64,000 bases of DNA from Rhizobium sp. CF122 (GCF_000282035.1 NZ_AKKA01000072.1:1-64000); one strand, 5' to 3'; counted from the first letter of the stretch, positions 1 to 64,000 are shown. Numbers and translations: made by a program. Notes: generated by a model not told the origin, from the letters alone.

Positions 1-2581
1 TCTCGAAGACGAAGTTGAAGGTCGAGCCCAGCAGGCCACCGAACGGCATCTGCTTTTCGGCGAGGCCGCCAACCCACAGGTCGATTGCATCGACACCGGT
101 GGTCGTCACCCCGGTCGGGGAGTTGGCGTAGATGCCGGTGCTGTTGAGGAAGGCAAGCCGGTCGGCCTCGTCCGCGGTGAACGTCCTCTCTACGCCGCCT
201 GCGCCTCCCGCGTTGATCACCGCGCTTCCGCCCAGAACCAGAGCTGAGGCAATGGCGCGTTTTTCCGCAAGCGTGTCGACGTCGGCCGCCGTCAGGGCGG
301 CGTGCGTGCCGTAGGCGGCGATGAAATTGATAACCGACTCGGGATGCTTCAGGTTCTGCACCAAGTCGACCCAGCTCGTATAAGGCTTGAGTTGACTGTC
401 GGAAGTCATTTCGTAAAATTCACGACGCGCGGCATTCAACGATGGCACGCCGGTATCACGACCACGCGCAAGGTTGATGGTCGGCAGATCAAGCGGCAGG
501 CCAAGAAGGTTGTTGCGCAGCGCTTCCGTGACGAACTCGTCGATCTCGTTGCCGGCCTGGCGCGTTACGCCGCGCACGATGGCGCCGGTCGCCTCTTCCG
601 GCGTTGGACCGCTTGCGGCAAAGGCGAGCGGGTTGAGGAAGGCCGCGATCAGGCCAACTTCGTTTGATACGAAATTGGGATCGAGGCGGTCGATTGTCTC
701 GGTCAGCATCGAGTGCCCGAAGCGGTAGACCGTATGTGCAAACTCGGCAACGATTGCGGGATCGATCGTGGTGTCGAAACCTTCAGGCGCAAGAAACGCA
801 TCGACCTGCGGCTGGACCTTGCGCGCGAACTCCTCGAACACCAGGTGCTGGTACTGCATTTCGGTGCCGAATTTCGCCACCTGGAACAGGCGTTCGCCAT
901 CCCACTGGAGCGTGGCGATGTCCGTCAGCGCCGGGACCGTCAGCACGTCGACCACCAGCCATTGATTGAGGAAGGCAACCGCCTCAGCCTGCGTCGCGCC
1001 ACCGGCAAGCAGCGCCTGGGCATCGCTGACAAGGACTTCCTTGGTATGATCGGCCAGCCGGTTGTGTTCGGCATGGAAGATCGAATGGACGGCGGTGAGG
1101 CCGATATTCTCGTTCACGCGGCCGTCGCCGGCGATGTAGTGCGCGTCGAGCAGCTCGTTATCGTAAAATCCCTGCTCCGGAGCTGTGCCACCTGCGACAG
1201 TGTCGACGTCCGGGGTCAATGCCTGAGGTGGTGTTGCCGGATTGCCGTCATGGTCGCCGAAGGGGTTGGCGGCATGCGCGATGTCATCGAGGAAGCCGTG
1301 TCCGGTGCTGATCGCCTGGGACGCATTGACCGGTAATTCCGGATTGCCTTCGACAAGAACCGGGGGAGGCCCGGCCGCGACGACGAGTTGTGGAAAGCCG
1401 TTCTGGCCCCCGATGAAGTTGCCATAAGCATCCGTGGCAAGCAGCGGCACGCGAAGCGCGTCGGCGTCCGTCAGGTTGATGCCGAGGATGTCGCGCGCCT
1501 GCGCCTTCACGACGGCCCAGGTGGCCATGCCGCCGATTTCTTCGTCATCGGCCGTGCCATATATGCCGTCGGCTCCGAGGTCGCGATTGGTGATCAGCTT
1601 GCCGGTAGGCACCGGCCTGCCATCGGCATCCAATTCATAGGCGCGCAGGAAAACCTGATGCGAGGGATGCGAGGAATAGGTCTGGTTCTGGTCGACAAAC
1701 GGCGATGTCGTGTTCATCGCCTCGTGGGTTGTGTTGTCGGCGGACTCGTCAACGGCCGTCGTCGGGTCATCGTTAAGAATGCCGTTGGGGCCCGGCCCGG
1801 CAAACTGGGTCGCCCGCGTCAGCACCATGAAGTTTGTCGGGCTGCCCTCGACAAAGAGCGGATCATCCGGCTGCAGCGGGATGAACACGACATCATTCCC
1901 GCCCTTGGTCACGAGGTCGAGACCATGGTCGAAGAACTGGCCGAAAAAGGTGAACCAGGAATTGAATGGCGCAGACAGGCCTTCATCCGGCGTGGCATTG
2001 GGAATGAAGAAGACAGGCTTGTCGTCGGCCGTGCCAAACTGGCCATCCAGCCCGGGGCTGGTAGCGATATTCAGGCCAAGATCCGTTACCGTTTGATCGA
2101 ACGCCTGCTGGGCGGCGATCACAGCCGGGTCCAACGTATTGCCGCCGGCATTGGCCTTGGCCGTCTCCAAAGCCTGGAGGGCAGCGAGGAAGGAGGCGCT
2201 GTCTCCGGCAATGTCCACAGATCCGGCATTCTGGAGGGCGGCCGCAATCGCCGCCGGATTGTTCAACGACTGGTCGACGATCAAATTGCTGATCGTTCGC
2301 GGCTGCGAGTCGATGACCGTGCCACTTGTCTGCGCATATGAGGTTCCAGCTTGGGCATCACGGAACACCGGGTCCGTAAGGCGCGGGAAGATGTTGTCGG
2401 ACGCGCCGAACTCGCTCTGATCCGCAAAAAGATTGTTGAATGATCCATCAACCGTCCGCAAACCGAAGGGGACGAACGAGTTCGGGACCAGGGTTCTCGG
2501 ATCAGATCCGGCCGCGTGGGCCTCCGCGAGGAGAATTTGCTGCAGGATGAAATCCAGGTCCGAGCGAATAAATTGTACCAT
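1..2581 (-). CDS. Animal-type haem peroxidase, N-terminal 860 residues (3' end outside window)
   Basis: The gene runs off the left edge, so only the first 860 codons are seen. Haem peroxidases of the animal (peroxidasin/cyclooxygenase-like) superfamily oxidise small substrates or halides with H2O2. Family landmarks are in order: FFGQFFDHGLDL with the distal His near residue 219, a VHSIFHAEHNRLA segment, YRFGHSML with the proximal His near residue 623, INLARGRDTGVP, and DLWVGGLAEKQMPFGGLLG at the edge. The start is the ATG whose complement is 2579-2581; GGGAGG lies just upstream. There is no classical Sec signal, as in large rhizobial relatives that carry C-terminal calcium-binding repeats and leave by type I secretion; that C-terminus is not visible, so secretion is inferred. 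Family assignment is secure, substrate unknown. Confidence 0.9.
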   Translation of the reverse strand, partial: MVQFIRSDLDFILQQILLAEAHAAGSDPRTLVPNSFVPFGLRTVDGSFNNLFADQSEFGASDNIFPRLTDPVFRDAQAGTSYAQTSGTVIDSQPRTISNLIVDQSLNNPAAIAAALQNAGSVDIAGDSASFLAALQALETAKANAGGNTLDPAVIAAQQAFDQTVTDLGLNIATSPGLDGQFGTADDKPVFFIPNATPDEGLSAPFNSWFTFFGQFFDHGLDLVTKGGNDVVFIPLQPDDPLFVEGSPTNFMVLTRATQFAGPGPNGILNDDPTTAVDESADNTTHEAMNTTSPFVDQNQTYSSHPSHQVFLRAYELDADGRPVPTGKLITNRDLGADGIYGTADDEEIGGMATWAVVKAQARDILGINLTDADALRVPLLATDAYGNFIGGQNGFPQLVVAAGPPPVLVEGNPELPVNASQAISTGHGFLDDIAHAANPFGDHDGNPATPPQALTPDVDTVAGGTAPEQGFYDNELLDAHYIAGDGRVNENIGLTAVHSIFHAEHNRLADHTKEVLVSDAQALLAGGATQAEAVAFLNQWLVVDVLTVPALTDIATLQWDGERLFQVAKFGTEMQYQHLVFEEFARKVQPQVDAFLAPEGFDTTIDPAIVAEFAHTVYRFGHSMLTETIDRLDPNFVSNEVGLIAAFLNPLAFAASGPTPEEATGAIVRGVTRQAGNEIDEFVTEALRNNLLGLPLDLPTINLARGRDTGVPSLNAARREFYEMTSDSQLKPYTSWVDLVQNLKHPESVINFIAAYGTHAALTAADVDTLAEKRAIASALVLGGSAVINAGGAGGVERTFTADEADRLAFLNSTGIYANSPTGVTTTGVDAIDLWVGGLAEKQMPFGGLLGSTFNFVFE

Positions 2582-2758
2582 GCCACCCTCCCAATGATTG
2601 CCTTCGCCTTGGACAAAGCTTCGCCCTCGCACCAAACGAAGTGCGCTGCCGGCTGAACACGGCGCCGGAGCCATGGCCGCGACAGTTGTTAGGCTCTCGA
2701 CCGACCAATCGTCGATGATTATGCAAGGATTATGTAAGCTTGAGCATCTGTATGCGAG

Positions 2759-2793
2759 GGTCCTTGGTCTCGCCATTGCCGAGACCAAGGTCC
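2759..2793. repeat. Strong 14-bp-arm stem-loop
   Basis: Arms GGTCCTTGGTCTCG (2759-2772) and CGAGACCAAGGTCC (2780-2793) pair at 13 of 14 positions around a 7-nt loop. No T-run follows on either side, so it is not a clear intrinsic terminator. It lies between the peroxidase start and transposase debris and could be an element end, an RNA structure or a protein site. A weaker CCCAG/CTGGG pair follows at once. Confidence 0.6.
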
Positions 2794-2898
2794 CAGTGTC
2801 GCTTGGCACCTGGGACAGTCCCCTGAACGCGGAATCGGCATTTGGATGACAGTCGCTCTTTGCCGTCATTCCCTGCGCCCTCGAATCAGGCGGCAGTG

Positions 2899-3135
2899 AT
2901 GCCACGTGCATTGAGCGATGACCTTCGCAGTCGTGTTCTGGCGGCGCAGGCAGGCAGGATGTCGGCGCGATCCGTTGCGTCGCGGTTCGGGATCGGGACT
3001 TTTACGGCGATTGCCTGGATCGCAAGCGTAGGGCAGGGTCAACTGACTGCGGCAAAACAAGGCCGACGTGCTGGCTCCAGACTGGACGCGCATGGAGGCG
3101 AAAGGGTTCTATGGCACCAAGGTCGAGTCCAGTGA
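2899..3135 (+). pseudogene. IS630-family transposase N-terminal remnant
   Basis: The frame encodes MPRALSDDLRSRVLAA, a Ser-Ala-Arg-Ser helix-turn-helix stretch and GRRAGSRLDAHGG, which match the N-terminal DNA-binding region of IS630-type transposases (helix-turn-helix followed by a G-S-x-L-D-x-H linker). After about residue 67 the sequence stops resembling the family and the frame ends at 78 aa; the DDE catalytic domain is absent. This is a dead fragment left in the peroxidase/glnII intergenic region and marks past insertion activity. Confidence 0.7.
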
Positions 3136-3211
3136 TTTCCGACCGGCGCAGGCCCGGCAAAGCCGAGGAGCAGCATCGGCGGGCAATCGACGCTTCGCCC
3201 TTGGACGTCAC
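3118..3211 (-). pseudogene. Possible tyrosine-recombinase fragment
   Basis: The minus strand encodes ALPGLRRSEITGLDLGAI, which resembles the segment around the first catalytic Arg of phage-type integrases (G-x-R-x-S-E-I-x-x-L). Only this short piece is recognisable and the rest of the catalytic domain is missing. It overlaps the tail of the IS630 remnant on the other strand, so at most it is debris. The call is tentative because the match is short. Confidence 0.3.
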
Positions 3212-3331
3212 GGGTAGGTACTTGTAAGACTCAACTAGAGCGCCGCGTTGGGAGCGGGCGACTTGCGGGACCCCGGCTAAACCACGTCGCAGTGCTATGC
3301 CGTCCGGCGCAGGTTCACGATCAAGAAAAGG

Positions 3332-3535
3332 TCAATCCACGATGCGGGGCGTGAACTTTGGCTGTGCTGGCTCTGCTGTTTCTTTGATGGCCTCGTCGTG
3401 ATACCAGCAGCTTTCATAGACCGAAGGGATCATATCCCGTTCAATATCAACTGCCGGGCGACGCTCCGCCGCAGCAAAACGCTTCGCTGGAAACGCGTAA
3501 ATTGTTGCCGTCTCGTGATGCACACCAATGGCCAT
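3332..3535 (-). CDS. DUF2735 family small protein
   Basis: The 67-aa product starts MAIGVHHETATIYAFPA and has an ESCWYHDEAIKE segment, the two recognisable blocks of the rhizobial DUF2735 family (His-x-Glu-Thr-Ala-Thr-Ile-Tyr near the N-terminus and Ser-x-Trp-Tyr-His in the middle). AAGGAGG lies 8 nt before the ATG, a very good ribosome binding site. The biochemical role is unknown. Family members are commonly encoded beside glnII, which is the arrangement here: it is divergent from glnII and the two share the 3536-4021 regulatory region, suggesting a link to nitrogen status. There is no signal peptide or membrane segment. Confidence 0.8.
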   Translation of the reverse strand: MAIGVHHETATIYAFPAKRFAAAERRPAVDIERDMIPSVYESCWYHDEAIKETAEPAQPKFTPRIVD

Positions 3536-3916
3536 AAAGTGCCTCCTTGCTCATCGACGCCCGAGGACGATAACACGACCATAACAGAACTGCACAGTAA
3601 TTGCGCGAGCTGATTGAAAAATATGCACCAGATGTTGGGATTATGGGCATTCGAATCTGCTGGCATTTATATCGGAATCTCAGTGAGTATAAAATATAAT
3701 CATATGCACAAAAAATAATCGCTTGAGTTGAACTGCGAAAAAAATGTTGCAGCCTTCTCCGGTCGCGTCGGCCGAACTCACGCTCCGCAACTGCCTTCGG
3801 CAGCTAACTGCTTGAGTCCGCAGCCAGTTCCACGCTCAGTCATCTCCGTGGAGCAAACTCGGTCGGTCGGCTTGTCGGGCGCTCTCGATTGGCGAGCTGC
3901 ATCATCGCACACAAAC

Positions 3917-3932
3917 TGGCACGCCACGTGCA
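3917..3932 (+). promoter_or_regulatory. Sigma-54 (RpoN) type promoter of glnII
   Basis: TGGCACG-CCAC-GTGCA fits the -24/-12 consensus TGGCACG-N4-TTGCA with one mismatch and has the exact GG-N10-GC spacing (GG 3918-3919, GC 3930-3931). It lies about 90 bp upstream of the glnII ATG, predicting a start near 3943. Rhizobial glnII genes are known to be RpoN/NtrC dependent. The remainder of the 3536-4021 gap shows no further gene. Confidence 0.75.
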
Positions 3933-4021
3933 TGTAATTTGGCATCCCTTCGCGGCCTGATCGCTTCAACGGTCGGTTCGCTTGAGGATTTGCTCACGAT
4001 TTATGTTTGAGAGACTCGCAA

Positions 4022-5062
4022 ATGACCAAGTATAAGCTCGAGTACATCTGGCTCGATGGGTACACCCCGGTACCAAATCTCCGCGGCAAGACGCAGATCA
4101 AGGAATTCGACGCTTTTCCGACACTCGAGCAGCTCCCGCTCTGGGGCTTCGATGGTTCGTCGACGATGCAGGCAGAAGGCCGCAGCTCTGACTGTGTGCT
4201 GAAGCCCGTCGCGATTTATCCGGACCCGGCCCGCACGAACGGCGTTCTCGTCATGTGCGAAGTCATGATGCCAGATGGTGTTACCCCGCATCCGTCCAAC
4301 AGCCGCGCCACCATCCTCGACGACGAGGACGCCTGGTTCGGTTTCGAGCAGGAATACTTCTTCTACGAGAACGGCCGTCCGCTGGGTTTCCCGGAAACCG
4401 GCTACCCGGCTCCGCAGGGCCCCTACTACACGGGCGTCGGCTACTCGAACGTCGGCTCGATCGCCCGCGAGATCGTTGAAGAGCACCTTGACCTGTGCCT
4501 CGCCGCTGGCATCAACCACGAGGGCATCAACGCCGAAGTGGCCAAGGGTCAATGGGAGTTCCAGATCTTCGGCAAGGGGTCAAAGAAGGCCGCCGACCAG
4601 ATCTGGATGGCACGCTACCTGCTGCAGCGCCTCACGGAAAAGTACGGCATCGACATCGAGTATCACTGCAAGCCGCTCGGCGATACCGACTGGAACGGCT
4701 CGGGCATGCACTGCAACTTCTCGACCAAGTTCATGCGCGAAGTCGGCGGCAAGGCTTATTTCGAAGCCCTGATGGCGCAGTTCGACAAGAACCTGATGGA
4801 CCACATCAACGTTTACGGCCCGGACAACGACAAGCGCCTGACCGGCAAGCATGAAACGGCTCCGTGGAACAAGTTCTCCTACGGTGTTGCCGATCGTGGT
4901 GCCTCGATCCGTGTTCCGCACTCCTTCGTTAAAAATGATTATCGCGGTTACCTGGAAGATCGTCGCCCGAACTCTCAGGGTTGCCCTTACCAGATCGCTT
5001 CGCAGGTTCTGAAGACGATCTCGGAAGTACCGACGGCTGGTTTTGCTTCGGCCGCGGCCTAA
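4022..5062 (+). CDS. glnII: Glutamine synthetase type II
   Basis: The 346-aa cytoplasmic enzyme makes glutamine from glutamate, ammonia and ATP. Length and sequence are those of the eukaryotic-like GSII class of rhizobia, much shorter than GSI. Visible landmarks are WGFDGSS near residues 41-47, GFEQEYF near 106-112 (metal/glutamate site), NGSGMHCN near 225-232, and RPNSQGCPYQ near the C-terminus. The ATG at 4022 gives the standard MTKYKLEYIWLDGY start; an in-frame ATG five codons upstream is less likely because GAGAG sits at the right distance only for 4022. GSII lacks the adenylylation control of GSI and is mainly controlled by transcription, here from the sigma-54-type promoter upstream. 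Confidence 0.97.
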   Translation: MTKYKLEYIWLDGYTPVPNLRGKTQIKEFDAFPTLEQLPLWGFDGSSTMQAEGRSSDCVLKPVAIYPDPARTNGVLVMCEVMMPDGVTPHPSNSRATILDDEDAWFGFEQEYFFYENGRPLGFPETGYPAPQGPYYTGVGYSNVGSIAREIVEEHLDLCLAAGINHEGINAEVAKGQWEFQIFGKGSKKAADQIWMARYLLQRLTEKYGIDIEYHCKPLGDTDWNGSGMHCNFSTKFMREVGGKAYFEALMAQFDKNLMDHINVYGPDNDKRLTGKHETAPWNKFSYGVADRGASIRVPHSFVKNDYRGYLEDRRPNSQGCPYQIASQVLKTISEVPTAGFASAAA

Positions 5063-5082
5063 GCTAGCGAGTTGCATTCACT

Positions 5083-5118
5083 GCAAATGGCGTCGATCGA
5101 AGGGTCGGCGCCATTTGT
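5083..5118 (+). terminator. Likely terminator of glnII
   Basis: Arms CAAATGGCG and CGCCATTTG form a 9-bp stem about 20 bp after the glnII stop, followed by the T-rich stretch TTTGTTGG. The T-run is interrupted, so efficiency is uncertain. Confidence 0.6.
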
Positions 5119-5302
5119 TTGTTGGTGGCGTCAGCGGACCGAAATCATGGCGCAATAGCATTTCAGGCGCGGCACTTTTCCAGTAAGTTGCGTGCCAAAA
5201 TCATCTACCGGTTGATAAATTCAACCGGACAAGCATAATCCTTTTGCGTTGCCATTGTTTGTCCTTATACTCGCCATCGGATTCTCCAATCGCGAGTTGC
5301 TC

Positions 5303-7249
5303 GTGACAGGCAAGCAGAACCGTCTTCTCCGTTTACTTGGAACGCCCGCGCTTTTCGCGCAGGGCAGCGAGATCGTCTTGCCGGAGAAAGCTTACGCGTT
5401 GCTCGCTTTTCTGGTAACTGCACCGCAATGCGCGATGGAGCGGGAAATCCTGCGGGCGATCCTGTGGCAGTCGGATCAATCCAAACAGCGAGCCGGAAGC
5501 CTGCGCCAGCTTCTGGCGCGGATTGATCGCAGCATTCCCGACAGCCTGCCGCGCTTGCTCAAGGCGACGAATGCTCATGTTTCCTTCAACCGTGATGATT
5601 GGGACGCAGACGTACTGGCCCTCAGCGATACGGCGGCGCCCTTGCCGCGATCGGCGTGGGAGCTGCTTCGCGGTGATCTTCTCGAGGGGTTCAAGGCGCC
5701 GACGATCGAGGCCGAAGAGAGAATTGTCGTCGAGCGTCAGCGCATTGAGCAACGCCGCGAGGCTCATATAATTGCGCTTCTCGAAACGCCAGAGAAACGC
5801 ACGTCCGACGACATCCTGATGCTTGCAGGCTCGCTGCTTGAGGCGGACCCTGCGAACGAAGTCGCTTGCCGAGCGCTGATGCAACGGCACGTGGACGCCG
5901 GTGATCTCGCAGCCGCACGTCAGGTGTATTTGCGCTGCCGCAATGAGCTGAAGGCTGAATACGGTGCGGAGCCGGATGGCCGGACCCTGGCTCTGGCGCA
6001 GGAGCTCGGCATCATCACGCCGGCCTCGCTTGCAGGCCCCTTGAAAGAAATACCCGGCAACGTCCCTTCTGACCCAGTGGGTCAGCCGCGGGTCCTCATT
6101 CTGCCGCCGGATACGATCTTGTCTGACCCGGTGCTGCAGCGTGTGGGGCGCGCGCTTTTGGAAGAGGTCACGATCGGACTAAGCCAGCAGCGCGGCTTCA
6201 AGGTGATTGCTGCGCACACGAGCCTGGAAATCGTCAATCGCAGTCTCGCTGGCGATCCCTTTGTGCCGACGCCACCCGAGCTGCGGTTTGATTATACCGT
6301 CTATGTTACGATCCATGGTCGCGAGGATGACATCTATTCCACGTGCCGACTGACGAAGAATTCGACGGCCGAAGTGCTCTGGGCGATCGACTTGCCGCTT
6401 GCCATGCAGAAGGTCAACCAATCCTTCGCTCAGCTTGCCCGACGTATTGTGATGACGCTCGCCGACACCATCGAACGCCGTGAGCTTCTGGATATGACGC
6501 ATGACGTCAATCCGTCGGCCTACCGCCTGTACCTTGAAGGAAAGCGGCTCGTTTCGAAGACCGATCTTCAGCACCTGCGCCAGGCGCGCAAATGGTTCAA
6601 ATCAGCGCTCTCCCGCCACGACAGGTTTTCATCGGCTCATGCGGGAATGGCCCGCGTGCTCGGTATGGAGTGGCTTGTGCGCGGGATGAAGGATACGCAA
6701 TTGCTGGAGGAGGCGGACCGCTCCGCCTGGCTTGCTCGTGACAGCGACCCGAATAGTGGCAGGGCGATGCGCGAATTGGGCTTCGTCGCTCTTTATCGCC
6801 GCCGCTTCGACGATAGTCTCGAATTTTTCGCCGAAGCGCAGATGCTGAACCCGAATGACGCCGACATTCTCGCCGATCATGCGGATGCCCTGCTGCATGA
6901 TGGTCAAAGTGACCGGGCGCTGGAGTTGAGCCTGGCAGCGCTCAAGCTCAATCCGTTGCCACCGGACTATTACTACTGGAATCTCGGCGGTATCCATTTC
7001 GTGCAGGAAAACTATGCAAAGGCGATCGAGGTCTTGGATCGCGTCAAGGATCGCCCTGCGACCTCGCGCCTTCTGGCTGCATCCCACGCCAAGAACGGTG
7101 ACCTGCGAACCGCGTCGCGCTATGCCTCTATCGTCCTCGAGAATTTTCCCGATTTCCGCACCGATGATGTCTGGCAATTCGTGCCGGACCGCAATCCGGA
7201 TGACACCCGTCAGCTGATTGACGGCCTTCGGATGGCCGGATTGTCTTGA
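5303..7249 (+). CDS. BTAD/TPR transcriptional regulator (SARP-like) of the RiPP locus
   Basis: The 648-aa product (GTG start at 5303; a TTG at 5249 would add 18 hydrophobic residues and fits the family less well) begins with an OmpR-type winged-helix region (RLLGTPALF, LPEKAYALLAFL), followed to about residue 250 by a bacterial transcriptional activator domain (ALMQRHVDAGDLAAARQVYLRC, EPDGRTLALAQELGI). A central region around 270-400 resembles the partner domain found in adenylate-cyclase-like TPR regulators, and the C-terminal half is TPR-like (ARKWFKSALSRH, ADILADHADALLHDGQ). It is an intracellular DNA-binding protein. It lies directly upstream of, and co-oriented with, the peptide/YcaO/TfuA genes, so local activation of that operon is inferred. 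No ligand is evident. Confidence 0.8.
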   Translation: MTGKQNRLLRLLGTPALFAQGSEIVLPEKAYALLAFLVTAPQCAMEREILRAILWQSDQSKQRAGSLRQLLARIDRSIPDSLPRLLKATNAHVSFNRDDWDADVLALSDTAAPLPRSAWELLRGDLLEGFKAPTIEAEERIVVERQRIEQRREAHIIALLETPEKRTSDDILMLAGSLLEADPANEVACRALMQRHVDAGDLAAARQVYLRCRNELKAEYGAEPDGRTLALAQELGIITPASLAGPLKEIPGNVPSDPVGQPRVLILPPDTILSDPVLQRVGRALLEEVTIGLSQQRGFKVIAAHTSLEIVNRSLAGDPFVPTPPELRFDYTVYVTIHGREDDIYSTCRLTKNSTAEVLWAIDLPLAMQKVNQSFAQLARRIVMTLADTIERRELLDMTHDVNPSAYRLYLEGKRLVSKTDLQHLRQARKWFKSALSRHDRFSSAHAGMARVLGMEWLVRGMKDTQLLEEADRSAWLARDSDPNSGRAMRELGFVALYRRRFDDSLEFFAEAQMLNPNDADILADHADALLHDGQSDRALELSLAALKLNPLPPDYYYWNLGGIHFVQENYAKAIEVLDRVKDRPATSRLLAASHAKNGDLRTASRYASIVLENFPDFRTDDVWQFVPDRNPDDTRQLIDGLRMAGLS

Positions 7250-7279
7250 AGCGTTACACTTACTGTGCTTTGGGCGCCG

Positions 7280-7297
7280 TCCTGGCGCGAATCCTGG
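7280..7297 (+). promoter_or_regulatory. Direct repeat upstream of the RiPP precursor gene
   Basis: TCCTGG occurs at 7280-7285 and again at 7292-7297, 12 bp apart, about 80-95 bp before the precursor ATG; a TCCTGT follows near 7334. BTAD/SARP regulators bind direct repeats spaced by roughly one helical turn, so these are candidate binding sites for the product of the upstream gene. This is inference from spacing only. Confidence 0.3.
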
Positions 7298-7339
7298 TCA
7301 CGCCGAAATAACGCCAGCCGGCGCATGCTCCTCCTGTCC

Positions 7340-7366
7340 GCAGCACGATGCTGCTTCTAGCAGGAG
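7340..7366 (+). promoter_or_regulatory. Two mutually exclusive hairpins over the precursor ribosome binding site
   Basis: GCAGCA-CGA-TGCTGC (7340-7354) and CTGCT-TCT-AGCAG (7351-7363) share bases 7351-7354, so only one can form. The second pairs AGCAG, which overlaps the AGGAG Shine-Dalgarno sequence at 7362-7366; the first leaves it free. This is the layout of a translational on/off switch. Stems are short (5-6 bp), so it may be incidental. Confidence 0.35.
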
Positions 7367-7374
7367 ATGACACA

Positions 7375-7506
7375 ATGACGACCACCCAGATCAAGCCAGT
7401 TGCAGTACGCCTTTCCGCCGCCGCTCAAGCCGTCCTGAAACAGGAAGCCGTGCAGCTTGACACAAACGCCACGGCAAACATTGTTCACGCGCTGAAGTTC
7501 CGTTGA
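7375..7506 (+). CDS. Candidate RiPP precursor peptide, 43 aa
   Basis: A short ORF, MTTTQIKPVAVRLSAAAQ at its start and NIVHALKFR at its end, has AGGAG 8 nt upstream of the ATG and its stop lies 11 nt before the YcaO start, so it is very probably translated and coupled. It contains no cysteine, several Thr/Ser, no signal peptide and no membrane segment. Position directly before a YcaO-TfuA pair is where ribosomally made, post-translationally modified peptides are encoded. Because YcaO-TfuA pairs can thioamidate the peptide backbone, absence of Cys does not argue against it. An ordinary small regulatory protein remains possible. The sequence itself does not match a RiPP precursor family I recognise. 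Confidence 0.6.
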   Translation: MTTTQIKPVAVRLSAAAQAVLKQEAVQLDTNATANIVHALKFR

Positions 7507-7517
7507 GGTCGATGCGA

Positions 7518-8777
7518 ATGTCTGTTCAGACCGCACTCGAGCGCCTGGTGCAAGATCTCAGTCTTTCATCAGCCGGCATCAATAGCTATCACGACCGCTC
7601 ACTGACGCCTGGGCAGACATTCGCGGCCATCAAACCGCACTTCAAGGAACTTGGCATTACGCGGGTGGGTTTGCTCACTGCGCTCGACCTCGTCGAGATC
7701 CCCGTTGCTTTCGCGACGCGGCCAAACAGCTACACGCTTTCAGTTTTTCAGGGAAAAGGCATCGACGAAGAGGCCGCTATGACTTCGGCTGCGATGGAAG
7801 CTGTCGAGACGCGCATTGCTGAGATGCAGCCGAGCGACCTGGTGATGGCGACGCTGCACGGAATGAAGGCCGAACATGCGCCGATGATCGACCTCGATTC
7901 GGTCGCGCGCTGCGTTCCCTCCGAGATCGGTTCGCAGCCGATCGCCTGGAGCGAAGGTCTGGACATCATGTCCGGCCGCCCTGTCTTCGTGCCCTGGCCG
8001 CTCGTCGGTCTCGATCATCGGGGCGTCCGTCCCTGCGGGTTCGAGCAGTCGAGTGATGGTCTCGCATCCGGAAATCGGCCGGCGGAAGCTGTGCTTCACG
8101 GGCTTTGCGAGCTGGTTGAACGTGACGCCTGGGCACTGACGCAGTTGCGCCCGCACGAGCAACTGTGTGGCACGCGGATCGATCCGGCGGCCTTCGGCGA
8201 TCCTGTCCTGGATATTGTCGTAGATCGCATCAGGCGCGCAGGAATGCGTCTCCTGCTGCTCGACATGACGACCGACATTGGCGTCCCCAGTTTTCTGGCA
8301 GTTATCATTCCCGGCAATCTTGGTGAGCGTGTGGATACGCGCTGGACCCATGTCTGCGGAGGATGCGGCTGCCACCCCGATCCTATTCGCGCAGCGCTCC
8401 GCGCAATCACAGAGGCGGCACAGAGCCGTTTGACCGCGATTGCCGGTAGCCGCGACGACTTTTCGCCGCGTCTTTACCAGAGGCTCGACAACGGCGGCCC
8501 GATGCAGGAACTCATCAATCTCTGCGACGAAGCGCCCGTCGCTCCCAAATTTTCTTTCGAAACGGCGCCGCGCAGCATCCAGGAAAATATCAGCCACATT
8601 CTCGATCGCCTGAAGGCGAAAGGTATCGATCAGGTGGTGGCCGTGCCGCTTCCCCACCCACGCCTGCCGGTTTCAGTCGTGCGCATGATCGTTCCTGGCC
8701 TCGAGGTGGATGTCAGCGGCCAATTCATTCAACTCGGGTTGCGCGCCGTCAACGCTATGCAGGGAGCAATGCAATGA
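7518..8777 (+). CDS. YcaO-domain protein (peptide backbone cyclodehydratase/thioamidation enzyme)
   Basis: The 419-aa product has YcaO hallmarks: NRPAEAVLHGLCELVERDAW near residues 185-205 and a ITEAAQSRLTAIAGSRDD stretch near 295-312, the Glu, Gln and Arg pattern that binds ATP-Mg. YcaO enzymes use ATP to activate backbone amides, giving azolines or, with TfuA, thioamides. No E1-like or Ocin-ThiF partner is nearby; TfuA follows instead. The ATG at 7518 is chosen because GAGG at 7505-7508 is 9 nt away; an ATG at 7512 is too close. The stop overlaps the tfuA start, so both are cotranslated. The family call is firm, the exact reaction is inferred from context. Confidence 0.9.
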   Translation: MSVQTALERLVQDLSLSSAGINSYHDRSLTPGQTFAAIKPHFKELGITRVGLLTALDLVEIPVAFATRPNSYTLSVFQGKGIDEEAAMTSAAMEAVETRIAEMQPSDLVMATLHGMKAEHAPMIDLDSVARCVPSEIGSQPIAWSEGLDIMSGRPVFVPWPLVGLDHRGVRPCGFEQSSDGLASGNRPAEAVLHGLCELVERDAWALTQLRPHEQLCGTRIDPAAFGDPVLDIVVDRIRRAGMRLLLLDMTTDIGVPSFLAVIIPGNLGERVDTRWTHVCGGCGCHPDPIRAALRAITEAAQSRLTAIAGSRDDFSPRLYQRLDNGGPMQELINLCDEAPVAPKFSFETAPRSIQENISHILDRLKAKGIDQVVAVPLPHPRLPVSVVRMIVPGLEVDVSGQFIQLGLRAVNAMQGAMQ

Positions 8778-9520
8778 AGGTTATCTTCGCAGGCCCGAGC
8801 TTTGGCGCCGATATTGGCAGTCTTCGAGACGAGAACCCTTCGATCGTCTTTCGCGGGCCGGCCGCGCGTGGTGACATATTGCAGGCCGTGCAGGACGGCG
8901 CACGGGCAATTGGGATTGTCGATGGCTACTTCGGGGAAGTGCCTTCGGTATGGCACAAGGAGATCCTCTACGCATTGCAGCACAATGTCGTCGTTGCGGG
9001 CGGCGCCAGCATGGGGGCGCTGCGCGCGGCCGAATGCGCAGCGTTCGGCATGGTCGGTCTGGGTTCGATCTACGAGGATTACGCGGAAGGTCGCCTGATC
9101 GACGACGAGGCTGTGGCGCTCGTGCACGCGCCCGAAGAACTCGGCTGGCTGCCGCTCTCCATCCCGTGGGTCGATTTTCAGCCGACGATCGACGGGCTGT
9201 ACCGGCAGGGCGCTCTATCGCTTGCCGAACACAAGATGCTGTTGCTTGCCGGCCGCGCGCTTCATTTTTCGGAGCGTACCTATCCCAAGGTCGTCGGGGG
9301 CTGCACTTTCGCCAGTGGGGACCGCGCCAAGTCGATCCTGCGGATGATCCGAGCAGCCAAAATTGAGCGCAAGCGTCAGGATGCCGAACTCGTCCTGCAG
9401 TATCTGCAAGACGTGGAGTTTGCCGTTCAGGAGCGTGACTGGGGTTTTGCCGCCACCTCGCACTGGGAGCACTTGCGGGCGGAAATCACGGGGGGCGTCA
9501 CGCCTGTAACGCCCGAGTAA
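8774..9520 (+). CDS. TfuA-like protein, YcaO partner
   Basis: The 248-aa product opens KVIFAGPSFGADI, contains PAARGDILQAVQDGARAIGIVDGYF-type sequence and GGASMGALRAAE near residues 75-86, which define the TfuA family named from the rhizobial trifolitoxin locus. Known partners of YcaO in thioamide formation are thought to deliver or mobilise sulfur. The ATG overlaps the ycaO stop (ATGA), indicating coupling. It probably acts in the cytoplasm on the precursor at 7375-7506. Whether it handles sulfide or another nucleophile cannot be told from sequence. Confidence 0.9.
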   Translation: MKVIFAGPSFGADIGSLRDENPSIVFRGPAARGDILQAVQDGARAIGIVDGYFGEVPSVWHKEILYALQHNVVVAGGASMGALRAAECAAFGMVGLGSIYEDYAEGRLIDDEAVALVHAPEELGWLPLSIPWVDFQPTIDGLYRQGALSLAEHKMLLLAGRALHFSERTYPKVVGGCTFASGDRAKSILRMIRAAKIERKRQDAELVLQYLQDVEFAVQERDWGFAATSHWEHLRAEITGGVTPVTPE

Positions 9521-9591
9521 CGCCTGACCAGAATGATGGATCTCGTTGAAGCCTCGAAGGCTCATCAGCAGAGAAGGTGAAGGCGGTGGCA

Positions 9592-9861
9592 ATGAACATT
9601 CTGACGAGGGATGAGGGAACGGGTAGCGAGTATGCCAGAATATTCCGGTTACTCTCGGCCGCGAAAGATGAAGCCCAGAAGCTCAAGTTGCATAATTTGA
9701 TGCACTTGACCAACATGGCTCTTCTTCAGGTCGTGATCGATTGGGACGGCATTGACCCCGAACGCGAGCTCGACGTCAATCTCGAAAAGCTGATCGGCAA
9801 GAAGACGCAGGTCGCAATGAAAGATGCCAGCGAGAACCTCGTGCTTCTCGACTGTCACTAA
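9592..9861 (+). CDS. Unknown 89-aa protein at the end of the RiPP locus
   Basis: I do not recognise this protein. It starts 71 bp after tfuA on the same strand; the ATG at 9592 has AAGG 8 nt upstream, while a GTG at 9577 is a weaker alternative. It is acidic to neutral, predicted helical in the first half (ARIFRLLSAAKDEAQKL, HNLMHLTNMALLQVV) and has no signal peptide. The second half has charged Lys/Glu-rich sequence and ends LVLLDCH. Context suggests an accessory such as an immunity, leader-binding or regulatory protein of the YcaO-TfuA locus, which is speculation. Confidence 0.6.
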   Translation: MNILTRDEGTGSEYARIFRLLSAAKDEAQKLKLHNLMHLTNMALLQVVIDWDGIDPERELDVNLEKLIGKKTQVAMKDASENLVLLDCH

Positions 9862-9891
9862 CGTTCGGACTGTCCAACTCCGACCAGAAAG

Positions 9892-10284
9892 CTATTGAGC
9901 ATCGTCCAATTCCATGCCGGCAATTGCCTGCACGAGCTTTACGATCTTCTTGCGAACCTGTTCGTTCTTGATCGACAGAAACGCGGCGTTAAGCAATACG
10001 CCGTCACGGGAGACGACGAATTCCTCGCTGGGCGTGGGGTTGTCGTTGGCGGTGCCGGGGTTAACGTCCTCGAAGAAAGATCGGACGTCGACATCGAGCG
10101 CGCCGGCAATCTCAACCAGCATGCTCGCGGAAACGCGGTTGGATCCCTTTTCGTATTTTTGAATCTGTTGAAACGTGACGCCGACCCGATCGCCAAGCTC
10201 GGTCTGCGATACCTTACGCATCAGACGCTTTATGCGGATCGTCTTCCCGACGTGAACATCAACTGCATGGGGTCCATCTTTCAT
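9892..10284 (-). CDS. XRE-family transcriptional regulator
   Basis: The 130-aa protein has a helix-turn-helix at about residues 14-68 (IRIKRLMRKVSQTELGDRV, TFQQIQKYEKGSNRVS) and a short C-terminal tail (LSIKNEQVRKKIVKLVQAI) typical of the small rhizobial XRE regulators related to PraR. It is convergent with the RiPP locus and divergent from the exporter operon at 10524, so it likely controls itself and the exporter through the palindrome at 10349-10365. GGAGAG lies before the ATG. No ligand-binding domain is seen; partner or signal is unknown. Confidence 0.88.
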   Translation of the reverse strand: MKDGPHAVDVHVGKTIRIKRLMRKVSQTELGDRVGVTFQQIQKYEKGSNRVSASMLVEIAGALDVDVRSFFEDVNPGTANDNPTPSEEFVVSRDGVLLNAAFLSIKNEQVRKKIVKLVQAIAGMELDDAQ

Positions 10285-10348
10285 GGTTCTCTCCTTCCAA
10301 CGCCGGTTGTTGCGCGACTATTATGCTAGCGATCAACCTAACGGAGAT

Positions 10349-10365
10349 AATTGATCGGATCAATT
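10349..10365. promoter_or_regulatory. Perfect 17-bp palindrome, candidate operator
   Basis: AATTGATC-G-GATCAATT is an exact inverted repeat in the 239-bp divergent region between the XRE gene and the exporter operon. GATCAAC half-site-like copies also occur near 10331 and 10474. A homodimeric HTH protein such as the adjacent XRE regulator is the obvious candidate ligand; that link is inference. Confidence 0.55.
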
Positions 10366-10523
10366 GTGTTGATTCGTTTTTATTTGGCGTCCTGCGCGTG
10401 GCACAACGCATTGAAGATGCGGCCATCCGGCAGATTCGTGATTATTGAAACGTCAAATTACTGTTATTGTTGTGATCAACCATAGATCGTGATCGGGTAT
10501 TCGCTTCAGTCTGAGAGGTCGGC

Positions 10524-11591
10524 ATGCCGGCAAAGAGGAACTGGCTTTTCATCGCGTTGTTCGCCGTTTTAGTGGTCGGTGGCTATTACGCGTGGCAGAG
10601 ATTCTCGAACGGCGGCCTCCCTGATAATATTGCCAGCGGCAATGGGCGCATCGAAGCGACCGAGATTGATATCTCGACAAAGACTGCGGGCCGCATTCAG
10701 GACATTCTCGTCAATGAGGGCGATTTTGTCGAGGCGGGTCAGATGCTTGCCCGAATGGACACCGAGCAGCTCGAGGCGCGACGCCGTCAGGCCGAGGCGC
10801 AGTTGCGCCGGGCCGTTATCGGCGTTGATACCGCAAACAGCCTTGTCAAACAACGAGAAGCCGAGCACGCCGCTGCCGTTGCCGTCGTTGCCCAGCGTGA
10901 GGCGGAAGCCGACGCGGCGCAAACGAAGCTTACACGGTCGGAGCAATTGCGGAAAAGCAACACGATTTCGCAACAGATTCTGGATGACGACCGCGCGGCT
11001 GCCCAAGGAGCAAAGGCCGCGGTTGCGGCAGCGCAGGCGCAGCTCGCGGCCGCGGAAGCCGCCATTACCTCTTCGAAGGCGCAGGTGGTGGATGCGGAAG
11101 CTGCGGTCGATGCCGCAAGAGCAGAGATCGAGAGCATCGACGCCGACATCACCGACAGCGTCCTGAAGTCACCGCGTGAGGGTCGCGTGCAATATAAGGT
11201 AGCGCAACCGGGCGAGGTCCTTGCCGCGGGTGGACGCGTGCTCAATATCGTCGACTTGAGTGATGTCTACATGACGTTTTTCTTGCCGACCGACCAGGCG
11301 GGACGCGTACCGATGGGAGCAGAGGTACGGCTCGTGCTCGATGCAGCACCGAAATACATCATACCGGCCAACGTGACGTTCGTCGCAGACGTCGCCCAGT
11401 TCACGCCAAAGACCGTCGAGACGCAGGAAGAACGAACGAAGCTGATGTTCAGGATCAAGGCCCGGATCCCGCCGGAGCTGCTGCGCAAATATGTTCAGTT
11501 CGTCAAGACGGGCCTCCCAGGCATGGCCTATGTACAGCTCGACCCCAAAGCGGAGTGGCCCACCCATATTTCCGGGCCGGTGCTGCAATGA
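10524..11591 (+). CDS. HlyD-family periplasmic adaptor (membrane fusion protein)
   Basis: The 355-aa product has one N-terminal membrane anchor ([19 protein letters not shown], residues about 6-24), a biotinyl-lipoyl-like half ([18 protein letters not shown]), a long Ala-rich coiled coil (about residues 80-200) and the returning half ([22 protein letters not shown]). Such proteins bridge an inner-membrane exporter to an outer-membrane channel. Its stop overlaps the ATG of the ABC ATPase gene, so the three genes 10524-15474 form one exporter operon related to YhiI-RbbA-YhhJ. No TolC-like gene is present in the window. Confidence 0.92.
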
Positions 11592-14359
11592 ACGGCGGGC
11601 CACCCGGCGAGCCAGATCGCCAGGTCGCTCGCCTTGAGGGCGTTAGCCTCGCCTACGGCGAGACAAAGGCGCTGGTAAACATAACGCTCGACCTGCCGGC
11701 GAACCGTATGATCGGCTTGATAGGTCCGGATGGCGTGGGCAAGTCTAGTCTTCTGTCGCTCATTGCCGGCGCACGTGTCATCCAAAAAGGGCGGGTGGAC
11801 GTGCTTGGTGGCAACATCGCCGACGCGACACATCGCAGCATAACCTCCCCGAAGATCGCCTACATGCCACAGGGGCTTGGTAAGAACCTTTATCCCACGC
11901 TTTCGGTTTTCGAGAACGTGGACTTCTTCGCTAGGCTCTTTGGCCAGGCAAGGAAGGAGCGGGAGGCGCGCATTGCCGGGCTGCTGAAAGGAACCGGGCT
12001 CAGCTCCTTTGTCGATCGACCGGCCGGCAAGCTCTCCGGCGGTATGAAGCAAAAACTCAGCCTTTGCTGCGCCCTGATCCATGACCCCGATCTACTCATC
12101 CTTGACGAGCCGACAACCGGCGTCGATCCCTTGTCTCGCCGCCAGTTCTGGGAGTTGATCGATAGCATCCGGCAAAGTCGTCCGGGCATGAGCGTTATCG
12201 TCGCAACCGCCTACATGGAGGAAGCGGCGCGTTTCGACTGGTTGGTCGCGATGGATAGCGGCAGGGTCCTGGCGACCGGAACGCCGGTCGAGCTCATGAA
12301 GGCCACCGGAACGGCCGATCTCGATACGGCCTTCATCGCACTTCTTCCTGAGGAGAAGCGCGCCGGACATAGCGGTGTCGACATGCCGCCAAGAATGCCA
12401 GCCGCCGAGCAGGAGATCGCGATAGAGGCAAGCCATCTGACCATGCGGTTTGGCAACTTTACCGCCGTCGATGACGTAAGCTTCCGCATCGCTCGGGGCG
12501 AGATATTCGGGTTCCTTGGCTCGAATGGCTGCGGCAAGACGACAACGATGAAAATGCTGACGGGCCTTTTGCCGGCAAGCGAAGGAACGGCGCATCTTTA
12601 TGGTCGCGAGGTCGATTCAAACGATATCGAGATCCGCCGTCGTGTCGGCTATATGTCGCAAGCCTTCTCCCTTTATACGGAGCTGACGGTTCGCCAGAAC
12701 CTCGACCTTCATGCGCGGCTGTTCAGCATGGATCCGCAATTGATTCCTGCTCGCATACAGGAGACGATGCAGCGGTTCGATCTGGCCGATGTGATGGATG
12801 TCTTGCCGGATGCCCTGCCGCTCGGCATACGACAGCGTCTATCGCTTGCGGTGGCGATGATCCATTCACCAGATATTCTGATCCTTGACGAGCCGACGTC
12901 CGGCGTCGACCCGGTCGCCCGCGACAATTTCTGGCAGATCCTGTCGGATCTGTCGCGAAAGGATAATGTTACGATCTTCGTCTCGACGCATTTCATGAAC
13001 GAGGCGGCCCTGTGTGATCGGATATCGTTGATGGATGCCGGAAAGGTGCTTGTGAGCGACACACCCGAGGCCATTGTGAAAGCGCGTTCCGCGACCAGTC
13101 TCGAGGAGGCTTTCATAGCCTATCTCGAAGACGCAACCGGGGACAAGGAAGCAGCGCCGGCAAGCTTTGCGTCTGCGAATGTGCAGACAGGCGATGCCGC
13201 GGGGCAAGCAGCGGCCGGTGGGCTGGGGCGACTTTTCGATTTTAGAAGGATGTTTGCCTACACGCGCCGCGAAGCGCTTGAACTCAGACGCGATCCCATT
13301 CGTGCGACGCTGGCGGTGGTCGGCAGTGTCATTTTGATGTTCGTCATTGGCTATGGCATCAACATGGATGTCGAAAACCTTTCCTTCGCTGTACTCGACC
13401 GTGATGACACAACGATCAGCCAGGACTACGTCCTGCAGATATCCGGTTCCCGGTACTTCGATGAAAGGCCGCCAATCATCGACTATGCGGATATGGACCG
13501 TCGAATGAGATCAGGGGAGCTCAGCCTTGCGATCGAAATCCCGCCCGGTTTCGGCAGGGATGTCTCGCGTGGACGAAGCGTCGAGATAGGGGCCTGGATC
13601 GATGGCGCCATGCCGAGCCGAGCCGAAACGGTCCGGGGCTACGTGGAGGGAATGCACGCAGAATGGCTCGCGCGCAAAGCGCAAGAGCGCGCCGGAGCCG
13701 CGGCTGCCACCGCAAATTTCCAGCTGGACATCCGCTACCGCTACAATCCGGACGTACAAAGCCTTGTTGCTATGGTCCCCGGTGTCATTCCGCTCCTGCT
13801 GATGATGATCCCCGCAATGCTTGCCGGCCTCAGCGTCGTGCGCGAAAAGGAGCTCGGCTCCATCATCAATTTTTACGTGACCCCGGTTACTCGCATCGAG
13901 TTCCTGTTTGGCAAGCAATTGCCCTATATCGCTCTCGCGATGCTCAACTTTTTCATGTTGAGCGCGTTCGCGGTATTTATCTTTCGTGTCCCTTTCACCG
14001 GCAGCTTCCTGACGTTCACCCTCGCAGCGCTGATCTACGTCACGATAACAACAGGCATGGGGCTGCTTATCTCAGCCTTCATGAGCAGTCAGATCGCCGC
14101 GATTTTCGGCACCGCCCTGATAACCCTCATACCGGCAGTTCAGTATTCGGGTATGATCGACCCCGTATCATCACTACAAGGGGCGGGCGCCTTCATCGGC
14201 AAGATTTATCCCGCCGCCCACTTTGTCACGATCTCGCGCGGGACCTTCTCCAAGGCTCTGGGCTTTAGCGACTTGGTCGATTCCTTCATACCATTGCTGA
14301 TTGCCGCCCCGATTCTGACGTGCTTAGGGGCAGCGCTTTTGAAGAAACAGGCGAACTGA
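11588..14359 (+). CDS. Fused double-ATPase ABC exporter with ABC-2 membrane domain (RbbA/YhiH-like)
   Basis: The 923-aa polypeptide has two nucleotide-binding domains followed by a membrane domain. NBD1 shows GPDGVGKSS (about 46-54), LSGGMKQ and [13 protein letters not shown]2 shows GSNGCGKTT (about 311-319), a degenerate signature LPLGIRQ in place of LSGGxxQ, and [10 protein letters not shown]. From about residue 555 there is an ABC-2 domain with one N-terminal helix, a large periplasmic loop and five C-terminal helices. It pairs with the separate permease downstream and the HlyD adaptor upstream. Drug, peptide or polyketide export is typical. Proximity to the RiPP genes makes the modified peptide a possible substrate, but they are separated by the minus-strand XRE gene. 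Confidence 0.92.
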
Positions 14360-14361
14360 CC

Positions 14362-15474
14362 ATGCGTGTGGCCAGTGTCTATCGGCTGGGGATCAAGGAG
14401 CTCTGGGGTGTCGCACGCGATCCGATGCTACTCGTTCTGATTATTTATTCCTTCACGGTGTCGATATACACGGCGTCGAACTCTCTGCCCGAAACGCTAA
14501 ATCGGGCTGCGATCGCTATTGTGGATGAGGACCAGTCGCCGCTCTCCGCGCGGATCATAACGGCATTCTATCCACCCTATTTCGTTGTTCCGCGCGTCAT
14601 TGCGCTCCAGGAGGTCGATCGCCGCATGGATGCCGGGCTGGACACGTTTGCACTGGTCATTCCGCCGAATTTCCAGAGGGACGTGCTTGCTGGTCGATCG
14701 CCGAGCATCCAGCTGAATGTCGATGCGACGCGTATATCACAGGCGTTCACCGGCAGCGGCTATGTTCAGTCGATCGTCTCGGGCGAGGTTAACGAGTTCG
14801 TCAATCGATATCGCGGTGGCGAGCAGGTATCCGTCGCGCTGACGCTGCGATCCCGGTTCAATCCGGAGTTGGATAAGAGTTGGTTCGGCTCGATCAATAA
14901 TGTCATTTCCTCAATTACGATGCTTTCGATCATCCTGACCGGTGCGGCACTGATCCGCGAGCGGGAACACGGCACGATCGAGCATCTGCTCGTCATGCCC
15001 ATCACGCCGCTGGAGATTATGCTGAGCAAGATATGGTCGATGGGTCTGATTGTCGTTGCCGCCTCCACATTCTCCCTGATCTTTATCGTCCAGGGGCTGC
15101 TCAAGGTGCCAATTGAAGGCTCCTTTGCACTCTTTGTGATTGGTACTGCACTTGTCGTATTCGCCACCACCTGCCTGGGCATTTTCCTTGCGACCGTCGC
15201 AGGCTCGATGCCGCAGTTCGGCTTGCTCCTGATGTTGGTGCTGATCCCCCTTCAGTTGCTCTCCGGCGGTACGACCCCGCGCGAAAGCATGCCTGAGATT
15301 ATCCAGAACATCATGCTCGCAGCACCAAATACGCACTTCGTGATCTTATCGCAGGCCGTTCTATTTCGCGGGGCCGGCCTTGCCGTGGTGTGGCCGCAGC
15401 TTGCCGCACTCGTGGCGATTGGCGCCATCTTTTTCTATCTCGCGCTGCGCCGCTTCAGGCAGTTCCTGCGCTAA
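14362..15474 (+). CDS. ABC-2 type permease subunit (YhhJ-like)
   Basis: The 370-aa integral membrane protein has an N-terminal helix (LLVLIIYSFTVSIYTA), a periplasmic region of about 150 residues and five C-terminal helices (ISSITMLSIILTGAALI, FSLIFIVQGLL, LFVIGTALVVFATTCLGI), the ABC-2 layout. It begins 2 nt after the stop of the fused ATPase/permease and completes the transporter. The ATG at 14362 is directly behind GAACTGACC; no stronger site exists. An upstream in-frame start would overlap the preceding gene and was not chosen. Confidence 0.9.
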   Translation: MRVASVYRLGIKELWGVARDPMLLVLIIYSFTVSIYTASNSLPETLNRAAIAIVDEDQSPLSARIITAFYPPYFVVPRVIALQEVDRRMDAGLDTFALVIPPNFQRDVLAGRSPSIQLNVDATRISQAFTGSGYVQSIVSGEVNEFVNRYRGGEQVSVALTLRSRFNPELDKSWFGSINNVISSITMLSIILTGAALIREREHGTIEHLLVMPITPLEIMLSKIWSMGLIVVAASTFSLIFIVQGLLKVPIEGSFALFVIGTALVVFATTCLGIFLATVAGSMPQFGLLLMLVLIPLQLLSGGTTPRESMPEIIQNIMLAAPNTHFVILSQAVLFRGAGLAVVWPQLAALVAIGAIFFYLALRRFRQFLR

Positions 15475-15581
15475 GCGGCGATCGACCGGCAGATTCAAGT
15501 ATATTCACGCCCGGATATGCTTCCTCAAGTTTGTTCGTTGTGCCAGAGATTGCTGGTCTGACAACAGGAGGCGTACTTTTC

Positions 15582-16457
15582 TTGACGATCGGGTTTGCAC
15601 ATGCCGAATTGATAGCCGTGCTCGTTGCGGTGACAGGCGGCGAGCCGCGTGTGATGACGATCCGGTCCGGAGAGGCTCTACCTTCTGGCCCGTTCGAAAT
15701 GGGGCATCGTACCCTGCAGAGTGGTTTGCGTGAATGGGTTCAGGAGCAGACAGGCCATCCGGTCGGCTATCTGGAGCAGCTCTATACCTTCGCTGATCGC
15801 GACCGAAACAATGAGATCCTCGGCGGCAGGACGATCTCGATCAGCTATCTCGGTCTGGTCCGGGAGCAGGCCGCAACAGGCGCTGGTGGGCCCGCCTGGC
15901 ATGGCTGGTACAGCTATTTTCCCTGGGAGGACTGGCGCGCCGGACGCCCTGCGGTCCTTGACGATATCGTCGCGCATCTCGTTGCGTGGGCAAAGCGCGA
16001 CCCCATCCGTCAGGAGGAGCGGATGCGTCGGACGAATGGCGCTTTTGGATTGGGCGAGGTCGCGTGGAACGAAGACCTGGTGCTGCAGCGCTATGAGATC
16101 CTCTACGAGGCGGGTCTTGTGAAGGAGGCTGGCTGCCTGTCGGACGTAAATCCGGGTCGGCCGATGTTTGCCGACCATCGGCGCATTCTTGCAACCGGCA
16201 TTGCGCGATTGCGGGCAAAGATCAAATACCGGCCCGTTGTCTTCGAGTTGATGCCGGAGAGCTTCACCTTGCTGCAACTGCAGCGCAGCGTTGAAGCTCT
16301 GGCTGGGCTAACGCTCCACAAGCAGAATTTCCGACGGTTGATCGAGCAGCAGGAACTGGTCGAGGAAACTGGCGATACGACGAGCGAAACGGGTGGTCGC
16401 CCCGCAAAGCTGTTTCGCTACCGCTGTGAAAGCCGCGAATACGAGTCACAAATCTAA
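15582..16457 (+). CDS. nadQ: NadQ-type NAD biosynthesis regulator
   Basis: The 291-aa protein has an N-terminal Nudix-like half (VLVAVTGGEPRVMTI, a long variant lacking a clear Nudix box) and a C-terminal winged helix (ESFTLLQLQRSVEAL, LHKQNFRRLIEQQEL), the architecture of the alphaproteobacterial NAD regulator family NadQ/COG4111. These bind NAD-related ligands and repress nadABC. A TTG start at 15582 is chosen since AGGAGG at 15566-15571 is ideally placed; longer frames would begin inside the permease gene. nadABC with two matching operators lies 3.4 kb downstream, which supports the call. Confidence 0.82.
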   Translation: MTIGFAHAELIAVLVAVTGGEPRVMTIRSGEALPSGPFEMGHRTLQSGLREWVQEQTGHPVGYLEQLYTFADRDRNNEILGGRTISISYLGLVREQAATGAGGPAWHGWYSYFPWEDWRAGRPAVLDDIVAHLVAWAKRDPIRQEERMRRTNGAFGLGEVAWNEDLVLQRYEILYEAGLVKEAGCLSDVNPGRPMFADHRRILATGIARLRAKIKYRPVVFELMPESFTLLQLQRSVEALAGLTLHKQNFRRLIEQQELVEETGDTTSETGGRPAKLFRYRCESREYESQI

Positions 16458-16571
16458 ACGGCCCCGGTGACGACCGAGATTTTACCCTTTTGCGTCATTT
16501 CATGCTCCTCAGCTCTGAATAACATCCGGGAACTGGACGCACAAAAGCTATCGGCCGAGAGACCGGCATCG

Positions 16572-16603
16572 GTTGGTGGTCCCCTCTAGAGCGGACCACC
16601 AAC
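16572..16603. terminator. Hairpin between convergent genes (likely terminator)
   Basis: Arms GTTGGTGGTCC (16572-16582) and GGACCACCAAC (16593-16603) pair perfectly over 11 bp with a 10-nt loop, followed on the plus strand by GAGTTTGTTTC. It lies between nadQ (+) and the small secreted protein gene (-) and probably ends nadQ transcription, possibly both. Confidence 0.7.
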
Positions 16604-16615
16604 GTCGAGTTTGTT

Positions 16616-16972
16616 TCAGCGGGAATAGAACGTGATGCTACCGTCGGCAGCTTGCTCGACATCGACGATGTTGGATACCTTTACGCCGGCCTGTTGAAGC
16701 TTTCCGGCAAGTGGTTTGTTCTGCTCAATCGCTGACCGGATCCCTTCGATGGCACCGATCGAGCGGTCTGACGCGGTACCGCCCCGAGTGAGGTGCTCCG
16801 GAGAAAGGTCCCAGTTATTGACCTGGCGGACGTCGAAAGTGGCGTTGTAGGAACGAAGGGTCGTTTCGAGCGCGTGCGCCGTATTCATGTCGAGACTGTC
16901 GGCAAGTGTAACATTCGCGAAGGTAATCGAAGAGATGACTGCGACTGCAGCGAGGCTGAGAATGCGATTCAT
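16616..16972 (-). CDS. Small secreted protein of unknown function
   Basis: The 118-aa product begins MNRILSLAAVAVISSITF and has a clear Sec signal peptide ending around ANVTLADS, so the mature protein is about 92 residues and periplasmic or secreted. I do not recognise the family. The mature part contains a THALETTLRSYNATFDVRQ helix-like segment and a C-terminal DVEQAADGSITFYSR strand-like segment. The ATG at 16972 has AAAGG a short distance upstream; the frame extends further but only through the homopolymer tract. An 11-C run (coding strand) sits just upstream of that site, which could make expression phase-variable. Confidence 0.65.
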   Translation of the reverse strand: MNRILSLAAVAVISSITFANVTLADSLDMNTAHALETTLRSYNATFDVRQVNNWDLSPEHLTRGGTASDRSIGAIEGIRSAIEQNKPLAGKLQQAGVKVSNIVDVEQAADGSITFYSR

Positions 16973-16986
16973 GTTCTTAACCTTTC

Positions 16987-16997
16987 GGGGGGGGGGG
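16987..16997 (-). repeat. Homopolymeric C11 tract (minus strand) before the start of the small secreted gene
   Basis: Eleven consecutive G on the plus strand (C on the coding strand) lie about 15 nt before the ATG at 16972, immediately upstream of the AAAGG ribosome binding site. Tracts of this length are prone to slipped-strand length change. Counting errors in sequencing are also common here. Confidence 0.6.
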
Positions 16998-17198
16998 TCA
17001 GGCATTCGCTTCGCCTAAGGCGAGGATCAATCTTTTTCGATACTCCACTGGGCGAAGACCATGGAAGTGTACGTAGCTGCGAGATGCTTTGGTACCAGAC
17101 GACAGGCGAGGCTCCACTCGACCTATGTCTAGCTATGCGCGGTCGCTTGCACGGATGATTTCGGCTGGAATTCGTCAAGCATGTGGTTATCGCGCGAG

Positions 17199-17227
17199 GC
17201 CCAACGCGGCTCGAAAGGCCGTTGGGC
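17199..17227. repeat. Stem-loop in the 16973-17533 intergenic region
   Basis: GCCCAA-CG-CGGC pairs with GCCG-TTGGGC around a 7-nt loop (10 paired bases with a 2-nt bulge). No T-run follows. The rest of this 560-bp gap shows no convincing gene; the hairpin could be a small RNA or a decayed element end. Confidence 0.4.
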
Positions 17228-17533
17228 ATCCTTGTTGTCTTGTCCTGATTTACGTTGACTTTATAATGAGTTAGAGGTTGGAAAGCTCCCCAGTCTTGAC
17301 ATAAAATTCTGGCGGTTTTCCTCATCCTGCCAATGCGAACTCCCGAGCTGAATGATGGGAACCGTCGGAGGAGTTACCCATACCCTCCGGTGAGAACAGG
17401 CGAGCGCGCTTTAGCCCTTTGTGACCTTATTGCCTTCTGCTCTAAGAGAGTGGATAGTCGCTCGCCTTAGAGCTTCCCCATCATGGCGTGCATACGCAAC
17501 TACCGCCACAAAGCGTTGATCACGGAGGGACTT

Positions 17534-19213
17534 GTGACGATATACGATGAACTTCGCAAACCGCCGTTCAACCTTGATGACGCCGCGATCGCCTGGGTCC
17601 GCGACGTTTATGCGTCGCTCGATCTCGACGACAAAGTCGGCCAGCTCTTCACCTTGATCATGATTGGGACGGATGAAGAGGAGTTCGCGCGCATTGGTGC
17701 ATTGAGGCCGGGTGGGGTGACCCGATTTTTCACGCCGGACCTCGACTTCGAGCGGCGTGTCATCTCAGACCTCGTCGCCAGAAGCAAAGTGCCACCGGTC
17801 ATCAGCGCAGATCTGGAAGGAAGCCGCCATTCCTTCGCTTTCGGCACACCGGTGCTAGGGCAACTTGGTCTCGCCGCCGTCGACGATGTCGAGGCGACCG
17901 AGAAAAGTTCCGAAATCTTGGCCCGCGAGGGTAGAGCAATGGGGGTACGGTGGTCCTTTACTCCGGTCATGGACATCAATGCTGCCTTCCGATCACCGAT
18001 CGTCGGCACGCGCTCCTACGGTTCGGATGTCGACAGAATTGAGCGCCACGCCGTCGCCCATGTTCGCGGCCTCCAGCAGAATGGAATTGCCGCCACCGCG
18101 AAGCACTGGCCGGGCGAGGGATACGACGACCGCGATCAGCACCTCGTTACGACCGTCAATCCACTCTCGATGGAACAGTGGGAAGAAACTTTCGGACGAC
18201 TTTATAGAAGGCTGATCGGCGAGGGCGTGCTGGCCGTGATGAGTGCGCATATTTCCTTACCGGCCTATGTCCGGTCTAAGATTCCCGATGCTGGGCTTGA
18301 AGCTTTCCGGCCGGCCTCTGTTTCCCGGTTACTGAACATCGATCTTCTCCGTGATCAGCTCGGCTTCAATGGCATCATTGTCTCTGACGCTACGCCGATG
18401 GGTGGCTTGTCGGCCTGGGGTCACCACACGAAGACCATGCCTGACATTATCGCCAATGGCTGCGACATGATCCTCTTCAGCGACGCACCGGAGGAGGATA
18501 TGGCAGCGGTCAAGTCCGCTGTCGAAGATGGGCGAATAACGCCTGAGCGACTCGAGGAAGCGGTTCTTCGCGTGCTGGCTCTCAAAGCGCACCTCAAACT
18601 CTTTCAGCCGTCGGATGTCCTGCCCGACGCTGCGGAAACGCGCAACCTGCTTGCGCATCCCGACAGCGTTGCTGCTTCCAAGGAGTACATCGCTCGCTCA
18701 CCCACGCTTGTGAAAGATGTCCACAGCATCTTTCCGCTTGATCCTGCGAAGACAAAACGCGTCCTGTTGGTCGATGGAGGCATCATCCATCCGCTCATGC
18801 AGCAGCCACTGAAATTCCTGCTGCCGGAGCTCTTGGCCAAAGAGGGATTTGAAGTCACGATAGACCGGCCGGACATCGTGCCAAGCCCTGACGACTTCGA
18901 TCTGGTGATTTACGCCCTGGGCGACGAGTCGCTGCTCGTACGGGGCCGGATATTCGTCGACTGGCATCGGATGGGCGGCGGGGGCCTGTTCAAGGCCATG
19001 TATCGACCCTGGACGAATATTCCCTCCGTGATGATCTCCTTCGGTCATCCATATCATCTCTACGATGCGCCGCGCATACCAGCCTATATAAACGCGTACT
19101 CGACGATGGATACCGTGCAGGAGGCCGTTGTGGAGTGCATGCTTGGGCGCAAGCCTTTCCTTGGCACAAACCCGGTCGATCCATTTTGCGGCCTTGAGGA
19201 TGCGCGCTATTGA
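17534..19213 (+). CDS. Glycoside hydrolase family 3 protein (beta-N-acetylhexosaminidase/beta-glucosidase-like)
   Basis: The 559-aa protein shows the GH3 catalytic domain with LDLDDKVGQLFTL near the N-terminus, the motif KHWPGEGYDDRDQH near residues 189-202 (the Lys-His and Asp-x-His signature seen in NagZ-type enzymes) and IIVSDATPMGGLS with the Asp nucleophile near 283. A GH3 C-terminal domain follows (about 390-550). There is no signal peptide, so it acts in the cytoplasm, for example on cell-wall or chitin-derived sugars. The GTG at 17534 is preceded by GGAGG at 17523-17527 and is preferred over an upstream ATG at 17483 that has no ribosome binding site. It stands alone between nadQ and nadABC. 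Confidence 0.85.
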   Translation: MTIYDELRKPPFNLDDAAIAWVRDVYASLDLDDKVGQLFTLIMIGTDEEEFARIGALRPGGVTRFFTPDLDFERRVISDLVARSKVPPVISADLEGSRHSFAFGTPVLGQLGLAAVDDVEATEKSSEILAREGRAMGVRWSFTPVMDINAAFRSPIVGTRSYGSDVDRIERHAVAHVRGLQQNGIAATAKHWPGEGYDDRDQHLVTTVNPLSMEQWEETFGRLYRRLIGEGVLAVMSAHISLPAYVRSKIPDAGLEAFRPASVSRLLNIDLLRDQLGFNGIIVSDATPMGGLSAWGHHTKTMPDIIANGCDMILFSDAPEEDMAAVKSAVEDGRITPERLEEAVLRVLALKAHLKLFQPSDVLPDAAETRNLLAHPDSVAASKEYIARSPTLVKDVHSIFPLDPAKTKRVLLVDGGIIHPLMQQPLKFLLPELLAKEGFEVTIDRPDIVPSPDDFDLVIYALGDESLLVRGRIFVDWHRMGGGGLFKAMYRPWTNIPSVMISFGHPYHLYDAPRIPAYINAYSTMDTVQEAVVECMLGRKPFLGTNPVDPFCGLEDARY

Positions 19214-19440
19214 AGCGTAAGGCCCGGTCACGCTCACGGTCGGGCAACATGGGCTCTCTTGCACGGTGAAGCGAATTTAGACCTGCCAGCGACACAAGGC
19301 TCGCACGGTGTCGCAAAGCTTCGGAACCGGCTTGTCAACTGTGCGACGCCCGAAATCGGATTAACAATCGGACGCTCGCGTTCCTTCTTCGCTCCAGGCG
19401 GCTGCACTGTCGGCGGTGCCAGCGACTTCTTGTCGGCGCT

Positions 19441-19587
19441 TCAGGCTTCTTGGCCATCGGCGTCACGTCCTTTGGCCGCCTTTGCTTGCGCGTCGAGTTT
19501 GTGTCGTTCGTCTTCATAGCGCTCACCATCTTCCGCCTTTTGTTTCGGCCAAAGCGCGAGATATTTGGTCGCCAATCCAAAAGACAT
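19441..19587 (-). other. Weak 48-aa ORF in the 19214-19752 gap
   Basis: This short frame (start MSFGLATKYLALW, then a charged Lys/Glu/Ala-rich tail with KLDAQAKAAKGRD) is the only coding-like stretch in the gap between the GH3 gene and the nadA operators. It lacks a clear ribosome binding site at the usual distance. It may be a remnant or chance; apart from it I see nothing in the gap. Confidence 0.2.
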
Positions 19588-19752
19588 CGAATCTTGAAGA
19601 CGTCCTTCTTGGTCGTTCCTGAACCTGTCGCACCACGGCCAGCGTGCCGCGGATTACGTCCGGACTGCCACTAATCAGGAGCAATCTCAGCCACGTCTTC
19701 CTGGAAGAACGCGCCCTTGCGGGATCAAAACTGCCGCTCTCCCGCAATTGAC

Positions 19753-19773
19753 ATATGCTCAGTATGAGGATAT
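19753..19773. promoter_or_regulatory. NadQ-type operator 1 upstream of nadA
   Basis: A 21-bp near-palindrome, ATATGCTCA on the left and TGAGGATAT on the right with a 3-bp centre (one mismatched pair). It overlaps the spacer of a TTGACA (19748-19753) promoter-like sequence, an arrangement for repression. A second copy lies 34 bp downstream centre to centre. Assignment to NadQ is from gene context. Confidence 0.65.
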
Positions 19774-19786
19774 CCATGGCCGCATA

Positions 19787-19807
19787 ATATACTCAGATAG
19801 AGCATAA
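19787..19807. promoter_or_regulatory. NadQ-type operator 2 upstream of nadA
   Basis: The second copy of the motif has arms TATACTC (19788-19794) and GAGCATA (19800-19806), 6 of 7 paired. It lies just before the nadA ribosome binding site GCAGGAG at 19808-19814. Two related palindromes in one short leader strongly suggest a repressor site. Confidence 0.65.
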
Positions 19808-19820
19808 GCAGGAGTCGGCC

Positions 19821-20792
19821 ATGAACCACCGCGTTTCCGCGTCCTCCCTTTATGAGCGCGTTCGCCGCGTCATTCCCAAGGCGGAGTGGATGTCGTTCGA
19901 AGATGACGTCGAGGCGATCCTTAAGCTGAAGCGGCAGCGCAACGCCGTCATTCTCGCACACAATTACCAGACGCCGGAGATTTTCCACGGCGTCGCCGAT
20001 ATCGTCGGCGACAGCTTGGCGCTGGCGCGCAAGGCGATCGACGTCGAGGCTGACGTCATCGTGCTTGCCGGGGTGCATTTCATGGCCGAAACGGCCAAGC
20101 TCCTCAATCCTAACAAGACAGTGCTCATCCCGGATATGGGGGCGGGCTGCTCGCTAGCGGATTCGATCACGCCGCAGGACGTGGCGCTTCTGCGCGAAGC
20201 GCACCCCGGAGTGCCTATTATCACCTATGTGAATACCTCCGCGGCCGTGAAGGCAGCGTCCGATATCTGCTGCACATCCGGGAACGCCAAGCAGGTCGTC
20301 GAGTCTCTCGGTGTACCGCGGGTGCTAATGATCCCGGACGAGTATCTCGCCCGCAACGTTGCACGCGAAACAATGGTCGAGGTACTTGCTTGGCATGGAC
20401 ATTGTGAAGTCCACGAACTGTTTACGGCCGATGACGTCAGGCAGTTGCGCGAGAATTATCCTGGTGTAACCGTGTTGGCGCATCCCGAATGTCCGCCAGA
20501 TGTCGTCGCCGAGGCGGACTTCGCCGGATCGACCGCAGTGATGTCCGATTTCGTCGGGCAGCAGCGTCCGGCCCGCGTCGTTCTCTTGACCGAGTGCTCG
20601 ATGAGCGACAACGTCGCGGTGCATCATCCCGATGTCGAGTTCATCCGCCCCTGCAATCTTTGTCCGCACATGAAGCGGATCACGCTCGCCAACATCCGTA
20701 CCGCACTGGAGGAAAATCGCCACGAGGTCACGGTCGACCCTGACATAGCCGTCGCCGCCCGGCGCGCCGTCGAGCGGATGCTTGCGATATGA
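19821..20792 (+). CDS. nadA: Quinolinate synthase
   Basis: The 323-aa cytoplasmic iron-sulfur enzyme condenses iminoaspartate with dihydroxyacetone phosphate to quinolinate. The three conserved [4Fe-4S] ligand positions are visible in GAGCSLADS (about C110), HPECPPD (about C223) and CNLCPHMK (about C281); [10 protein letters not shown] near the N-terminus and NTSAAVKA are further signatures. It starts the nadABC operon, with nadB overlapping its last codon (ATGA). Control is probably by NadQ at the two upstream palindromes. Confidence 0.97.
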
Positions 20793-22327
20793 CCGAGCTT
20801 CTCGACGCGTTGAGCGGACAGGTTGTCGTCGTTGGAAGCGGGCTCGCCGGCCTGATGACGGCATTGACGCTCGCGCCGCAGCCCGTCGTTCTCATCACCC
20901 GCGGTGCCATTGGGACGCAGACATCAAGCGCCTGGGCGCAAGGCGGAATCGCGGCCAGTCTTGGTGAGGATGACAGCGCTGAGTTACACCTTTCCGATAC
21001 GCTTGCTGCCGGCGACGGGCTGTGTGATCCGCATGCTGCATCCGAGATTATCGCTGAGGGCCCAGCCGCCATTGCAGCCCTGGAGCGTGCCGGCGTCTCT
21101 TTCGACAGGGACGGCCTGGGGAGGCTGGTACTTGGTCTGGAGGCCGCGCATTCGCGTCGACGCATCGTGCATGCGTCAGGCGACGGGTCTGGTGCTGCGA
21201 TTGTTGCCGCTTTCGTACGAGCGGTCGCCAACACGCCTTCGATCACGGTACTTCAAGCAACCGAGTTGCGCTCGCTTATGGTCCATGACGGCTCGGTCAA
21301 CGGTCTGATTGTTTCCAGACGTGCGCAGATTGCCGCCATCATGACCAACAGGGTGGTGCTGGCGACGGGTGGCATCGGCGGGCTCTATGACGCGACGACC
21401 AATCCCATGTGCAATTTCGGCCAGGGACTTGCGCTGGCGGCCAGGGCAGGGGCGCGCCTTGCCGACATGGAATTCGTGCAATTTCACCCGACGGGTCTTG
21501 ATTCTGCGCGCCGGCCGCTGGCGCTCGTCAGCGAGGCGGTGCGCGGCGAGGGCGCCGTCCTCGTCAACGACCGTGGCGAACGCTTTATGTCGGGCATCGA
21601 TGGAGGAGAACTGGCGCCGCGCGACGTTGTTGCGCGCGCCATCAGCGCAGAAATTTCACTGGGGCGGCATGTCTTCTTGGATGCCCGTTGCGCGCTCGGC
21701 GATCGCTTTGCACTCCGATTTCCGACAATCCAGGCGCTATGCCGCGAGGCCGGCATCGATCCGGCAATCGATCTCATACCGGTGCGCCCTGCAGTTCACT
21801 ACCACATGGGCGGAGTTGCGACCGATTTGACGGGACGCAGCTCGGTTCCAGGCCTGTGGGTGGTCGGCGAGGCGGCCTCGACCGGGCTGCATGGCGCCAA
21901 TCGTCTGGCCAGCAACTCGTTGCTTGAGGCGGCCGCGCTAGGCATGCGGGCTGCCCGTGATCTTGGCGGGACGTCGACGGGTCGGGTTTGGGCGGCGCCG
22001 GGAGTGCCGCCTGTGTCAGCGCCAGATGCCTCGTGCGTGCGCGCGATCGTGTCGCGCCACCTCGGCGTGCTGCGTAACGCCGGGGCTCTCCAGGGAGCAA
22101 TCGCGGCCCTGTTGCCGCTCGCCGAAGCCGACGGCCCTGCCGCCGATCCGGCGATTGTTGCGTTGACGATTGCTGTCTTTGCAATGCTGCGCAAGGAGAG
22201 CCGCGGCGCACACGCGCGCACCGATTTTCCACTGAAGCTGCCGCTTGCCGAACGCCGTTTCATGACGCTCGCCGATGTGCTCGACGTCGCGCGTGCCGAC
22301 ACCCATTCTTTTGCCCGGAGTGCCTGA
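20789..22327 (+). CDS. nadB: L-aspartate oxidase
   Basis: The 512-aa flavoenzyme oxidises L-aspartate to iminoaspartate, the substrate of NadA. The N-terminal FAD site is [15 protein letters not shown]; other family blocks are [56 protein letters not shown], and [13 protein letters not shown]. Length is normal for NadB and shorter than succinate dehydrogenase subunit A. The ATG overlaps the nadA stop and nadC follows after 1 nt. Confidence 0.96.
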
Positions 22328-22328
22328 C

Positions 22329-23180
22329 ATGTCTCTTGCCCCTTTGCCGCGCCTTGTCATCGAACCGCTGGTGCGCGCGGCCCTCGTCGAAGATCTAGGC
22401 CTAGCCGGCGACATCACTTCGGCCGCCGTCATCCCGGCGGATCATCGCTCGTCTTTGGTCATGGTCGCGCGGCAGCCTGGTGTCATTGCCGGTCTCGACG
22501 CCGCCGAGCTCGCCTTCCAGCTCGTCGAGGCCGCAATCACGATGACCCGCCACATGGAGGACGGGTCGCGCGTCGAACCCGGCGACACCATTGCCACGAT
22601 CACCGGGCCTTCGCGCGGCTTGCTGACGGGGGAGCGCACCGCGCTCAATTTTCTTGGACGCCTGTCTGGCATTGCGACGGTGACGGCAAGCTTGGTCGAA
22701 GCTGTCAGCGGCACGAAGGCATCGATTGCCTGCACCCGCAAGACGACGCCCGGGCTGCGGGCTCTGGAAAAATATGCAGTTCGCGCAGGTGGCGGCATGA
22801 ACCATCGGTTTGCACTTCATGATGCCGTCCTGATCAAGGACAATCACGTGGCGATTGCTGGCGGCGTTGCCGCGGCGATCGCCCGCGCCCGCGCTGGCGT
22901 CGGGCACATGGTCAAGATCGAGGTCGAGGTGGACACGCTCTTGCAGCTGCGGGAGGCTATGGAACAGGGCGTCGATGCAGTCCTGCTCGATAATATGACG
23001 CCGACGCAACTGCGCGAAGCGGTCGCAATCGTCAGCGGCCGTGCAATCACCGAGGCCTCGGGTCGGGTAACGCCCGCAACAGTCGCTGCAATCGCCGCCT
23101 CCGGTGTTGATCTCGTGTCGGTTGGCTGGTGTACGCACAGCGCCCCAACGCTGGATATCGGGCTCGATGTGCTACGCTGA
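22329..23180 (+). CDS. nadC: Nicotinate-nucleotide diphosphorylase (quinolinate phosphoribosyltransferase)
   Basis: The 283-aa enzyme converts quinolinate and PRPP to nicotinate mononucleotide, CO2 and PPi. Signatures are LVEDLGLAGDITS, GERTALNFLGRLSGIAT, CTRKTTPGLRALEKYAV, HRFALHDAVLIKDNH, EVEVDTLLQLREA and ASGRVTPATVAAIAASGVD. It begins 1 nt after nadB and closes the operon. The ATG at 22329 gives the normal N-terminus. Confidence 0.97.
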   Translation: MSLAPLPRLVIEPLVRAALVEDLGLAGDITSAAVIPADHRSSLVMVARQPGVIAGLDAAELAFQLVEAAITMTRHMEDGSRVEPGDTIATITGPSRGLLTGERTALNFLGRLSGIATVTASLVEAVSGTKASIACTRKTTPGLRALEKYAVRAGGGMNHRFALHDAVLIKDNHVAIAGGVAAAIARARAGVGHMVKIEVEVDTLLQLREAMEQGVDAVLLDNMTPTQLREAVAIVSGRAITEASGRVTPATVAAIAASGVDLVSVGWCTHSAPTLDIGLDVLR

Positions 23181-23247
23181 CTGATATCATTGGCAATTCG
23201 TCGGCGCGTGACTATGTTCGCGGCGCGTCAACGAAGAGACTTGGAAA

Positions 23248-24060
23248 ATGCGCCTCGCCAGCCTGTCGATGTATGTCGATCCACCGCCGTTGATGGAGGC
23301 GACTGCTGCGCTCTGGCGCTACATCAGCGGCTACCTTCGAGAAGAGGATGGGTTGTCGGACGTGCCAACGGAACTCGATCGTTCGTTGTCCTACGACGAA
23401 GCCTGGCTCTATCCAGATCTCATCCTCGCGCAGACCTGCGGTTATCCCTATGCGAAGCGACTGCGCAGCTCCGTTCGTCTGGTCGCAACGCCAATCTACG
23501 ATCTGGCCGGCTGCGACGGCGCCTTAATGCGCAGTTTCATTGTCGTTCATAAGAACGCGGCAGCTCGATCGCTTGTCGAGCTCCGCGGTTTGCGTGCCGC
23601 AGTCAACAACCATGAGAGCAACTCGGGCAGCAATCTCTTCCGTGCCGAGATAGCCCCACTCGCTGAAGGTGGACACTTCTTTTCCGAGGTGATCGAGACC
23701 GGCGGCCATGGGGCGAGCATCGCTGCAGTCGCGGCCGGCAGGGCCGACGTTGCCGCAATCGATTGTGTGACCTACGGCAACATAGGGCGCTTTGCGCCGG
23801 AGAGGCTTGCCAGTCTGCGCATCCTTGCCGAGACGGCCAGCGGTCCTGGACTGCCCTTCATTACCTCCAGCGGCGCCTCGGATCGCGAGGTCGAGCAACT
23901 GCGCGATGCGCTTCAATCGGCGATCACCGAGCCCTCCTTGGCGCGCGTTCGCGAAACGCTTTCGCTTTCGGATTTTGTCACCCTTTCCGAAGCAGACTAT
24001 CAGCCTCTTGTGGATTTGGAACGCAAGGCCGTCGCACTTGGCTATCCGCGGATTGGCTAG
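23248..24060 (+). CDS. PhnD/SsuA-like substrate-binding-fold protein
   Basis: The 270-aa protein belongs to the PhnD/transferrin-like periplasmic-binding fold (LAQTCGYPYAKRL, a NHESNSGSNLFRAEI block, GHGASIAAVAAGRADVAAIDCVTYG). It lacks a signal peptide, begins directly MRLASLSMYV and is not accompanied by permease or ATPase genes, so it may act in the cytoplasm as an enzyme or sensor rather than in uptake. It follows nadC by 67 bp on the same strand and could be cotranscribed. Substrate unknown. Confidence 0.75.
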   Translation: MRLASLSMYVDPPPLMEATAALWRYISGYLREEDGLSDVPTELDRSLSYDEAWLYPDLILAQTCGYPYAKRLRSSVRLVATPIYDLAGCDGALMRSFIVVHKNAAARSLVELRGLRAAVNNHESNSGSNLFRAEIAPLAEGGHFFSEVIETGGHGASIAAVAAGRADVAAIDCVTYGNIGRFAPERLASLRILAETASGPGLPFITSSGASDREVEQLRDALQSAITEPSLARVRETLSLSDFVTLSEADYQPLVDLERKAVALGYPRIG

Positions 24061-24064
24061 GCAA

Positions 24065-24078
24065 GTGCGGAAACGCAC
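24065..24078. terminator. Small GNRA-loop hairpin between convergent genes
   Basis: GTGCG-GAAA-CGCAC forms a perfect 5-bp stem with a GAAA tetraloop in the 41-bp gap between the PhnD-like gene and the convergent GntR gene. No T-run follows; it may still end transcription. Confidence 0.35.
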
Positions 24079-24101
24079 ACATGTTCCATATACAACTGAG
24101 G

Positions 24102-24848
24102 CTATTCCTCAAACACCTTTCCGGTGCGGGCCTCCAGCCGGTAGCGGTTGCCGGGATAGATGAGGCGGGCCGTAGAGACGACGTGGCGCCCTGACCAGGT
24201 CCGGCGGCGGATCGCCAGGCATGGTTCGTTCTTGAGGATGGTCAAGAGCTTGCACTCCCAGGACTGCGGCATCGCTGCCTCGACAATGTGTTCGGATCCG
24301 CTGAGCGGGGCGGCCGCCGTCAGATAGGCGTTGGGTGTCAGCGAGGCAAAATCCTGCGCCAGGTAGTCAGGGGCCGCTGCCGGATTGACGAAACGGTCTT
24401 CGATCTGCACCGGCACGCCGTTTTCGCTGTGCACGATCAAGGAGTGAAAGACGGGCGCGCCGATTTCGAGCTCCAGCGCGTCCGCCGTCTCTGGAGAGGC
24501 TGCTTCCTGGGCTAAAATCACCACCGCGGCCTCATGCACGTGGCCGCGCTCAGCAATCTCTTCGGCGATGTTGCGCACCTCGAACAAGGCCGAGTAGCCC
24601 TTGCGCTCCGCGACAAAGGAGCCAACGCCCTGAATACGAACCAGCTCGCCCTCGCTTGCGAGTTCACGCAGCGCCCGGTTGGCGGTCATCTTGCTTACGC
24701 CGAGCTCCGTGACCAGTTCGTTTTCGGAAGGCACGCGATGCTTCGGAGGCCACTCGCCGCTGTGGATGCGGTCGAGTATCATCTGCTTGACACCGGCGTA
24801 GAGCGGTGCGGTATCGTTATCCCTCTTCATCTCGCTTGGACGCTTCAT
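24102..24848 (-). CDS. GntR/HutC-family regulator (UTRA domain)
   Basis: The 248-aa protein has an N-terminal GntR winged helix (YAGVKQMILDRIHSGEWPP, VPSENELVTELGVSKMTANRALREL) and a UTRA ligand-binding domain (about 95-240; FASLTPNAYLT, CLAIRRRTWSGRHVVSTARLIYPG). HutC proteins sense urocanate and repress histidine-utilisation genes. Divergence from an amino-acid ABC transporter followed by a histidine ammonia-lyase homologue supports this, but the lyase here lacks the MIO motif, so the inducer may not be urocanate. ATATAC-type half-sites occur in the 24849-25039 promoter region. Confidence 0.88.
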   Translation of the reverse strand: MKRPSEMKRDNDTAPLYAGVKQMILDRIHSGEWPPKHRVPSENELVTELGVSKMTANRALRELASEGELVRIQGVGSFVAERKGYSALFEVRNIAEEIAERGHVHEAAVVILAQEAASPETADALELEIGAPVFHSLIVHSENGVPVQIEDRFVNPAAAPDYLAQDFASLTPNAYLTAAAPLSGSEHIVEAAMPQSWECKLLTILKNEPCLAIRRRTWSGRHVVSTARLIYPGNRYRLEARTGKVFEE

Positions 24849-25039
24849 TGCCTATTCCTTTTGCAACGGCGGAATCCGCTCGATAAATCGACTTTCCTCT
24901 TGCATAACACAAAATATCTCATATGGTACCCTATACAACCTCTCGAAAGCTCGACCAGCAAAGGTCGGCATCGGGCAAGCCGGCGAAGACCGGTGTCGGA
25001 CCGCAAGGGTCAATCGTCACTTCAGAGGAGATAGAACCA

Positions 25040-25882
25040 ATGAAATTCAGCGCGCTTCTTCTTTCCAGCGCCTTTGCGCTTTCGGCCTTCGCCGCTCCTG
25101 TCGCCGCCAAGGACTGGAAGACTGCCACCATTACACTTGAGGGCGCCTATGCGCCTTGGAACATGACCAATGCCGACGGCACGCTCGGCGGCTTCGAACC
25201 AGAGCTTGCCAAAGTTCTGTGCGAACGCGCCAAGATCGAATGCAAGCTCGTCGCTTCCGACTGGGACGGCATGATTCCTGCGCTCAATGCCGGCAAGTTC
25301 GACGTCATCATGGATGCACTGTCGATCACCGAGGACCGCAAGAAGGTCATTGGTTTCACGATCCCCTACGCTGCGACGCCGGCAGCCTTTGCAACGGCCA
25401 AGGATAGCCCGCTTGCCAACGCAGCCGGCACCGGAGCAACGATCAAGATGACGCCCGGCCAGACCGGCGTTAAGGAAGTGGATGCGCTGAAGGAAGCCTT
25501 CAAGGGCAAGACGATCGGCATTCAGGCCGCCACCGTCTATGCAAAGTTCGTTTACGACAATTTCGGCGACATCGCAGAAATCCGCGAATACAAGACCGGT
25601 GCCGACCGCGATCTCGATCTGCAGAACGGCCGTATCGATCTCGGCTTCGACGATGCCGTCTACTTCGCCAATGCTTTCCAGTCCGCAAACGATACGCTGG
25701 CCTTTACCGGCCCTGAAATCGTTGGCTCGATCTGGGGCGAAGGTGAAGGCCTCGGTATCCGTCAGGCAGATACCGACCTTCGCGACAAGTTCAACGAAGC
25801 GATCAAGTCGGCGCTCGCCGACGGCACCGTGAAGAACCTGTCGATGAAGTGGTTCAAGGTCGACGTCAGCCCGCAGAACTGA
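25040..25882 (+). CDS. Amino-acid ABC transporter substrate-binding protein (HisJ/ArgT-like)
   Basis: The 280-aa protein has a Sec signal peptide (KFSALLLSSAFALSAFAAPVAA) and the polar amino-acid binding fold with GAYAPWNMTNADGTLGGFEPELAK, CKLVASDWDGMIPALNAGKFDVIM and the late DLQNGRIDLGFDDAV block, as in lysine/arginine/ornithine and histidine binding proteins. The ATG at 25040 is preceded by GGAGATAG. It heads a six-gene operon with two permeases, an ATPase, a lyase-like protein and an oxidase. The true ligand is probably the substrate of these two enzymes. Confidence 0.92.
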   Translation: MKFSALLLSSAFALSAFAAPVAAKDWKTATITLEGAYAPWNMTNADGTLGGFEPELAKVLCERAKIECKLVASDWDGMIPALNAGKFDVIMDALSITEDRKKVIGFTIPYAATPAAFATAKDSPLANAAGTGATIKMTPGQTGVKEVDALKEAFKGKTIGIQAATVYAKFVYDNFGDIAEIREYKTGADRDLDLQNGRIDLGFDDAVYFANAFQSANDTLAFTGPEIVGSIWGEGEGLGIRQADTDLRDKFNEAIKSALADGTVKNLSMKWFKVDVSPQN

Positions 25883-25982
25883 TTTCCGGCGGAGGCCGGA
25901 CGTCCCGGTCTCCGGCTTCAATGCCGGGGGCCGCATGCTATTCTGACACCGCCGAGACAGCGGCGGGCGCGGGGAACGTGAT

Positions 25983-26708
25983 ATGGCAACACTGGAACTG
26001 ATTGGATTCGGTTCGACCGGATGGGGCGCGCTGCTTCTGCTCGCCACGTTGATTACACTCGCCGTGACTGCAAGCGCGCTTGCGATCGGAGCCGTGCTTG
26101 GTGCGACAATCTCTGCGGCCAAGCTATCCGGCAAGGCGTCGCTCGTCGCGCTCGGTAACGTCTACACGACCGTCTTTCGCGGCGTGCCGGAACTGCTCAT
26201 CATCTATCTCATCTATTTTGGAGGTTCCTCCGCGGTCACCTCGATCGGCAAGGCGATGGGCTACGAGGGCTTCCTCGGGCTGCCCTCCTTCCTCGCGGGT
26301 GCGTTAGCTGTGGGCATCATCTCCGGTGCCTATCAGGCGGAAGTTTTCCGCGGAGCCTACCTTGCCATTTCCAAGGGCGAGTTGGAGGCGGCATCTGCCA
26401 TTGGCATGCATCGTGGCGTGCGGTTTCGCCGGATCATCATCCCACAGGTGCTGCGTTTGGCGATCCCTGGTCTCGGCAACGTCTGGCAGCTCAGCCTGAA
26501 GGATTCGGCATTGATCTCAGTGACTGGCTTGGCGGAACTGATGCGCACCAGTCAGGTCGCTGCCGGTTCCACGCGACAATATTTCCTGTTCTTCATCGTC
26601 GGCGGGATCCTCTATCTGATCCTGACGAGCCTGTCTGACCGGGTCTTCAATGGCGCCGAGCGACGCGCCAATCGCAGCATGCCGACGGCGGCCATGGGAA
26701 AGGCGTGA
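25983..26708 (+). CDS. Amino-acid ABC transporter permease 1 (HisQ-like)
   Basis: The 241-aa integral membrane protein has about five helices and the EAA loop (GELEAASAIGMHRGVRFRRII) that docks the ATPase. FRGVPELLIIYLIYF is the usual HisQ/ArtQ segment. It is paired with the HisM-like permease 9 bp downstream, forming the heterodimeric channel of a polar amino-acid importer. Confidence 0.93.
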   Translation: MATLELIGFGSTGWGALLLLATLITLAVTASALAIGAVLGATISAAKLSGKASLVALGNVYTTVFRGVPELLIIYLIYFGGSSAVTSIGKAMGYEGFLGLPSFLAGALAVGIISGAYQAEVFRGAYLAISKGELEAASAIGMHRGVRFRRIIIPQVLRLAIPGLGNVWQLSLKDSALISVTGLAELMRTSQVAAGSTRQYFLFFIVGGILYLILTSLSDRVFNGAERRANRSMPTAAMGKA

Positions 26709-26717
26709 GGTAGCACG

Positions 26718-27422
26718 ATGGATTTCGCTTTTCTCGCTCAAACGATGACTACCCTGCTCAAGGCCGTCCCGATGACCTTGGCTCTGTTTTCCCTATCGGT
26801 TTTCTTTGGTGGCCTTCTAGCGCTCCTGATCGTCTGGATGCGCGTCGGCGGCAATCCGGTGCTGTCGGCGATTGCCAAGGGATACATCTTCGTCTTTCGC
26901 GGCTCGCCGCTGCTGATCCAGATGTTCCTCGTCTTCTACGGCCTTGGCCAGTTCGGTTTCATCCGCTATTCCTTCCTCTGGCCGTTCTTGCGCGAACCGT
27001 TCGTTTGCGCAGTGCTTTCTCTGGCGCTTTGCACCGCAGGCTACTCCGCTGAAATTTTCCGCGGTGGCATTCGCGCCGTCTCGCCACGTGAGATCGAGGC
27101 CGCTCGCTCGATCGGCATGTCCGGCGCGCTGCTCGTGCGCCGCATTCTAGCGCCGATCGCCTTCCGTCACGCGCTGCCGGCCTATTCCACCGAGATCGTC
27201 CTGATGATGAAATCGACCGCGCTCGCAAGCCTGGTCACGGTATGGGAAGTGACCGGCGTGGCGCAGCGCCTGATCTCGCAGACCTACCGGACGATGGAAG
27301 TATTCCTCTGTGCGGCCATCATCTACCTCGTTCTCAACTTCATCATTCTGCAGGCGATGTCCCTGCTCGAGTATTCGCTCTCGCGACACCGCCGTGCGAT
27401 CCCGCCGGCGTTGAAAGCCTAA
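26718..27422 (+). CDS. Amino-acid ABC transporter permease 2 (HisM-like)
   Basis: The 234-aa membrane protein carries [19 protein letters not shown] and an EAA loop ([21 protein letters not shown]), as in HisM. It lies between the first permease and the ATPase gene on the same strand. Five transmembrane segments are predicted by eye. Confidence 0.93.
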
Positions 27423-27451
27423 GAGCGGAACGGACACGATTGGAGCTTTCA

Positions 27452-28228
27452 ATGCCAGGCGTTACCCGACTTTCCGTCCGCAACATCCGCAAGAGCTTCG
27501 GCACGCATGAGGTCCTGCGTGGCATCTCGCTCGATGCTCAGGATGGCGACGTCATCTCCCTGCTCGGGGCCTCCGGCTCCGGAAAATCGACCTTCCTGCG
27601 TTGCATCAACCTGCTGGAGATAGCAACCGACGGCGAGATCTGGGTGGATGGCGAGCAGATCCGCATGATCCACAAGGGCGGCGCGAGCCGCCCCGCAAGC
27701 CAGAAACAGGTCGACCACATCCGCTCGGAACTCGGCATGGTTTTCCAGTCCTTCAATCTCTGGTCGCACATGACGATCCTGCAGAATGTGATCGAGGGGC
27801 CGGTTCATGTCCTTAAGCGTCCGCGCGCCGAATGCATCGCCGAAGCAGAGGTGCTCTTGGAAAAGGTCGGCATAGCCGACAAGCGACATGCCTATCCAGC
27901 GCATCTCTCCGGCGGCCAGCAGCAGCGTGCCGCCATTGCCCGCGCGCTTGCGATGAAGCCGAAGGTCATGCTTTTTGATGAGCCGACCTCCGCCCTCGAT
28001 CCCGAACTCGTCGGCGAGGTGTTGCGTGTCATGCGCGCGCTTGCCGAGGAGGGGATGACCATGTTGGTGGTCACCCACGAGATGAGCTTTGCCCGCAACG
28101 TCTCCAACCGGGTTGTCTTCATGAAGGAAGGCCTGGTCGAAAGCAGCGGTGCGCCGGACGAGATGTTCGGTGGCGGCGCTTCGCCCGCCTTTCGCCAGTT
28201 CATCGGCCATTTCGGAAGCGGACAATGA
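27452..28228 (+). CDS. Amino-acid ABC transporter ATPase (HisP-like)
   Basis: The 258-aa protein contains Walker [11 protein letters not shown]-loop [12 protein letters not shown], signature LSGGQQQR, Walker [15 protein letters not shown] and the switch His in VVTHEMSFA. It energises the two permeases upstream. Its stop overlaps the start of the lyase-like gene (ATGA), which ties import and catabolism together. The ATG at 27452 was chosen because the longer frame would run inside the permease gene. Confidence 0.95.
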
Positions 28229-29718
28229 CCGTCACTATCGACACGCGGATCGGCTGGCGCGACGTGGCACGCGTCGCAGCAGGCGAGACGCTTGCGCTTT
28301 CGCCTGCTGCCTGGGCGCGCGTGGACAATGCCAGCCGCATCGTCGAACGGATCGTCGAAACCGGCGTGCGCGCCTACGGCATCAATACAGGCGTCGGCGC
28401 TCTCTCCGATACGGTGGTCGATCGCGCCTCCCAGAGCCGGCTGTCGCGCAACATTATCCTGAGCCATGCCTGCGGGGTCGGCGAGCTGTTGGCGCCGCGC
28501 GAGGTTCGAGCGATCATCGCTGCGCAAATCGCCAATTTTTCGCACGGGCATTCCGGTGTGCGTGCGGATATCATCCGTCATCTGGCGGCATTTCTGGAAC
28601 GGGACTGCGTGCCGGATATCCCATCAAAGGGCTCGGCCGGTTACCTGACACACAATGCCCACACGGCACTCGTCCTGATCGGCGAGGGACGTGCATCGGT
28701 CGCGGGCAGGCGGATGAATGGTCGCGAGGCCCTGAATGCGATCGGCCTTCAGCCGCTCGTGCTCGGTGCGAAGGAAGGATTGAGCCTTGTCAATGGTACA
28801 GCCTGTGCAACAGGTCTAGCCAGTGTCGCCCTGGCACGCGCCGGCCATCTACTCGACTGGGCCGATGCGGTCGCGGCCCTGACGCTGGAGGCGGCAGGGT
28901 GCCAGATGGCGGCTTTTGACGAAGCCGTCTTGGCGCTGCGCCCATCGCGCGGAATCGCGAAAGTCGGCGCTTCGCTGCGACGACTTTTGGATGGTAGCGA
29001 CCTGATCGTAGCAGCGCTCGGAAAGCGGACACAGGATGCACTGAGCCTGCGCTCGGTCCCGCATGCGCACGGCGCTGCACGCGACGTCTTTGATAATGCG
29101 TCCGACGTTGTCGATCGCGAGCTTGCCTCGGTGACCGACAACCCGGCGGTTTCAGGCACGCCCGAAAATCCGGTTGTCTCCTCAGAGGCGCACGCTGTCG
29201 CGCCTGCGCTTTCACAAGCCGCCGACAGCCTGGCGATCGCGCTTGCGCAGATATCGGCCATGAGCGAGCGCCGTATGGACCGGCTCGTCAATCCACTGGT
29301 CAGCGGTCTGCCGCCATTTTTGGCGAGCGATGCCGGCAGCAACTCCGGCTTCATGATCGCGCAATACACTGCGGCGGCGCTGAGCAACGAGAACCGCAGG
29401 CTGGCTGCACCGGCCTCCACCGATGGTGGCCTGACCTCCGGCCTGCAGGAGGACTTTCTTGCGCACCCGACGGCTGCGGCGAACAAGCTTCTCGCGGTGA
29501 CGGACAACGCAGAATATATTCTCGCGATCGAGTTGATGGCCGCCGCCCAGGCACACGACTTCCTCGCGCCAACGGCTGCGCGCGCCAAAGGGACGGACGC
29601 AATCCATAGTGCGGTACGCCATGTCGTTGCGCACTATGGCGACGAACGTCCTCTTGCCGGCGACATAGAGGCGCTTCGGACCCTTATCCGTCACGAAGTG
29701 CCGCCCGAACTGATGTGA
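28225..29718 (+). CDS. Histidine/aromatic ammonia-lyase homologue without MIO motif
   Basis: The 497-aa protein has the HAL/PAL fold signatures [74 protein letters not shown] and [14 protein letters not shown]. The MIO loop is altered: the family sequence GSxGASGDLAPLAH is replaced by [11 protein letters not shown] near residues 135-146, so the Ala-Ser-Gly triad that forms the electrophilic prosthetic group is absent and three residues are missing. The GNFHG block is also changed (SSEAHA). The reading frame is intact, so this looks like a divergent functional paralogue. It is translationally coupled to the ABC ATPase gene and followed by an amine oxidase gene. A simple HutH assignment would be misleading. 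Confidence 0.85.
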
Positions 29719-29727
29719 GTATGAGCC

Positions 29728-30888
29728 ATGACAGCTGAATTTGACGTCGCCGTGATCGGGCTTGGCGCCATGGGGAGTGCGGCCCTTTCCTTGCTTGCAG
29801 CGCGGGGCGCCAGGACGATCGGGATCGATGCCTATTTTCCGGCCCATGCGCTCAGTTCCTCACATGGAGATAGCCGCCTCATTCGGCTCGGCTATTTCGA
29901 GGATCCTTCCTATGTACCGCTGCTGCAGCGTGCCTATCGAAACTGGCGCGCTTTAGAGGCCAAGCTTCGCGCAGACATATTGACGATCACGGGCGTCCTT
30001 CAAATTGGCACTGCGGATAGCAAGATCGTTGCGGGAACGCGCGCGTCCTGCAGGATGCATGGGTTACCGCACGAGGTTCTCGACAAGGCGGATATGGCGC
30101 GTCGGTTTCCTGCCTTTCAGCTGGACGATGAGGAAATCGCCGTCCTTGATCCCCAGGGCGGCTATCTCAGACCCGAGGCTGCCGTGATGGGTTATCTCAA
30201 ACTGGCGGCCGAGGACGGTGCGGTCCTTCACTTTGGCGAGCGGGCCACCGCTATCGAGCCGGGGGATGGTGGTGTGACGATCCGTTCTGCTGTCGGCCAG
30301 TATCGCGCCAGGAAAGTCGTGGTCGCCACCGGCTCCTGGATTGGCGAGCTCGTTCCGCAACTGAGAGAGCATGCTGTCCCGATCCGCCAGGTCGTTGCCT
30401 GGTATCAGCCGCGCGACGGGTTCGCGACCCAACCGCAGCGCATGCCCTGTTTCCTGAGGGACGAGGGGATGGAGGGTTCGTATTTTGGCTTCCCGGCAAT
30501 CGGCGTCGATGGCGTGAAGGTCGGCAGGCACGCGCATTTTCGTGAGCCGATCGACCCGAACCAGCCCAATCCGCCGGTCAATGATGCGGACACGGCACTG
30601 CTCGATGGCTTTATCGCCAAGCGCGTGCCTGCCGCCGCCGGGCTACGCGTCAACGCGGTGACATGCCGCTATACGATGCTGCCGAGCGAGGATTTCCTGC
30701 TTGACCTCGTGCCTGGCAATCCGAATGTGGTCATCGCCTCACCCTGTTCCGGGCATGGCTTCAAGTTCACTAGCGTCGTTGGCGAAATTCTCGCCGATCT
30801 GGCACTGGAGGGTGGGACCAGCCTGCCGATTGCGGCCTTCTCTTTCGATGCCATGAACCGCTTCGTCGCGGCTCGAAAACCCGTCTGA
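29728..30888 (+). CDS. MSOX/MTOX-type FAD-dependent amine oxidase (SolA-like)
   Basis: The 386-aa protein has the N-terminal dinucleotide site VAVIGLGAMGSAALSLLA, SHGDSRLIRLGYFEDPSYVPL, and TCRYTMLPSEDFLLD with Cys about 313 at the position that covalently carries FAD in sarcosine and N-methyltryptophan oxidases. PCSGHGFKFTSVVGEIL closes the fold. These enzymes oxidise secondary amino acids, releasing aldehyde or amine and H2O2. It follows the lyase-like gene by 9 bp. The likely substrate is an N-alkylated or otherwise modified amino acid imported by the upstream ABC system. Confidence 0.88.
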   Translation: MTAEFDVAVIGLGAMGSAALSLLAARGARTIGIDAYFPAHALSSSHGDSRLIRLGYFEDPSYVPLLQRAYRNWRALEAKLRADILTITGVLQIGTADSKIVAGTRASCRMHGLPHEVLDKADMARRFPAFQLDDEEIAVLDPQGGYLRPEAAVMGYLKLAAEDGAVLHFGERATAIEPGDGGVTIRSAVGQYRARKVVVATGSWIGELVPQLREHAVPIRQVVAWYQPRDGFATQPQRMPCFLRDEGMEGSYFGFPAIGVDGVKVGRHAHFREPIDPNQPNPPVNDADTALLDGFIAKRVPAAAGLRVNAVTCRYTMLPSEDFLLDLVPGNPNVVIASPCSGHGFKFTSVVGEILADLALEGGTSLPIAAFSFDAMNRFVAARKPV

Positions 30889-30899
30889 TCTCGCTATAA

Positions 30900-30937
30900 G
30901 GGGTCGATTCCGGTGAGGGCGGAACGACGCCCTAAGC
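30900..30937 (+). repeat. Left 38-bp terminal inverted repeat of a Tn3-family element
   Basis: It begins GGGGTCGATTCCGG and ends CGCCCTAAGC. It matches the end at 42659-42696 (reverse strand) at 26 of 38 positions by my alignment, with GGGGTCG and GGGCGGAA and CTAAG blocks conserved. The stop codon of the adjacent tnpA remnant lies within it, as is usual in Tn3 elements. The flanking 5 bp (TATAA) are not repeated at the other ends. Confidence 0.7.
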
Positions 30938-31114
30938 GATTGCCCCTGTGGGCCATAGATATTCGCCGGTCCGGAGGATGTGCGCCCGGCCCAAGCGCGA
31001 GATGTGAGCCGGAAGCTCTGGCGGCACATCAAGACCTTCATTCCGCCGTTCGGTGACAGCATGGCGAAGATGGACAGTGTTCCAGTAGATGATGATTGCC
31101 GTCAGCAGGTCCAG
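30932..31114 (-). pseudogene. Tn3-family TnpA C-terminal remnant
   Basis: The minus strand encodes about 60 residues: LDLLTAIIIYWNTVHLRHAV, then a LPAHISRLGRAHILRTGEYLWP block equivalent to the conserved SPLGWEHIxLTGDYxW end of Tn3 transposases, and a TAG stop inside the terminal repeat. All upstream transposase sequence, including the DDE residues Asp and first Asp/Glu, is gone, replaced by an IS5-like fragment. Confidence 0.75.
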
Positions 31115-31332
31115 CTGACGGTCGGCTGAAACGGCAGGCGGCCACCGGCTACGGTAAGCGTGCGCTGATCGAAACCGCCATCGGGCGATACAAGGCTTCG
31201 ATCGGACGACGCCTGCGGGCCCGATCCTTTCCGGCTCAACAGACAGAGGTCGCCATCGGGTGCGCCGCTCTCAACCGCATGCTGGCATACGGACGCCTGG
31301 AGCCAATCCGCCACCATGACAAACAGACATAA
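31110..31332 (+). pseudogene. IS5-family transposase C-terminal remnant
   Basis: The plus strand encodes ATGYGKRALIETAIGRYK, a RLRARSFPAQQTEVAIG block and LNRMLAYGRLE, the C-terminal signature (Y-x(2)-R-x(3)-E-x(6)-K catalytic Glu region) of IS5-type transposases. The N-terminal two thirds are missing. It abuts the Tn3 TnpA remnant and has no intact ends that I can see. Confidence 0.65.
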
Positions 31333-31474
31333 CAGGCGGCATCAAAGATCGAACTGTGTCGAACTTCGGCTCGGTGCACCAACGCCCCGCTCGATCAAAT
31401 TCGTAACCAATGAATCCTCGAATGAACCCTGCGGTTGACACCTCCGTCATAATCGCGTTACACGAGCAATATAG

Positions 31475-31491
31475 TTGATTAAAAGAATCAA
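31475..31491. promoter_or_regulatory. Iron-responsive (RirA-type) box before the siderophore operon
   Basis: TTGA-N9-TCAA at 31475-31491 matches the rhizobial iron-responsive operator pattern TGA-N9-TCA, about 45 bp before the first gene of the operon. The same pattern sits before the TonB receptor gene. It predicts RirA repression when iron is sufficient. Confidence 0.65.
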
Positions 31492-31533
31492 GTTTTAGAT
31501 TCAATGAACGCAAGAACGGTAAGCTGGAGAACC

Positions 31534-31962
31534 ATGACGTATCGTTTTCTCTCGCCTCGCGATCTAACTCCCACCGAAGAGACCGATCCAAATCGCATTG
31601 ATGTCGTGCTGGGTCAGATTCTAACTGCCGGACGCTGGACGGTTCCCATTCTGGTGGAGAAGAGCGCGCTTTTTGTGATGGACGGCCATCACCGGCTTGC
31701 TGTGGCCCTACGTCTGGGTCTTGAGGCGATTCCCAGCATGTTGCTCGATTATCGCGATGTCCGCGTGGAGGCTTGGCGCGCCGACGAGACAATCACACCA
31801 GACCTCATTTTCGAGATGGCGAAGAGTGGCAGGAAGTTCCCGGTCAAGACCACCCGCCATACCTACTCAGGAGACTTTCCCGAATGTGACGTATCGCTCG
31901 ACGAACTGCGCCATCGGACGGTGCGGCAGCCCGTAGAGATTTCCGATCGGAGGGCCGGATGA
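31534..31962 (+). CDS. SbnI-like ParB-fold L-serine kinase
   Basis: The 142-aa protein has LSPRDLTPTEETDPNRIDVV, TVPILVEKSALFVMDGHHRL and a short C-terminal tail; DGHHR at residues 50-54 is the signature shared by ParB/Srx-fold serine kinases SbnI and SerK. These phosphorylate free L-serine to O-phospho-L-serine, the substrate of SbnA. It is shorter than SbnI of Staphylococcus (no long C-terminal regulatory region). The ATG at 31534 follows GGAGA at proper distance; an ATG at 31504 would add 10 residues. It overlaps the next start (ATGA) and opens the siderophore operon. Confidence 0.75.
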   Translation: MTYRFLSPRDLTPTEETDPNRIDVVLGQILTAGRWTVPILVEKSALFVMDGHHRLAVALRLGLEAIPSMLLDYRDVRVEAWRADETITPDLIFEMAKSGRKFPVKTTRHTYSGDFPECDVSLDELRHRTVRQPVEISDRRAG

Positions 31963-33323
31963 CGCTCCAGCCGGCAACCAAAATCGACAGCGAGCTGTTC
32001 CCGGTCCTTTCGTCACCGATTGCAACTTTTCTCGCGGGGAACACAAGCAAGATGACTGCTTGGGTCGAGCAATATGGCTCGCCCCTCCATCTGATCTGGC
32101 CGTCAGAACTGATGAGGAATGTTCGAACCTTGAAGGACATTCTCGAAAAACACCAAATCGATCACACAATTTTTTTTGGTGCAAAGGTCAATAAATCCTC
32201 CGCTTTGATGGCAGCAGCACTCCGAAGTGGCGCCGGCGTAGATGTGTCGAGCGTCTATGAACTGCGCGATGCAGTACGCGTCGGTGCTGGCGGCCGAGAC
32301 ATTGTGGCAACCGGGCCGGCGAAAAGCAGAGAGTTCCATGAAGAACTTGTTCGCTTGGGTGCATTTATCTCTGTCGACAGCCCGGAAGAGTTGGACGATC
32401 TCCTCAAGCTAATTCCCTCGGATGCGAACGAACAATCTGTCCTTTTGCGAGTGCGTCCAGAAGGGCATGAAAGAAGTCGTTTTGGAATGCCAGAGGAGGC
32501 AATCAGATCATGCCTTCGCCGGATTGCAGGCGATACACATCTGCGTCTGGACGGCTTCCATTTCCATCTTGGCGGATATCGATGGGAAGACAGGGCAGCG
32601 GCAATACGAGAAACTTTCGGCTTGATCGGTGAGGCGCGGGCTTTCGGCCTGTCACCGCGGATGATCGATATCGGCGGTGGGCTGCCGGTCCAGTATGTCT
32701 CGGAAGTGGCCTGGGCAGCGCATCTGGACGATCAGAAGGCGGAGGACTATCGCACGGGAAAAGTGCCGGATTCGTTTTATCCTTACGGGGGTGTGATATC
32801 GGCCGGCCAGTGGCTTCGAGATTTTCTTTCCGCGCAGGCCAACACAAGCCAGAGCATCGCTGATTACTTGCGAGAGCAAAAGCTGACGCTCGCTATGGAG
32901 CCGGGTCGATCCCTGGCTGACCAGGCTGCCCTGTCCGTCTTCCGCATCACCAGAGTCAAGGATATGGGCCGCGGTCACAGCGTGATATTCGTTGAGGGAA
33001 GCAGCTTCAGCGCTTGCGAAACTTGGTTTGCGTCCGAGTTCCTCGTCGATCCCATGCTGGTGCCGATAGCCGAACGGGTGGAACCGCCGAAATCGGTGCG
33101 CGCTTACATCGCCGGGCACAGCTGCCTGGACGAGGATGTGCTGAGCAATCGCTGGCTGAATTTCTCCACAGCACCTCAAGCCGGCGATCTTCTGGTCTGG
33201 GCCAATACGGCCGGTTACCAGATGGACCTTCTGGAGAACGAGTTTCACCGGCATCCCATGCCCAAACGGTTGTGCGTTACGGAAAGCCCAACCGGAGAAC
33301 TATCCGTCAATCCTGACAACTAG
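31959..33323 (+). CDS. SbnH-like PLP-dependent decarboxylase (fold type III)
   Basis: The 454-aa protein is of the diaminopimelate/ornithine decarboxylase class. The Schiff-base lysine is K76 in FFGAKVNKSS; other blocks are GAGVDVSSVYELRDAV, LDGFHFHLGGYRWEDR, IDIGGGLPVQY, AMEPGRSLADQ and GHSCLDEDVL with Cys about 389 completing the dimer active site. SbnH in staphyloferrin B decarboxylates a 2,3-diaminopropionyl intermediate to an ethylenediamine unit. Here it lies between the serine kinase and SbnA-like genes, so the likely substrate is an N-substituted 2,3-diaminopropionate. A plain diaminopimelate decarboxylase role is less likely in this context. Confidence 0.85.
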   Translation: MTLQPATKIDSELFPVLSSPIATFLAGNTSKMTAWVEQYGSPLHLIWPSELMRNVRTLKDILEKHQIDHTIFFGAKVNKSSALMAAALRSGAGVDVSSVYELRDAVRVGAGGRDIVATGPAKSREFHEELVRLGAFISVDSPEELDDLLKLIPSDANEQSVLLRVRPEGHERSRFGMPEEAIRSCLRRIAGDTHLRLDGFHFHLGGYRWEDRAAAIRETFGLIGEARAFGLSPRMIDIGGGLPVQYVSEVAWAAHLDDQKAEDYRTGKVPDSFYPYGGVISAGQWLRDFLSAQANTSQSIADYLREQKLTLAMEPGRSLADQAALSVFRITRVKDMGRGHSVIFVEGSSFSACETWFASEFLVDPMLVPIAERVEPPKSVRAYIAGHSCLDEDVLSNRWLNFSTAPQAGDLLVWANTAGYQMDLLENEFHRHPMPKRLCVTESPTGELSVNPDN

Positions 33324-33334
33324 GAGAGGAAAGC

Positions 33335-34345
33335 ATGCTTCCGACGAATGTGACGCAGTTGATTGGTCGCACCCCGGTTATGTCGATCGAGGTTCCAAGC
33401 CGGAGTTCCGTTTTGGTGTTGAAGATAGAGAAGAACAATCCGGGCGGCTCGATGAAGGATCGAATGGCTCGCAGCATGGTCGTGGCCGCGCTGAAGGATG
33501 GCCGTCTCGGGGCAGGCGGCACTATTGTCGAATCTTCCTCTGGAAACACCGGGATCGGACTGGCGTTGGCGGCCGTGGAGTTCGGGCTCAACTTCATTGC
33601 GGTCGTGGATCATCATGCTGCGCCCGACAAAATCCGCATGATGCGGGCGCTCGGCGCCGAAATCCGTTATGTCGAGGGTGATTTCAAGGAAGACGAAGTC
33701 GCCGTCGTTGCAAGGCAGAGGCTAGCCGCACAGCTGGGAGCGCAGTTGCCGGGCGCCATGTTCATGAACCAGTCCGACAATCCAGCCAATCCCGAGGGCT
33801 ACGCGGATTACGTCGATGAACTGATGGCGCAACTTCCGAACGGTATTGACGCCTTTGTGGGATGCGTCGGGACCGGTGGCTCGATGACCGGCATCTCTCA
33901 GCGTCTGAAACAAAAGATTCCCACGGTCCGCACCATCGCTGTAGAGCCGGCCGGCTCTATCGTCTTCGGGCAGCCAGGACATCCCTATTTCCAGTCCGGA
34001 ACGGGCACGCCGGCGGGCGACGAGGTCGGTAAGGTGCTGGACTACGGTTGCATCGACGAGGGCGTACAGGTGACCGACGTCCAGGCGTTCGAAACCGCGC
34101 GCTATATTGCTCGGCGCAAGGCTCTTCTCGTCGGCGGCTCGACGGGCGGAGCGATTTTCAAGGCACTGGAGTTCATCGCCACCGGCAAGCTTGGCGGTAC
34201 GGTTGTCACAACCGTGGCCGACGGCGGCGAAAAGTATCTCGGCTCCGTCTTTGACGACGAGTGGATGGCAAAGCGTGGGCTCCTCGATCCGTCCATTGCG
34301 GACCAATTGGACACGTGGCTGCTCGGACGGGTCCGCGCGGCATGA
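33335..34345 (+). CDS. SbnA-like PLP synthase (O-phosphoserine-dependent beta-replacement)
   Basis: The 336-aa protein is a cysteine-synthase-fold enzyme with the PLP lysine K41 in NNPGGSMKDRMA, phosphate loop ESSSGNTGIGLAL and GTGGSMTGISQ. SbnA-type members replace the phosphate of O-phosphoserine with the alpha-amino group of an amino acid (glutamate in staphyloferrin B) to form an N-(2-amino-2-carboxyethyl) amino acid. The neighbouring serine kinase supports O-phosphoserine as donor. Which amine is the acceptor here is unknown; lysine would give the rhizobactin skeleton. GGAGAGG precedes the ATG, 11 bp after the decarboxylase. Confidence 0.85.
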   Translation: MLPTNVTQLIGRTPVMSIEVPSRSSVLVLKIEKNNPGGSMKDRMARSMVVAALKDGRLGAGGTIVESSSGNTGIGLALAAVEFGLNFIAVVDHHAAPDKIRMMRALGAEIRYVEGDFKEDEVAVVARQRLAAQLGAQLPGAMFMNQSDNPANPEGYADYVDELMAQLPNGIDAFVGCVGTGGSMTGISQRLKQKIPTVRTIAVEPAGSIVFGQPGHPYFQSGTGTPAGDEVGKVLDYGCIDEGVQVTDVQAFETARYIARRKALLVGGSTGGAIFKALEFIATGKLGGTVVTTVADGGEKYLGSVFDDEWMAKRGLLDPSIADQLDTWLLGRVRAA

Positions 34346-35484
34346 AAGTGACAATTTGTGGGGCCGGACGCACCGGCCATCTGAATGCCGTCCTGTTCAA
34401 GCAACAGGACGGCATAGAGGTGTCCGTTCTGACATCGTCTGCAGATCTCACGAGACGGTGGAGGGAAGGGGAACAGGTCTGGCAGGCGCATATCTCCGAC
34501 GATAAGGTTCTTAAGGGAAAAATCGATCTTGTCGGAACAAATCCCCGGATAGTGCTTGCGGATACGGACCTGGTGGTCGTGACGCAGCCTGCGCAAGCCC
34601 GTCCGGTATTGCTGCAACAGATTGCCTCTCATCTGCCGAGACACAAGCCGGTCTATGTCGGTGCGATACCCGGCTTTTGCGGCTTCGACTGGCTCGCGGA
34701 AAGCGCCTTCAGCGGGCACGACAATGTCGTGATCTGGGGAATGAAGGATGTTCCGCACACTGCCTACAATCTCGCTCCCGGCAGCGAGGTGCGAATGGGT
34801 GGCGCCAAGGCGGAGCTTTACATCGCTCTTCATCGCCGCGAGACGGCGAAGGCAAGAGCCGGACTTCTCGACATGGTAGGCCGGCTATATGAAGCGCCGG
34901 TGACCATGCTTGAAGACTACCTCGAAATCACGCTGACACCCGGGAATGCCCTGATGCATCCGGCTGTGCTCTACGGTCTGCTTGGACCGGGAGCTCCGTG
35001 GCAGCATCGGCCTTTCGATGAGCCGATTTACTGGTGGAGCGATTGCCCGCAGGTCGGCGCGGAAATGCTGGAAGCGTGCGACGCTGAAAACCAGGCCATC
35101 AAGCGTGCCGCCGAAAGGCGCCTAAATATCGACCTCGCTAGCGTCAAGCCCCTCCGGCAGGAGCTTATTGAAGCTTATGGCGACCAGATCGGTGATGACA
35201 GCACCATGTATTCGCTGCTGAGAACCAACAAGGCCTATGCCGGCATTCAGGCGCCGCTTGTTCCGAATTCTCCAGGACCTGGCCTTGTGATCGACCGCGA
35301 TAGCCGGGCGTTCCATGAGGATATCGCCTTCGGTCAGGCGCTTCTATTGGAAATCGCCAAGCGGCTGGACGTCGCGGTTCCTGCCATTGAAACCACCTAT
35401 CATTGGGCAAGAGCCTATCACGGCAATCTATCCCAGCCACCTCTGAACTATGTTCCCGCGAAATGGGCGGAGGCAATCGCATGA
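34342..35484 (+). CDS. Octopine/nopaline-type opine dehydrogenase
   Basis: The 380-aa protein has an N-terminal Rossmann site (VTICGAGRTGHLNAVLF, residues 3-19) and a C-terminal opine-dehydrogenase domain with GNALMHPAVLYG, where H206 occupies the catalytic His position of the octopine dehydrogenase family. Family enzymes reversibly join an amino acid and a 2-oxo acid by NAD(P)H-dependent reduction of the imine. There is no SbnB (ornithine-cyclodeaminase-like) gene here, so this enzyme either adds pyruvate or another oxo acid to an amine of the siderophore, or replaces SbnB by oxidising the opine-like SbnA product. Start overlaps the SbnA-like stop. Confidence 0.82.
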   Translation: MKVTICGAGRTGHLNAVLFKQQDGIEVSVLTSSADLTRRWREGEQVWQAHISDDKVLKGKIDLVGTNPRIVLADTDLVVVTQPAQARPVLLQQIASHLPRHKPVYVGAIPGFCGFDWLAESAFSGHDNVVIWGMKDVPHTAYNLAPGSEVRMGGAKAELYIALHRRETAKARAGLLDMVGRLYEAPVTMLEDYLEITLTPGNALMHPAVLYGLLGPGAPWQHRPFDEPIYWWSDCPQVGAEMLEACDAENQAIKRAAERRLNIDLASVKPLRQELIEAYGDQIGDDSTMYSLLRTNKAYAGIQAPLVPNSPGPGLVIDRDSRAFHEDIAFGQALLLEIAKRLDVAVPAIETTYHWARAYHGNLSQPPLNYVPAKWAEAIA

Positions 35485-37361
35485 ACAAAAACATTCTCTC
35501 GTCATCGGAAAAGCCGACAAGAACGCCGGAATCGCAGGCCTTGGAGCCGGCGAAGCGGAATGCGCTCACCCGGCTCGTACGGTGCCTTTTCGCGGAGCGA
35601 ATTCTCAACCCCGACGCCTTGCTGTGGCCTGTTGAACATAGTCAAGCATGGCTTCCTCTGTGGTCTTCCCGGAAAATTCTTCATTTCACCAACCTGCGCC
35701 GATTACCTGCAAATACGATGCTGAATCATGGGGACATCGAGGTTCTGGACGAGAAGGGGCAGCGCCGCCGCTTGGACGACCCTGCTGACCTGATTGCCGA
35801 AATCAGTACTGAGTGGTCAGTCGAACCGGCACCGGATGGCGTCGCGCGTTTGCTGTCTGACATCGAAAGCAGCATGGAGAACGATGCTCTGGTCCGTTGC
35901 CATCGGAGAGACTGGACCGCTTCCCTCAAGCAGGATATTGAGACTGCTGGAAAGAGCGGCTTTATTTCCTATCTCAATGCAACACTGCCCAGCCATCAGG
36001 CTGCCATGGTACTGGACCAGTGGGGTTCGCTTGAGGGGCATCCTTTCTATCCGACCTGGAAGGCCAAGCCGGGTCTGTCCGCAGCCGAAGTCAAGGCGTT
36101 GTCGCCAGAGTGCGGTGCTCGAGTCAATCTTCGGATCGCTGCATTGCGCAAGGACTGGGCCTATGCCGAGACGATGCCCCATGTCGACAGCTACAATGGC
36201 TGGTTCTCCACGAGCTACCCGGAACTCTGGTATGCCTGGACCGAAGCCTTGGCTGAGGAGGGGCGGGTTCCGCAAGATTGGTTGCCACTGCCGATCCACT
36301 CATGGCACTTGGAGCACTTCGTCCGCCGCGAGTTTGCCAATGAGATCGCATCCGGTGTCCTTGTCGTAGAGGGGCCGGACATCGTAACGATCCCGTCCAT
36401 GTCGTTCCGGACCATGTTGCCTGATCGCGATGAACCACAGCCGTTCATCAAGCTTCCAGTTGCGATCTGGATGACGAGTGAGCAGCGGACGCTGCAGGCG
36501 AAATCCATTCATATGGGGCCACGCCTAAGCACACTGATCTCGGATATTCTTGCCGCGGACGACGACATTCGCGGCAAACTGGAGTTCTTCCGCGAGGAAC
36601 TGGGTGCGATTCTGCACGACCCCGACACCGGCGACGAACATCCGGGCCGTTTCCTGTCGGTCGTTTATCGGGAGATCGGCGCACTCGCCCGCAACGACGG
36701 GTGGATGCCTGTTACGGTTGCTGCGCTGCTGGCTGCGAGCCCCGTCAACGGCCGTCCGCTAATCTGCGAACTGATTGGCCCAAACGGAGGCGACAAATCG
36801 GCGGCGGCTGAGTTTTTCCGATCCTATGTTGATGTCGTTTTGCAGCCGACCATGGCTATGTATCTTCTCTACGGAATTGCATTCGAGGCGCACCAACAAA
36901 ACAGCACGATCCTGTTTGACCCCTCCGGGCGTCCCAAGAGGTTGGTGATCCGGGACTTCGGCGATGGCCGAAGCTTTGCGCCCTTATTCGAGGCCCGCGG
37001 GTACAGATTGAAGCCCTTCACCCGCGCCGGCATCCTGCCTACCACGTTCAACGATGACATCCGGCTGGTGCGGTCATTTGTGATTGATGCCTGCTTAGTG
37101 TGCCATCTCCATGAGGTTGCGCTTTGCCTCAACGAGCAATACGGGCTGACCGAGGCCTGGTCCATCCTCCGTCAAGGTATCGAAGAGACCTTCGACCGCC
37201 TGCGTCCAAGGATGTTGTCGGACGAATTCTGGCTGGAAGAACGTAACGCGTTTCTAAAGCTGCCCTGGCCGACGCGTTCCGTCCTCCGTATGCATCTAGA
37301 GCGATATCGCGACTACCGCGTGGAACATGAATTGCCGAATCCATTGGCCGAAACTCCATGA
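35481..37361 (+). CDS. IucA/IucC-family NRPS-independent siderophore synthetase
   Basis: The 626-aa enzyme adenylates a carboxylate (commonly citrate) and forms an amide with an amine. Landmarks are [17 protein letters not shown] (residues about 185-201), [10 protein letters not shown] near 271-280, [24 protein letters not shown], and [13 protein letters not shown] with [12 protein letters not shown] in the FhuF-like C-terminal part. In the first motif the usual GHPxHP is GHPFYP, so the second His is Tyr190. It is the only such synthetase in the locus, whereas staphyloferrin B needs three and aerobactin or schizokinen two, implying one amide bond in the product. ATGA overlap upstream and downstream. 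Confidence 0.93.
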
Positions 37362-38584
37362 CCGGCACAATTACCATCATAAAAAGCTTCGGGCCGGTTT
37401 TTGGCATTCTTTTCGCCCTGCAATTCATCTCCATGGGAGCCATGGAGATGAGCGGCCCTTTCTGGCCGTTGCGTATCGAGGAACTATCGTCCTCCACCGG
37501 TGTATTCGCGCTGGCGGGTATTGGGGTCTATGTCTGCCCGATGCTCGGCGTCTCACTGACCAGCACGCTTTGGGGGAGAGTGGGAGACCGCTTCGGCAAC
37601 CGTCTGATGATGGTACGGGCGCTTACGGGGCTTGCCGTCACGCAGCTTCTCGTTGCCTTCGCCCAGGATGTCTGGTCGATCCTGTTCCTTCGATTTCTGC
37701 AAGGGGCTTGCGCTGGGTACATCGCGCCTGCTCAAGCCTATGGTATCCAGATCACCGGCGGCCGCCATCGTGGGGTGCTGCTCACCTGGCTTCAGGTGGC
37801 AACCAATGTTGGCTCTCTCGGTGGTGCCTTCCTGGGGGGGCTCATCCTCGACGCGTCGTCGTTCATGGCGATCAACCTTGCAGCCGGCCTCATCTGCGCC
37901 GCCTGCACGTGTGTCGCCTGGATCGTATTGCCGCAACCTTCAGGAGGAGAAGGCGCTTCGGCCAAATCGAGCCAGGTACCAGTTCACTCCACCCCGCAAG
38001 AGGCGCCGGTTTGGGGTCTCCTGATCTTGATGGGAATGATGCTCGCCAGCCGAATGGTTTTGCAAGTGCCGTTCGCGCTTTATATGCAGGACGTTTTTCA
38101 CGCGCCACATTGGATGACGGGCTTCAGCTATGGCCTGTTAGCGTTTGGCTTCATCGTAGCGGCACCTGCCTGGGCTCGCTTTTTCAATGACCGTTCTGCC
38201 ACGTTCATTCTGGGCTGGATCATCATCATTGCCGGAGGCGGCGCCGTTCTCGCCCTCGTCGCAGGGATGACGCGATCCCTCACGTTTTTTGCCGCTCTCT
38301 ATTTCCTCTGGGGCGGATTGTTGGGGGGAACGACACCGATCCTCGTGTCACTCGTGTCTTCCGCAACCGTGAGCAATCGCCAAGGCTCAGTGCTGGGGCT
38401 CTCACAGTCATGTCAGCAGATCGCGTCCATCGTGGGCATCTCCATCGGTGCCGGCATGACCCAACTGTTCGGCCTCCAGACCATTTATCCCCTTGTCTCG
38501 CTGCTTTATGCAGCGTCCCTTGTCGCTGCGCTCGGGCTGTGGTTGTCCGTGCGGTCGCATATACCGATTGGAGACGCATTGTGA
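37358..38584 (+). CDS. MFS transporter, probable siderophore exporter
   Basis: The 408-aa protein has 12 predicted transmembrane helices and the MFS motif [17 protein letters not shown] between helices 2 and 3, with [19 protein letters not shown] in helix 4. It is embedded by overlaps in the siderophore operon, in the place of SbnD-type exporters in carboxylate siderophore clusters, so export of the product across the inner membrane is the likely job. A drug-efflux role is the alternative. Confidence 0.88.
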
Positions 38585-39738
38585 ATCGACGACGCTTTGG
38601 TTTCATGTCCCTGCTACTTCTGGCTTTGTACATTCCGGTGGCAACCCGCGCCGGAGATAAACCTGTTCAGCAAACATCGATCACGGTTACGGACATTGCC
38701 GGACGAGAGGTGAAGGTGAATGTGCCTGTCCGCAGTATGCTTCTGGGAGAGGGCCGCCAGCTCTATCTGGTCGCCTCACTGGACCGAGAAAATCCGCTGG
38801 AGCGTATCGTCGCCTGGCGCAACGACCTGATCGAGGCCGACCCCGCAACTTATAAGCAATATCTCGAGAAGTTTCCCGAGCTCGCCAAACTACCGACCTT
38901 TAAGGGACATGAAGGCAGCCTGATCGACATCGAATCCGCCATTGTTAAAAAGCCCGATGTCGTTCTCCTCAACCTCGAAGCCAAGCAGGCCACTGAGGAT
39001 GCTCAGTACATCGAGAAGCTCGCGATGCTCGATATTCCGGTGCTCTATATCGACTTTCGGCATTATCCGCTGAAGAACACCGACCCGACGATCAGACTGC
39101 TCGGCAAGATCATGGGACGGCACGAGCGGGCGGAAGAGGTCATCTCATTCCGCAAGGAAGCGATGGATCGCGTGGAAAATGTTCTCGCCAAAGCCAAGCC
39201 GACGCGGCCCAGCGTATTCATCGAACGCATTGGCGGATATTCGGAGGATTGCTGCCTCACGTTTGGCGCCGAGAATTTCGGAAAGTATGTGGAGTTGGCG
39301 GGCGGATACAATATCGGCAGTGGCATCCTTCCATCGACCTTCGGCCAGCTCAATCCGGAACAGGTGGTTGTTTCCAATCCGGACCATGTCATCGTCACGA
39401 GCGCCGATTGGCAGGCTTACGTGCCCGGCGGACGATGGATTCCCGTCGGCCCGGGCGCCGACCTGAACGCTGCCCGCAAGAAGCTGGAATGGTACACCAC
39501 ACGCGATGCCTATATCGGAACGACTGCGCAGGAGAAGCGCAATTTCCACGGCATATGGCACCAGTTCTACAATAGCCCATATGAGTTCATTGCGGTTCAA
39601 TGGATTGCGAAATGGCTCCACCCGGACATCTTTGCGGATCTCGATCCCGATCAGACATTCGCCGAATATCATCGGCGCTTTCTGCCGATCGGTTACAAGC
39701 CGGGTTACGCCGTTAGTCTCGACCCTGCACTCCGATAA
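38581..39738 (+). CDS. Iron-siderophore ABC transporter substrate-binding protein
   Basis: The 385-aa protein has an N-terminal signal segment ([20 protein letters not shown]) and the class III (FepB/BtuF-like) fold: [56 protein letters not shown], and [32 protein letters not shown]. The GTG at 38581 overlaps the exporter stop (GTGA). It is on the long side for the family. Its cognate permease and ATPase genes are destroyed directly downstream, so it is an orphan unless another system supplies them. Confidence 0.88.
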
Positions 39739-39789
39739 CGCAGACACGGACAAAATGGATGGGGAGATTCGGTCGGTTGCGATCAGGCG

Positions 39790-40140
39790 GTGAGTTTCAG
39801 GAACTATCTGGTCTTGGGCGTTCTGCTCGTTTCGCTTATTCTCGCTTGCCTGCTGGACGTGGCAACCGGTTCCACCTGCTACGGGCCGGATGGATGATGT
39901 CTTGCCCACTGCGCTTGCGCCTGGGATGGGCAAGCGCAGATGCGTATCATCGTCTGGTCCATTCGGATCCGTCTATCCTGACGGCGATGGTCGTTGGACA
40001 TGCACGACCTCAATCTGGCGCTGAAATTCGCCGACAAGATCGCCACCTCGCTGACGGCACCCTTCGTGCATTCGGGCCGGGTCGGCGATGTGCTCACCCC
40101 GGATAAACTCGGCGTGGCATTCCGGTGTAAAGTCGTCTGA
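39790..40140 (+). pseudogene. Collapsed FecCD-type permease / FecE-type ATPase remnant
   Basis: 39790-39897 encodes 35 residues ending LLDVATGSTCYGPDG, the N-terminal helix of a FecCD iron permease (family: LDxATGP). The permease match continues in other frames (WDGQAQMRIIVWSIRIRLS, then LTAMVVG) to about 39998. From 40000 a third piece encodes MHDLNLALKFADKIATSLT and HSGRVGDVLTPDKLG, the C-terminal end of a FecE/FhuC ATPase after the switch His. The middle of both genes is missing and frames are broken, so import components were lost by an internal deletion plus point decay. Confidence 0.75.
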
Positions 40141-40148
40141 AACGTGCT

Positions 40149-40201
40149 CCCAAGGCCGGCTTCGTTTGATCGTCGACGATGCGATTGAATCCGGCCTTGG
40201 G
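40149..40201. terminator. Long-stem hairpin between convergent siderophore genes
   Basis: Arms CCCAAGGCCGG (40149-40159) and CCGGCCTTGGG (40191-40201) are perfect inverted repeats over 11 bp. The 31-nt loop contains the palindrome ATCGTCGACGAT. TTTCGT follows on the plus strand. It lies between the broken importer genes and the stop of the TonB receptor gene and is probably a bidirectional terminator. Confidence 0.6.
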
Positions 40202-40220
40202 TTTCGTAAAGGCTCTCTGG

Positions 40221-42356
40221 TTAGAAGTCGGTGGCCATGGAGAGTTTGACCGTCAGCGGGGCGCCTTGGGCGATCGTGCTGAAGCTGGCGACGCCGGACC
40301 AATAATTCTTGTTGAAGACATTCTCGACCGACGCCCGCAACGTGACTGGCCTGTTCTCAATTTCCGTCTTGTAGCGAGCACCGAGATCTACGCGGGTCCA
40401 CGACGGGATTTTCAGCGAGTTAGTCGTGTTGATATACTGCTCGCTTGTATGGATCACGTTGCCGGTCAGGGTCAGGCCCTCCAGGAACGGGGTGTCCCAT
40501 TCCGCACCAATATTGGCCTGGACCGTCGGAACGCCGACCGGCCTGTTTCCGCGGGTTGCCGCAGATGAGGTCTTCGTGAGCTCGCCGTCGATAAGCGTCA
40601 GTCCGCCAAGCAGCCTCACATCGTCGGTCACTTCGCCAAAGACGTTGAACTCGAGGCCGCGATTGCGCTGCTCGCCGCCGGCTGTAAACAGCAAGCCGCC
40701 ACCGGTCGATTCCAGCTGCCCGAATGGCTTCTCGATCTGGAAGGCGCTGACTGTCATCGCGATCTGTCCCAGATCAATCTTCGTTCCGATTTCATATTGG
40801 GTGGCCTTGTAGGGCGCCAGCGTTTCTCCAGCATTGATCGCAGTTGTGGGGGCCGACTCCCCGATGCTGAGACCCTCGGCATAGTTCGCGTAGAAGGAAA
40901 CCGCATCCCACGGCCGGACGACGACTCCCACCAGAGGCGTAACAGCGTTCTCGTCGGATGAGGTCGTAACCATTCCGGTGGCGTTGAAGTTCTTCGAGTC
41001 GATCTGCTGGAAACGCCCTCCAACTGTGAACTGCAGGCGATCATCCAGCATGGACAATGTATCGGACAGAGCCACACCTGACAGAATGCTCTCTGAAACC
41101 TTCGGTATTGATCTGGGATCGGCAACGAACTGCCGGGGACGAGAAACAGGGTCATAGATGTTGCTGAGCTGCGCCCGTCCGGAGATGATCGCTCGGTCAA
41201 GGTCTTGCTTCAGGTAGCTCGCCTGCAAGGTCACTGTATGAGAGATAGGATCAGTGTCGAACTTGGCTCTGACGCCTGTCTCCGCTGTGAGCCTGTCGAC
41301 GTCGAAAATCGCGTTCTGCGGCGTAATGCTGACGTCGCCGGCGGAGTTGAGGATCGTCGGGAGGCCGAACAGGCGATGAACATGCGAGTTGCCGCCGCCC
41401 AGGGCACCAAACCAGGTCACATCGTCTGTGAGATCGTATTCGACACGGCCCAGGACCGAACGATCCGTAACTTTCGACCATTCCCATGGCTCTTGCACGT
41501 TCAGGGACCCGTCCGGCGCATCCGGTACGACGAGACCAGTCGTCTGAAGGAAGGGGCGCTGCGGCGCGTCAAAGGTCTCACGTTGCCCCAAGACGTCCAG
41601 TGTCGCTCGGAGATTCTCGCCCTGATAATCAAGTGCCAGCGAGCCGACAAAGAAATCGCGCGTCTGGTCGTCGATCGGTGTGTCGCCACCGTGAAGGCTG
41701 CCGTTGAACCGGATGCCGAATTGTCGCTCGTCGCCGAATCGGCGAGACACGTCGAGGTGCGCACCTCCCTGCATGTCGGAAGCGTAGAACGTCGTCAGCC
41801 GGGTCAGATCAGTGTCTAGAGCGCGTTTGGGAACGATATTGATGGTGCCGCCAACTCCACTGTTGGGAGAGATACCATAGAGGAAAGCCGTCGGCCCCTT
41901 GAGCACTTCGATCCGTTCAGCATATTCGGTGAAGACGCGATATGTCGGCGCGATCCCGTACATTCCGTCAAAGGCGATTTCACCGAAATTGCCTTCGGCG
42001 ATCGGGAATCCCCTGATGTAGAAGGAATCCAAGATCCCACCGGACGAGTGCGTATTCCGGACTGAGGGATCGCTCTCAACGACCTCGCCTACGGTTTGTG
42101 CTCCCTGATCCTCTATTTTCTGCGACGTAAATGCTGTTACGCTGAAAGGAATATCCATGAAGTCTCGATCGCCCAATGCGCCGATACGGGCACCTTTCGC
42201 AACCTGCCCGCCGGGATACTCTTCCGGAAGCGCTCCAATCGTCGAGGTCGCGTCCCCCTTGATAGTGATCGGTTTTAGTTCAGTAACGCTTTGCGCGCGT
42301 ACGGTCCCGTTCCCAGCAAGAGCCAGAGCGGCTGCCACGCCCAATCGAAATTTCAT
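40221..42356 (-). CDS. TonB-dependent siderophore receptor
   Basis: The 711-aa outer-membrane protein has a signal peptide (FRLGVAAALALAGNGTVRA), a plug domain (DIPFSVTAFTSQKIEDQGAQ, SFYIRGFPI, ERIEVLKGPTAFLYG, GGTINIVPKR) and a 22-strand barrel ending in Phe (KLSMATDF). The plug layout is of the FhuA/FoxA-type siderophore receptors, though the ligand cannot be read from this. No separate TonB box is obvious; VTELKPITIKG at about 24-34 is the likely one. It is convergent with the synthesis operon and has its own iron box. Confidence 0.95.
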   Translation of the reverse strand: MKFRLGVAAALALAGNGTVRAQSVTELKPITIKGDATSTIGALPEEYPGGQVAKGARIGALGDRDFMDIPFSVTAFTSQKIEDQGAQTVGEVVESDPSVRNTHSSGGILDSFYIRGFPIAEGNFGEIAFDGMYGIAPTYRVFTEYAERIEVLKGPTAFLYGISPNSGVGGTINIVPKRALDTDLTRLTTFYASDMQGGAHLDVSRRFGDERQFGIRFNGSLHGGDTPIDDQTRDFFVGSLALDYQGENLRATLDVLGQRETFDAPQRPFLQTTGLVVPDAPDGSLNVQEPWEWSKVTDRSVLGRVEYDLTDDVTWFGALGGGNSHVHRLFGLPTILNSAGDVSITPQNAIFDVDRLTAETGVRAKFDTDPISHTVTLQASYLKQDLDRAIISGRAQLSNIYDPVSRPRQFVADPRSIPKVSESILSGVALSDTLSMLDDRLQFTVGGRFQQIDSKNFNATGMVTTSSDENAVTPLVGVVVRPWDAVSFYANYAEGLSIGESAPTTAINAGETLAPYKATQYEIGTKIDLGQIAMTVSAFQIEKPFGQLESTGGGLLFTAGGEQRNRGLEFNVFGEVTDDVRLLGGLTLIDGELTKTSSAATRGNRPVGVPTVQANIGAEWDTPFLEGLTLTGNVIHTSEQYINTTNSLKIPSWTRVDLGARYKTEIENRPVTLRASVENVFNKNYWSGVASFSTIAQGAPLTVKLSMATDF

Positions 42357-42437
42357 TATAAATAACCCCTATTGATCGCTTGCGCGCACCGCGGGTTTTT
42401 GCAACCCGCGCCGGCCGTCCCGAAAGCACCTAATTAA

Positions 42438-42456
42438 CTTGATGATTATAGTCAAG
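42438..42456. promoter_or_regulatory. Iron-responsive (RirA-type) box before the TonB receptor gene
   Basis: CTTGA-N9-TCAAG at 42438-42456 is an exact 5-bp-arm palindrome with the TGA-N9-TCA core, 82 bp before the receptor ATG. Together with the box at 31475 it predicts coordinated iron control of synthesis and uptake. Confidence 0.7.
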
Positions 42457-42658
42457 AATATGCGCAGCTAAATCGCGCGCCGTGGCTAAGTCCGCTTTGG
42501 GATGGCACGCCACAGGAAAAAAGCCAGGGAAGGGAGATCTGGCAAAACGCTCAAGTTGCTGGAAGAGTTCTTTAGAACGCACCCTGCCAGTCAGTGAACT
42601 CCGTGCCACGGTGGTGATCGAATAGCGGGCAAGATGGCAGGGTCATCGTTGGCCAAAG

Positions 42659-42696
42659 CCTTAGCGTAGGATTCCGCCCCTCCCGCAAACGACCCC
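42659..42696 (-). repeat. Right 38-bp terminal inverted repeat of the siderophore-bearing Tn3 element
   Basis: Read on the minus strand it starts GGGGTCGTTTGCGGG and ends CCTACGCTAAGG. The GGGG outer end faces higher coordinates, so the element lies to the left and its other end is at 30900. It interrupts a transposase gene of another element at 42711. Confidence 0.7.
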
Positions 42697-42710
42697 ATAC
42701 AGGCCCATGG

Positions 42711-43340
42711 GTCAGCAGATCGGGCGACAGCAGCCTTCCCTCGCGTTCCTGGTTCGCGACGACTTCGCCAAGCTTCATGGTGTTCCAGAAGATGATGATC
42801 GCGGCGAGCAGGTTCATGCCGGCGATCCGATAGTGCTGCCCTTCGGCGGAATGGTCGCGGGTTTCGCCCCGGCGATGGAAGCTGATGGCTCGCTTCAGCG
42901 CATGATGCGGACGAAGAGTTCGAGCCAGGCTCAAACTGACGCAGCGAGACGAAGCGGGTCACCCGATTGTCAGCCGTCTCCTCGAGCAATGCCAGTAACT
43001 GTTCCCGGATCGGCATAGACAACCGACCGGCAATCCGCGTCTCGATTTGCCGCTCGGCATCGACCAGAGCCGTGGCGCAAAGCCGCTCGATCGTGGATGT
43101 CGCGGGAAGAACGGTGCGGGTGCGTCGGCACTCGGTCACGAAGCGACGGGCGACATCCTCGTTCGACACCGCCAGTTCGGCTTCCCGGAACAGCTAACCC
43201 CTCAGTTCGCGTACTCCGCGTCTGGAGAAGGTGCGGAACCCATGGAGTGCCCGCAACCAGGCAAGATGCTCGTGCCGCGTCTCTTCACGGGAGGCATAGT
43301 CAACGAGATCATCGGCGCCGGCGGTCGGTTTCCAAGGGCT
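42711..43340 (-). pseudogene. Second Tn3-family TnpA, internally deleted and truncated
   Basis: Reading down the minus strand, the N-terminal domain is recognisable (ASREETRHEHLAWLRALHGFR, then ERLCATALVDAERQIETRIAGRL and MPIREQLLALLEETADN-like helices), then there is a jump and frameshift to the C-terminal core (GQHYRIAGMNLLAAIIIFWN, GRLLSPDLLTH). Homology stops after LLTH where the neighbouring element's end begins, so the last 30-40 residues and this element's own end are absent. It differs from the remnant at 30932. Confidence 0.7.
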
Positions 43341-43475
43341 GCAGCGGGTGGTTTTTGCCCTCCGTCTCGCCGATCGGAACGAGCAGGCAGCGCCATATCC
43401 GGGCCTTGCCGACGATGCGGCGAAGGTCGCATCTCGGATCCCTTTCCGGGCCTTAAGCCGCTGAGCGCAGCCGGG

Positions 43476-45028
43476 TCACTCCACCTTCTCGATGTCACCT
43501 GGGACCCAGCTCTTGTCGAGGGCGGGTTCGGTCGGGCCGTAGAGCCGGAGGATGGCGAAGTATCCTCTGCCCGGCACGGTGGCGCGCCAGTTGCCTTGTT
43601 TGCCTTCGGGTGCCTGGGTCCGAGGAAGATATCCGTGCTGCCGTCGGCGTTCTGCGCCGGCTTGTCCTTTGAACCAAGCGAAGGGAACGGCTGGCCATTG
43701 GCGAGACCGGAAGCGTTCTCCGCCTCATAGAGCGTCACCGACCAGAACAGGCGGGCCGGGATGTTGGCCGGCAGATTCAGGCGATAGCTGCTGCCGCCCA
43801 CCAGGGGCGTGCCCTCGCTGTCGGTGAAAGCGATCACATACATGGCGGCTGCGCCCGGACTTTTGGACACCATCCCGGGGCTGATCGAGTAATAGTTGGT
43901 GAACATCCAGATCCGGGCATCGAGGTCCAGATATGGATATGTTCCAGCGACATTTTCCCAGGCCAGGTTCAAAGTTCCTGTTGGATTGGCGGGCGTCCCG
44001 TCTGGGAATGGATTTACCCAGCGGCGGTCCGAATACATGAGATAGGAGTTGCCACTGACCTTTTCGTCGAAGCCGATGACGCGACTCATCTTGTAACCGG
44101 TCTTTGCGGCCCGATCGAGGATCTCGCGGATGTGCGCATCCGGTGTGAACGGCTGACCCTTGACGATGCCGATCGCCGCCAGCATGCCGAGCCAATCCGG
44201 ACCGGCGAGATTGTCGCCCTCCGTGTCCACGAGCCGCTTGAGTTGCTCAAAGACGCTGCCATCGCTCATCGGCAGCATGTTGGCCGGGATGTCAGAGGCG
44301 TCGGGGAACTTCATCGCCTTGGCGCCGCTTTCGCCGTTCAGTGGATAGATTCTCGTCTTTTCAAGGTGCCCGGCGGCCGGCGTCAGATTCTTCGGGTCTT
44401 CGTAGAACCCGCGCAGGAAGATGAAGACGTTGTTGGTCCCGGAACGGTAAACGAAGTAGCCTTGCGGCACCTCGCCTTTGTAACCGGGTGGGAGGATCAA
44501 GAACTTGCCGCCCTTACCGGCATCCGGCCCGAACAGCCCGACGTCACCAAAGAACTTGCCACCATCGACCGGGATGGGGCGCTGCCAATAATCTAACAGG
44601 ATGCCTTGCAGCATGGGTGGGGCATCCATCACCACCGGCCCATCTTTGCCCAAGTCAACGTAGCTCATCGCGTAGAGGAGGTCGGAGTTGGGAGTCGTCA
44701 CCAGCGTCTTGGCGTCGAGTCTCTTCTTCCAGATCGGCAGGACGTTGTAGCCGGCGCCGAAGTGCTTTTCCGACCCGACCTGCATCCCGAGGGTGTTGAT
44801 CAACGGCAGCGCCCAGAGATAGGTCTGCGTCGCCCGTTGGAAGAGCAGTTCGTCGCGCAAGGTCTGCGCTGTCTCTTTTGTAGGCCGGCCTTCCGCGAAC
44901 GGGAGGTTGGCCAACTTATCGAAGGAGGTCTCCTGAGCGAAAGCCTGCGGTGCAAGGCCGTTCGTTGCCAAACCGCCAACCAGCGCGGCGGCGATAAGGC
45001 TGAGGGTGCGAGTGGTTGTCATGTTCAT
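43476..45028 (-). pseudogene. DUF1254/DUF1214 protein with a 1-nt frameshift near the C-terminus
   Basis: The protein starts MNMTTTRTLSLIAAALVGG with a signal peptide (cleavage near APQAFAQ), then DUF1254 (ETAQTLRDELLFQRATQTYLWALP, TTPNSDLLYAMSYVDL) and DUF1214 (FWSVTLYEAENASGL, QNADGSTDIFLGP). After GP the frame goes off family. One base earlier frame resumes as APEGKQGNWRATVPGRGYF and ends GDIEKVE at 43476-43478, the normal family ending. The sequence at 43613-43618 therefore lacks one base relative to the expected GPKAPEGK codons. Either a recent loss or a sequencing error; otherwise a periplasmic protein of unknown function. AGAAGGA precedes the start. Confidence 0.75.
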
Positions 45029-45054
45029 GTTCCTTCTGCGCTTGATCGGCTTAT

Positions 45055-46521
45055 TCACTGCACCATCGCGATGGTCGGCGGCGTCCAAGTGCCGTCGAGG
45101 ATAGGCTTGTCGGGCCAATAGGCGCGGATGTAGAGCGAGAACGTACCTTCGGGCGCGGGCAGCCAGTTGCTTTCCTTGTCCGCGCCCGGCGACTTGGCGC
45201 TGGCGTAAAGCGTCAGCGAGCCGTCCGCGTTGTATTTGATGGTCTTGTTCTTCGTGCCCAGCGAATAGCGCCTCAGTGGATTTGGGTTGAAGAAGTGGAC
45301 ATCGTTATACAAGGTCAACGACCAGAACCCCTTGACCGGTGGCGTCTGACCCTTGGCAAATGTGATCGTGTAATTGTTCTGTCCGTTGAGTTGTGCACCC
45401 TGGTTGTCGTTGTCCGTGTAGATGTACTTGGTTTCCTCAGGCCGGTTGTCGTACATGTTCGACTTGGAGGTGCCCGTGCGATTGACGTAGTCGGTCCCCC
45501 ACTCAGCACCGTTCACCGGCGAATTCCAGCCATTGCCAGCGGGACGGCCGTTGTTGCGCCACAGAAGGAATGGGTCGATCATCTCGCTTGCAGCCGCAAC
45601 GGCGGTGTCTTTGAGCGTCTGCTTGATTTGCGGGTCCTTGGCGGCCGCCTCCAGCACGCTACCGATCCAATTGTAGAGGGCTTCCTCGCCCGGCATCGGC
45701 GGCACTTGTTTCATCACCTCAGGCAACTCGTCGAAGAAGGTTTCCGGGTTTACCCACTTGGTCTCACCCTTGCCGGTGGATTTCGGTGCCGGGAAATGCG
45801 GAAGCTTGCTCCAGTCCCTGATCTTCATCTTCCCGTCGAACTCCGACAACGGGTAGTAGACGACCTGGCTGAGCAACGGCTGGACGGCTTTTTGATCCTC
45901 GGCGCTGTCATCGATGAAGATGCGCGGAATGACAAAGGCAAGCGACGTGGAGGAGCGCACCACCGCCGTGATGCCGGCTGGCGTTTCGCCCTTCCAGTCT
46001 GGGCCGACCATCAGGTAGAAGCCGGGCTTGGTGCCGTATTGCCTGCCGATCTCGGAAAACTCGTCGGTGCGCGCGTCATAGTGCGCATAGACCCAGAAAC
46101 GATCGCCAAAATCCGGGACCTGGAAGACGATGGGCTCTTTGTCCAGTGTCATCCAGCCGGCACCATACGCGACATCCTGGTTCGGGCAGGCGATGATCGT
46201 CTGGTCCGGGCTGATATACCCGGTCAGCATTGCGTTCCCGTTGAATGCGATTGGAACCACTCCGCCGATCAAGCCTGGTTGGGGAGCCTTGGAAAAGGCG
46301 ATGGAGCGGTTGACCGAATTGACCAGTGGCCAGCCCCACAAGTAGGCCATGCGCCCGACCGATTGCACGTAGGCCGTTGTCATGGCCGTGCCGCTGGGCG
46401 GGCCGGGAACTTGAGCGGCGGTTGTGGGGATCTGGACCTGCTGCGCGTGGGCCAAGTTTGGCGCCATCGCAAAGCTCAATGCGAGCGCGGTAGCAACGAC
46501 GGATGATTTCATGCGGCTCAT
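45055..46521 (-). CDS. DUF1254/DUF1214 family periplasmic protein
   Basis: The 488-aa protein has a signal peptide (SSVVATALALSFAMAPNLAHA), DUF1254 (AYVQSVGRMAYLWGWPLVNS, CPNQDVAYGAGWMTLDKEP) and DUF1214 (VKGFWSLTLYNDVHFF, YNADGSLTLYASAKSPG, ESNWLPAPEGTFSLYIRAYWP). The biochemical role of the family is unknown. It is intact and lies upstream of the frameshifted relative; the two probably formed an operon, with only 26 bp between them. GGGAG precedes the ATG at 46521, and the surrounding GGAGAGACCATCA is present twice. Confidence 0.88.
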   Translation of the reverse strand: MSRMKSSVVATALALSFAMAPNLAHAQQVQIPTTAAQVPGPPSGTAMTTAYVQSVGRMAYLWGWPLVNSVNRSIAFSKAPQPGLIGGVVPIAFNGNAMLTGYISPDQTIIACPNQDVAYGAGWMTLDKEPIVFQVPDFGDRFWVYAHYDARTDEFSEIGRQYGTKPGFYLMVGPDWKGETPAGITAVVRSSTSLAFVIPRIFIDDSAEDQKAVQPLLSQVVYYPLSEFDGKMKIRDWSKLPHFPAPKSTGKGETKWVNPETFFDELPEVMKQVPPMPGEEALYNWIGSVLEAAAKDPQIKQTLKDTAVAAASEMIDPFLLWRNNGRPAGNGWNSPVNGAEWGTDYVNRTGTSKSNMYDNRPEETKYIYTDNDNQGAQLNGQNNYTITFAKGQTPPVKGFWSLTLYNDVHFFNPNPLRRYSLGTKNKTIKYNADGSLTLYASAKSPGADKESNWLPAPEGTFSLYIRAYWPDKPILDGTWTPPTIAMVQ

Positions 46522-46557
46522 GATGGTCTCTCCCGGCGGGCTCGTGATGGTCTCTCC
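46521..46557 (-). repeat. Tandem duplication of the ribosome-binding region
   Basis: TGATGGTCTCTCC occurs at 46521-46533 and 46545-46557 (24 bp apart); on the coding strand this is GGAGAGACCATCA twice, each carrying a Shine-Dalgarno-like GGAGAG. Only the proximal copy is followed by an ATG of the gene. Confidence 0.55.
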
Positions 46558-46966
46558 TAGCCCGTGATGGTAGTCCCAACTGACCCCTGGCGATATTGCC
46601 CTTTGGGGATGTCAAGCGAATCGAGGAATTGACCCAGACGCCAGCCACGCCTGGACGTTAGCGTTAGCCAGTTCCAGCGCAGTAAATGTCGTTGCGAGGA
46701 AGGGTTGAGCCCGGCCGGGTGGGCGGCAGAAAATCTGACCGACGCCGATGACCGTTTTGCGCGTCATCTTAGGACGTCGACGTGCGATGCCGGCAACATC
46801 TCAGTTGGGTCAAGGCTTGCCGTAGAAGTTGCCCAAACGAAGGGGCGAGAAGGGTTGCACTTTGCCGTCTACAGGGAGACTGTCCGATGGCTGTTGTGTG
46901 GCGAAACCCGCCAGAAATCCCTATCGTGTGAAAGTTGTCAGGTCGCTAGGGTAAACCGCCCGATCG

Positions 46967-47004
46967 CTTAAGGTAGTATTTCGCCTCCTTCCGCACACGA
47001 CCCC
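46967..47004 (-). repeat. Third Tn3-type 38-bp terminal repeat
   Basis: Read on the minus strand it starts GGGGTCGTGTGCGGAAGG and ends ACTACCTTAAG. It shares 24 of 38 positions with the end at 42659-42696 and faces the same way, so its element lies to the left and includes the DUF1254 pair. The rest of the 46558-47110 gap shows no gene. Confidence 0.6.
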
Positions 47005-47110
47005 TGTATGAGGCCGTTCATAACAGGGCGCGACTGCCGATCACTAGCAAGATTTGAGTTTAACGTCGTGCCGGTACGAGCTGTTCGCGCTTGAGAACGG
47101 CATTCGTTGA

Positions 47111-48151
47111 CTACGTCCATATGCTCTCCGGCGTAAGAATATCGAACGGCACGATGCGCTGTTCGATGGAGGACGTATCCCGGCGCTCGATCAGTCTGAG
47201 CATGACGTCGATAAGCTCCCCCGGCATTTTGTCGAGAGGATGGCACAACGACGCTGTGATCAGGCCTTCGCTTAGCCCTTTGCGGGTTTCAGGTCCGACG
47301 TCGCTGCAGACAATTCGAATCTTGCCTTGCCGTTCTGGCGGGAGCTCACGCATGGCTCGCAGCACGCCTGATATGCCGCCGCCATTGACGAAAATGCCCT
47401 TGGTCTCAGGTTCCTGCGCAATCAAACTCCGTACGATCTCATACGCGTTTTCAGGGACTTCGTGTGTAAGAAGCGTGTCGCTAATCTGAAAGGCTGGCGC
47501 GTTCTCTCGCATGTAGGACCGAAAACTGGCATCAGCGATGTCCTGGCACTGATAGCGGTTGCTACCGACCAGAGGGAATACCTTTCCAGGTTCATTAGCC
47601 GTCTGGCTGATAAACCAGGCAGCTGTTCTTCCTCTTTTCCAATTGTCGGTACCGACAAAGCCGGCACGGCTCGCGGCCGACAAATCGGTAACATAGGCAA
47701 CCACGGGAACACCCTTGCCACGTAACTCGTCAATTGCCTGGCTTACGAGGGGGTGATCTGCTGTGATCACTGCCACGGCATCTGCAGTCTGACCGATCTG
47801 CAGCAGGTTTGCAGAGACCGCTTCAGGAGATAAATCGTCTTCAAATACGACCTCTGGTTCGATGGCGGCGTCAGTCCTCCTATGGGCTGCCGCCCTCAGC
47901 CCCTCTGCCCACAACTGGTAAAGCGGCCTATGCGATTGCTGCATAAGAAAACTGAAACGGCGGTGAGGCAGATTGTCGTGTTTGCGCTGGCGCAATGCGC
48001 CTAAGCCATAAAATCCAATCTTGTCTGCGGCCCGAAGGATCCGGTCGACCGTATCAGCCCGCACAGTCCCAGTTCCGTGCAGAAGCCTGTTGACCGTGGA
48101 CAGGCTGACCCCGGCGGTGTTCGCCAGGTCGGATATGGTGGGTCTATTCAT
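47111..48151 (-). CDS. LacI-family regulator of the inositol operon
   Basis: The 346-aa protein has a LacI helix-turn-helix (TISDLANTAGVSLSTVNRLL, HGTGTVRADTVDRILRAA) and a periplasmic-binding-like effector domain (about 60-346; FVGTDNWKRGRTAAWFI, GIFVNGGGISGVLRAM, ITASLCHPLDKMPGELIDVML). It is divergent from the ABC transporter and catabolic genes at 48300-60323 and is the probable repressor; the inducer should be the inositol compound or a breakdown product. The ATG at 48151 gives the normal LacI start; a longer frame adds 22 atypical residues. Confidence 0.9.
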   Translation of the reverse strand: MNRPTISDLANTAGVSLSTVNRLLHGTGTVRADTVDRILRAADKIGFYGLGALRQRKHDNLPHRRFSFLMQQSHRPLYQLWAEGLRAAAHRRTDAAIEPEVVFEDDLSPEAVSANLLQIGQTADAVAVITADHPLVSQAIDELRGKGVPVVAYVTDLSAASRAGFVGTDNWKRGRTAAWFISQTANEPGKVFPLVGSNRYQCQDIADASFRSYMRENAPAFQISDTLLTHEVPENAYEIVRSLIAQEPETKGIFVNGGGISGVLRAMRELPPERQGKIRIVCSDVGPETRKGLSEGLITASLCHPLDKMPGELIDVMLRLIERRDTSSIEQRIVPFDILTPESIWT

Positions 48152-48188
48152 CAACGTCCTCCGATGTGCCATCCATGAATGAAATGTT

Positions 48189-48205
48189 TTGGCACATAAT
48201 ATGCT
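48189..48205 (+). promoter_or_regulatory. Possible sigma-54-type promoter element
   Basis: TTGGCAC-ATAAT-ATGCT in the divergent region has GG-N10-GC spacing (GG 48191-48192, GC 48203-48204) and resembles the -24/-12 consensus. No RpoN activator gene is near, and a LacI regulator normally works with a sigma-70 promoter, so this may be chance. Confidence 0.25.
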
Positions 48206-48299
48206 CCCGCACGCCAAACCAATTTCATTCTGGCATTTCGCGCGCTACATATCAACACGCATCCAGTCCTTGGGGACGATGGAAACGGGAGGAGAAGTT

Positions 48300-49274
48300 A
48301 TGAAGGGAATGAAGCGTCTCTGCGCAGCGATGCTTGCGACCACTGTCGTTGCGTTCACTGTGTCTTCGGCGATGGCCGCCAATATTGCCGTCGTTGGCGG
48401 CAAGAACGATGATGCGTTCTGGAATCTGATTAAGAAGGGGATTGATGATGCCCGGCCAGTCGTCGAGGCAAACGGAGGCAAGGTCAACTACCTGCGCCTT
48501 CAGACCTATGACAACTTCGCTCCGGACGTCGTCCAGCTCATTCAGACGGCAATGAGCCAAAAGGTCGATGGCCTGGTCATCCCGAACTGGGTTCCTGAAG
48601 GCGAAGACCCTGCGATCAAGGAAGCGGTCGCGGCCGGTATCAAAGTCATCCTGATGAACGCGGGTGGGATTGACAAAGCCAAGGAACTCGGCGCCATCAA
48701 CTATGTCGGATCGGATGAATATCTCGCAGGCGTCGCAGGTGGCGAATATTTCTTCAAGAATGGCAAGAAGAATGTCATCTGTGTGAACACGGTACCGGGA
48801 GCTGCCAATCTGGAGGCGCGCTGCAAGGGTGTCATCGAGGGCATCGCCAAGAGCGGAGGTGCCGGGAAGCAGCTTCCACTGCCCGCAACCAGTTTCGGTG
48901 ACGCAACCGCCGTCGCTGAAGCGATCAAGGCGACGCTGCTTCAAGACGCCAAGATCGATGGCGTCATTACGATCTCGGCTGGTGACGCGGACTCGGCTGC
49001 CATCGGTATTCAGCAAGCTGGTAAGACCGAAGCCGCTCTTCTTGGAACATTTGACCTCAACCAGTCAGGCCTTGATCGCATCAAGGGCGGAACGCAAGGT
49101 TTCGCGATCGACCAGCAGCCCTATCTGCAGTCGCTGCTGGCTGTAACTCTCTTGGCTTCGGCAATTGATTTCGGAACGAATCTTCCGACGTCACCGCTGC
49201 TGACCGGTCCGAGCATCGTTGATAAGTCCAATATCGACGCAACCCTGGCGGGCGTCTCGAAGGGCGCACGCTGA
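48300..49274 (+). CDS. Sugar/inositol ABC transporter substrate-binding protein
   Basis: The 324-aa periplasmic protein has a signal peptide (RLCAAMLATTVVAFTVSSAMA) and the ribose/inositol-type binding fold (IAVVGGKNDDAFWNLIKKG, QKVDGLVIPNWVPEG, GAINYVGSDEYLAGVAGGEYF, DLNQSGLDRIKGGTQGFAIDQQPYLQS). Related rhizobial proteins include IbpA and MocB. With the permease and ATPase behind it, it should import myo-inositol or a related cyclitol. The ATG at 48300 follows GGAGAAG. Confidence 0.9.
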   Translation: MKGMKRLCAAMLATTVVAFTVSSAMAANIAVVGGKNDDAFWNLIKKGIDDARPVVEANGGKVNYLRLQTYDNFAPDVVQLIQTAMSQKVDGLVIPNWVPEGEDPAIKEAVAAGIKVILMNAGGIDKAKELGAINYVGSDEYLAGVAGGEYFFKNGKKNVICVNTVPGAANLEARCKGVIEGIAKSGGAGKQLPLPATSFGDATAVAEAIKATLLQDAKIDGVITISAGDADSAAIGIQQAGKTEAALLGTFDLNQSGLDRIKGGTQGFAIDQQPYLQSLLAVTLLASAIDFGTNLPTSPLLTGPSIVDKSNIDATLAGVSKGAR

Positions 49275-49387
49275 CCGCAAAGCAATGTCTCACGTCGATC
49301 CCCGACATATGCTCGGCGGATCGGCGGGTGCATTCGCTGATCTCTGTCAGCTGTTTCAGAATGCGGCCAATACTGGGAGTGAATTAC

Positions 49388-50392
49388 GTGAAAAACCTGT
49401 CCTTGGGTGATCTTATTCGACGCCCCGAATCCGGCGCCTTTCTCGGCCTCGCCTTCGTGCTTGTCTTCTTCGTCGTGTTCGGAAGTGTCGAATTCTTGAA
49501 GCCAGCCGGCGCGGCAAGCTGGCTGAACGTCGCCGCCAACCTGGGGATCGTCGCGATCCCTGTCGGGTTGCTCATGATTTCTGGTGAGCTCGACATCTCC
49601 ATCGGAGCCATGATCCCTGCGGGCGCTTTAACGGTGGCGATCATCTCCGGTCACTACGGCATGCCGATCTGGTTGGGCATTTTGGGCGCATTGGGTCTCG
49701 GTTTGGTGATCGGGCTGATCAACGGCTTTCTCGTCATCCGCACTGCTGTACCATCGCTCATCGTAACCCTTGGCACTCTGTTTGCCGTGCAGGGTCTTAT
49801 CCTCGGATGCTCGGTGTTGCTGACGGGAACGACCAGCGTCGCGCTCAGCCCGGCTGCTTCCGGCGTGATAGCCAAGTCTCTCTTCGGATCTTTCGTAGGC
49901 GGCAGCTTTCAAGTGACGATTTTCTGGTGGTTGGCGCTGACGGCAGCTTACATTTTCTACGTTCACTTCTCGCCTTTCGGAAACTGGATCTTTGCCCTAG
50001 GGGGCGACGGTGCCAGCGCACGGAATGCGGGTATTCCGACAGACAAACTCACTGTCATGCTTTTCGTGCTTTCTTCGGTGAGCGCAGCGTTTGTCGGCAT
50101 GTGCCAGGCCATTTTGTTCAATGTTGCGCAGGTTTCTGCAGGCATGACCTTTATCTTCAACTCGATCATTGCGGTGGTGGTCGGCGGGGTTTTGCTGACC
50201 GGCGGCTTCGGTTCGATCGTCGGGATTTTCCTCGGCACGGTGACCTTCGCGATCGTCAACCAGGGCATCTACTTCACGACTTTCGACCGGAATTGGTCGA
50301 GCCTGATCATCGGCGTCATGCTGCTCCTGGCCGTGTTGATGAACAACACCTTCCGCATCATGGCACTTACCTATTCGCCGAAGAAGAAATGA
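49388..50392 (+). CDS. Sugar/inositol ABC transporter permease (RbsC-like)
   Basis: The 334-aa membrane protein has eight to ten helices and RbsC-family blocks (VAANLGIVAIPVGLLMISGELDIS, GLVIGLINGFLVIRTAVPSLIVTLGT, GGVLLTGGFGSIVGIFLG, TFDRNWSSLIIGVMLL). The GTG at 49388 is favoured by GGGAGTG upstream; an in-frame ATG at 49328 would add a hydrophilic stretch. It is followed by the ATPase gene after 8 bp. Confidence 0.9.
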   Translation: MKNLSLGDLIRRPESGAFLGLAFVLVFFVVFGSVEFLKPAGAASWLNVAANLGIVAIPVGLLMISGELDISIGAMIPAGALTVAIISGHYGMPIWLGILGALGLGLVIGLINGFLVIRTAVPSLIVTLGTLFAVQGLILGCSVLLTGTTSVALSPAASGVIAKSLFGSFVGGSFQVTIFWWLALTAAYIFYVHFSPFGNWIFALGGDGASARNAGIPTDKLTVMLFVLSSVSAAFVGMCQAILFNVAQVSAGMTFIFNSIIAVVVGGVLLTGGFGSIVGIFLGTVTFAIVNQGIYFTTFDRNWSSLIIGVMLLLAVLMNNTFRIMALTYSPKKK

Positions 50393-50400
50393 GGCAGGTC

Positions 50401-51222
50401 ATGAACACTCCAATTCTTGAACTCCGGAACGTCAACAAGTCTTTTGGGCCGATTGACGTTCTCCATGACATCTCCCTGAAGGTTCACGCAGGCGAAGTAC
50501 TGTGCCTGCTGGGTGACAACGGCGCCGGTAAATCGACCCTGATCAAGACACTTGCCGGCGTCTATCAACCGAGCAGCGGCGAGCTATTGATGGATGGCCA
50601 GCCGGTGAGCTTCCCGGGACCACGAGAGGCGCAAAAGGCTGGAATTTCCACCGTTCATCAATTCGGAGGGACGTTTCCTCTGATGAGCATCGGTCGTTCC
50701 TTCTTCGTCGGCGCGGAACCGACAAAGGGATTTTGGCCTTTCAAGATCTATGACCGCAAGCGGGCCAACGAGATCGCCGTTAAGGCCATCCAGCAATTCG
50801 GAATTACTCGCATCGATGACGGAGACCGGCTTATTGGCGGGTTGTCCGGTGGCGAACGGCAGTCTCTGGCAATTGCCCGCGCTGTCCACTTCGGCGCGCG
50901 GGTGTTGATCCTGGATGAACCGACTGCGGCGCTCGGCGTCAAGCAGGCGTCCCACGTCCTGCGCATCGTCCTTGAAGCAAAAAAGCGTGGCATCGCGGTC
51001 GTCTTCATCACGCACCAGGTGACACACGCGATGGCCGTCGGTGACCACTTTGCTGTGCTCATCCGTGGAGCGGTCGCGGCCAACTTCCGAAAGGGAGAAA
51101 AGACCCGCGAGGAAATCACCGACCTCATGGCAGGCGGCGAGGCGCTCGCGAACCTGGGCGCTGAAGTCGAAAGCTACATGGCCGCACATGAGGGTCATCC
51201 CCCACCGGTGACGGCCAACTGA
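50401..51222 (+). CDS. Sugar/inositol ABC transporter ATPase (single-cassette)
   Basis: The 273-aa protein has Walker A GDNGAGKST, Q-loop TVHQFGGTFPLMS, signature LSGGERQSLAIARAV, Walker B VLILDEPTAALGV and switch VFITHQVTHA. Most ribose/inositol importers have a double-cassette ATPase; here there is one cassette, as in the FrcA-type subset. It lies between the permease and iolH in one operon. Confidence 0.92.
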   Translation: MNTPILELRNVNKSFGPIDVLHDISLKVHAGEVLCLLGDNGAGKSTLIKTLAGVYQPSSGELLMDGQPVSFPGPREAQKAGISTVHQFGGTFPLMSIGRSFFVGAEPTKGFWPFKIYDRKRANEIAVKAIQQFGITRIDDGDRLIGGLSGGERQSLAIARAVHFGARVLILDEPTAALGVKQASHVLRIVLEAKKRGIAVVFITHQVTHAMAVGDHFAVLIRGAVAANFRKGEKTREEITDLMAGGEALANLGAEVESYMAAHEGHPPPVTAN

Positions 51223-51242
51223 ACGAATAGGGAGAAAGACCC

Positions 51243-52145
51243 ATGAAAATTGCACTTGACCCTTTCATGCATCGACATCTGTCGCTGGAGGCCTTGCCGG
51301 CGAAAGTTCGCGAGCTTGGTTACGAGTGGATTGAGCTATCGCCACGCACTGATTTCCTCGAGTGGTTCAAGGCACCTCGCGTGTTTCCAGAGCGGATCAA
51401 GTCCTTCAAAAAGGCGCTCGCCGCTGAGAACGTGAAGATTGCCTCGTTGCTGCCGATGTATCGCTGGGCTTCCAACGATGAGAGTGAACGGCAGGCCGCC
51501 GTCAAACACTGGAAGCGCGCCATCGAGATCGCGGTCGAAATGGAAGTCGATACCATGAATTCCGAATTCGGCCGCGGCCCGCATCCCGACAAGGGGTCCT
51601 GCTACTGCTGCCATACCGGTTCGATGATCGAAGCCTGCGAAGACGCCTGGTGGCGCTCCATGGAAGAGCTGGTGCCGATCTTTGAACGCGAGAACATCAA
51701 CTTGCACGTCGAGCCGCATCCGGAAGACTGGTGCGAAACCTTGCAGCCGGCCCTCGACATCATCCGAACGGTCAATTCGAAGAACGTCAAGTTCCTCTAT
51801 TGCGCGCCGCACACCTTCTACTTCGGCGACGATACCAAGGCGATGTTGCGCGAGGCGAAGGATGTGCTCGCCCATGTTCATGTGGGCGACACCTTCAATC
51901 ACAAGGCAAGCTCAGGTCTTCGCTACATCCTCAATCCACCCGGCACCCAGGCACGCGTCCACCAGCACCTGAACATCGGCCAGGGCGAGGTGCCGTGGGA
52001 CGACTTCTTCGGTACGCTCGCCGAGATCGGCTTCGACGGTATCATGACCTCCTGTGTGTTTGCCTGGGAAGACAAGGCGGATCAGTCCGGACGCTTCATG
52101 TGCAAAGAGATGCAGAGCTACGTTGAGAAATATCAGAAGGCGTAG
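51243..52145 (+). CDS. iolH: IolH-like TIM-barrel protein
   Basis: The 300-aa protein matches IolH of Bacillus iol operons through MKIALDPFMHRHLSLEALPAKV, EWIELSPRTDFLEWFKAP, YRWASNDESERQAAVKHWKRAIEIA, CAPHTFYF and LNPPGTQARVHQHLNIGQGEV. It is an AP-endonuclease-2/xylose-isomerase-like TIM barrel with Glu/His/Asp metal ligands; its reaction in inositol metabolism is not well established. It follows the transporter genes by 20 bp with GGGAGAAAG before the ATG. Confidence 0.8.
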   Translation: MKIALDPFMHRHLSLEALPAKVRELGYEWIELSPRTDFLEWFKAPRVFPERIKSFKKALAAENVKIASLLPMYRWASNDESERQAAVKHWKRAIEIAVEMEVDTMNSEFGRGPHPDKGSCYCCHTGSMIEACEDAWWRSMEELVPIFERENINLHVEPHPEDWCETLQPALDIIRTVNSKNVKFLYCAPHTFYFGDDTKAMLREAKDVLAHVHVGDTFNHKASSGLRYILNPPGTQARVHQHLNIGQGEVPWDDFFGTLAEIGFDGIMTSCVFAWEDKADQSGRFMCKEMQSYVEKYQKA

Positions 52146-52318
52146 CCCGAGCTAAAAAGTCAGCCCCCTCGTTCCTTCGATAGCGGGGCCCCAGCCAAGC
52201 AGCAACGCGTGAAAGCGTGGACAATCTGACGAGAATCTTGCAGCGGCGCCCGATCCCAACCGCCGGACGAGCGAAGCTGTGTCTACGGAAACCGGCACAG
52301 GGCCGGAGGAGATATGAA

Positions 52319-53491
52319 ATGATCAATGGTGAACAGAAAACAGAACGGCCGTTGCGTTGGGGTATGGTCGGCGGCGGCCGCACCGGGCAGGTGGGTTACA
52401 AACACCGCACCGGTGCATTGCGTGACGGCACCTATCGACTGGTGGCCGGCGCATTTGACCTTGATGCTGCTCGGGGCCGGGATTTTGGCGTCAACCTCGG
52501 CGTCGACGCGGAGCGCTGCTACGCTGACTACAATGAACTGATCGCCAAAGAGACGGCGCGCGAAGATGGCGTCGAGGTCGTCTCGATCGCGACGCCAAAC
52601 TTCACCCACTACGAAATCACCAAGGCGTGCCTCGAAGCTGGCATCCACGTCATTTGCGAAAAGCCGCTGTTCTTCACAGTCGCCGAATGCGAGGAAATCG
52701 AGAAGCTGGCAGACGAGAAAGGTCTCATCGTCGGCGTCACCTACGGTTTCACTGGCCATCCGCTCGTGCATCAGATGGCGGCAATGGTTGCCAAGGGCAT
52801 GCTCGGCGACATCCGCATCGTTGACCTTCAATATACCCACGGCTTCAACGCCGGTGACGACGTCGGTGCACCGGAAGCCGTGAAGTGGCGCACCAATCCC
52901 AAGACGGCCGGTCCGACCTTCGTTCTCGGCGACATCGGAACGCATCTCTACTATCTCTCGGAAATCGTGCTGCCGCATCTCAAGATCGAAAAGCTTCTTT
53001 GCGACCGCAAGGCCTTCATTCCAAGCCGCGCACCGCTGGAAGATCATGCGACTGTGCTGATGCATTACGACAACGGCGCCCGCGGCCGTCTCTGGGTGTC
53101 CTCCGTCAATGCCGGCAACATGGGCTCGCAACGCTACCGGTTCGTTGGTTCCAAGGCATCTGTCGAATGGTCGGACAGTCATCCGGATCAGTTGTTCTTC
53201 GACGTTCAAGGGGAGCCGAACCGCATCCTGCACCACGGTATGCCGTATCTGGAGGAAGAAAGCCTTGCCGTCGACCGGATGGGCGCCCTGCACACTGAGG
53301 GCCTCGGCGACAGCTGGTCGAACATCTATCTCTGGATCGCTCAGGCCATCGACGCCAAGAGCCGAAGCGATGACGCTTTCCTGAAGACCCATCACTATCC
53401 GGGTATCAAGGCCGGCACCGAAGGCGTGCGTTGGCTGGAGAACTGCGTCCGATCCGCCGATGCGGGCGCTGCCTGGATCGACTTCAAGTAG
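52319..53491 (+). CDS. Gfo/Idh/MocA-family oxidoreductase (inositol dehydrogenase-like)
   Basis: The 390-aa NAD(P)-dependent enzyme has an N-terminal Rossmann site (RWGMVGGGRTGQVGYKHRTGAL), the motif HVICEKPLFFT with the catalytic Lys of the family, and a C-terminal barrel face (GDIGTHLYYLSEIVLP with conserved Asp/His). Members oxidise cyclitols and sugars, including inositol (IdhA, IolX) and rhizopine (MocA). GGAGGAG sits before the ATG at 52319. In this operon it should carry out the first oxidation of the imported compound. The 52146-52318 leader has no gene. Confidence 0.85.
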   Translation: MINGEQKTERPLRWGMVGGGRTGQVGYKHRTGALRDGTYRLVAGAFDLDAARGRDFGVNLGVDAERCYADYNELIAKETAREDGVEVVSIATPNFTHYEITKACLEAGIHVICEKPLFFTVAECEEIEKLADEKGLIVGVTYGFTGHPLVHQMAAMVAKGMLGDIRIVDLQYTHGFNAGDDVGAPEAVKWRTNPKTAGPTFVLGDIGTHLYYLSEIVLPHLKIEKLLCDRKAFIPSRAPLEDHATVLMHYDNGARGRLWVSSVNAGNMGSQRYRFVGSKASVEWSDSHPDQLFFDVQGEPNRILHHGMPYLEEESLAVDRMGALHTEGLGDSWSNIYLWIAQAIDAKSRSDDAFLKTHHYPGIKAGTEGVRWLENCVRSADAGAAWIDFK

Positions 53492-53568
53492 GCCCGCCTT
53501 CGGGGCGCGTTCCTCCACACCTCCCAAGCGCGCGCCCCATTTTTCTCCAACACTGGAAAGACAATCTG

Positions 53569-54510
53569 ATGAAACTCTCCATTTGCACCGACGTAATGGG
53601 AAATCTCTCCTTCACGGAGATGCTCGACAAGTGCGTGAAGCTCGGCGTTGAAGGTATCGAGATGACTGGCGGCGGCTGGTCCAGCGCTCCGCACTTTCGC
53701 GCCGACGAGCTGCTTGAAGACAAGGGTCTTCTGAGGACGAAGCTCAAGGAGATCGAGGCGCGCGGACTGGAGATCGCCGCGCTAAACTGCTCCGCAAACC
53801 CACTCGATCCGGGCGCAATGGGCAAGCGTCATCGCAAGGAGATGGAACAGACGATCCGGCTCGCCGGTGAAATCGGCGTGAAGACCATCGTCACCATGTC
53901 CGGCCTTCCGGAAGCTGCTCCAGGTGACAGTGTTCCCAATTGGCTCGTCTATACCAAGAGTTGGCCCGACGAAATGCCGGAACGCGACCGCTACCAGTGG
54001 GAAGACCGTGCCTTTCCGCTGTGGCACGATCTGGTCAAGCTCGCCAAGGAAGTGGGCGTCGAGAAATATGCGCTGGAAAACTTCTCGGCAATGCTCGTCT
54101 GGAACCCCGAAACGCTGTTCCGTCTGCGCAACGAGGTCGGCCCGACCGTTGGCATGAACCTCGACCCCAGCCATCTCTTCTGGAAGGGTGCCGATCCGAT
54201 CGCATCCGCACGCGCGCTGGGAAGCGCGATCCACCATTGCCACGGCAAGGACACGCGCATCGAGCGCGGGCTTGCAGACGTCAACGGCCTCCTCGAACTC
54301 AAGGACGTGACCGATGTCGCCAACCGCACCTGGAACTATGTCGCCGTTGGCGCCGGACATGATCTGCAATGGTGGAAGGAGTTCTTCTCCGTCGTCCGCA
54401 TGGTTGGTTACAACGGATGGGTCAGCCTCGAAATGGAAGACTTCACCATGTCGACGGACGCCGGCATCCAGTCGTCTATCGACGCCCTGCAGGCGACGAT
54501 CAGCCGATGA
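53569..54510 (+). CDS. Sugar-phosphate isomerase/epimerase-type TIM barrel
   Basis: The 313-aa protein has the xylose-isomerase-like fold (LSICTDVMGNLSFTEMLDKCVKLGVEGIEMT, VEKYALENFSAMLVWNPETLFRL, MNLDPSHLFWKGADPI, HHCHGKDTRIERG, GYNGWVSLEMEDF) with Glu, Asp, His and Glu in metal-ligand order. Comparable proteins isomerise inososes or epimerise keto sugars. The stop overlaps the next start. Exact reaction not predictable. Confidence 0.85.
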   Translation: MKLSICTDVMGNLSFTEMLDKCVKLGVEGIEMTGGGWSSAPHFRADELLEDKGLLRTKLKEIEARGLEIAALNCSANPLDPGAMGKRHRKEMEQTIRLAGEIGVKTIVTMSGLPEAAPGDSVPNWLVYTKSWPDEMPERDRYQWEDRAFPLWHDLVKLAKEVGVEKYALENFSAMLVWNPETLFRLRNEVGPTVGMNLDPSHLFWKGADPIASARALGSAIHHCHGKDTRIERGLADVNGLLELKDVTDVANRTWNYVAVGAGHDLQWWKEFFSVVRMVGYNGWVSLEMEDFTMSTDAGIQSSIDALQATISR

Positions 54511-54800
54511 CTAAGCCGTACAAGTTCATCGTTACGATTGAGCTTGTTGCGGGGACGCGGGACGAAATCCTCGCCCGCACCCCGGAGGTGCAGTTAGCGG
54601 CGAGGGCCGACAACGGCTGTCTTTCGTTTGACTGCTTTATCTGCACCGACGATCCGAACCGGCTGGTCTTTATCGAGTCGTGGACAGATGAGCAGGCCTA
54701 TGCGGCACATCTTCTACGAGACCACACGCAACGCTTTCTCGAGTTTTACGAACCGCTCCACCGGTCCTTTAGCTTCGAGACAATCACGGCAAACACCTGA
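54507..54800 (+). CDS. Antibiotic-biosynthesis-monooxygenase (ABM) fold small protein
   Basis: The 97-aa protein has the dimeric alpha/beta-barrel pattern of ABM/YgiN proteins (KFIVTIELVAGTRDEILAR, GCLSFDCFICTDDPNRLVFIESWTDEQAYAAHL). Some members are cofactor-free monooxygenases or enzymes acting on quinones and keto sugars. It overlaps both neighbours by 1-4 bp, so it is a working part of the inositol operon; its presence hints that the substrate is an inositol derivative. Confidence 0.8.
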   Translation: MTKPYKFIVTIELVAGTRDEILARTPEVQLAARADNGCLSFDCFICTDDPNRLVFIESWTDEQAYAAHLLRDHTQRFLEFYEPLHRSFSFETITANT

Positions 54801-55729
54801 TGCGCAATCCTATCACCATAACAACTGCGCCCTGCTGCTGGGGTGTCGACGACATAAACAATCCGCATCTCCCTGGGTGGGAAAGGGTGCTCGACGAGGC
54901 GCAGGCGGCGGGTTTCGGCGGATTGGAACTCGGACCCTTTGGTTATCTGCCGCTGGATCTCGGGCAGGTTTCCAAAGCGCTCGACCAACGCGGTCTTAAG
55001 ATCGTCGCCGGTACGATCTTCGACAACCTCGTTTCCCCATCGAACCGCGACAATCTTCTGCGTCAGACCGACGAAATCTGCGCGCTGATCACCCAGTTGC
55101 CTCAGCCTGAAACGCATCTCGGCCAGCGCTATACCGCGCCTTACCTTACGGTGATGGATTGGGGCCACGACGAGCGCGACTATGCAGCCGGCCATTCTGA
55201 TCGTGCACCCCGTCTCGATGAAGGCGCGTGGCAAGGCATGATCGACAATATCCGCGCCATCGCGGCGCTCGCGCGCGACAAATATGGCGTGCGCGCAACC
55301 ATCCATCCTCATGCGGGCGGATATATCGAGTTTGCCGACGAGCTAAAGCGTGTCGTCGACGACATCCCGGGCGATCTCGCAGGGCTGTGCCTAGATACGG
55401 GCCACATGGCCTATTCCGGCATGGATCCTGTTGCCACGCTTCGGCAATACTGGGACCGCGTCGACTATATCCATTTCAAAGATATCGACGCCACGGTCTA
55501 TGCTGAGGTCATGGAAGAGCGCATCCGCTTTTTCGATGCCTGCGCCAAGGGCGTCATGTGCCCGATCGGTCGCGGGTCGATCGACTATCAGTCCGTCCGC
55601 TCGCTTCTGAGCGAACTCGGCTACGGCGGCTACATCACCATCGAACAAGAGCGGGATCCGCGCAACACAGGCAGCATTCTCGATGATCTGGCAGCCAGCC
55701 GGGCCTTCCTGGCGCGCGCCGGATTCTGA
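54800..55729 (+). CDS. IolE-like TIM-barrel dehydratase/isomerase
   Basis: The 309-aa protein has TAPCCWGVDDINNPHLPGW, GFGGLELGPFGYLP, RATIHPHAGGYIEF, GLCLDTGHMAYSGMDPV, YIHFKDIDATVY and YGGYITIEQERDPR, the signature order of myo-inosose-2 dehydratase IolE, which dehydrates 2-keto-myo-inositol to a diketone. Similarity to 2-keto-myo-inositol isomerase (IolI) is also strong, so the dehydratase call is from the position before iolC and iolD. Confidence 0.78.
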   Translation: MRNPITITTAPCCWGVDDINNPHLPGWERVLDEAQAAGFGGLELGPFGYLPLDLGQVSKALDQRGLKIVAGTIFDNLVSPSNRDNLLRQTDEICALITQLPQPETHLGQRYTAPYLTVMDWGHDERDYAAGHSDRAPRLDEGAWQGMIDNIRAIAALARDKYGVRATIHPHAGGYIEFADELKRVVDDIPGDLAGLCLDTGHMAYSGMDPVATLRQYWDRVDYIHFKDIDATVYAEVMEERIRFFDACAKGVMCPIGRGSIDYQSVRSLLSELGYGGYITIEQERDPRNTGSILDDLAASRAFLARAGF

Positions 55730-55745
55730 GGAGGGGAGATCAGAA

Positions 55746-57668
55746 ATGAAACCACTCGACGTCATCACCATCGGCCGATCATCAGTCGATCTCTACGGTC
55801 TACAGGTGGGTGGCCGACTGGAAGATATGGGCTCGTTTAACAAGTACATCGGCGGTTCGCCCACGAACATCGCCTGCGGGGCAGCGAGGCTTGGACTGAA
55901 ATCCGGATTGATCACGCGTGTCGGCGACGAGCATATGGGCCGCTTCATCCGGGAACAATTGCTGCGCGAAGGGGTGGACGTTGGTGGCGTGGTCACCGAT
56001 CCGGAGCGTCTGACCGCTCTCGTTTTGCTCGGCATTCGCGACGAGGATACATTCCCTCTGATCTTCTACCGCGAAAACTGCGCCGACATGGCGCTTTGCG
56101 AGGCCGACATCCAGCCGGATTACATCGCCTCGGCCCGCGCCGTCGTCGTAACAGGCACGCATCTGTCGAATCCTCGCACCGAGGCTGCTGTCCTGAAGGC
56201 CCTCAGTTTTGCGCGGGATAGCGGTGCCAAGACCGCGCTCGATATCGACTACCGGCCGAATCTCTGGGGCGTCGCCGGTCATGGTGACGGTGAAAGCCGT
56301 TTTGTCGCCAGCCGGGAGGTTACCGAGAAACTACGTTCGACGTTGCATTACTTCGATCTGATCGTCGGTACCGAGGATGAATTCCATATCGCCGGCGGGA
56401 CGACCGACACTGTCGCGGCCTTGAGAGCGGTCCGGGCCGTGTCGTCTGCCACCCTCGTCTTGAAGCGCGGCGCCAAGGGGGCAGTCGCGTTTGAGGGCGA
56501 CATCCCGGACAATCTTGACGATGGCATCTCGGGTGAAGGTTTCCCGATCGACGTTTTCAATGTGCTCGGCGCGGGCGATGGGTTTTTCTCCGGTCTGCTG
56601 AAGGGATGGCTTGATGGCGAGAACTGGTCGACCTCTCTCAAATACGCCAATGCTTGCGGCGCCTTTGCTGTCTCCCGCCACGGCTGCACGCCGGCTTATC
56701 CGTCATTGGCGGAGCTGGAATTTTTCCTGGAACGAGGCGTCAAACGGCCGGACCTCCGCAATGATACAGCCGTCGAGCAAATCCATTGGGCGACCAACCG
56801 TCATCGCAATCACGGCGAAGACTGGCAGGACTATCGGATCTTCGCCTTCGACCATCGGATCCAACTCGAGCAGATGCCAGGCTATACATTGGAAAGAGGC
56901 GGGGCGTTTAAAGAACTCTGCCTTAAGGCGGCAGTCCAAGTTCAGGCCGGCCGGCCCGGCTATGGCATTCTTTGCGACAACCGTATCGGCAAGAAGGCCC
57001 TGCACGCGGCCTCGGGAAGTGGCCTTTGGATAGGACGGCCTTGCGAATGGCCAGGGTCACGACCGCTGACTTTGGAACCAGAACTCGGGAGCGACTACGG
57101 GGGATTAAGCGAGTGGGCACGTGGCAATGTCGTGAAGGTGCTGTGCTTCTGCCACCCAGATGACGATGCCCAGATGCGCGCCGAGCATGAGGCAACCGTC
57201 AAACGGTTGTTCGAGGCGTCGCGGCGCAACAATCTGGAGTTTCTGCTGGAAATCATTCCGTCAAAGGTCGGCCCGGTTAACGAAGAGACTACCGCCATCC
57301 TTATCCAGCAGTTCTATGACATCGGCGTCTTCCCCGACTGGTGGAAGCTGGAGCCGATGACAACATCCACGGCATGGTCAAACACGATAGCCGCCATTGA
57401 AACGAACGATCGATACACCCGCGGAATTGTCGTGCTTGGTCTTGATGCTCCTGAGGCGGAACTTGCAGCCAGCTTTGATGTTGCGGCGAGTTTCGACCTC
57501 GTCCGCGGGTTCGCTGTCGGAAGAACCATCTTCGGCGATGTCGCGCGCGCCTGGATGAAAGACGAAATCGAAGACGCGGCCGCTATCGACGAGATGGCGA
57601 AGCGCTATGGGCGCCTGGCGTCGATCTGGGACAAGGCGCGGGCAGCCGCGCGGGAGAAAGCAGCATGA
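55746..57668 (+). CDS. iolC: 5-dehydro-2-deoxygluconokinase fused to DUF2090 domain
   Basis: The 640-aa protein is a two-domain fusion. Residues 1-335 are a PfkB-type sugar kinase (TIGRSSVDLYGLQVGGRLEDM, KYIGGSPTNIACG, and the catalytic NVLGAGDGFFSGLLKG). Residues about 345-640 are a TIM-barrel DUF2090 domain (YRIFAFDHRIQLEQMPG, VKVLCFCHPDDD, GIVVLGLDAPEAEL), which in related iolC proteins is associated with the aldolase step IolJ. It phosphorylates 5-dehydro-2-deoxy-D-gluconate and may also cleave the product. The stop overlaps iolD. Confidence 0.92.
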   Translation: MKPLDVITIGRSSVDLYGLQVGGRLEDMGSFNKYIGGSPTNIACGAARLGLKSGLITRVGDEHMGRFIREQLLREGVDVGGVVTDPERLTALVLLGIRDEDTFPLIFYRENCADMALCEADIQPDYIASARAVVVTGTHLSNPRTEAAVLKALSFARDSGAKTALDIDYRPNLWGVAGHGDGESRFVASREVTEKLRSTLHYFDLIVGTEDEFHIAGGTTDTVAALRAVRAVSSATLVLKRGAKGAVAFEGDIPDNLDDGISGEGFPIDVFNVLGAGDGFFSGLLKGWLDGENWSTSLKYANACGAFAVSRHGCTPAYPSLAELEFFLERGVKRPDLRNDTAVEQIHWATNRHRNHGEDWQDYRIFAFDHRIQLEQMPGYTLERGGAFKELCLKAAVQVQAGRPGYGILCDNRIGKKALHAASGSGLWIGRPCEWPGSRPLTLEPELGSDYGGLSEWARGNVVKVLCFCHPDDDAQMRAEHEATVKRLFEASRRNNLEFLLEIIPSKVGPVNEETTAILIQQFYDIGVFPDWWKLEPMTTSTAWSNTIAAIETNDRYTRGIVVLGLDAPEAELAASFDVAASFDLVRGFAVGRTIFGDVARAWMKDEIEDAAAIDEMAKRYGRLASIWDKARAAAREKAA

Positions 57669-59503
57669 CCACCACAATCAGGCTCACGGCAGCACAAGCG
57701 CTCGTAAAGTGGCTTTCTGTGCAGATGACAGAAGACGGCGAGCGTTTCATCGAAGGCGTTTGGGCAATCTTCGGCCACGGAAATGTGGCGGGCTTAGGTG
57801 AAGCCTTGCATGGCATTGGGAATGCCTTGCCGACATGGCGTGGCCAGAATGAGCAGACGATGGCGCATGCTGCCATCGCTTACGCCAAGACCAAGCGACG
57901 AAAGCACGCCCATGCCGTGACGTCGTCCATCGGACCGGGGGCCACGAACTTGGTGACGGCGGCAGCACTTGCACATGTCAATCGGTTGCCGGTGCTGTTC
58001 ATTCCCGGTGATGTCTTTGCCAATCGCCGGCCAGATCCCGTCCTTCAGCAGATTGAGGATTTCGACGACGGCACGATCAGTGCCAACGATGCCTTCAAGC
58101 CCATTGTCAGATATTTCGATCGGATTTCGAGGCCGGAGCATCTGCTGACAGCTCTTCCACGGGCGCTCTCGGTCATGACCGATCCCGCGAACTGCGGGCC
58201 TGTCTGCCTCGCGTTCTGTCAGGATGTGCAGGCGGATGCCTTCGACTATCCGGCAAGCTTCTTCGAGCCGAAGGTCTGGCGCATCCGCCGTCCCGAGCCC
58301 GATCCGCGCGAGCTGGAAGAGGTCGCAGCCTTGATCCGTGCCGCCAAGCACCCGGTCATCATCTCCGGCGGTGGCGTGCTTTATTCGGATGCAGAAGATA
58401 CGCTGGCCGCCTTCTCGAGAGAACACAATATTCCCTTTGTCGAAACGCAGGCAGGGAAGGGCGGCAACGTCTGGACCGATGAGTTCAACTTCGGATCTCC
58501 GGGGGTTACCGGCTCAGAATGCGCCAACCGTCTATGCGAGAATGCGGATCTCGTGATCGGTGTCGGAACGCGCTTTCAGGATTTCACAACAGGATCCTGG
58601 GCGCTGTTCAAGAACAACGGTCGGAAGCTTATCTCGATCAACCTTCACGGTTATGACGCAACGAAGCATGGTGCGGCTCCTGTTGTCGGTGATGCACGCG
58701 TGACGCTGGAGAAGCTGTCTGCCCTTCTTGCAGATCACAAGGCCCCGGAATTTGACGCAGCCTCGCGAACAAGCTGGCACGCGGCTGTGAAACACGTCAC
58801 GGCAGCGCCTGGTTCCGGATTGGCGAACCACCTCCCGACCGATGCGCAGGTCATCGGAGCGGTGCAAAGGGTCTCAACCGACCAAACCGTGGTCATGTGT
58901 GCTGCCGGCACCATGCCTGGTGCATTGCAGGTCCTCTGGCAGTCCGCCAAGGGCGGCTACCATATGGAATATGGCTATTCCTGCATGGGCTACGAGGTGG
59001 CCGGTGCCATGGGTATCAAGCTGGCTGTTCCCGGGAAAGAGGTTGTCTGCTTCGTTGGCGACGGTTCCTACATGATGGCGAATTCGGAGCTGGCCACGGC
59101 GGTCATGCGTCGGGTCCCGTTCACGGTCGTCCTGACCGACAATCGTGGCTACGGCTGCATCAATCGCCTGCAGATCGAGTGTGGCGGCGCTGAATTCAAC
59201 AACATGTACAAGGACAGTAATATCGAGGAGATGCCCGAGCTCGATTTCGTCGGTCATGCCCGCTCCATGGGTGCGCATGCTGAGAAGGCAGCCGACATTG
59301 CGGATCTCGAGCGGAAGATCGTTGAAGCGCGTTCTCGCACCAAACCGACCGTCATCGTGATCGATACAGATGCTGTTCCGGGCACGGGGGCTGGTGGTCA
59401 TTGGTGGGACGTTGCCGTGCCCCAAACCGGTGGCCCTGAACGGCTAGAGCGCGCGCGCGAGCACTATAACCAGAATGCGCGTGACCAGCGGACTTTCAAC
59501 TGA
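57665..59503 (+). CDS. iolD: 3D-(3,5/4)-trihydroxycyclohexane-1,2-dione acylhydrolase
   Basis: The 612-aa enzyme is a thiamine-diphosphate protein that opens the diketone ring in inositol breakdown. Visible signatures are ANIFGHGNVAGLGE-type N-terminal block, HAVTSSIGPGATNLVTAA, YHMEYGYSCMGYEVAGAMGIK, GDGSYMMANSELATA with the ThDP GDG motif and NRGYGCINRLQ. Length is that of IolD. It overlaps iolC by 4 bp and is followed by iolB after 10 bp. Confidence 0.95.
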   Translation: MTTTIRLTAAQALVKWLSVQMTEDGERFIEGVWAIFGHGNVAGLGEALHGIGNALPTWRGQNEQTMAHAAIAYAKTKRRKHAHAVTSSIGPGATNLVTAAALAHVNRLPVLFIPGDVFANRRPDPVLQQIEDFDDGTISANDAFKPIVRYFDRISRPEHLLTALPRALSVMTDPANCGPVCLAFCQDVQADAFDYPASFFEPKVWRIRRPEPDPRELEEVAALIRAAKHPVIISGGGVLYSDAEDTLAAFSREHNIPFVETQAGKGGNVWTDEFNFGSPGVTGSECANRLCENADLVIGVGTRFQDFTTGSWALFKNNGRKLISINLHGYDATKHGAAPVVGDARVTLEKLSALLADHKAPEFDAASRTSWHAAVKHVTAAPGSGLANHLPTDAQVIGAVQRVSTDQTVVMCAAGTMPGALQVLWQSAKGGYHMEYGYSCMGYEVAGAMGIKLAVPGKEVVCFVGDGSYMMANSELATAVMRRVPFTVVLTDNRGYGCINRLQIECGGAEFNNMYKDSNIEEMPELDFVGHARSMGAHAEKAADIADLERKIVEARSRTKPTVIVIDTDAVPGTGAGGHWWDVAVPQTGGPERLERAREHYNQNARDQRTFN

Positions 59504-59513
59504 GGGCCCCGTT

Positions 59514-60323
59514 ATGGCTGATCTTCTGCGCAAACCATTTGGCAACCACGGAAAAGTTCATGAGGTCACGCCGCAGTCAGCAGGTTGGCGCTACGTCGGC
59601 TTCTCGCTCTACCGCTTGAGGTCGGGCGAGGTGGCCACGGAAACGACTGGAGATCGCGAGGTTATCCTGGTGATGGTCGAAGGGAAAGCCGAGTTCCAGG
59701 CGGCAGGGGTAGACTGGGGCGTACTTGGGGATCGCATGGCCGTTTTCGAGAAGACACCGCCCCATTGCCTCTATGTACCAAATGGCCACGACTGGAAGGC
59801 GGTGGCTAAGACCGATTGCATCATCGCCGTATGTTCAGCACCGGGGCAGGGCGGCCACTCCGCGCGCCGGATCGGGCCGGACGGTATTTCCCTGACCGCG
59901 CGCGGTAAGGGCACGAACACCCGCTACATCAACAACATCGCCATGGAGAACGAGGACTATTGCGACAGCCTCCTCGTGACGGAGGTCTTCACGCCTGCCG
60001 GGCATTGGTCTTCCTATCCCAGTCATCGCCATGACGAGGACGACTTTCCGCGGATCACCTATCTCGAGGAAACCTATTATCATCGCCTCAACCCTGCCTC
60101 CGGCTTCGGAATCCAGCGGGTCTACACCGATGATAGACGGCTCGACGAAACGATGGCGGTCATGGACGGGGACGTCGTCGTGGTTCCGCGCGGCCATCAT
60201 CCGTGTGGCACCCCTTACGGTTTCGAAGCCTATTATCTCAACGTCATGGCCGGGCCGCTGCGCAAATGGCGCTTCATTCCCGCGCCTGAAGTCGAGTGGA
60301 TCATGGAGCGCGATGCAAAATGA
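59514..60323 (+). CDS. iolB: 5-deoxy-glucuronate isomerase
   Basis: The 269-aa bicupin enzyme converts 5-deoxy-D-glucuronate to 5-dehydro-2-deoxygluconate. Metal-site and family blocks are HWSSYPSHRHDEDDFPRI, EETYYHRLNPASGFGIQRVY, and VVVPRGHHPCGTPYGFEAYYLN. The ATG at 59514 gives the normal N-terminus; its stop overlaps the start of a broken iolI-like remnant. Functional iolA is not in the window. Confidence 0.94.
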   Translation: MADLLRKPFGNHGKVHEVTPQSAGWRYVGFSLYRLRSGEVATETTGDREVILVMVEGKAEFQAAGVDWGVLGDRMAVFEKTPPHCLYVPNGHDWKAVAKTDCIIAVCSAPGQGGHSARRIGPDGISLTARGKGTNTRYINNIAMENEDYCDSLLVTEVFTPAGHWSSYPSHRHDEDDFPRITYLEETYYHRLNPASGFGIQRVYTDDRRLDETMAVMDGDVVVVPRGHHPCGTPYGFEAYYLNVMAGPLRKWRFIPAPEVEWIMERDAK

Positions 60324-60520
60324 TCAAAAGAGCGCTTAATCAGAAAGCAGCCCATACCTTTCTTATGAAGCGTTCCTTGACTTGGCTAAGACGCTTGGTT
60401 GTGTGGGTGTCGAGCCTCGAAACGATCTTGGCCGAGGCCTGTTCGATGGTATTTCTCCTCGTGAAGCAGGAGCTATGGCCCGGAAGCGAGGTTTGGCTAC
60501 TTTGTATCCACGCGTCTGAA
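60320..60520 (+). pseudogene. Frameshifted, truncated IolI-like TIM-barrel remnant
   Basis: ATG at 60320 overlaps the iolB stop and starts MIKRALNQKAAHTF; one frame over (after about 60363) the match resumes as YEAFLDLAKTLGCVGVEPRN and GLFDGISPREAGAMARKRGL, the N-terminal quarter of 2-keto-myo-inositol isomerase/IolI-like proteins, and stops at 60520. The rest of the gene is missing. The following 60521-60673 stretch shows nothing else recognisable. It appears the operon once ended with another inosose isomerase. Confidence 0.65.
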
Positions 60521-60673
60521 AACGTCGGGCGGAAAGGCGAGCTTCATCCAAAGCGGCTTCTTGCAACCGAGCCATCCCGGCCACGCCTCAATTGTCGTGG
60601 CAGCTTGCCCCTCACCGGACCGCCCGATTGCATATGCTTCGGGTGTCATTTCGACCCGTACCGGAACCGATCC

Positions 60674-61741
60674 CTATAAGCGCGATCCGCTCTCTGCGTC
60701 GAAGAGGTGAATTGCCTCCCGGTCGAAAGAAAGCGTCAGCGGCTGGCCATTCTCCAAAGCCGTGCGCGGCGGCAGGCAGGCCATGATCCGTTGCGTGCCG
60801 GCAAAAGCGGTGACGACGAGCTCGGGGCCGGTCAATTCGGCAACCTCGCACGTCACCGGAACCGTGAGGCCGGCCGAGCCAAGTCGAAATGCTTCCGGCC
60901 GTATACCTATGATCAGCTTTTGTCCGTCCTTGGGTCGGGTTTCAAGTCCCTCCGGCAGCAGCAGCACGGTATCGCTCCCGTCGATCTGAAGCTCACTGCC
61001 GCGAGCCGTAACGTTCAAGAGGTTCATTGGCGGCGCACCGACAAAGGTGGCGACATAGAGGGTTGCCGGCCGGTCGTAAATCTCAGACGGAGTGCCAAGC
61101 TGTTCGATCCGCCCGTCTCGCATGACGGCGATGCGGGTGGCGAGCGTCATGGCTTCGATCTGGTCATGGGTGACATAGACGACCGTGGTCTTTAGCATCT
61201 GATGCAGGCGCTTGAGTTCTGTGCGCATCTCCATGCGCAATTTTGCATCGAGATTGGAAAGCGGTTCGTCGAAGAGGAAGACCTCCGGCTTTCGCACCAG
61301 CGCGCGACCGATCGCAACGCGCTGGCGCTGGCCGCCCGACAGCTGGCTCGGTTTGCGCTCGAGCAGGTTTTCGATCTGCAGCAGTTTGGCCGCATCGCGC
61401 ACTGCCCGGTCGCGCTGGGCAGCCGCAACCTTGCGCATCTCCAGGCCAAAACCGATGTTGCGGTGAACCGTCAGGTTTGGATAGAGCGCATAGGACTGGA
61501 AGACCATGGCGATGTCGCGGTCCTTTGGATGCACGCCAAGGATGGAGCGCCCGCCGATGCGCACGTCGCCGCTGCTGGCTTCGGCCAAGCCTGCGATGAT
61601 ATTGAGCAGGGTCGACTTGCCACAGCCGGAGGAACCGAGCAGCACGAGAAACTCGCCGCTTTCGAGCGCAATGTCGATGCCCTTCAAGGTTTCGACATCG
61701 CCGTATGTTTTGCGGATGTTGACAATTTCAAGCGCACTCAT
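60674..61741 (-). CDS. Carbohydrate ABC transporter ATPase (UgpC/MsmK-like)
   Basis: The 355-aa protein has a CUT1-type ATPase domain (GSSGCGKST, Q-loop FQSYALYPNLTVHRN, LSGGQRQRVAIGRAL, VFLFDEPLSNLDAKLR, YVTHDQIEAM) and a C-terminal TOBE-like regulatory domain (about 235-355; GIRPEAFRLGSAGL). It energises the permease whose gene is partly visible at 63686-64000. ATG overlaps the PfkB stop, and it is last in the operon; no terminator recognised behind it. Confidence 0.93.
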   Translation of the reverse strand: MSALEIVNIRKTYGDVETLKGIDIALESGEFLVLLGSSGCGKSTLLNIIAGLAEASSGDVRIGGRSILGVHPKDRDIAMVFQSYALYPNLTVHRNIGFGLEMRKVAAAQRDRAVRDAAKLLQIENLLERKPSQLSGGQRQRVAIGRALVRKPEVFLFDEPLSNLDAKLRMEMRTELKRLHQMLKTTVVYVTHDQIEAMTLATRIAVMRDGRIEQLGTPSEIYDRPATLYVATFVGAPPMNLLNVTARGSELQIDGSDTVLLLPEGLETRPKDGQKLIIGIRPEAFRLGSAGLTVPVTCEVAELTGPELVVTAFAGTQRIMACLPPRTALENGQPLTLSFDREAIHLFDAESGSRL

Positions 61742-62670
61742 TGAGCGGTTTCCTCGGAGGCGGACGGTCCGCCGTAATTGCGGGGAAGGGTGGAAATGGC
61801 CCGTGAGGCGACTGCAGTTCCAGCCGCAAGGCAGTCAGCGATAGACTTTTCCTGTGCCAGGGCCGCCAGAAAGCCGGCGTTGAAAACGTCGCCGGCGCCG
61901 ATCGTGTCGACGACCGTGACCGCCGGGGCCGGGGCCGAGACGGTTTTCCCGTCACCGCCGATCGCGAGAGCTCCATCGGGGCCTCGTTTGACAACGACGA
62001 TCGCACCATCCGGCATGTGCGATCGGATGTCTGCTGCTGCTTCGGCTGGGTCGTCGAGGCCGGCGAGCGTGGTGGACTCCACCTCGTTGAGAAGAGCGAT
62101 TGCGCAGCGAGACAGCCAACGTCGCGTGGCATCGCAGTTTCTTTCCGTCCAGCCGTCGAGCGGCCAGCCGGTGTCGAGCGCGACCGCAATGTCGTGCTGG
62201 TCCGCCCAGTCGAAGAACGCATCGTAGTCGCGTGTGAGATCGTCCGTCAGGAACGAGCCGCAGAGCAACACATAGCCGCCCGACAGCTGCGCGCCATCGA
62301 GAACTGCAAGCACATCGGCCAGGCTGAAGCGCGGCAGGTGGCCACGGGTCGTGAAGAACGTGCGCTCCCCATCAGGATGGGTGATGCCGACGGACAGTGT
62401 TGTCTGCTCGGGGCGCACGGGCCACTTCGCGGCACGCTCGCCAAAAGCCTCGCTCAGCCACCGGCCGAACTGATCGTTGCCGACATTGGCTGCAATCTCG
62501 AACTCGACGCCGAGGCCGTTCCAGGCAAGGGCGCTGTTGCCGGCTGCTCCGCCGACGCGTAGTTCGTCATGATCGACGATGATCTCGGTACCGGCCTTCG
62601 GCCAGGGCGCCGCCGGGCCGAGGATGAGGTCAACATTGACATTTCCGATAACAGCAAGCGGACGCATCAT
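61738..62670 (-). CDS. PfkB-family carbohydrate kinase
   Basis: The 310-aa kinase has VIGNVNVDLILGPAAPWPKAG, the GGAAGNSALAW substrate region and the catalytic TVVDTIGAGDVFNAGFLAALA with Asp as base. The family phosphorylates sugars such as ribose, fructose, fructoselysine (FrlD) and 2-keto sugars. Its place between a SIS protein gene and an ABC ATPase resembles frl-type operons in which the kinase phosphorylates an Amadori compound before deglycation. ATG overlaps with the SIS gene. Confidence 0.88.
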   Translation of the reverse strand: MMRPLAVIGNVNVDLILGPAAPWPKAGTEIIVDHDELRVGGAAGNSALAWNGLGVEFEIAANVGNDQFGRWLSEAFGERAAKWPVRPEQTTLSVGITHPDGERTFFTTRGHLPRFSLADVLAVLDGAQLSGGYVLLCGSFLTDDLTRDYDAFFDWADQHDIAVALDTGWPLDGWTERNCDATRRWLSRCAIALLNEVESTTLAGLDDPAEAAADIRSHMPDGAIVVVKRGPDGALAIGGDGKTVSAPAPAVTVVDTIGAGDVFNAGFLAALAQEKSIADCLAAGTAVASRAISTLPRNYGGPSASEETAQ

Positions 62671-63689
62671 TCGCTCCGGGTGATCTTGGTGGAGCGCACC
62701 GGTGTACCGGCGTTCTCGACCCGCGCATCAGCAAACGCAATCATGAAGCGCTGTGCCACCGGCAGCATTGCGAAGATCGCCGCCAGACCCGCGACCGCCT
62801 TGAAGCCGATGGTAACGGCACCTGCGACTGGCTCTTTGCCCGACGCATCGAAGATGATCACCGGAGCGCCGGTTTCGACTGCTGATACAGCCATGGCCGT
62901 GACCAAGCCGGCCGTGCTGTCTTCTCCTCGAAAAAGAACGACACCGATTGTCGAGCCAAGCATTTCCATCGGCCCGTGTCGCAACTGCCCGCCCTCCAGC
63001 GAAAAGCAGGGGCGGCGGGAGAGCTCGGTCAGGCCAAGCGCCAGCGCTTCCGCCAGGCCCTGGAGGCGCCTGCCGGACGTGACGACGGTCGAAACGCCGT
63101 CCAGCGCCGCAAGAGCGGCATCGATGTCTGGCGTTTCGGGAAAGGTGAGTGCGGCAAGCGCGGTTGCAGGATCCTCGCCAAGGGCCGCCAGCACTGCAAG
63201 ATGCAGCGCAAAGCAGACAGTCAGGCTGCGGGTGGCCGCAAACGCCAGTTCCGTGCCGCCAGCACCGATGAGGCAGGGTGCTGTACGCGCCAGAAATGAT
63301 CCTGCCTCCAGCGTCAGTCCGAACGTGTCGGAGCCGCCACCGGTCTCATTGAACCAGCGCACCACTTCGGCGCTTTCGCCGGATTGCGACGTAATGAGGA
63401 CGGTTCGCCTCTCGAGCGAAAGCGGCTGCCCCAATTGCTCGGAAAGAGGCAGGGCGATCGCATCGATGCCGAGGGCGCGATAAAGCGGTTCGACGGCACG
63501 ACCGACAGCATGGGATCCGCCCATGCCAAGAAGGAGGAGGCTGCCTTTCTTCTTCAGCGATGCCGCGATGGTTTGCGCAGTCTGCGTCGCGCCAGCGTAG
63601 GACGCCAGGGCGTCGGCATGCTGGCGCGACATTTCGTGATCGATTGCGATCAGGCCGGCTGGTCGTCTCGTTCCCATGGTGCTTGTCAT
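62667..63689 (-). CDS. SIS-domain sugar isomerase/deglycase (FrlB-like)
   Basis: The 340-aa protein contains two SIS domains (LLLLGMGGSHAVGRAVEPLY; LITSQSGESAEVVRWF; LSRRPCFSLEGGQLRHGPMEMLG with Glu and His near 225-232). The arrangement G-M-G-S-S/H plus E-x-x-x-H-G-P is shared with fructosamine-6-phosphate deglycases (FrlB/AgaS-like) and glucosamine-6-phosphate synthase isomerase halves. No N-terminal glutaminase domain exists, so glucosamine synthesis is excluded. With PfkB kinase and ABC importer in the same operon, deglycation of a phosphorylated Amadori compound is the best guess. Confidence 0.82.
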   Translation of the reverse strand: MTSTMGTRRPAGLIAIDHEMSRQHADALASYAGATQTAQTIAASLKKKGSLLLLGMGGSHAVGRAVEPLYRALGIDAIALPLSEQLGQPLSLERRTVLITSQSGESAEVVRWFNETGGGSDTFGLTLEAGSFLARTAPCLIGAGGTELAFAATRSLTVCFALHLAVLAALGEDPATALAALTFPETPDIDAALAALDGVSTVVTSGRRLQGLAEALALGLTELSRRPCFSLEGGQLRHGPMEMLGSTIGVVLFRGEDSTAGLVTAMAVSAVETGAPVIIFDASGKEPVAGAVTIGFKAVAGLAAIFAMLPVAQRFMIAFADARVENAGTPVRSTKITRSE

Positions 63690-64000
63690 CCCTTGACGCC
63701 GCCGCTGGTCAGCCCGGAAATCAGGGCTCGTTGCATGACAAGACCAACCAGCACCGGGGGCAGGGCGGCAAGCACGCCGGCGGTTGCGATCAGTCCGTAA
63801 TCGGAGACACGGCCACCGGCGAGGTCGGCAATGGCAACCGTGAGTGTCTTGGCGCGCTGGTCGGAGGTGAAGAGCAGCGCATAGAAGAACTCATCCCAGC
63901 CGAGCAGGAAGGCAAACAGCGCCGAGGTTGCGACGACCGGCATGGCGAGCGGCAGGGTGATGATTTTCCAAGTCTGGAGCAGACCCGCGCCGTCGATCAT
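63686..64000 (-). CDS. Carbohydrate ABC transporter permease (MalG-like), C-terminal part
   Basis: Only the last 104 residues are in the window. DGAGLLQTWKIITLPLAMPVV is the cytoplasmic EAA loop of CUT1 permeases, followed by helices SALFAFLLGWDEFFYALLF and LIATAGVLAALPPVLVGLVMQR and the GLTSGGVKG ending. The gene continues to the right. Its stop overlaps the SIS gene start, and with the ATPase at 60674 it belongs to one importer. Confidence 0.93.
   Translation of the reverse strand: MIDGAGLLQTWKIITLPLAMPVVATSALFAFLLGWDEFFYALLFTSDQRAKTLTVAIADLAGGRVSDYGLIATAGVLAALPPVLVGLVMQRALISGLTSGGVKG

Follow-up and report, generated by a model that had tools for sequence, protein, structure and literature searches.

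The 64,000-nt stretch of Rhizobium sp. CF122 DNA analysed here (the window) carries eight genes predicted to encode siderophore biosynthesis, export and uptake. An original prediction, made on enzyme logic, proposed rhizobactin. The structure of this compound was described in 1985, some forty years ago, and it is often mixed up with rhizobactin 1021 (rhbABCDEF), an unrelated hydroxamate siderophore that involves two NIS synthetases; what the two share is a name and the use of NIS synthetases. The evidence below makes it very probable that the locus serves the iron-repressed biosynthesis, export, and uptake of rhizobactin or a very close congener, by an NRPS-independent siderophore route that combines precursor enzymes of the staphyloferrin type with an opine reaction.

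The biosynthetic operon (31504–39738, + strand) opens with genes for a compact serine kinase and a fold-III decarboxylase. Next come those for an SbnA-like synthase, an octopine-type dehydrogenase and a single IucA/IucC synthetase, and then the MFS exporter and binding protein genes; a TonB receptor gene lies divergent from the operon on the other strand (Table 1). The eight frames are all open and collinear, at the positions first given for them, and every family was matched, bearing out the gene set, its overlapping order, and the accompanying exporter, binding protein, and receptor as originally described. The six genes from kinase to exporter overlap or almost touch (the biggest gap is 11 bases), and the binding protein gene, whose start was refined to a GTG, begins within the end of the exporter gene. 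For the kinase, the ATG at 31534 is a more likely start than 31504, because it has a GGAG just 5′ and homologs begin there. Simple scans of the locus for sigma-70 promoters and terminators gave signals at or near shuffle level.

Table 1. Features of the siderophore locus, in window coordinates.
Feature	Position	Strand	Remarks
TTGA-N9-TCAA palindrome (IRO/RirA-type box), biosynthetic operon promoter	31475..31491	+	one of two in window
Compact SerK/SbnI-like free serine kinase (predicted)	31534..31962	+	listed ORF start 31504; SerK profile match
PLP fold-III decarboxylase, Y4yA family, SbnH-like (predicted)	31959..33323	+	PF02784
SbnA/CysK/CBS-like PLP synthase, Y4xP family (predicted)	33335..34345	+	PF00291; TIGR03945 best NCBIfam
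Octopine-dehydrogenase-type opine dehydrogenase (predicted)	34342..35484	+	PF02317; OcDH match
IucA/IucC (NIS) synthetase, Y4xN/PbtA clade (predicted)	35481..37361	+	PF04183+PF06276
MFS exporter, FslB-like (predicted)	37358..38584	+	family match
Periplasmic ferric-siderophore binding protein (predicted)	38581..39738	+	PF01497 (Peripla_BP_2); GTG start overlaps exporter stop
Scar of deleted FecCD permease/ATPase pair	39766..40130	+	two parts aligned to L002 regions; frame interrupted
TonB-dependent siderophore receptor (predicted)	40221..42356	-	TIGR01783
TTGA-N9-TCAA palindrome, receptor promoter	42439..42455	-	second of two in window

The proposed pathway merges staphyloferrin-B-type, opine-type, and NIS-type enzymes in a single five-gene route. 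The SerK/SbnI-like kinase would make O-phosphoserine, and the SbnA-like enzyme would link the three-carbon unit of this to the alpha-amine of lysine. The decarboxylase would then take off the serine-derived carboxyl to give N2-(2-aminoethyl)lysine, to which the octopine-type dehydrogenase would couple pyruvate reductively, forming the carboxyethyl (alanine-like) end. Finally, the IucA/IucC synthetase would activate the malate carboxyl distal to the hydroxyl and form an amide on the lysine epsilon-amine. The product would be exported by the MFS protein, and its ferric complex would return via the TonB receptor and binding protein. What we infer is the sequence of reactions, the use of lysine and malate by this strain's enzymes, the stereochemistry, and the regulation.

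The chemical anchor for this route is Pseudomonas sp. FEN, which releases rhizobactin (m/z 378.1866) and rhizobactin B (392.2020), characterized by isotope-coded HR-MS, MS/MS, and NMR; rhizobactin B has citramalate replacing the malate of rhizobactin, itself discovered in Sinorhizobium meliloti DM4 (PMC7676072). The FEN genome (CAJFDC01; PMC7849696), that of the sole sequenced bacterium with chemically proven rhizobactin, contains the cluster (L074). Its draft sequence has a single PF04183 gene and a single PF02317 gene, both inside the cluster, and the cluster is tied to rhizobactin because the only NIS gene of the draft lies there, that is by exclusion and not by knockout. The same eight gene types are present as in the window, with identities of 41% for the kinase, 51% for the decarboxylase, 70% for the synthase, 51% for both the opine dehydrogenase and the synthetase, and 50% for the exporter; FEN has FecI/FecR regulators in addition, as well as one gene resembling CitE and one resembling class-V aminotransferases. 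Summed over the five steps (lysine + O-phosphoserine - phosphate - CO2 + pyruvate + 2H - water + malate or citramalate - water), the route gives C15H27N3O8, with [M+H]+ 378.1871, and C16H29N3O8, with 392.2027, both equal to the measured formulas. What was first reasoned from enzyme logic alone is thus supported by a proven producer with the cluster and by matching formulas.

As a single sequence, the kinase had no match in Pfam but matched the archaeal serine kinase SerK at 1e-8. Its family profile found both SerK (8e-18) and SbnI (3e-10). Glu15 aligns with the catalytic Glu30 of SerK, which is mutated in structures 5x0e and 5x0j. Two motifs, DGHHR (with DGNHR as a variant) and KTTRH, are kept across 24 homologs. 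SerK and SbnI are also the top fold matches of its structure model (pLDDT 91.8), with TM 0.8 by query length. Against the curated full-length SerK model it scores just 36 bits (cut-off 380), and the middle part of SerK is absent. The kinase originally called SbnI-like is therefore a relative of SerK and SbnI by profile, fold, and motifs, but a compact one of ~142 residues rather than a full-length SbnI; judged from its sequence, it is predicted to make O-phosphoserine.

The decarboxylase, also matched by PF01168, has an invariant Lys76, EPGR (314–317), and Cys389 in the homolog alignment, and is predicted to strip the carboxyl of the serine-derived unit. For the synthase, predicted to couple O-phosphoserine to the lysine alpha-amine, the description as SbnA-like stands in that SbnA is the best curated model, with the reservation that its 236.8 bits are under the curated cut-off of 349.95. 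A true SbnA above this cut-off, on which to map O-phosphoserine-binding residues, was sought in four genomes and none was found. These residues in SbnA are Arg132, Tyr152, and Ser185; by numbering offset only, Arg132 would match the invariant Arg127 of the synthase and Tyr152 its Ser147. The S. fredii ortholog of the synthase, Y4xP, has been reported as a cysteine synthase (PMC3973906).

The opine dehydrogenase is a clear member of its Pfam family (99.1 bits, cut-off 30), and its matches are to the octopine dehydrogenase/CENDH type, at 7e-30 as a single sequence and 8e-40 as a profile. Residues His206, Arg322, and Asp327, invariant in 25 homologs, align with His212, Arg324, and Asp329 of octopine dehydrogenase (OcDH), which is also the best fold match to a structure model built from an alignment without plasmid-collection sequences, in agreement with the sequence assignment. 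Octopine dehydrogenase and CENDH both use pyruvate, and the enzyme is predicted to couple pyruvate reductively to a free amine. The opine metallophores staphylopine, pseudopaline, and yersinopine are likewise made with an opine dehydrogenase that uses an oxo acid, but their dehydrogenases are only 12–15% identical to this one in the fold match, and are partnered with a nicotianamine-synthase-like enzyme. A metallophore of the staphylopine kind was rejected on these grounds, the dehydrogenase being of the wrong subfamily and no nicotianamine-synthase-like gene being present among the eight.

The window strain has one PF02317 gene and one PF04183 (IucA/IucC) gene in its whole genome, both in this locus, so that the single synthetase originally set against the three of staphyloferrin B is confirmed genome-wide. 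The staphyloferrin B (sbn) system shares related versions of the kinase (SbnI), decarboxylase (SbnH), and synthase (SbnA); it differs in its three synthetases, in having SbnB where the window has an opine dehydrogenase, and in its citrate synthase, which the locus lacks. Staphyloferrin B was rejected as the product on these differences.

The synthetase is predicted to place malate on the lysine epsilon-amine. It is 51% identical to that of FEN, and the nearest curated NCBIfam model is the citrate-using FslA (NF041038), at 277.7 bits against a cut-off of 1000; because of this, its acyl group, citrate or malate, is uncertain. Plain rhizoferrin was rejected, as its curated model scores far under the cut-off. 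FslA and FslC build rhizoferrin by citrylation, decarboxylation, and addition of a second citrate, and a comparable scheme could lead to ethylenediamine-rhizoferrin: the synthase and an oxidative dehydrogenase would provide free 2,3-diaminopropionate, like SbnA and SbnB; the synthetase would citrylate it, the decarboxylase would take off the carboxyl, and the synthetase would then attach a second citrate. All five enzymes would be used here too, and the exporter as well as the synthetase is nearest a rhizoferrin gene product in NCBIfam (FslB and FslA, respectively). However, the FslA score is well below its cut-off, the decarboxylase matches LysA (122 bits) far better than FslC (23.5 bits), and the FEN product is a lysine/alanine/citramalate compound, from a genome with no second NIS gene, making this alternative very improbable.

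The distribution of the cluster, which is widespread, was surveyed with the opine dehydrogenase as the search query, and 80 loci were kept, from rhizobia, Burkholderiales, Pseudomonas, and Pectobacterium. Genes for the decarboxylase, synthase, opine dehydrogenase, and synthetase occur together in every one (80/80), so their grouping is not due to chance. The exporter is present in 79 and the kinase in 75, the latter even in loci where it lies on the opposite strand or has been displaced in among different neighbours. With the cluster in just four of 121 genomes from the family of the window's strain, its distribution is patchy. S. meliloti has full clusters on the accessory plasmids pSINME01 (strain AK83) and accessoryA (strain USDA1021), and the cluster is also present in records from Serratia and Proteus.

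A further gene, of CitE/HpcH type, bears on the acyl unit. It is found in 27 of the 80 loci, all within the Pseudomonas/Pectobacterium/Bosea part of the synthetase tree, where 27 of 29 rows have it (Methylobacterium and Cupriavidus are the exceptions). Every fetched Pseudomonas, Pectobacterium, and Bosea locus includes it, as do those of Serratia and Proteus; none of the rhizobial loci in the 80-locus set does, the window among them. Its best NCBIfam model is RipC (160.8 bits, cut-off 375), followed by CitE (108 bits). RipC is the C–C lyase of itaconate degradation, a citramalyl-CoA lyase, and these matches fit a role for the gene in supplying the citramalate that sets rhizobactin B apart. Since the rhizobial loci lack it and malate is the acid in S. 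meliloti rhizobactin, the correlation is suggestive of malate in the window strain. A rhizobactin congener in which citrate or citramalate takes the place of malate as the 2-hydroxy acid, or ornithine that of lysine as the diamino acid, would refine this explanation and is compatible with it. FEN itself makes two forms that differ in the hydroxy acid, and the rhizobial and Pseudomonas synthetases, ~50% identical, fall into different regions of the tree; the original rhizobial compound, that of S. meliloti, however, has lysine as well as malate, and the absence of a citramalyl-CoA-lyase-like gene from rhizobial loci also counts against a different acid, leaving such a congener a real but rather unlikely possibility.

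On the uptake side, the receptor scores 370 bits, over the cut-off of its family model, and the binding protein is 71–83% identical in most rhizobial loci. Between their genes is a feature missed in the original prediction, the remains of a permease N-terminus (~39766–39970) followed by those of an ATPase C-terminus (~39985–40130), with the frame broken. These two parts align to regions of locus L002 that lie 1.4 kb apart there, and the deletion of ~1.4 kb is absent from close relatives (compared with Rhizobium vallis). With this pair deleted, import in the window's strain must rely on another importer; six FecCD domains are found elsewhere in the genome, two of them in one long, FhuB-like frame at 116–118 kb of the same contig. 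The scar could also mean that the locus is decaying or silent, with intact biosynthetic genes in a siderophore system that is no longer self-sufficient. This is improbable, given that the biosynthetic, export, binding-protein, and receptor frames are all open with their motifs kept, that many Sinorhizobium loci are also without a local permease/ATPase, and that other FecCD permeases are available in the genome.

The palindrome TTGA-N9-TCAA occurs twice in the 64 kb (0.8 expected), precisely at the two promoters. The original prediction pointed to the shorter form, TGA-N9-TCA, which is indeed present at both promoters and kept in relatives; with 32 sites in the window where ~15 are expected, it is common enough that the motif alone is little proof. 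Among alphaproteobacterial relatives, 23 of 32 have it within 300 bases of the operon start and 22 of 28 within 300 bases of the receptor start, compared with 11% of random stretches; Bradyrhizobium loci had none at the expected place. Palindromes of the TGA-N9-TCA type are the RirA/IRO box pattern of rhizobia, and on this motif evidence both promoters are probably controlled by iron through RirA at the two boxes.

The same gene content is found in the proteobactin operon of Proteus mirabilis, pbtABCDEFGHI, which is iron-repressed and has a chelation phenotype supported by mutants; its synthetase is classed as NIS type B together with Y4xN, and the review gives no siderophore structure (Himpsl 2010, as reviewed in PMC11026637). 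The P. mirabilis locus examined (L086) resembles the window in having an NIS synthetase (46% identity), decarboxylase (48%), PLP synthase (65%), opine dehydrogenase (46%), kinase (39%), MFS protein, binding protein, and receptor, and the operon differs in its citrate-lyase-beta-like PbtI, with no counterpart in the window locus. The original statement that no characterized five-gene route of this kind was known needs qualifying, as the proteobactin operon has the same set and is characterized genetically, with no structure for its product in the review (PMC11026637). It is reasonably likely that rhizobactin, proteobactin, and S. fredii y4yB-y4xM represent one pathway family, with a synthetase for malate or citramalate rather than citrate, and with a CitE-like enzyme feeding in citramalate in the Pseudomonas/Enterobacterales branch only.

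The open-licence literature yielded no paper treating proteobactin and rhizobactin together, or linking them with y4yB-y4xM, no gene assignment for rhizobactin, and no mutant connecting any member of this gene family with a structure. The genes having been known piecemeal, as proteobactin and y4yB-y4xM, the novelty lies in their assignment to rhizobactin, which appears to be new. It predicts the identity of the P. mirabilis siderophore. It would also correct the rhizobactin B paper, in which biosynthesis was ascribed to homologs of rhbAB from the rhizobactin 1021 system (PMC7676072). The two names are also run together in a 2025 ISME J paper, where "rhizobactin" stands for rhizobactin 1021 (PMC12815270).

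The assignment would likewise suggest what a set of genes within the S. fredii secretion locus does. In strains NGR234 and USDA257, y4yB-y4yA-y4xP-y4xO-y4xN-y4xM correspond to six genes of the window in identical order; they differ in lying inside a type III secretion locus and in having no binding protein and receptor of their own. They sit between nopX and nopL, and have been called enigmatic and flavonoid-dependent (PMC3973906). In NGR234 the cluster is found on two replicons.

An intact FecCD permease/ATPase pair is present in, among others, Rhizobium vallis, R. mesosinicum and R. tropici, whereas the window retains only a scar of its deletion beside the siderophore cluster; most Sinorhizobium loci likewise have no such pair adjoining the cluster. 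Two further genes occur in only part of the 80 related loci. The CitE/HpcH-type gene is found within the cluster only in Pseudomonas, Enterobacterales and Bosea. The class-V aminotransferase/cysteine-desulfurase-like gene, possibly encoding an epimerase or tailoring enzyme, is present in 21 of the 80, among them loci of Pseudomonas and some Burkholderiales; Serratia has it as well.

S. fredii NGR234 has two copies. The biosynthetic genes on pNGR234a are inside a type III secretion locus, with nopX on one side and nopL on the other, and are accompanied by neither receptor nor binding protein; the second copy is on replicon NC_012586. The cluster of Serratia marcescens E28 is complete on pE28_003, whose record, 67 kb long, is assigned to the plasmids, and an IS5-family transposase lies among the cluster's genes. 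The Proteus mirabilis record NZ_OL790812.1 is also listed as a plasmid, a doubtful label given its size (4.09 Mb); it is probably a chromosome.

Elsewhere in the window, the YcaO-domain, HlyD and ABC-2 genes are preceded by one for a TPR/BTAD protein and may form a separate small-peptide or transport locus. The receptor-proximal DUF1254/DUF1214 frame has a long, unusual tail beyond the conserved region.

Features in the window and in related loci (L074, Pseudomonas sp. FEN; L085, Serratia; L086, Proteus mirabilis; L097, S. fredii NGR234)
Feature	Location	Remark
Scar of deleted FecCD permease/ATPase pair	window 39766-40130	
YcaO-domain protein near HlyD-type adaptor and ABC-2 transporters	window 7503-8777 with 10524-15474	
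NadA/FAD-binding/QRPTase genes (nadABC-like)	window 19821-23180	flanking
Two DUF1254/DUF1214 proteins	window 43202-46521	in tandem, adjoining receptor
myo-Inositol-type catabolic cluster	window 48189-60323	flanking
CitE/HpcH-type gene	L074:6008-6913	closest to citramalyl-CoA lyase RipC
CitE/HpcH-type gene	L085:440-1264	closest to citramalyl-CoA lyase RipC
CitE/HpcH-type gene	L086:2522-3355	closest to citramalyl-CoA lyase RipC
Class-V aminotransferase/cysteine-desulfurase-like gene	L085:12495-13679	
Biosynthetic genes of cluster	L097, pNGR234a 87333-94378	S. fredii NGR234
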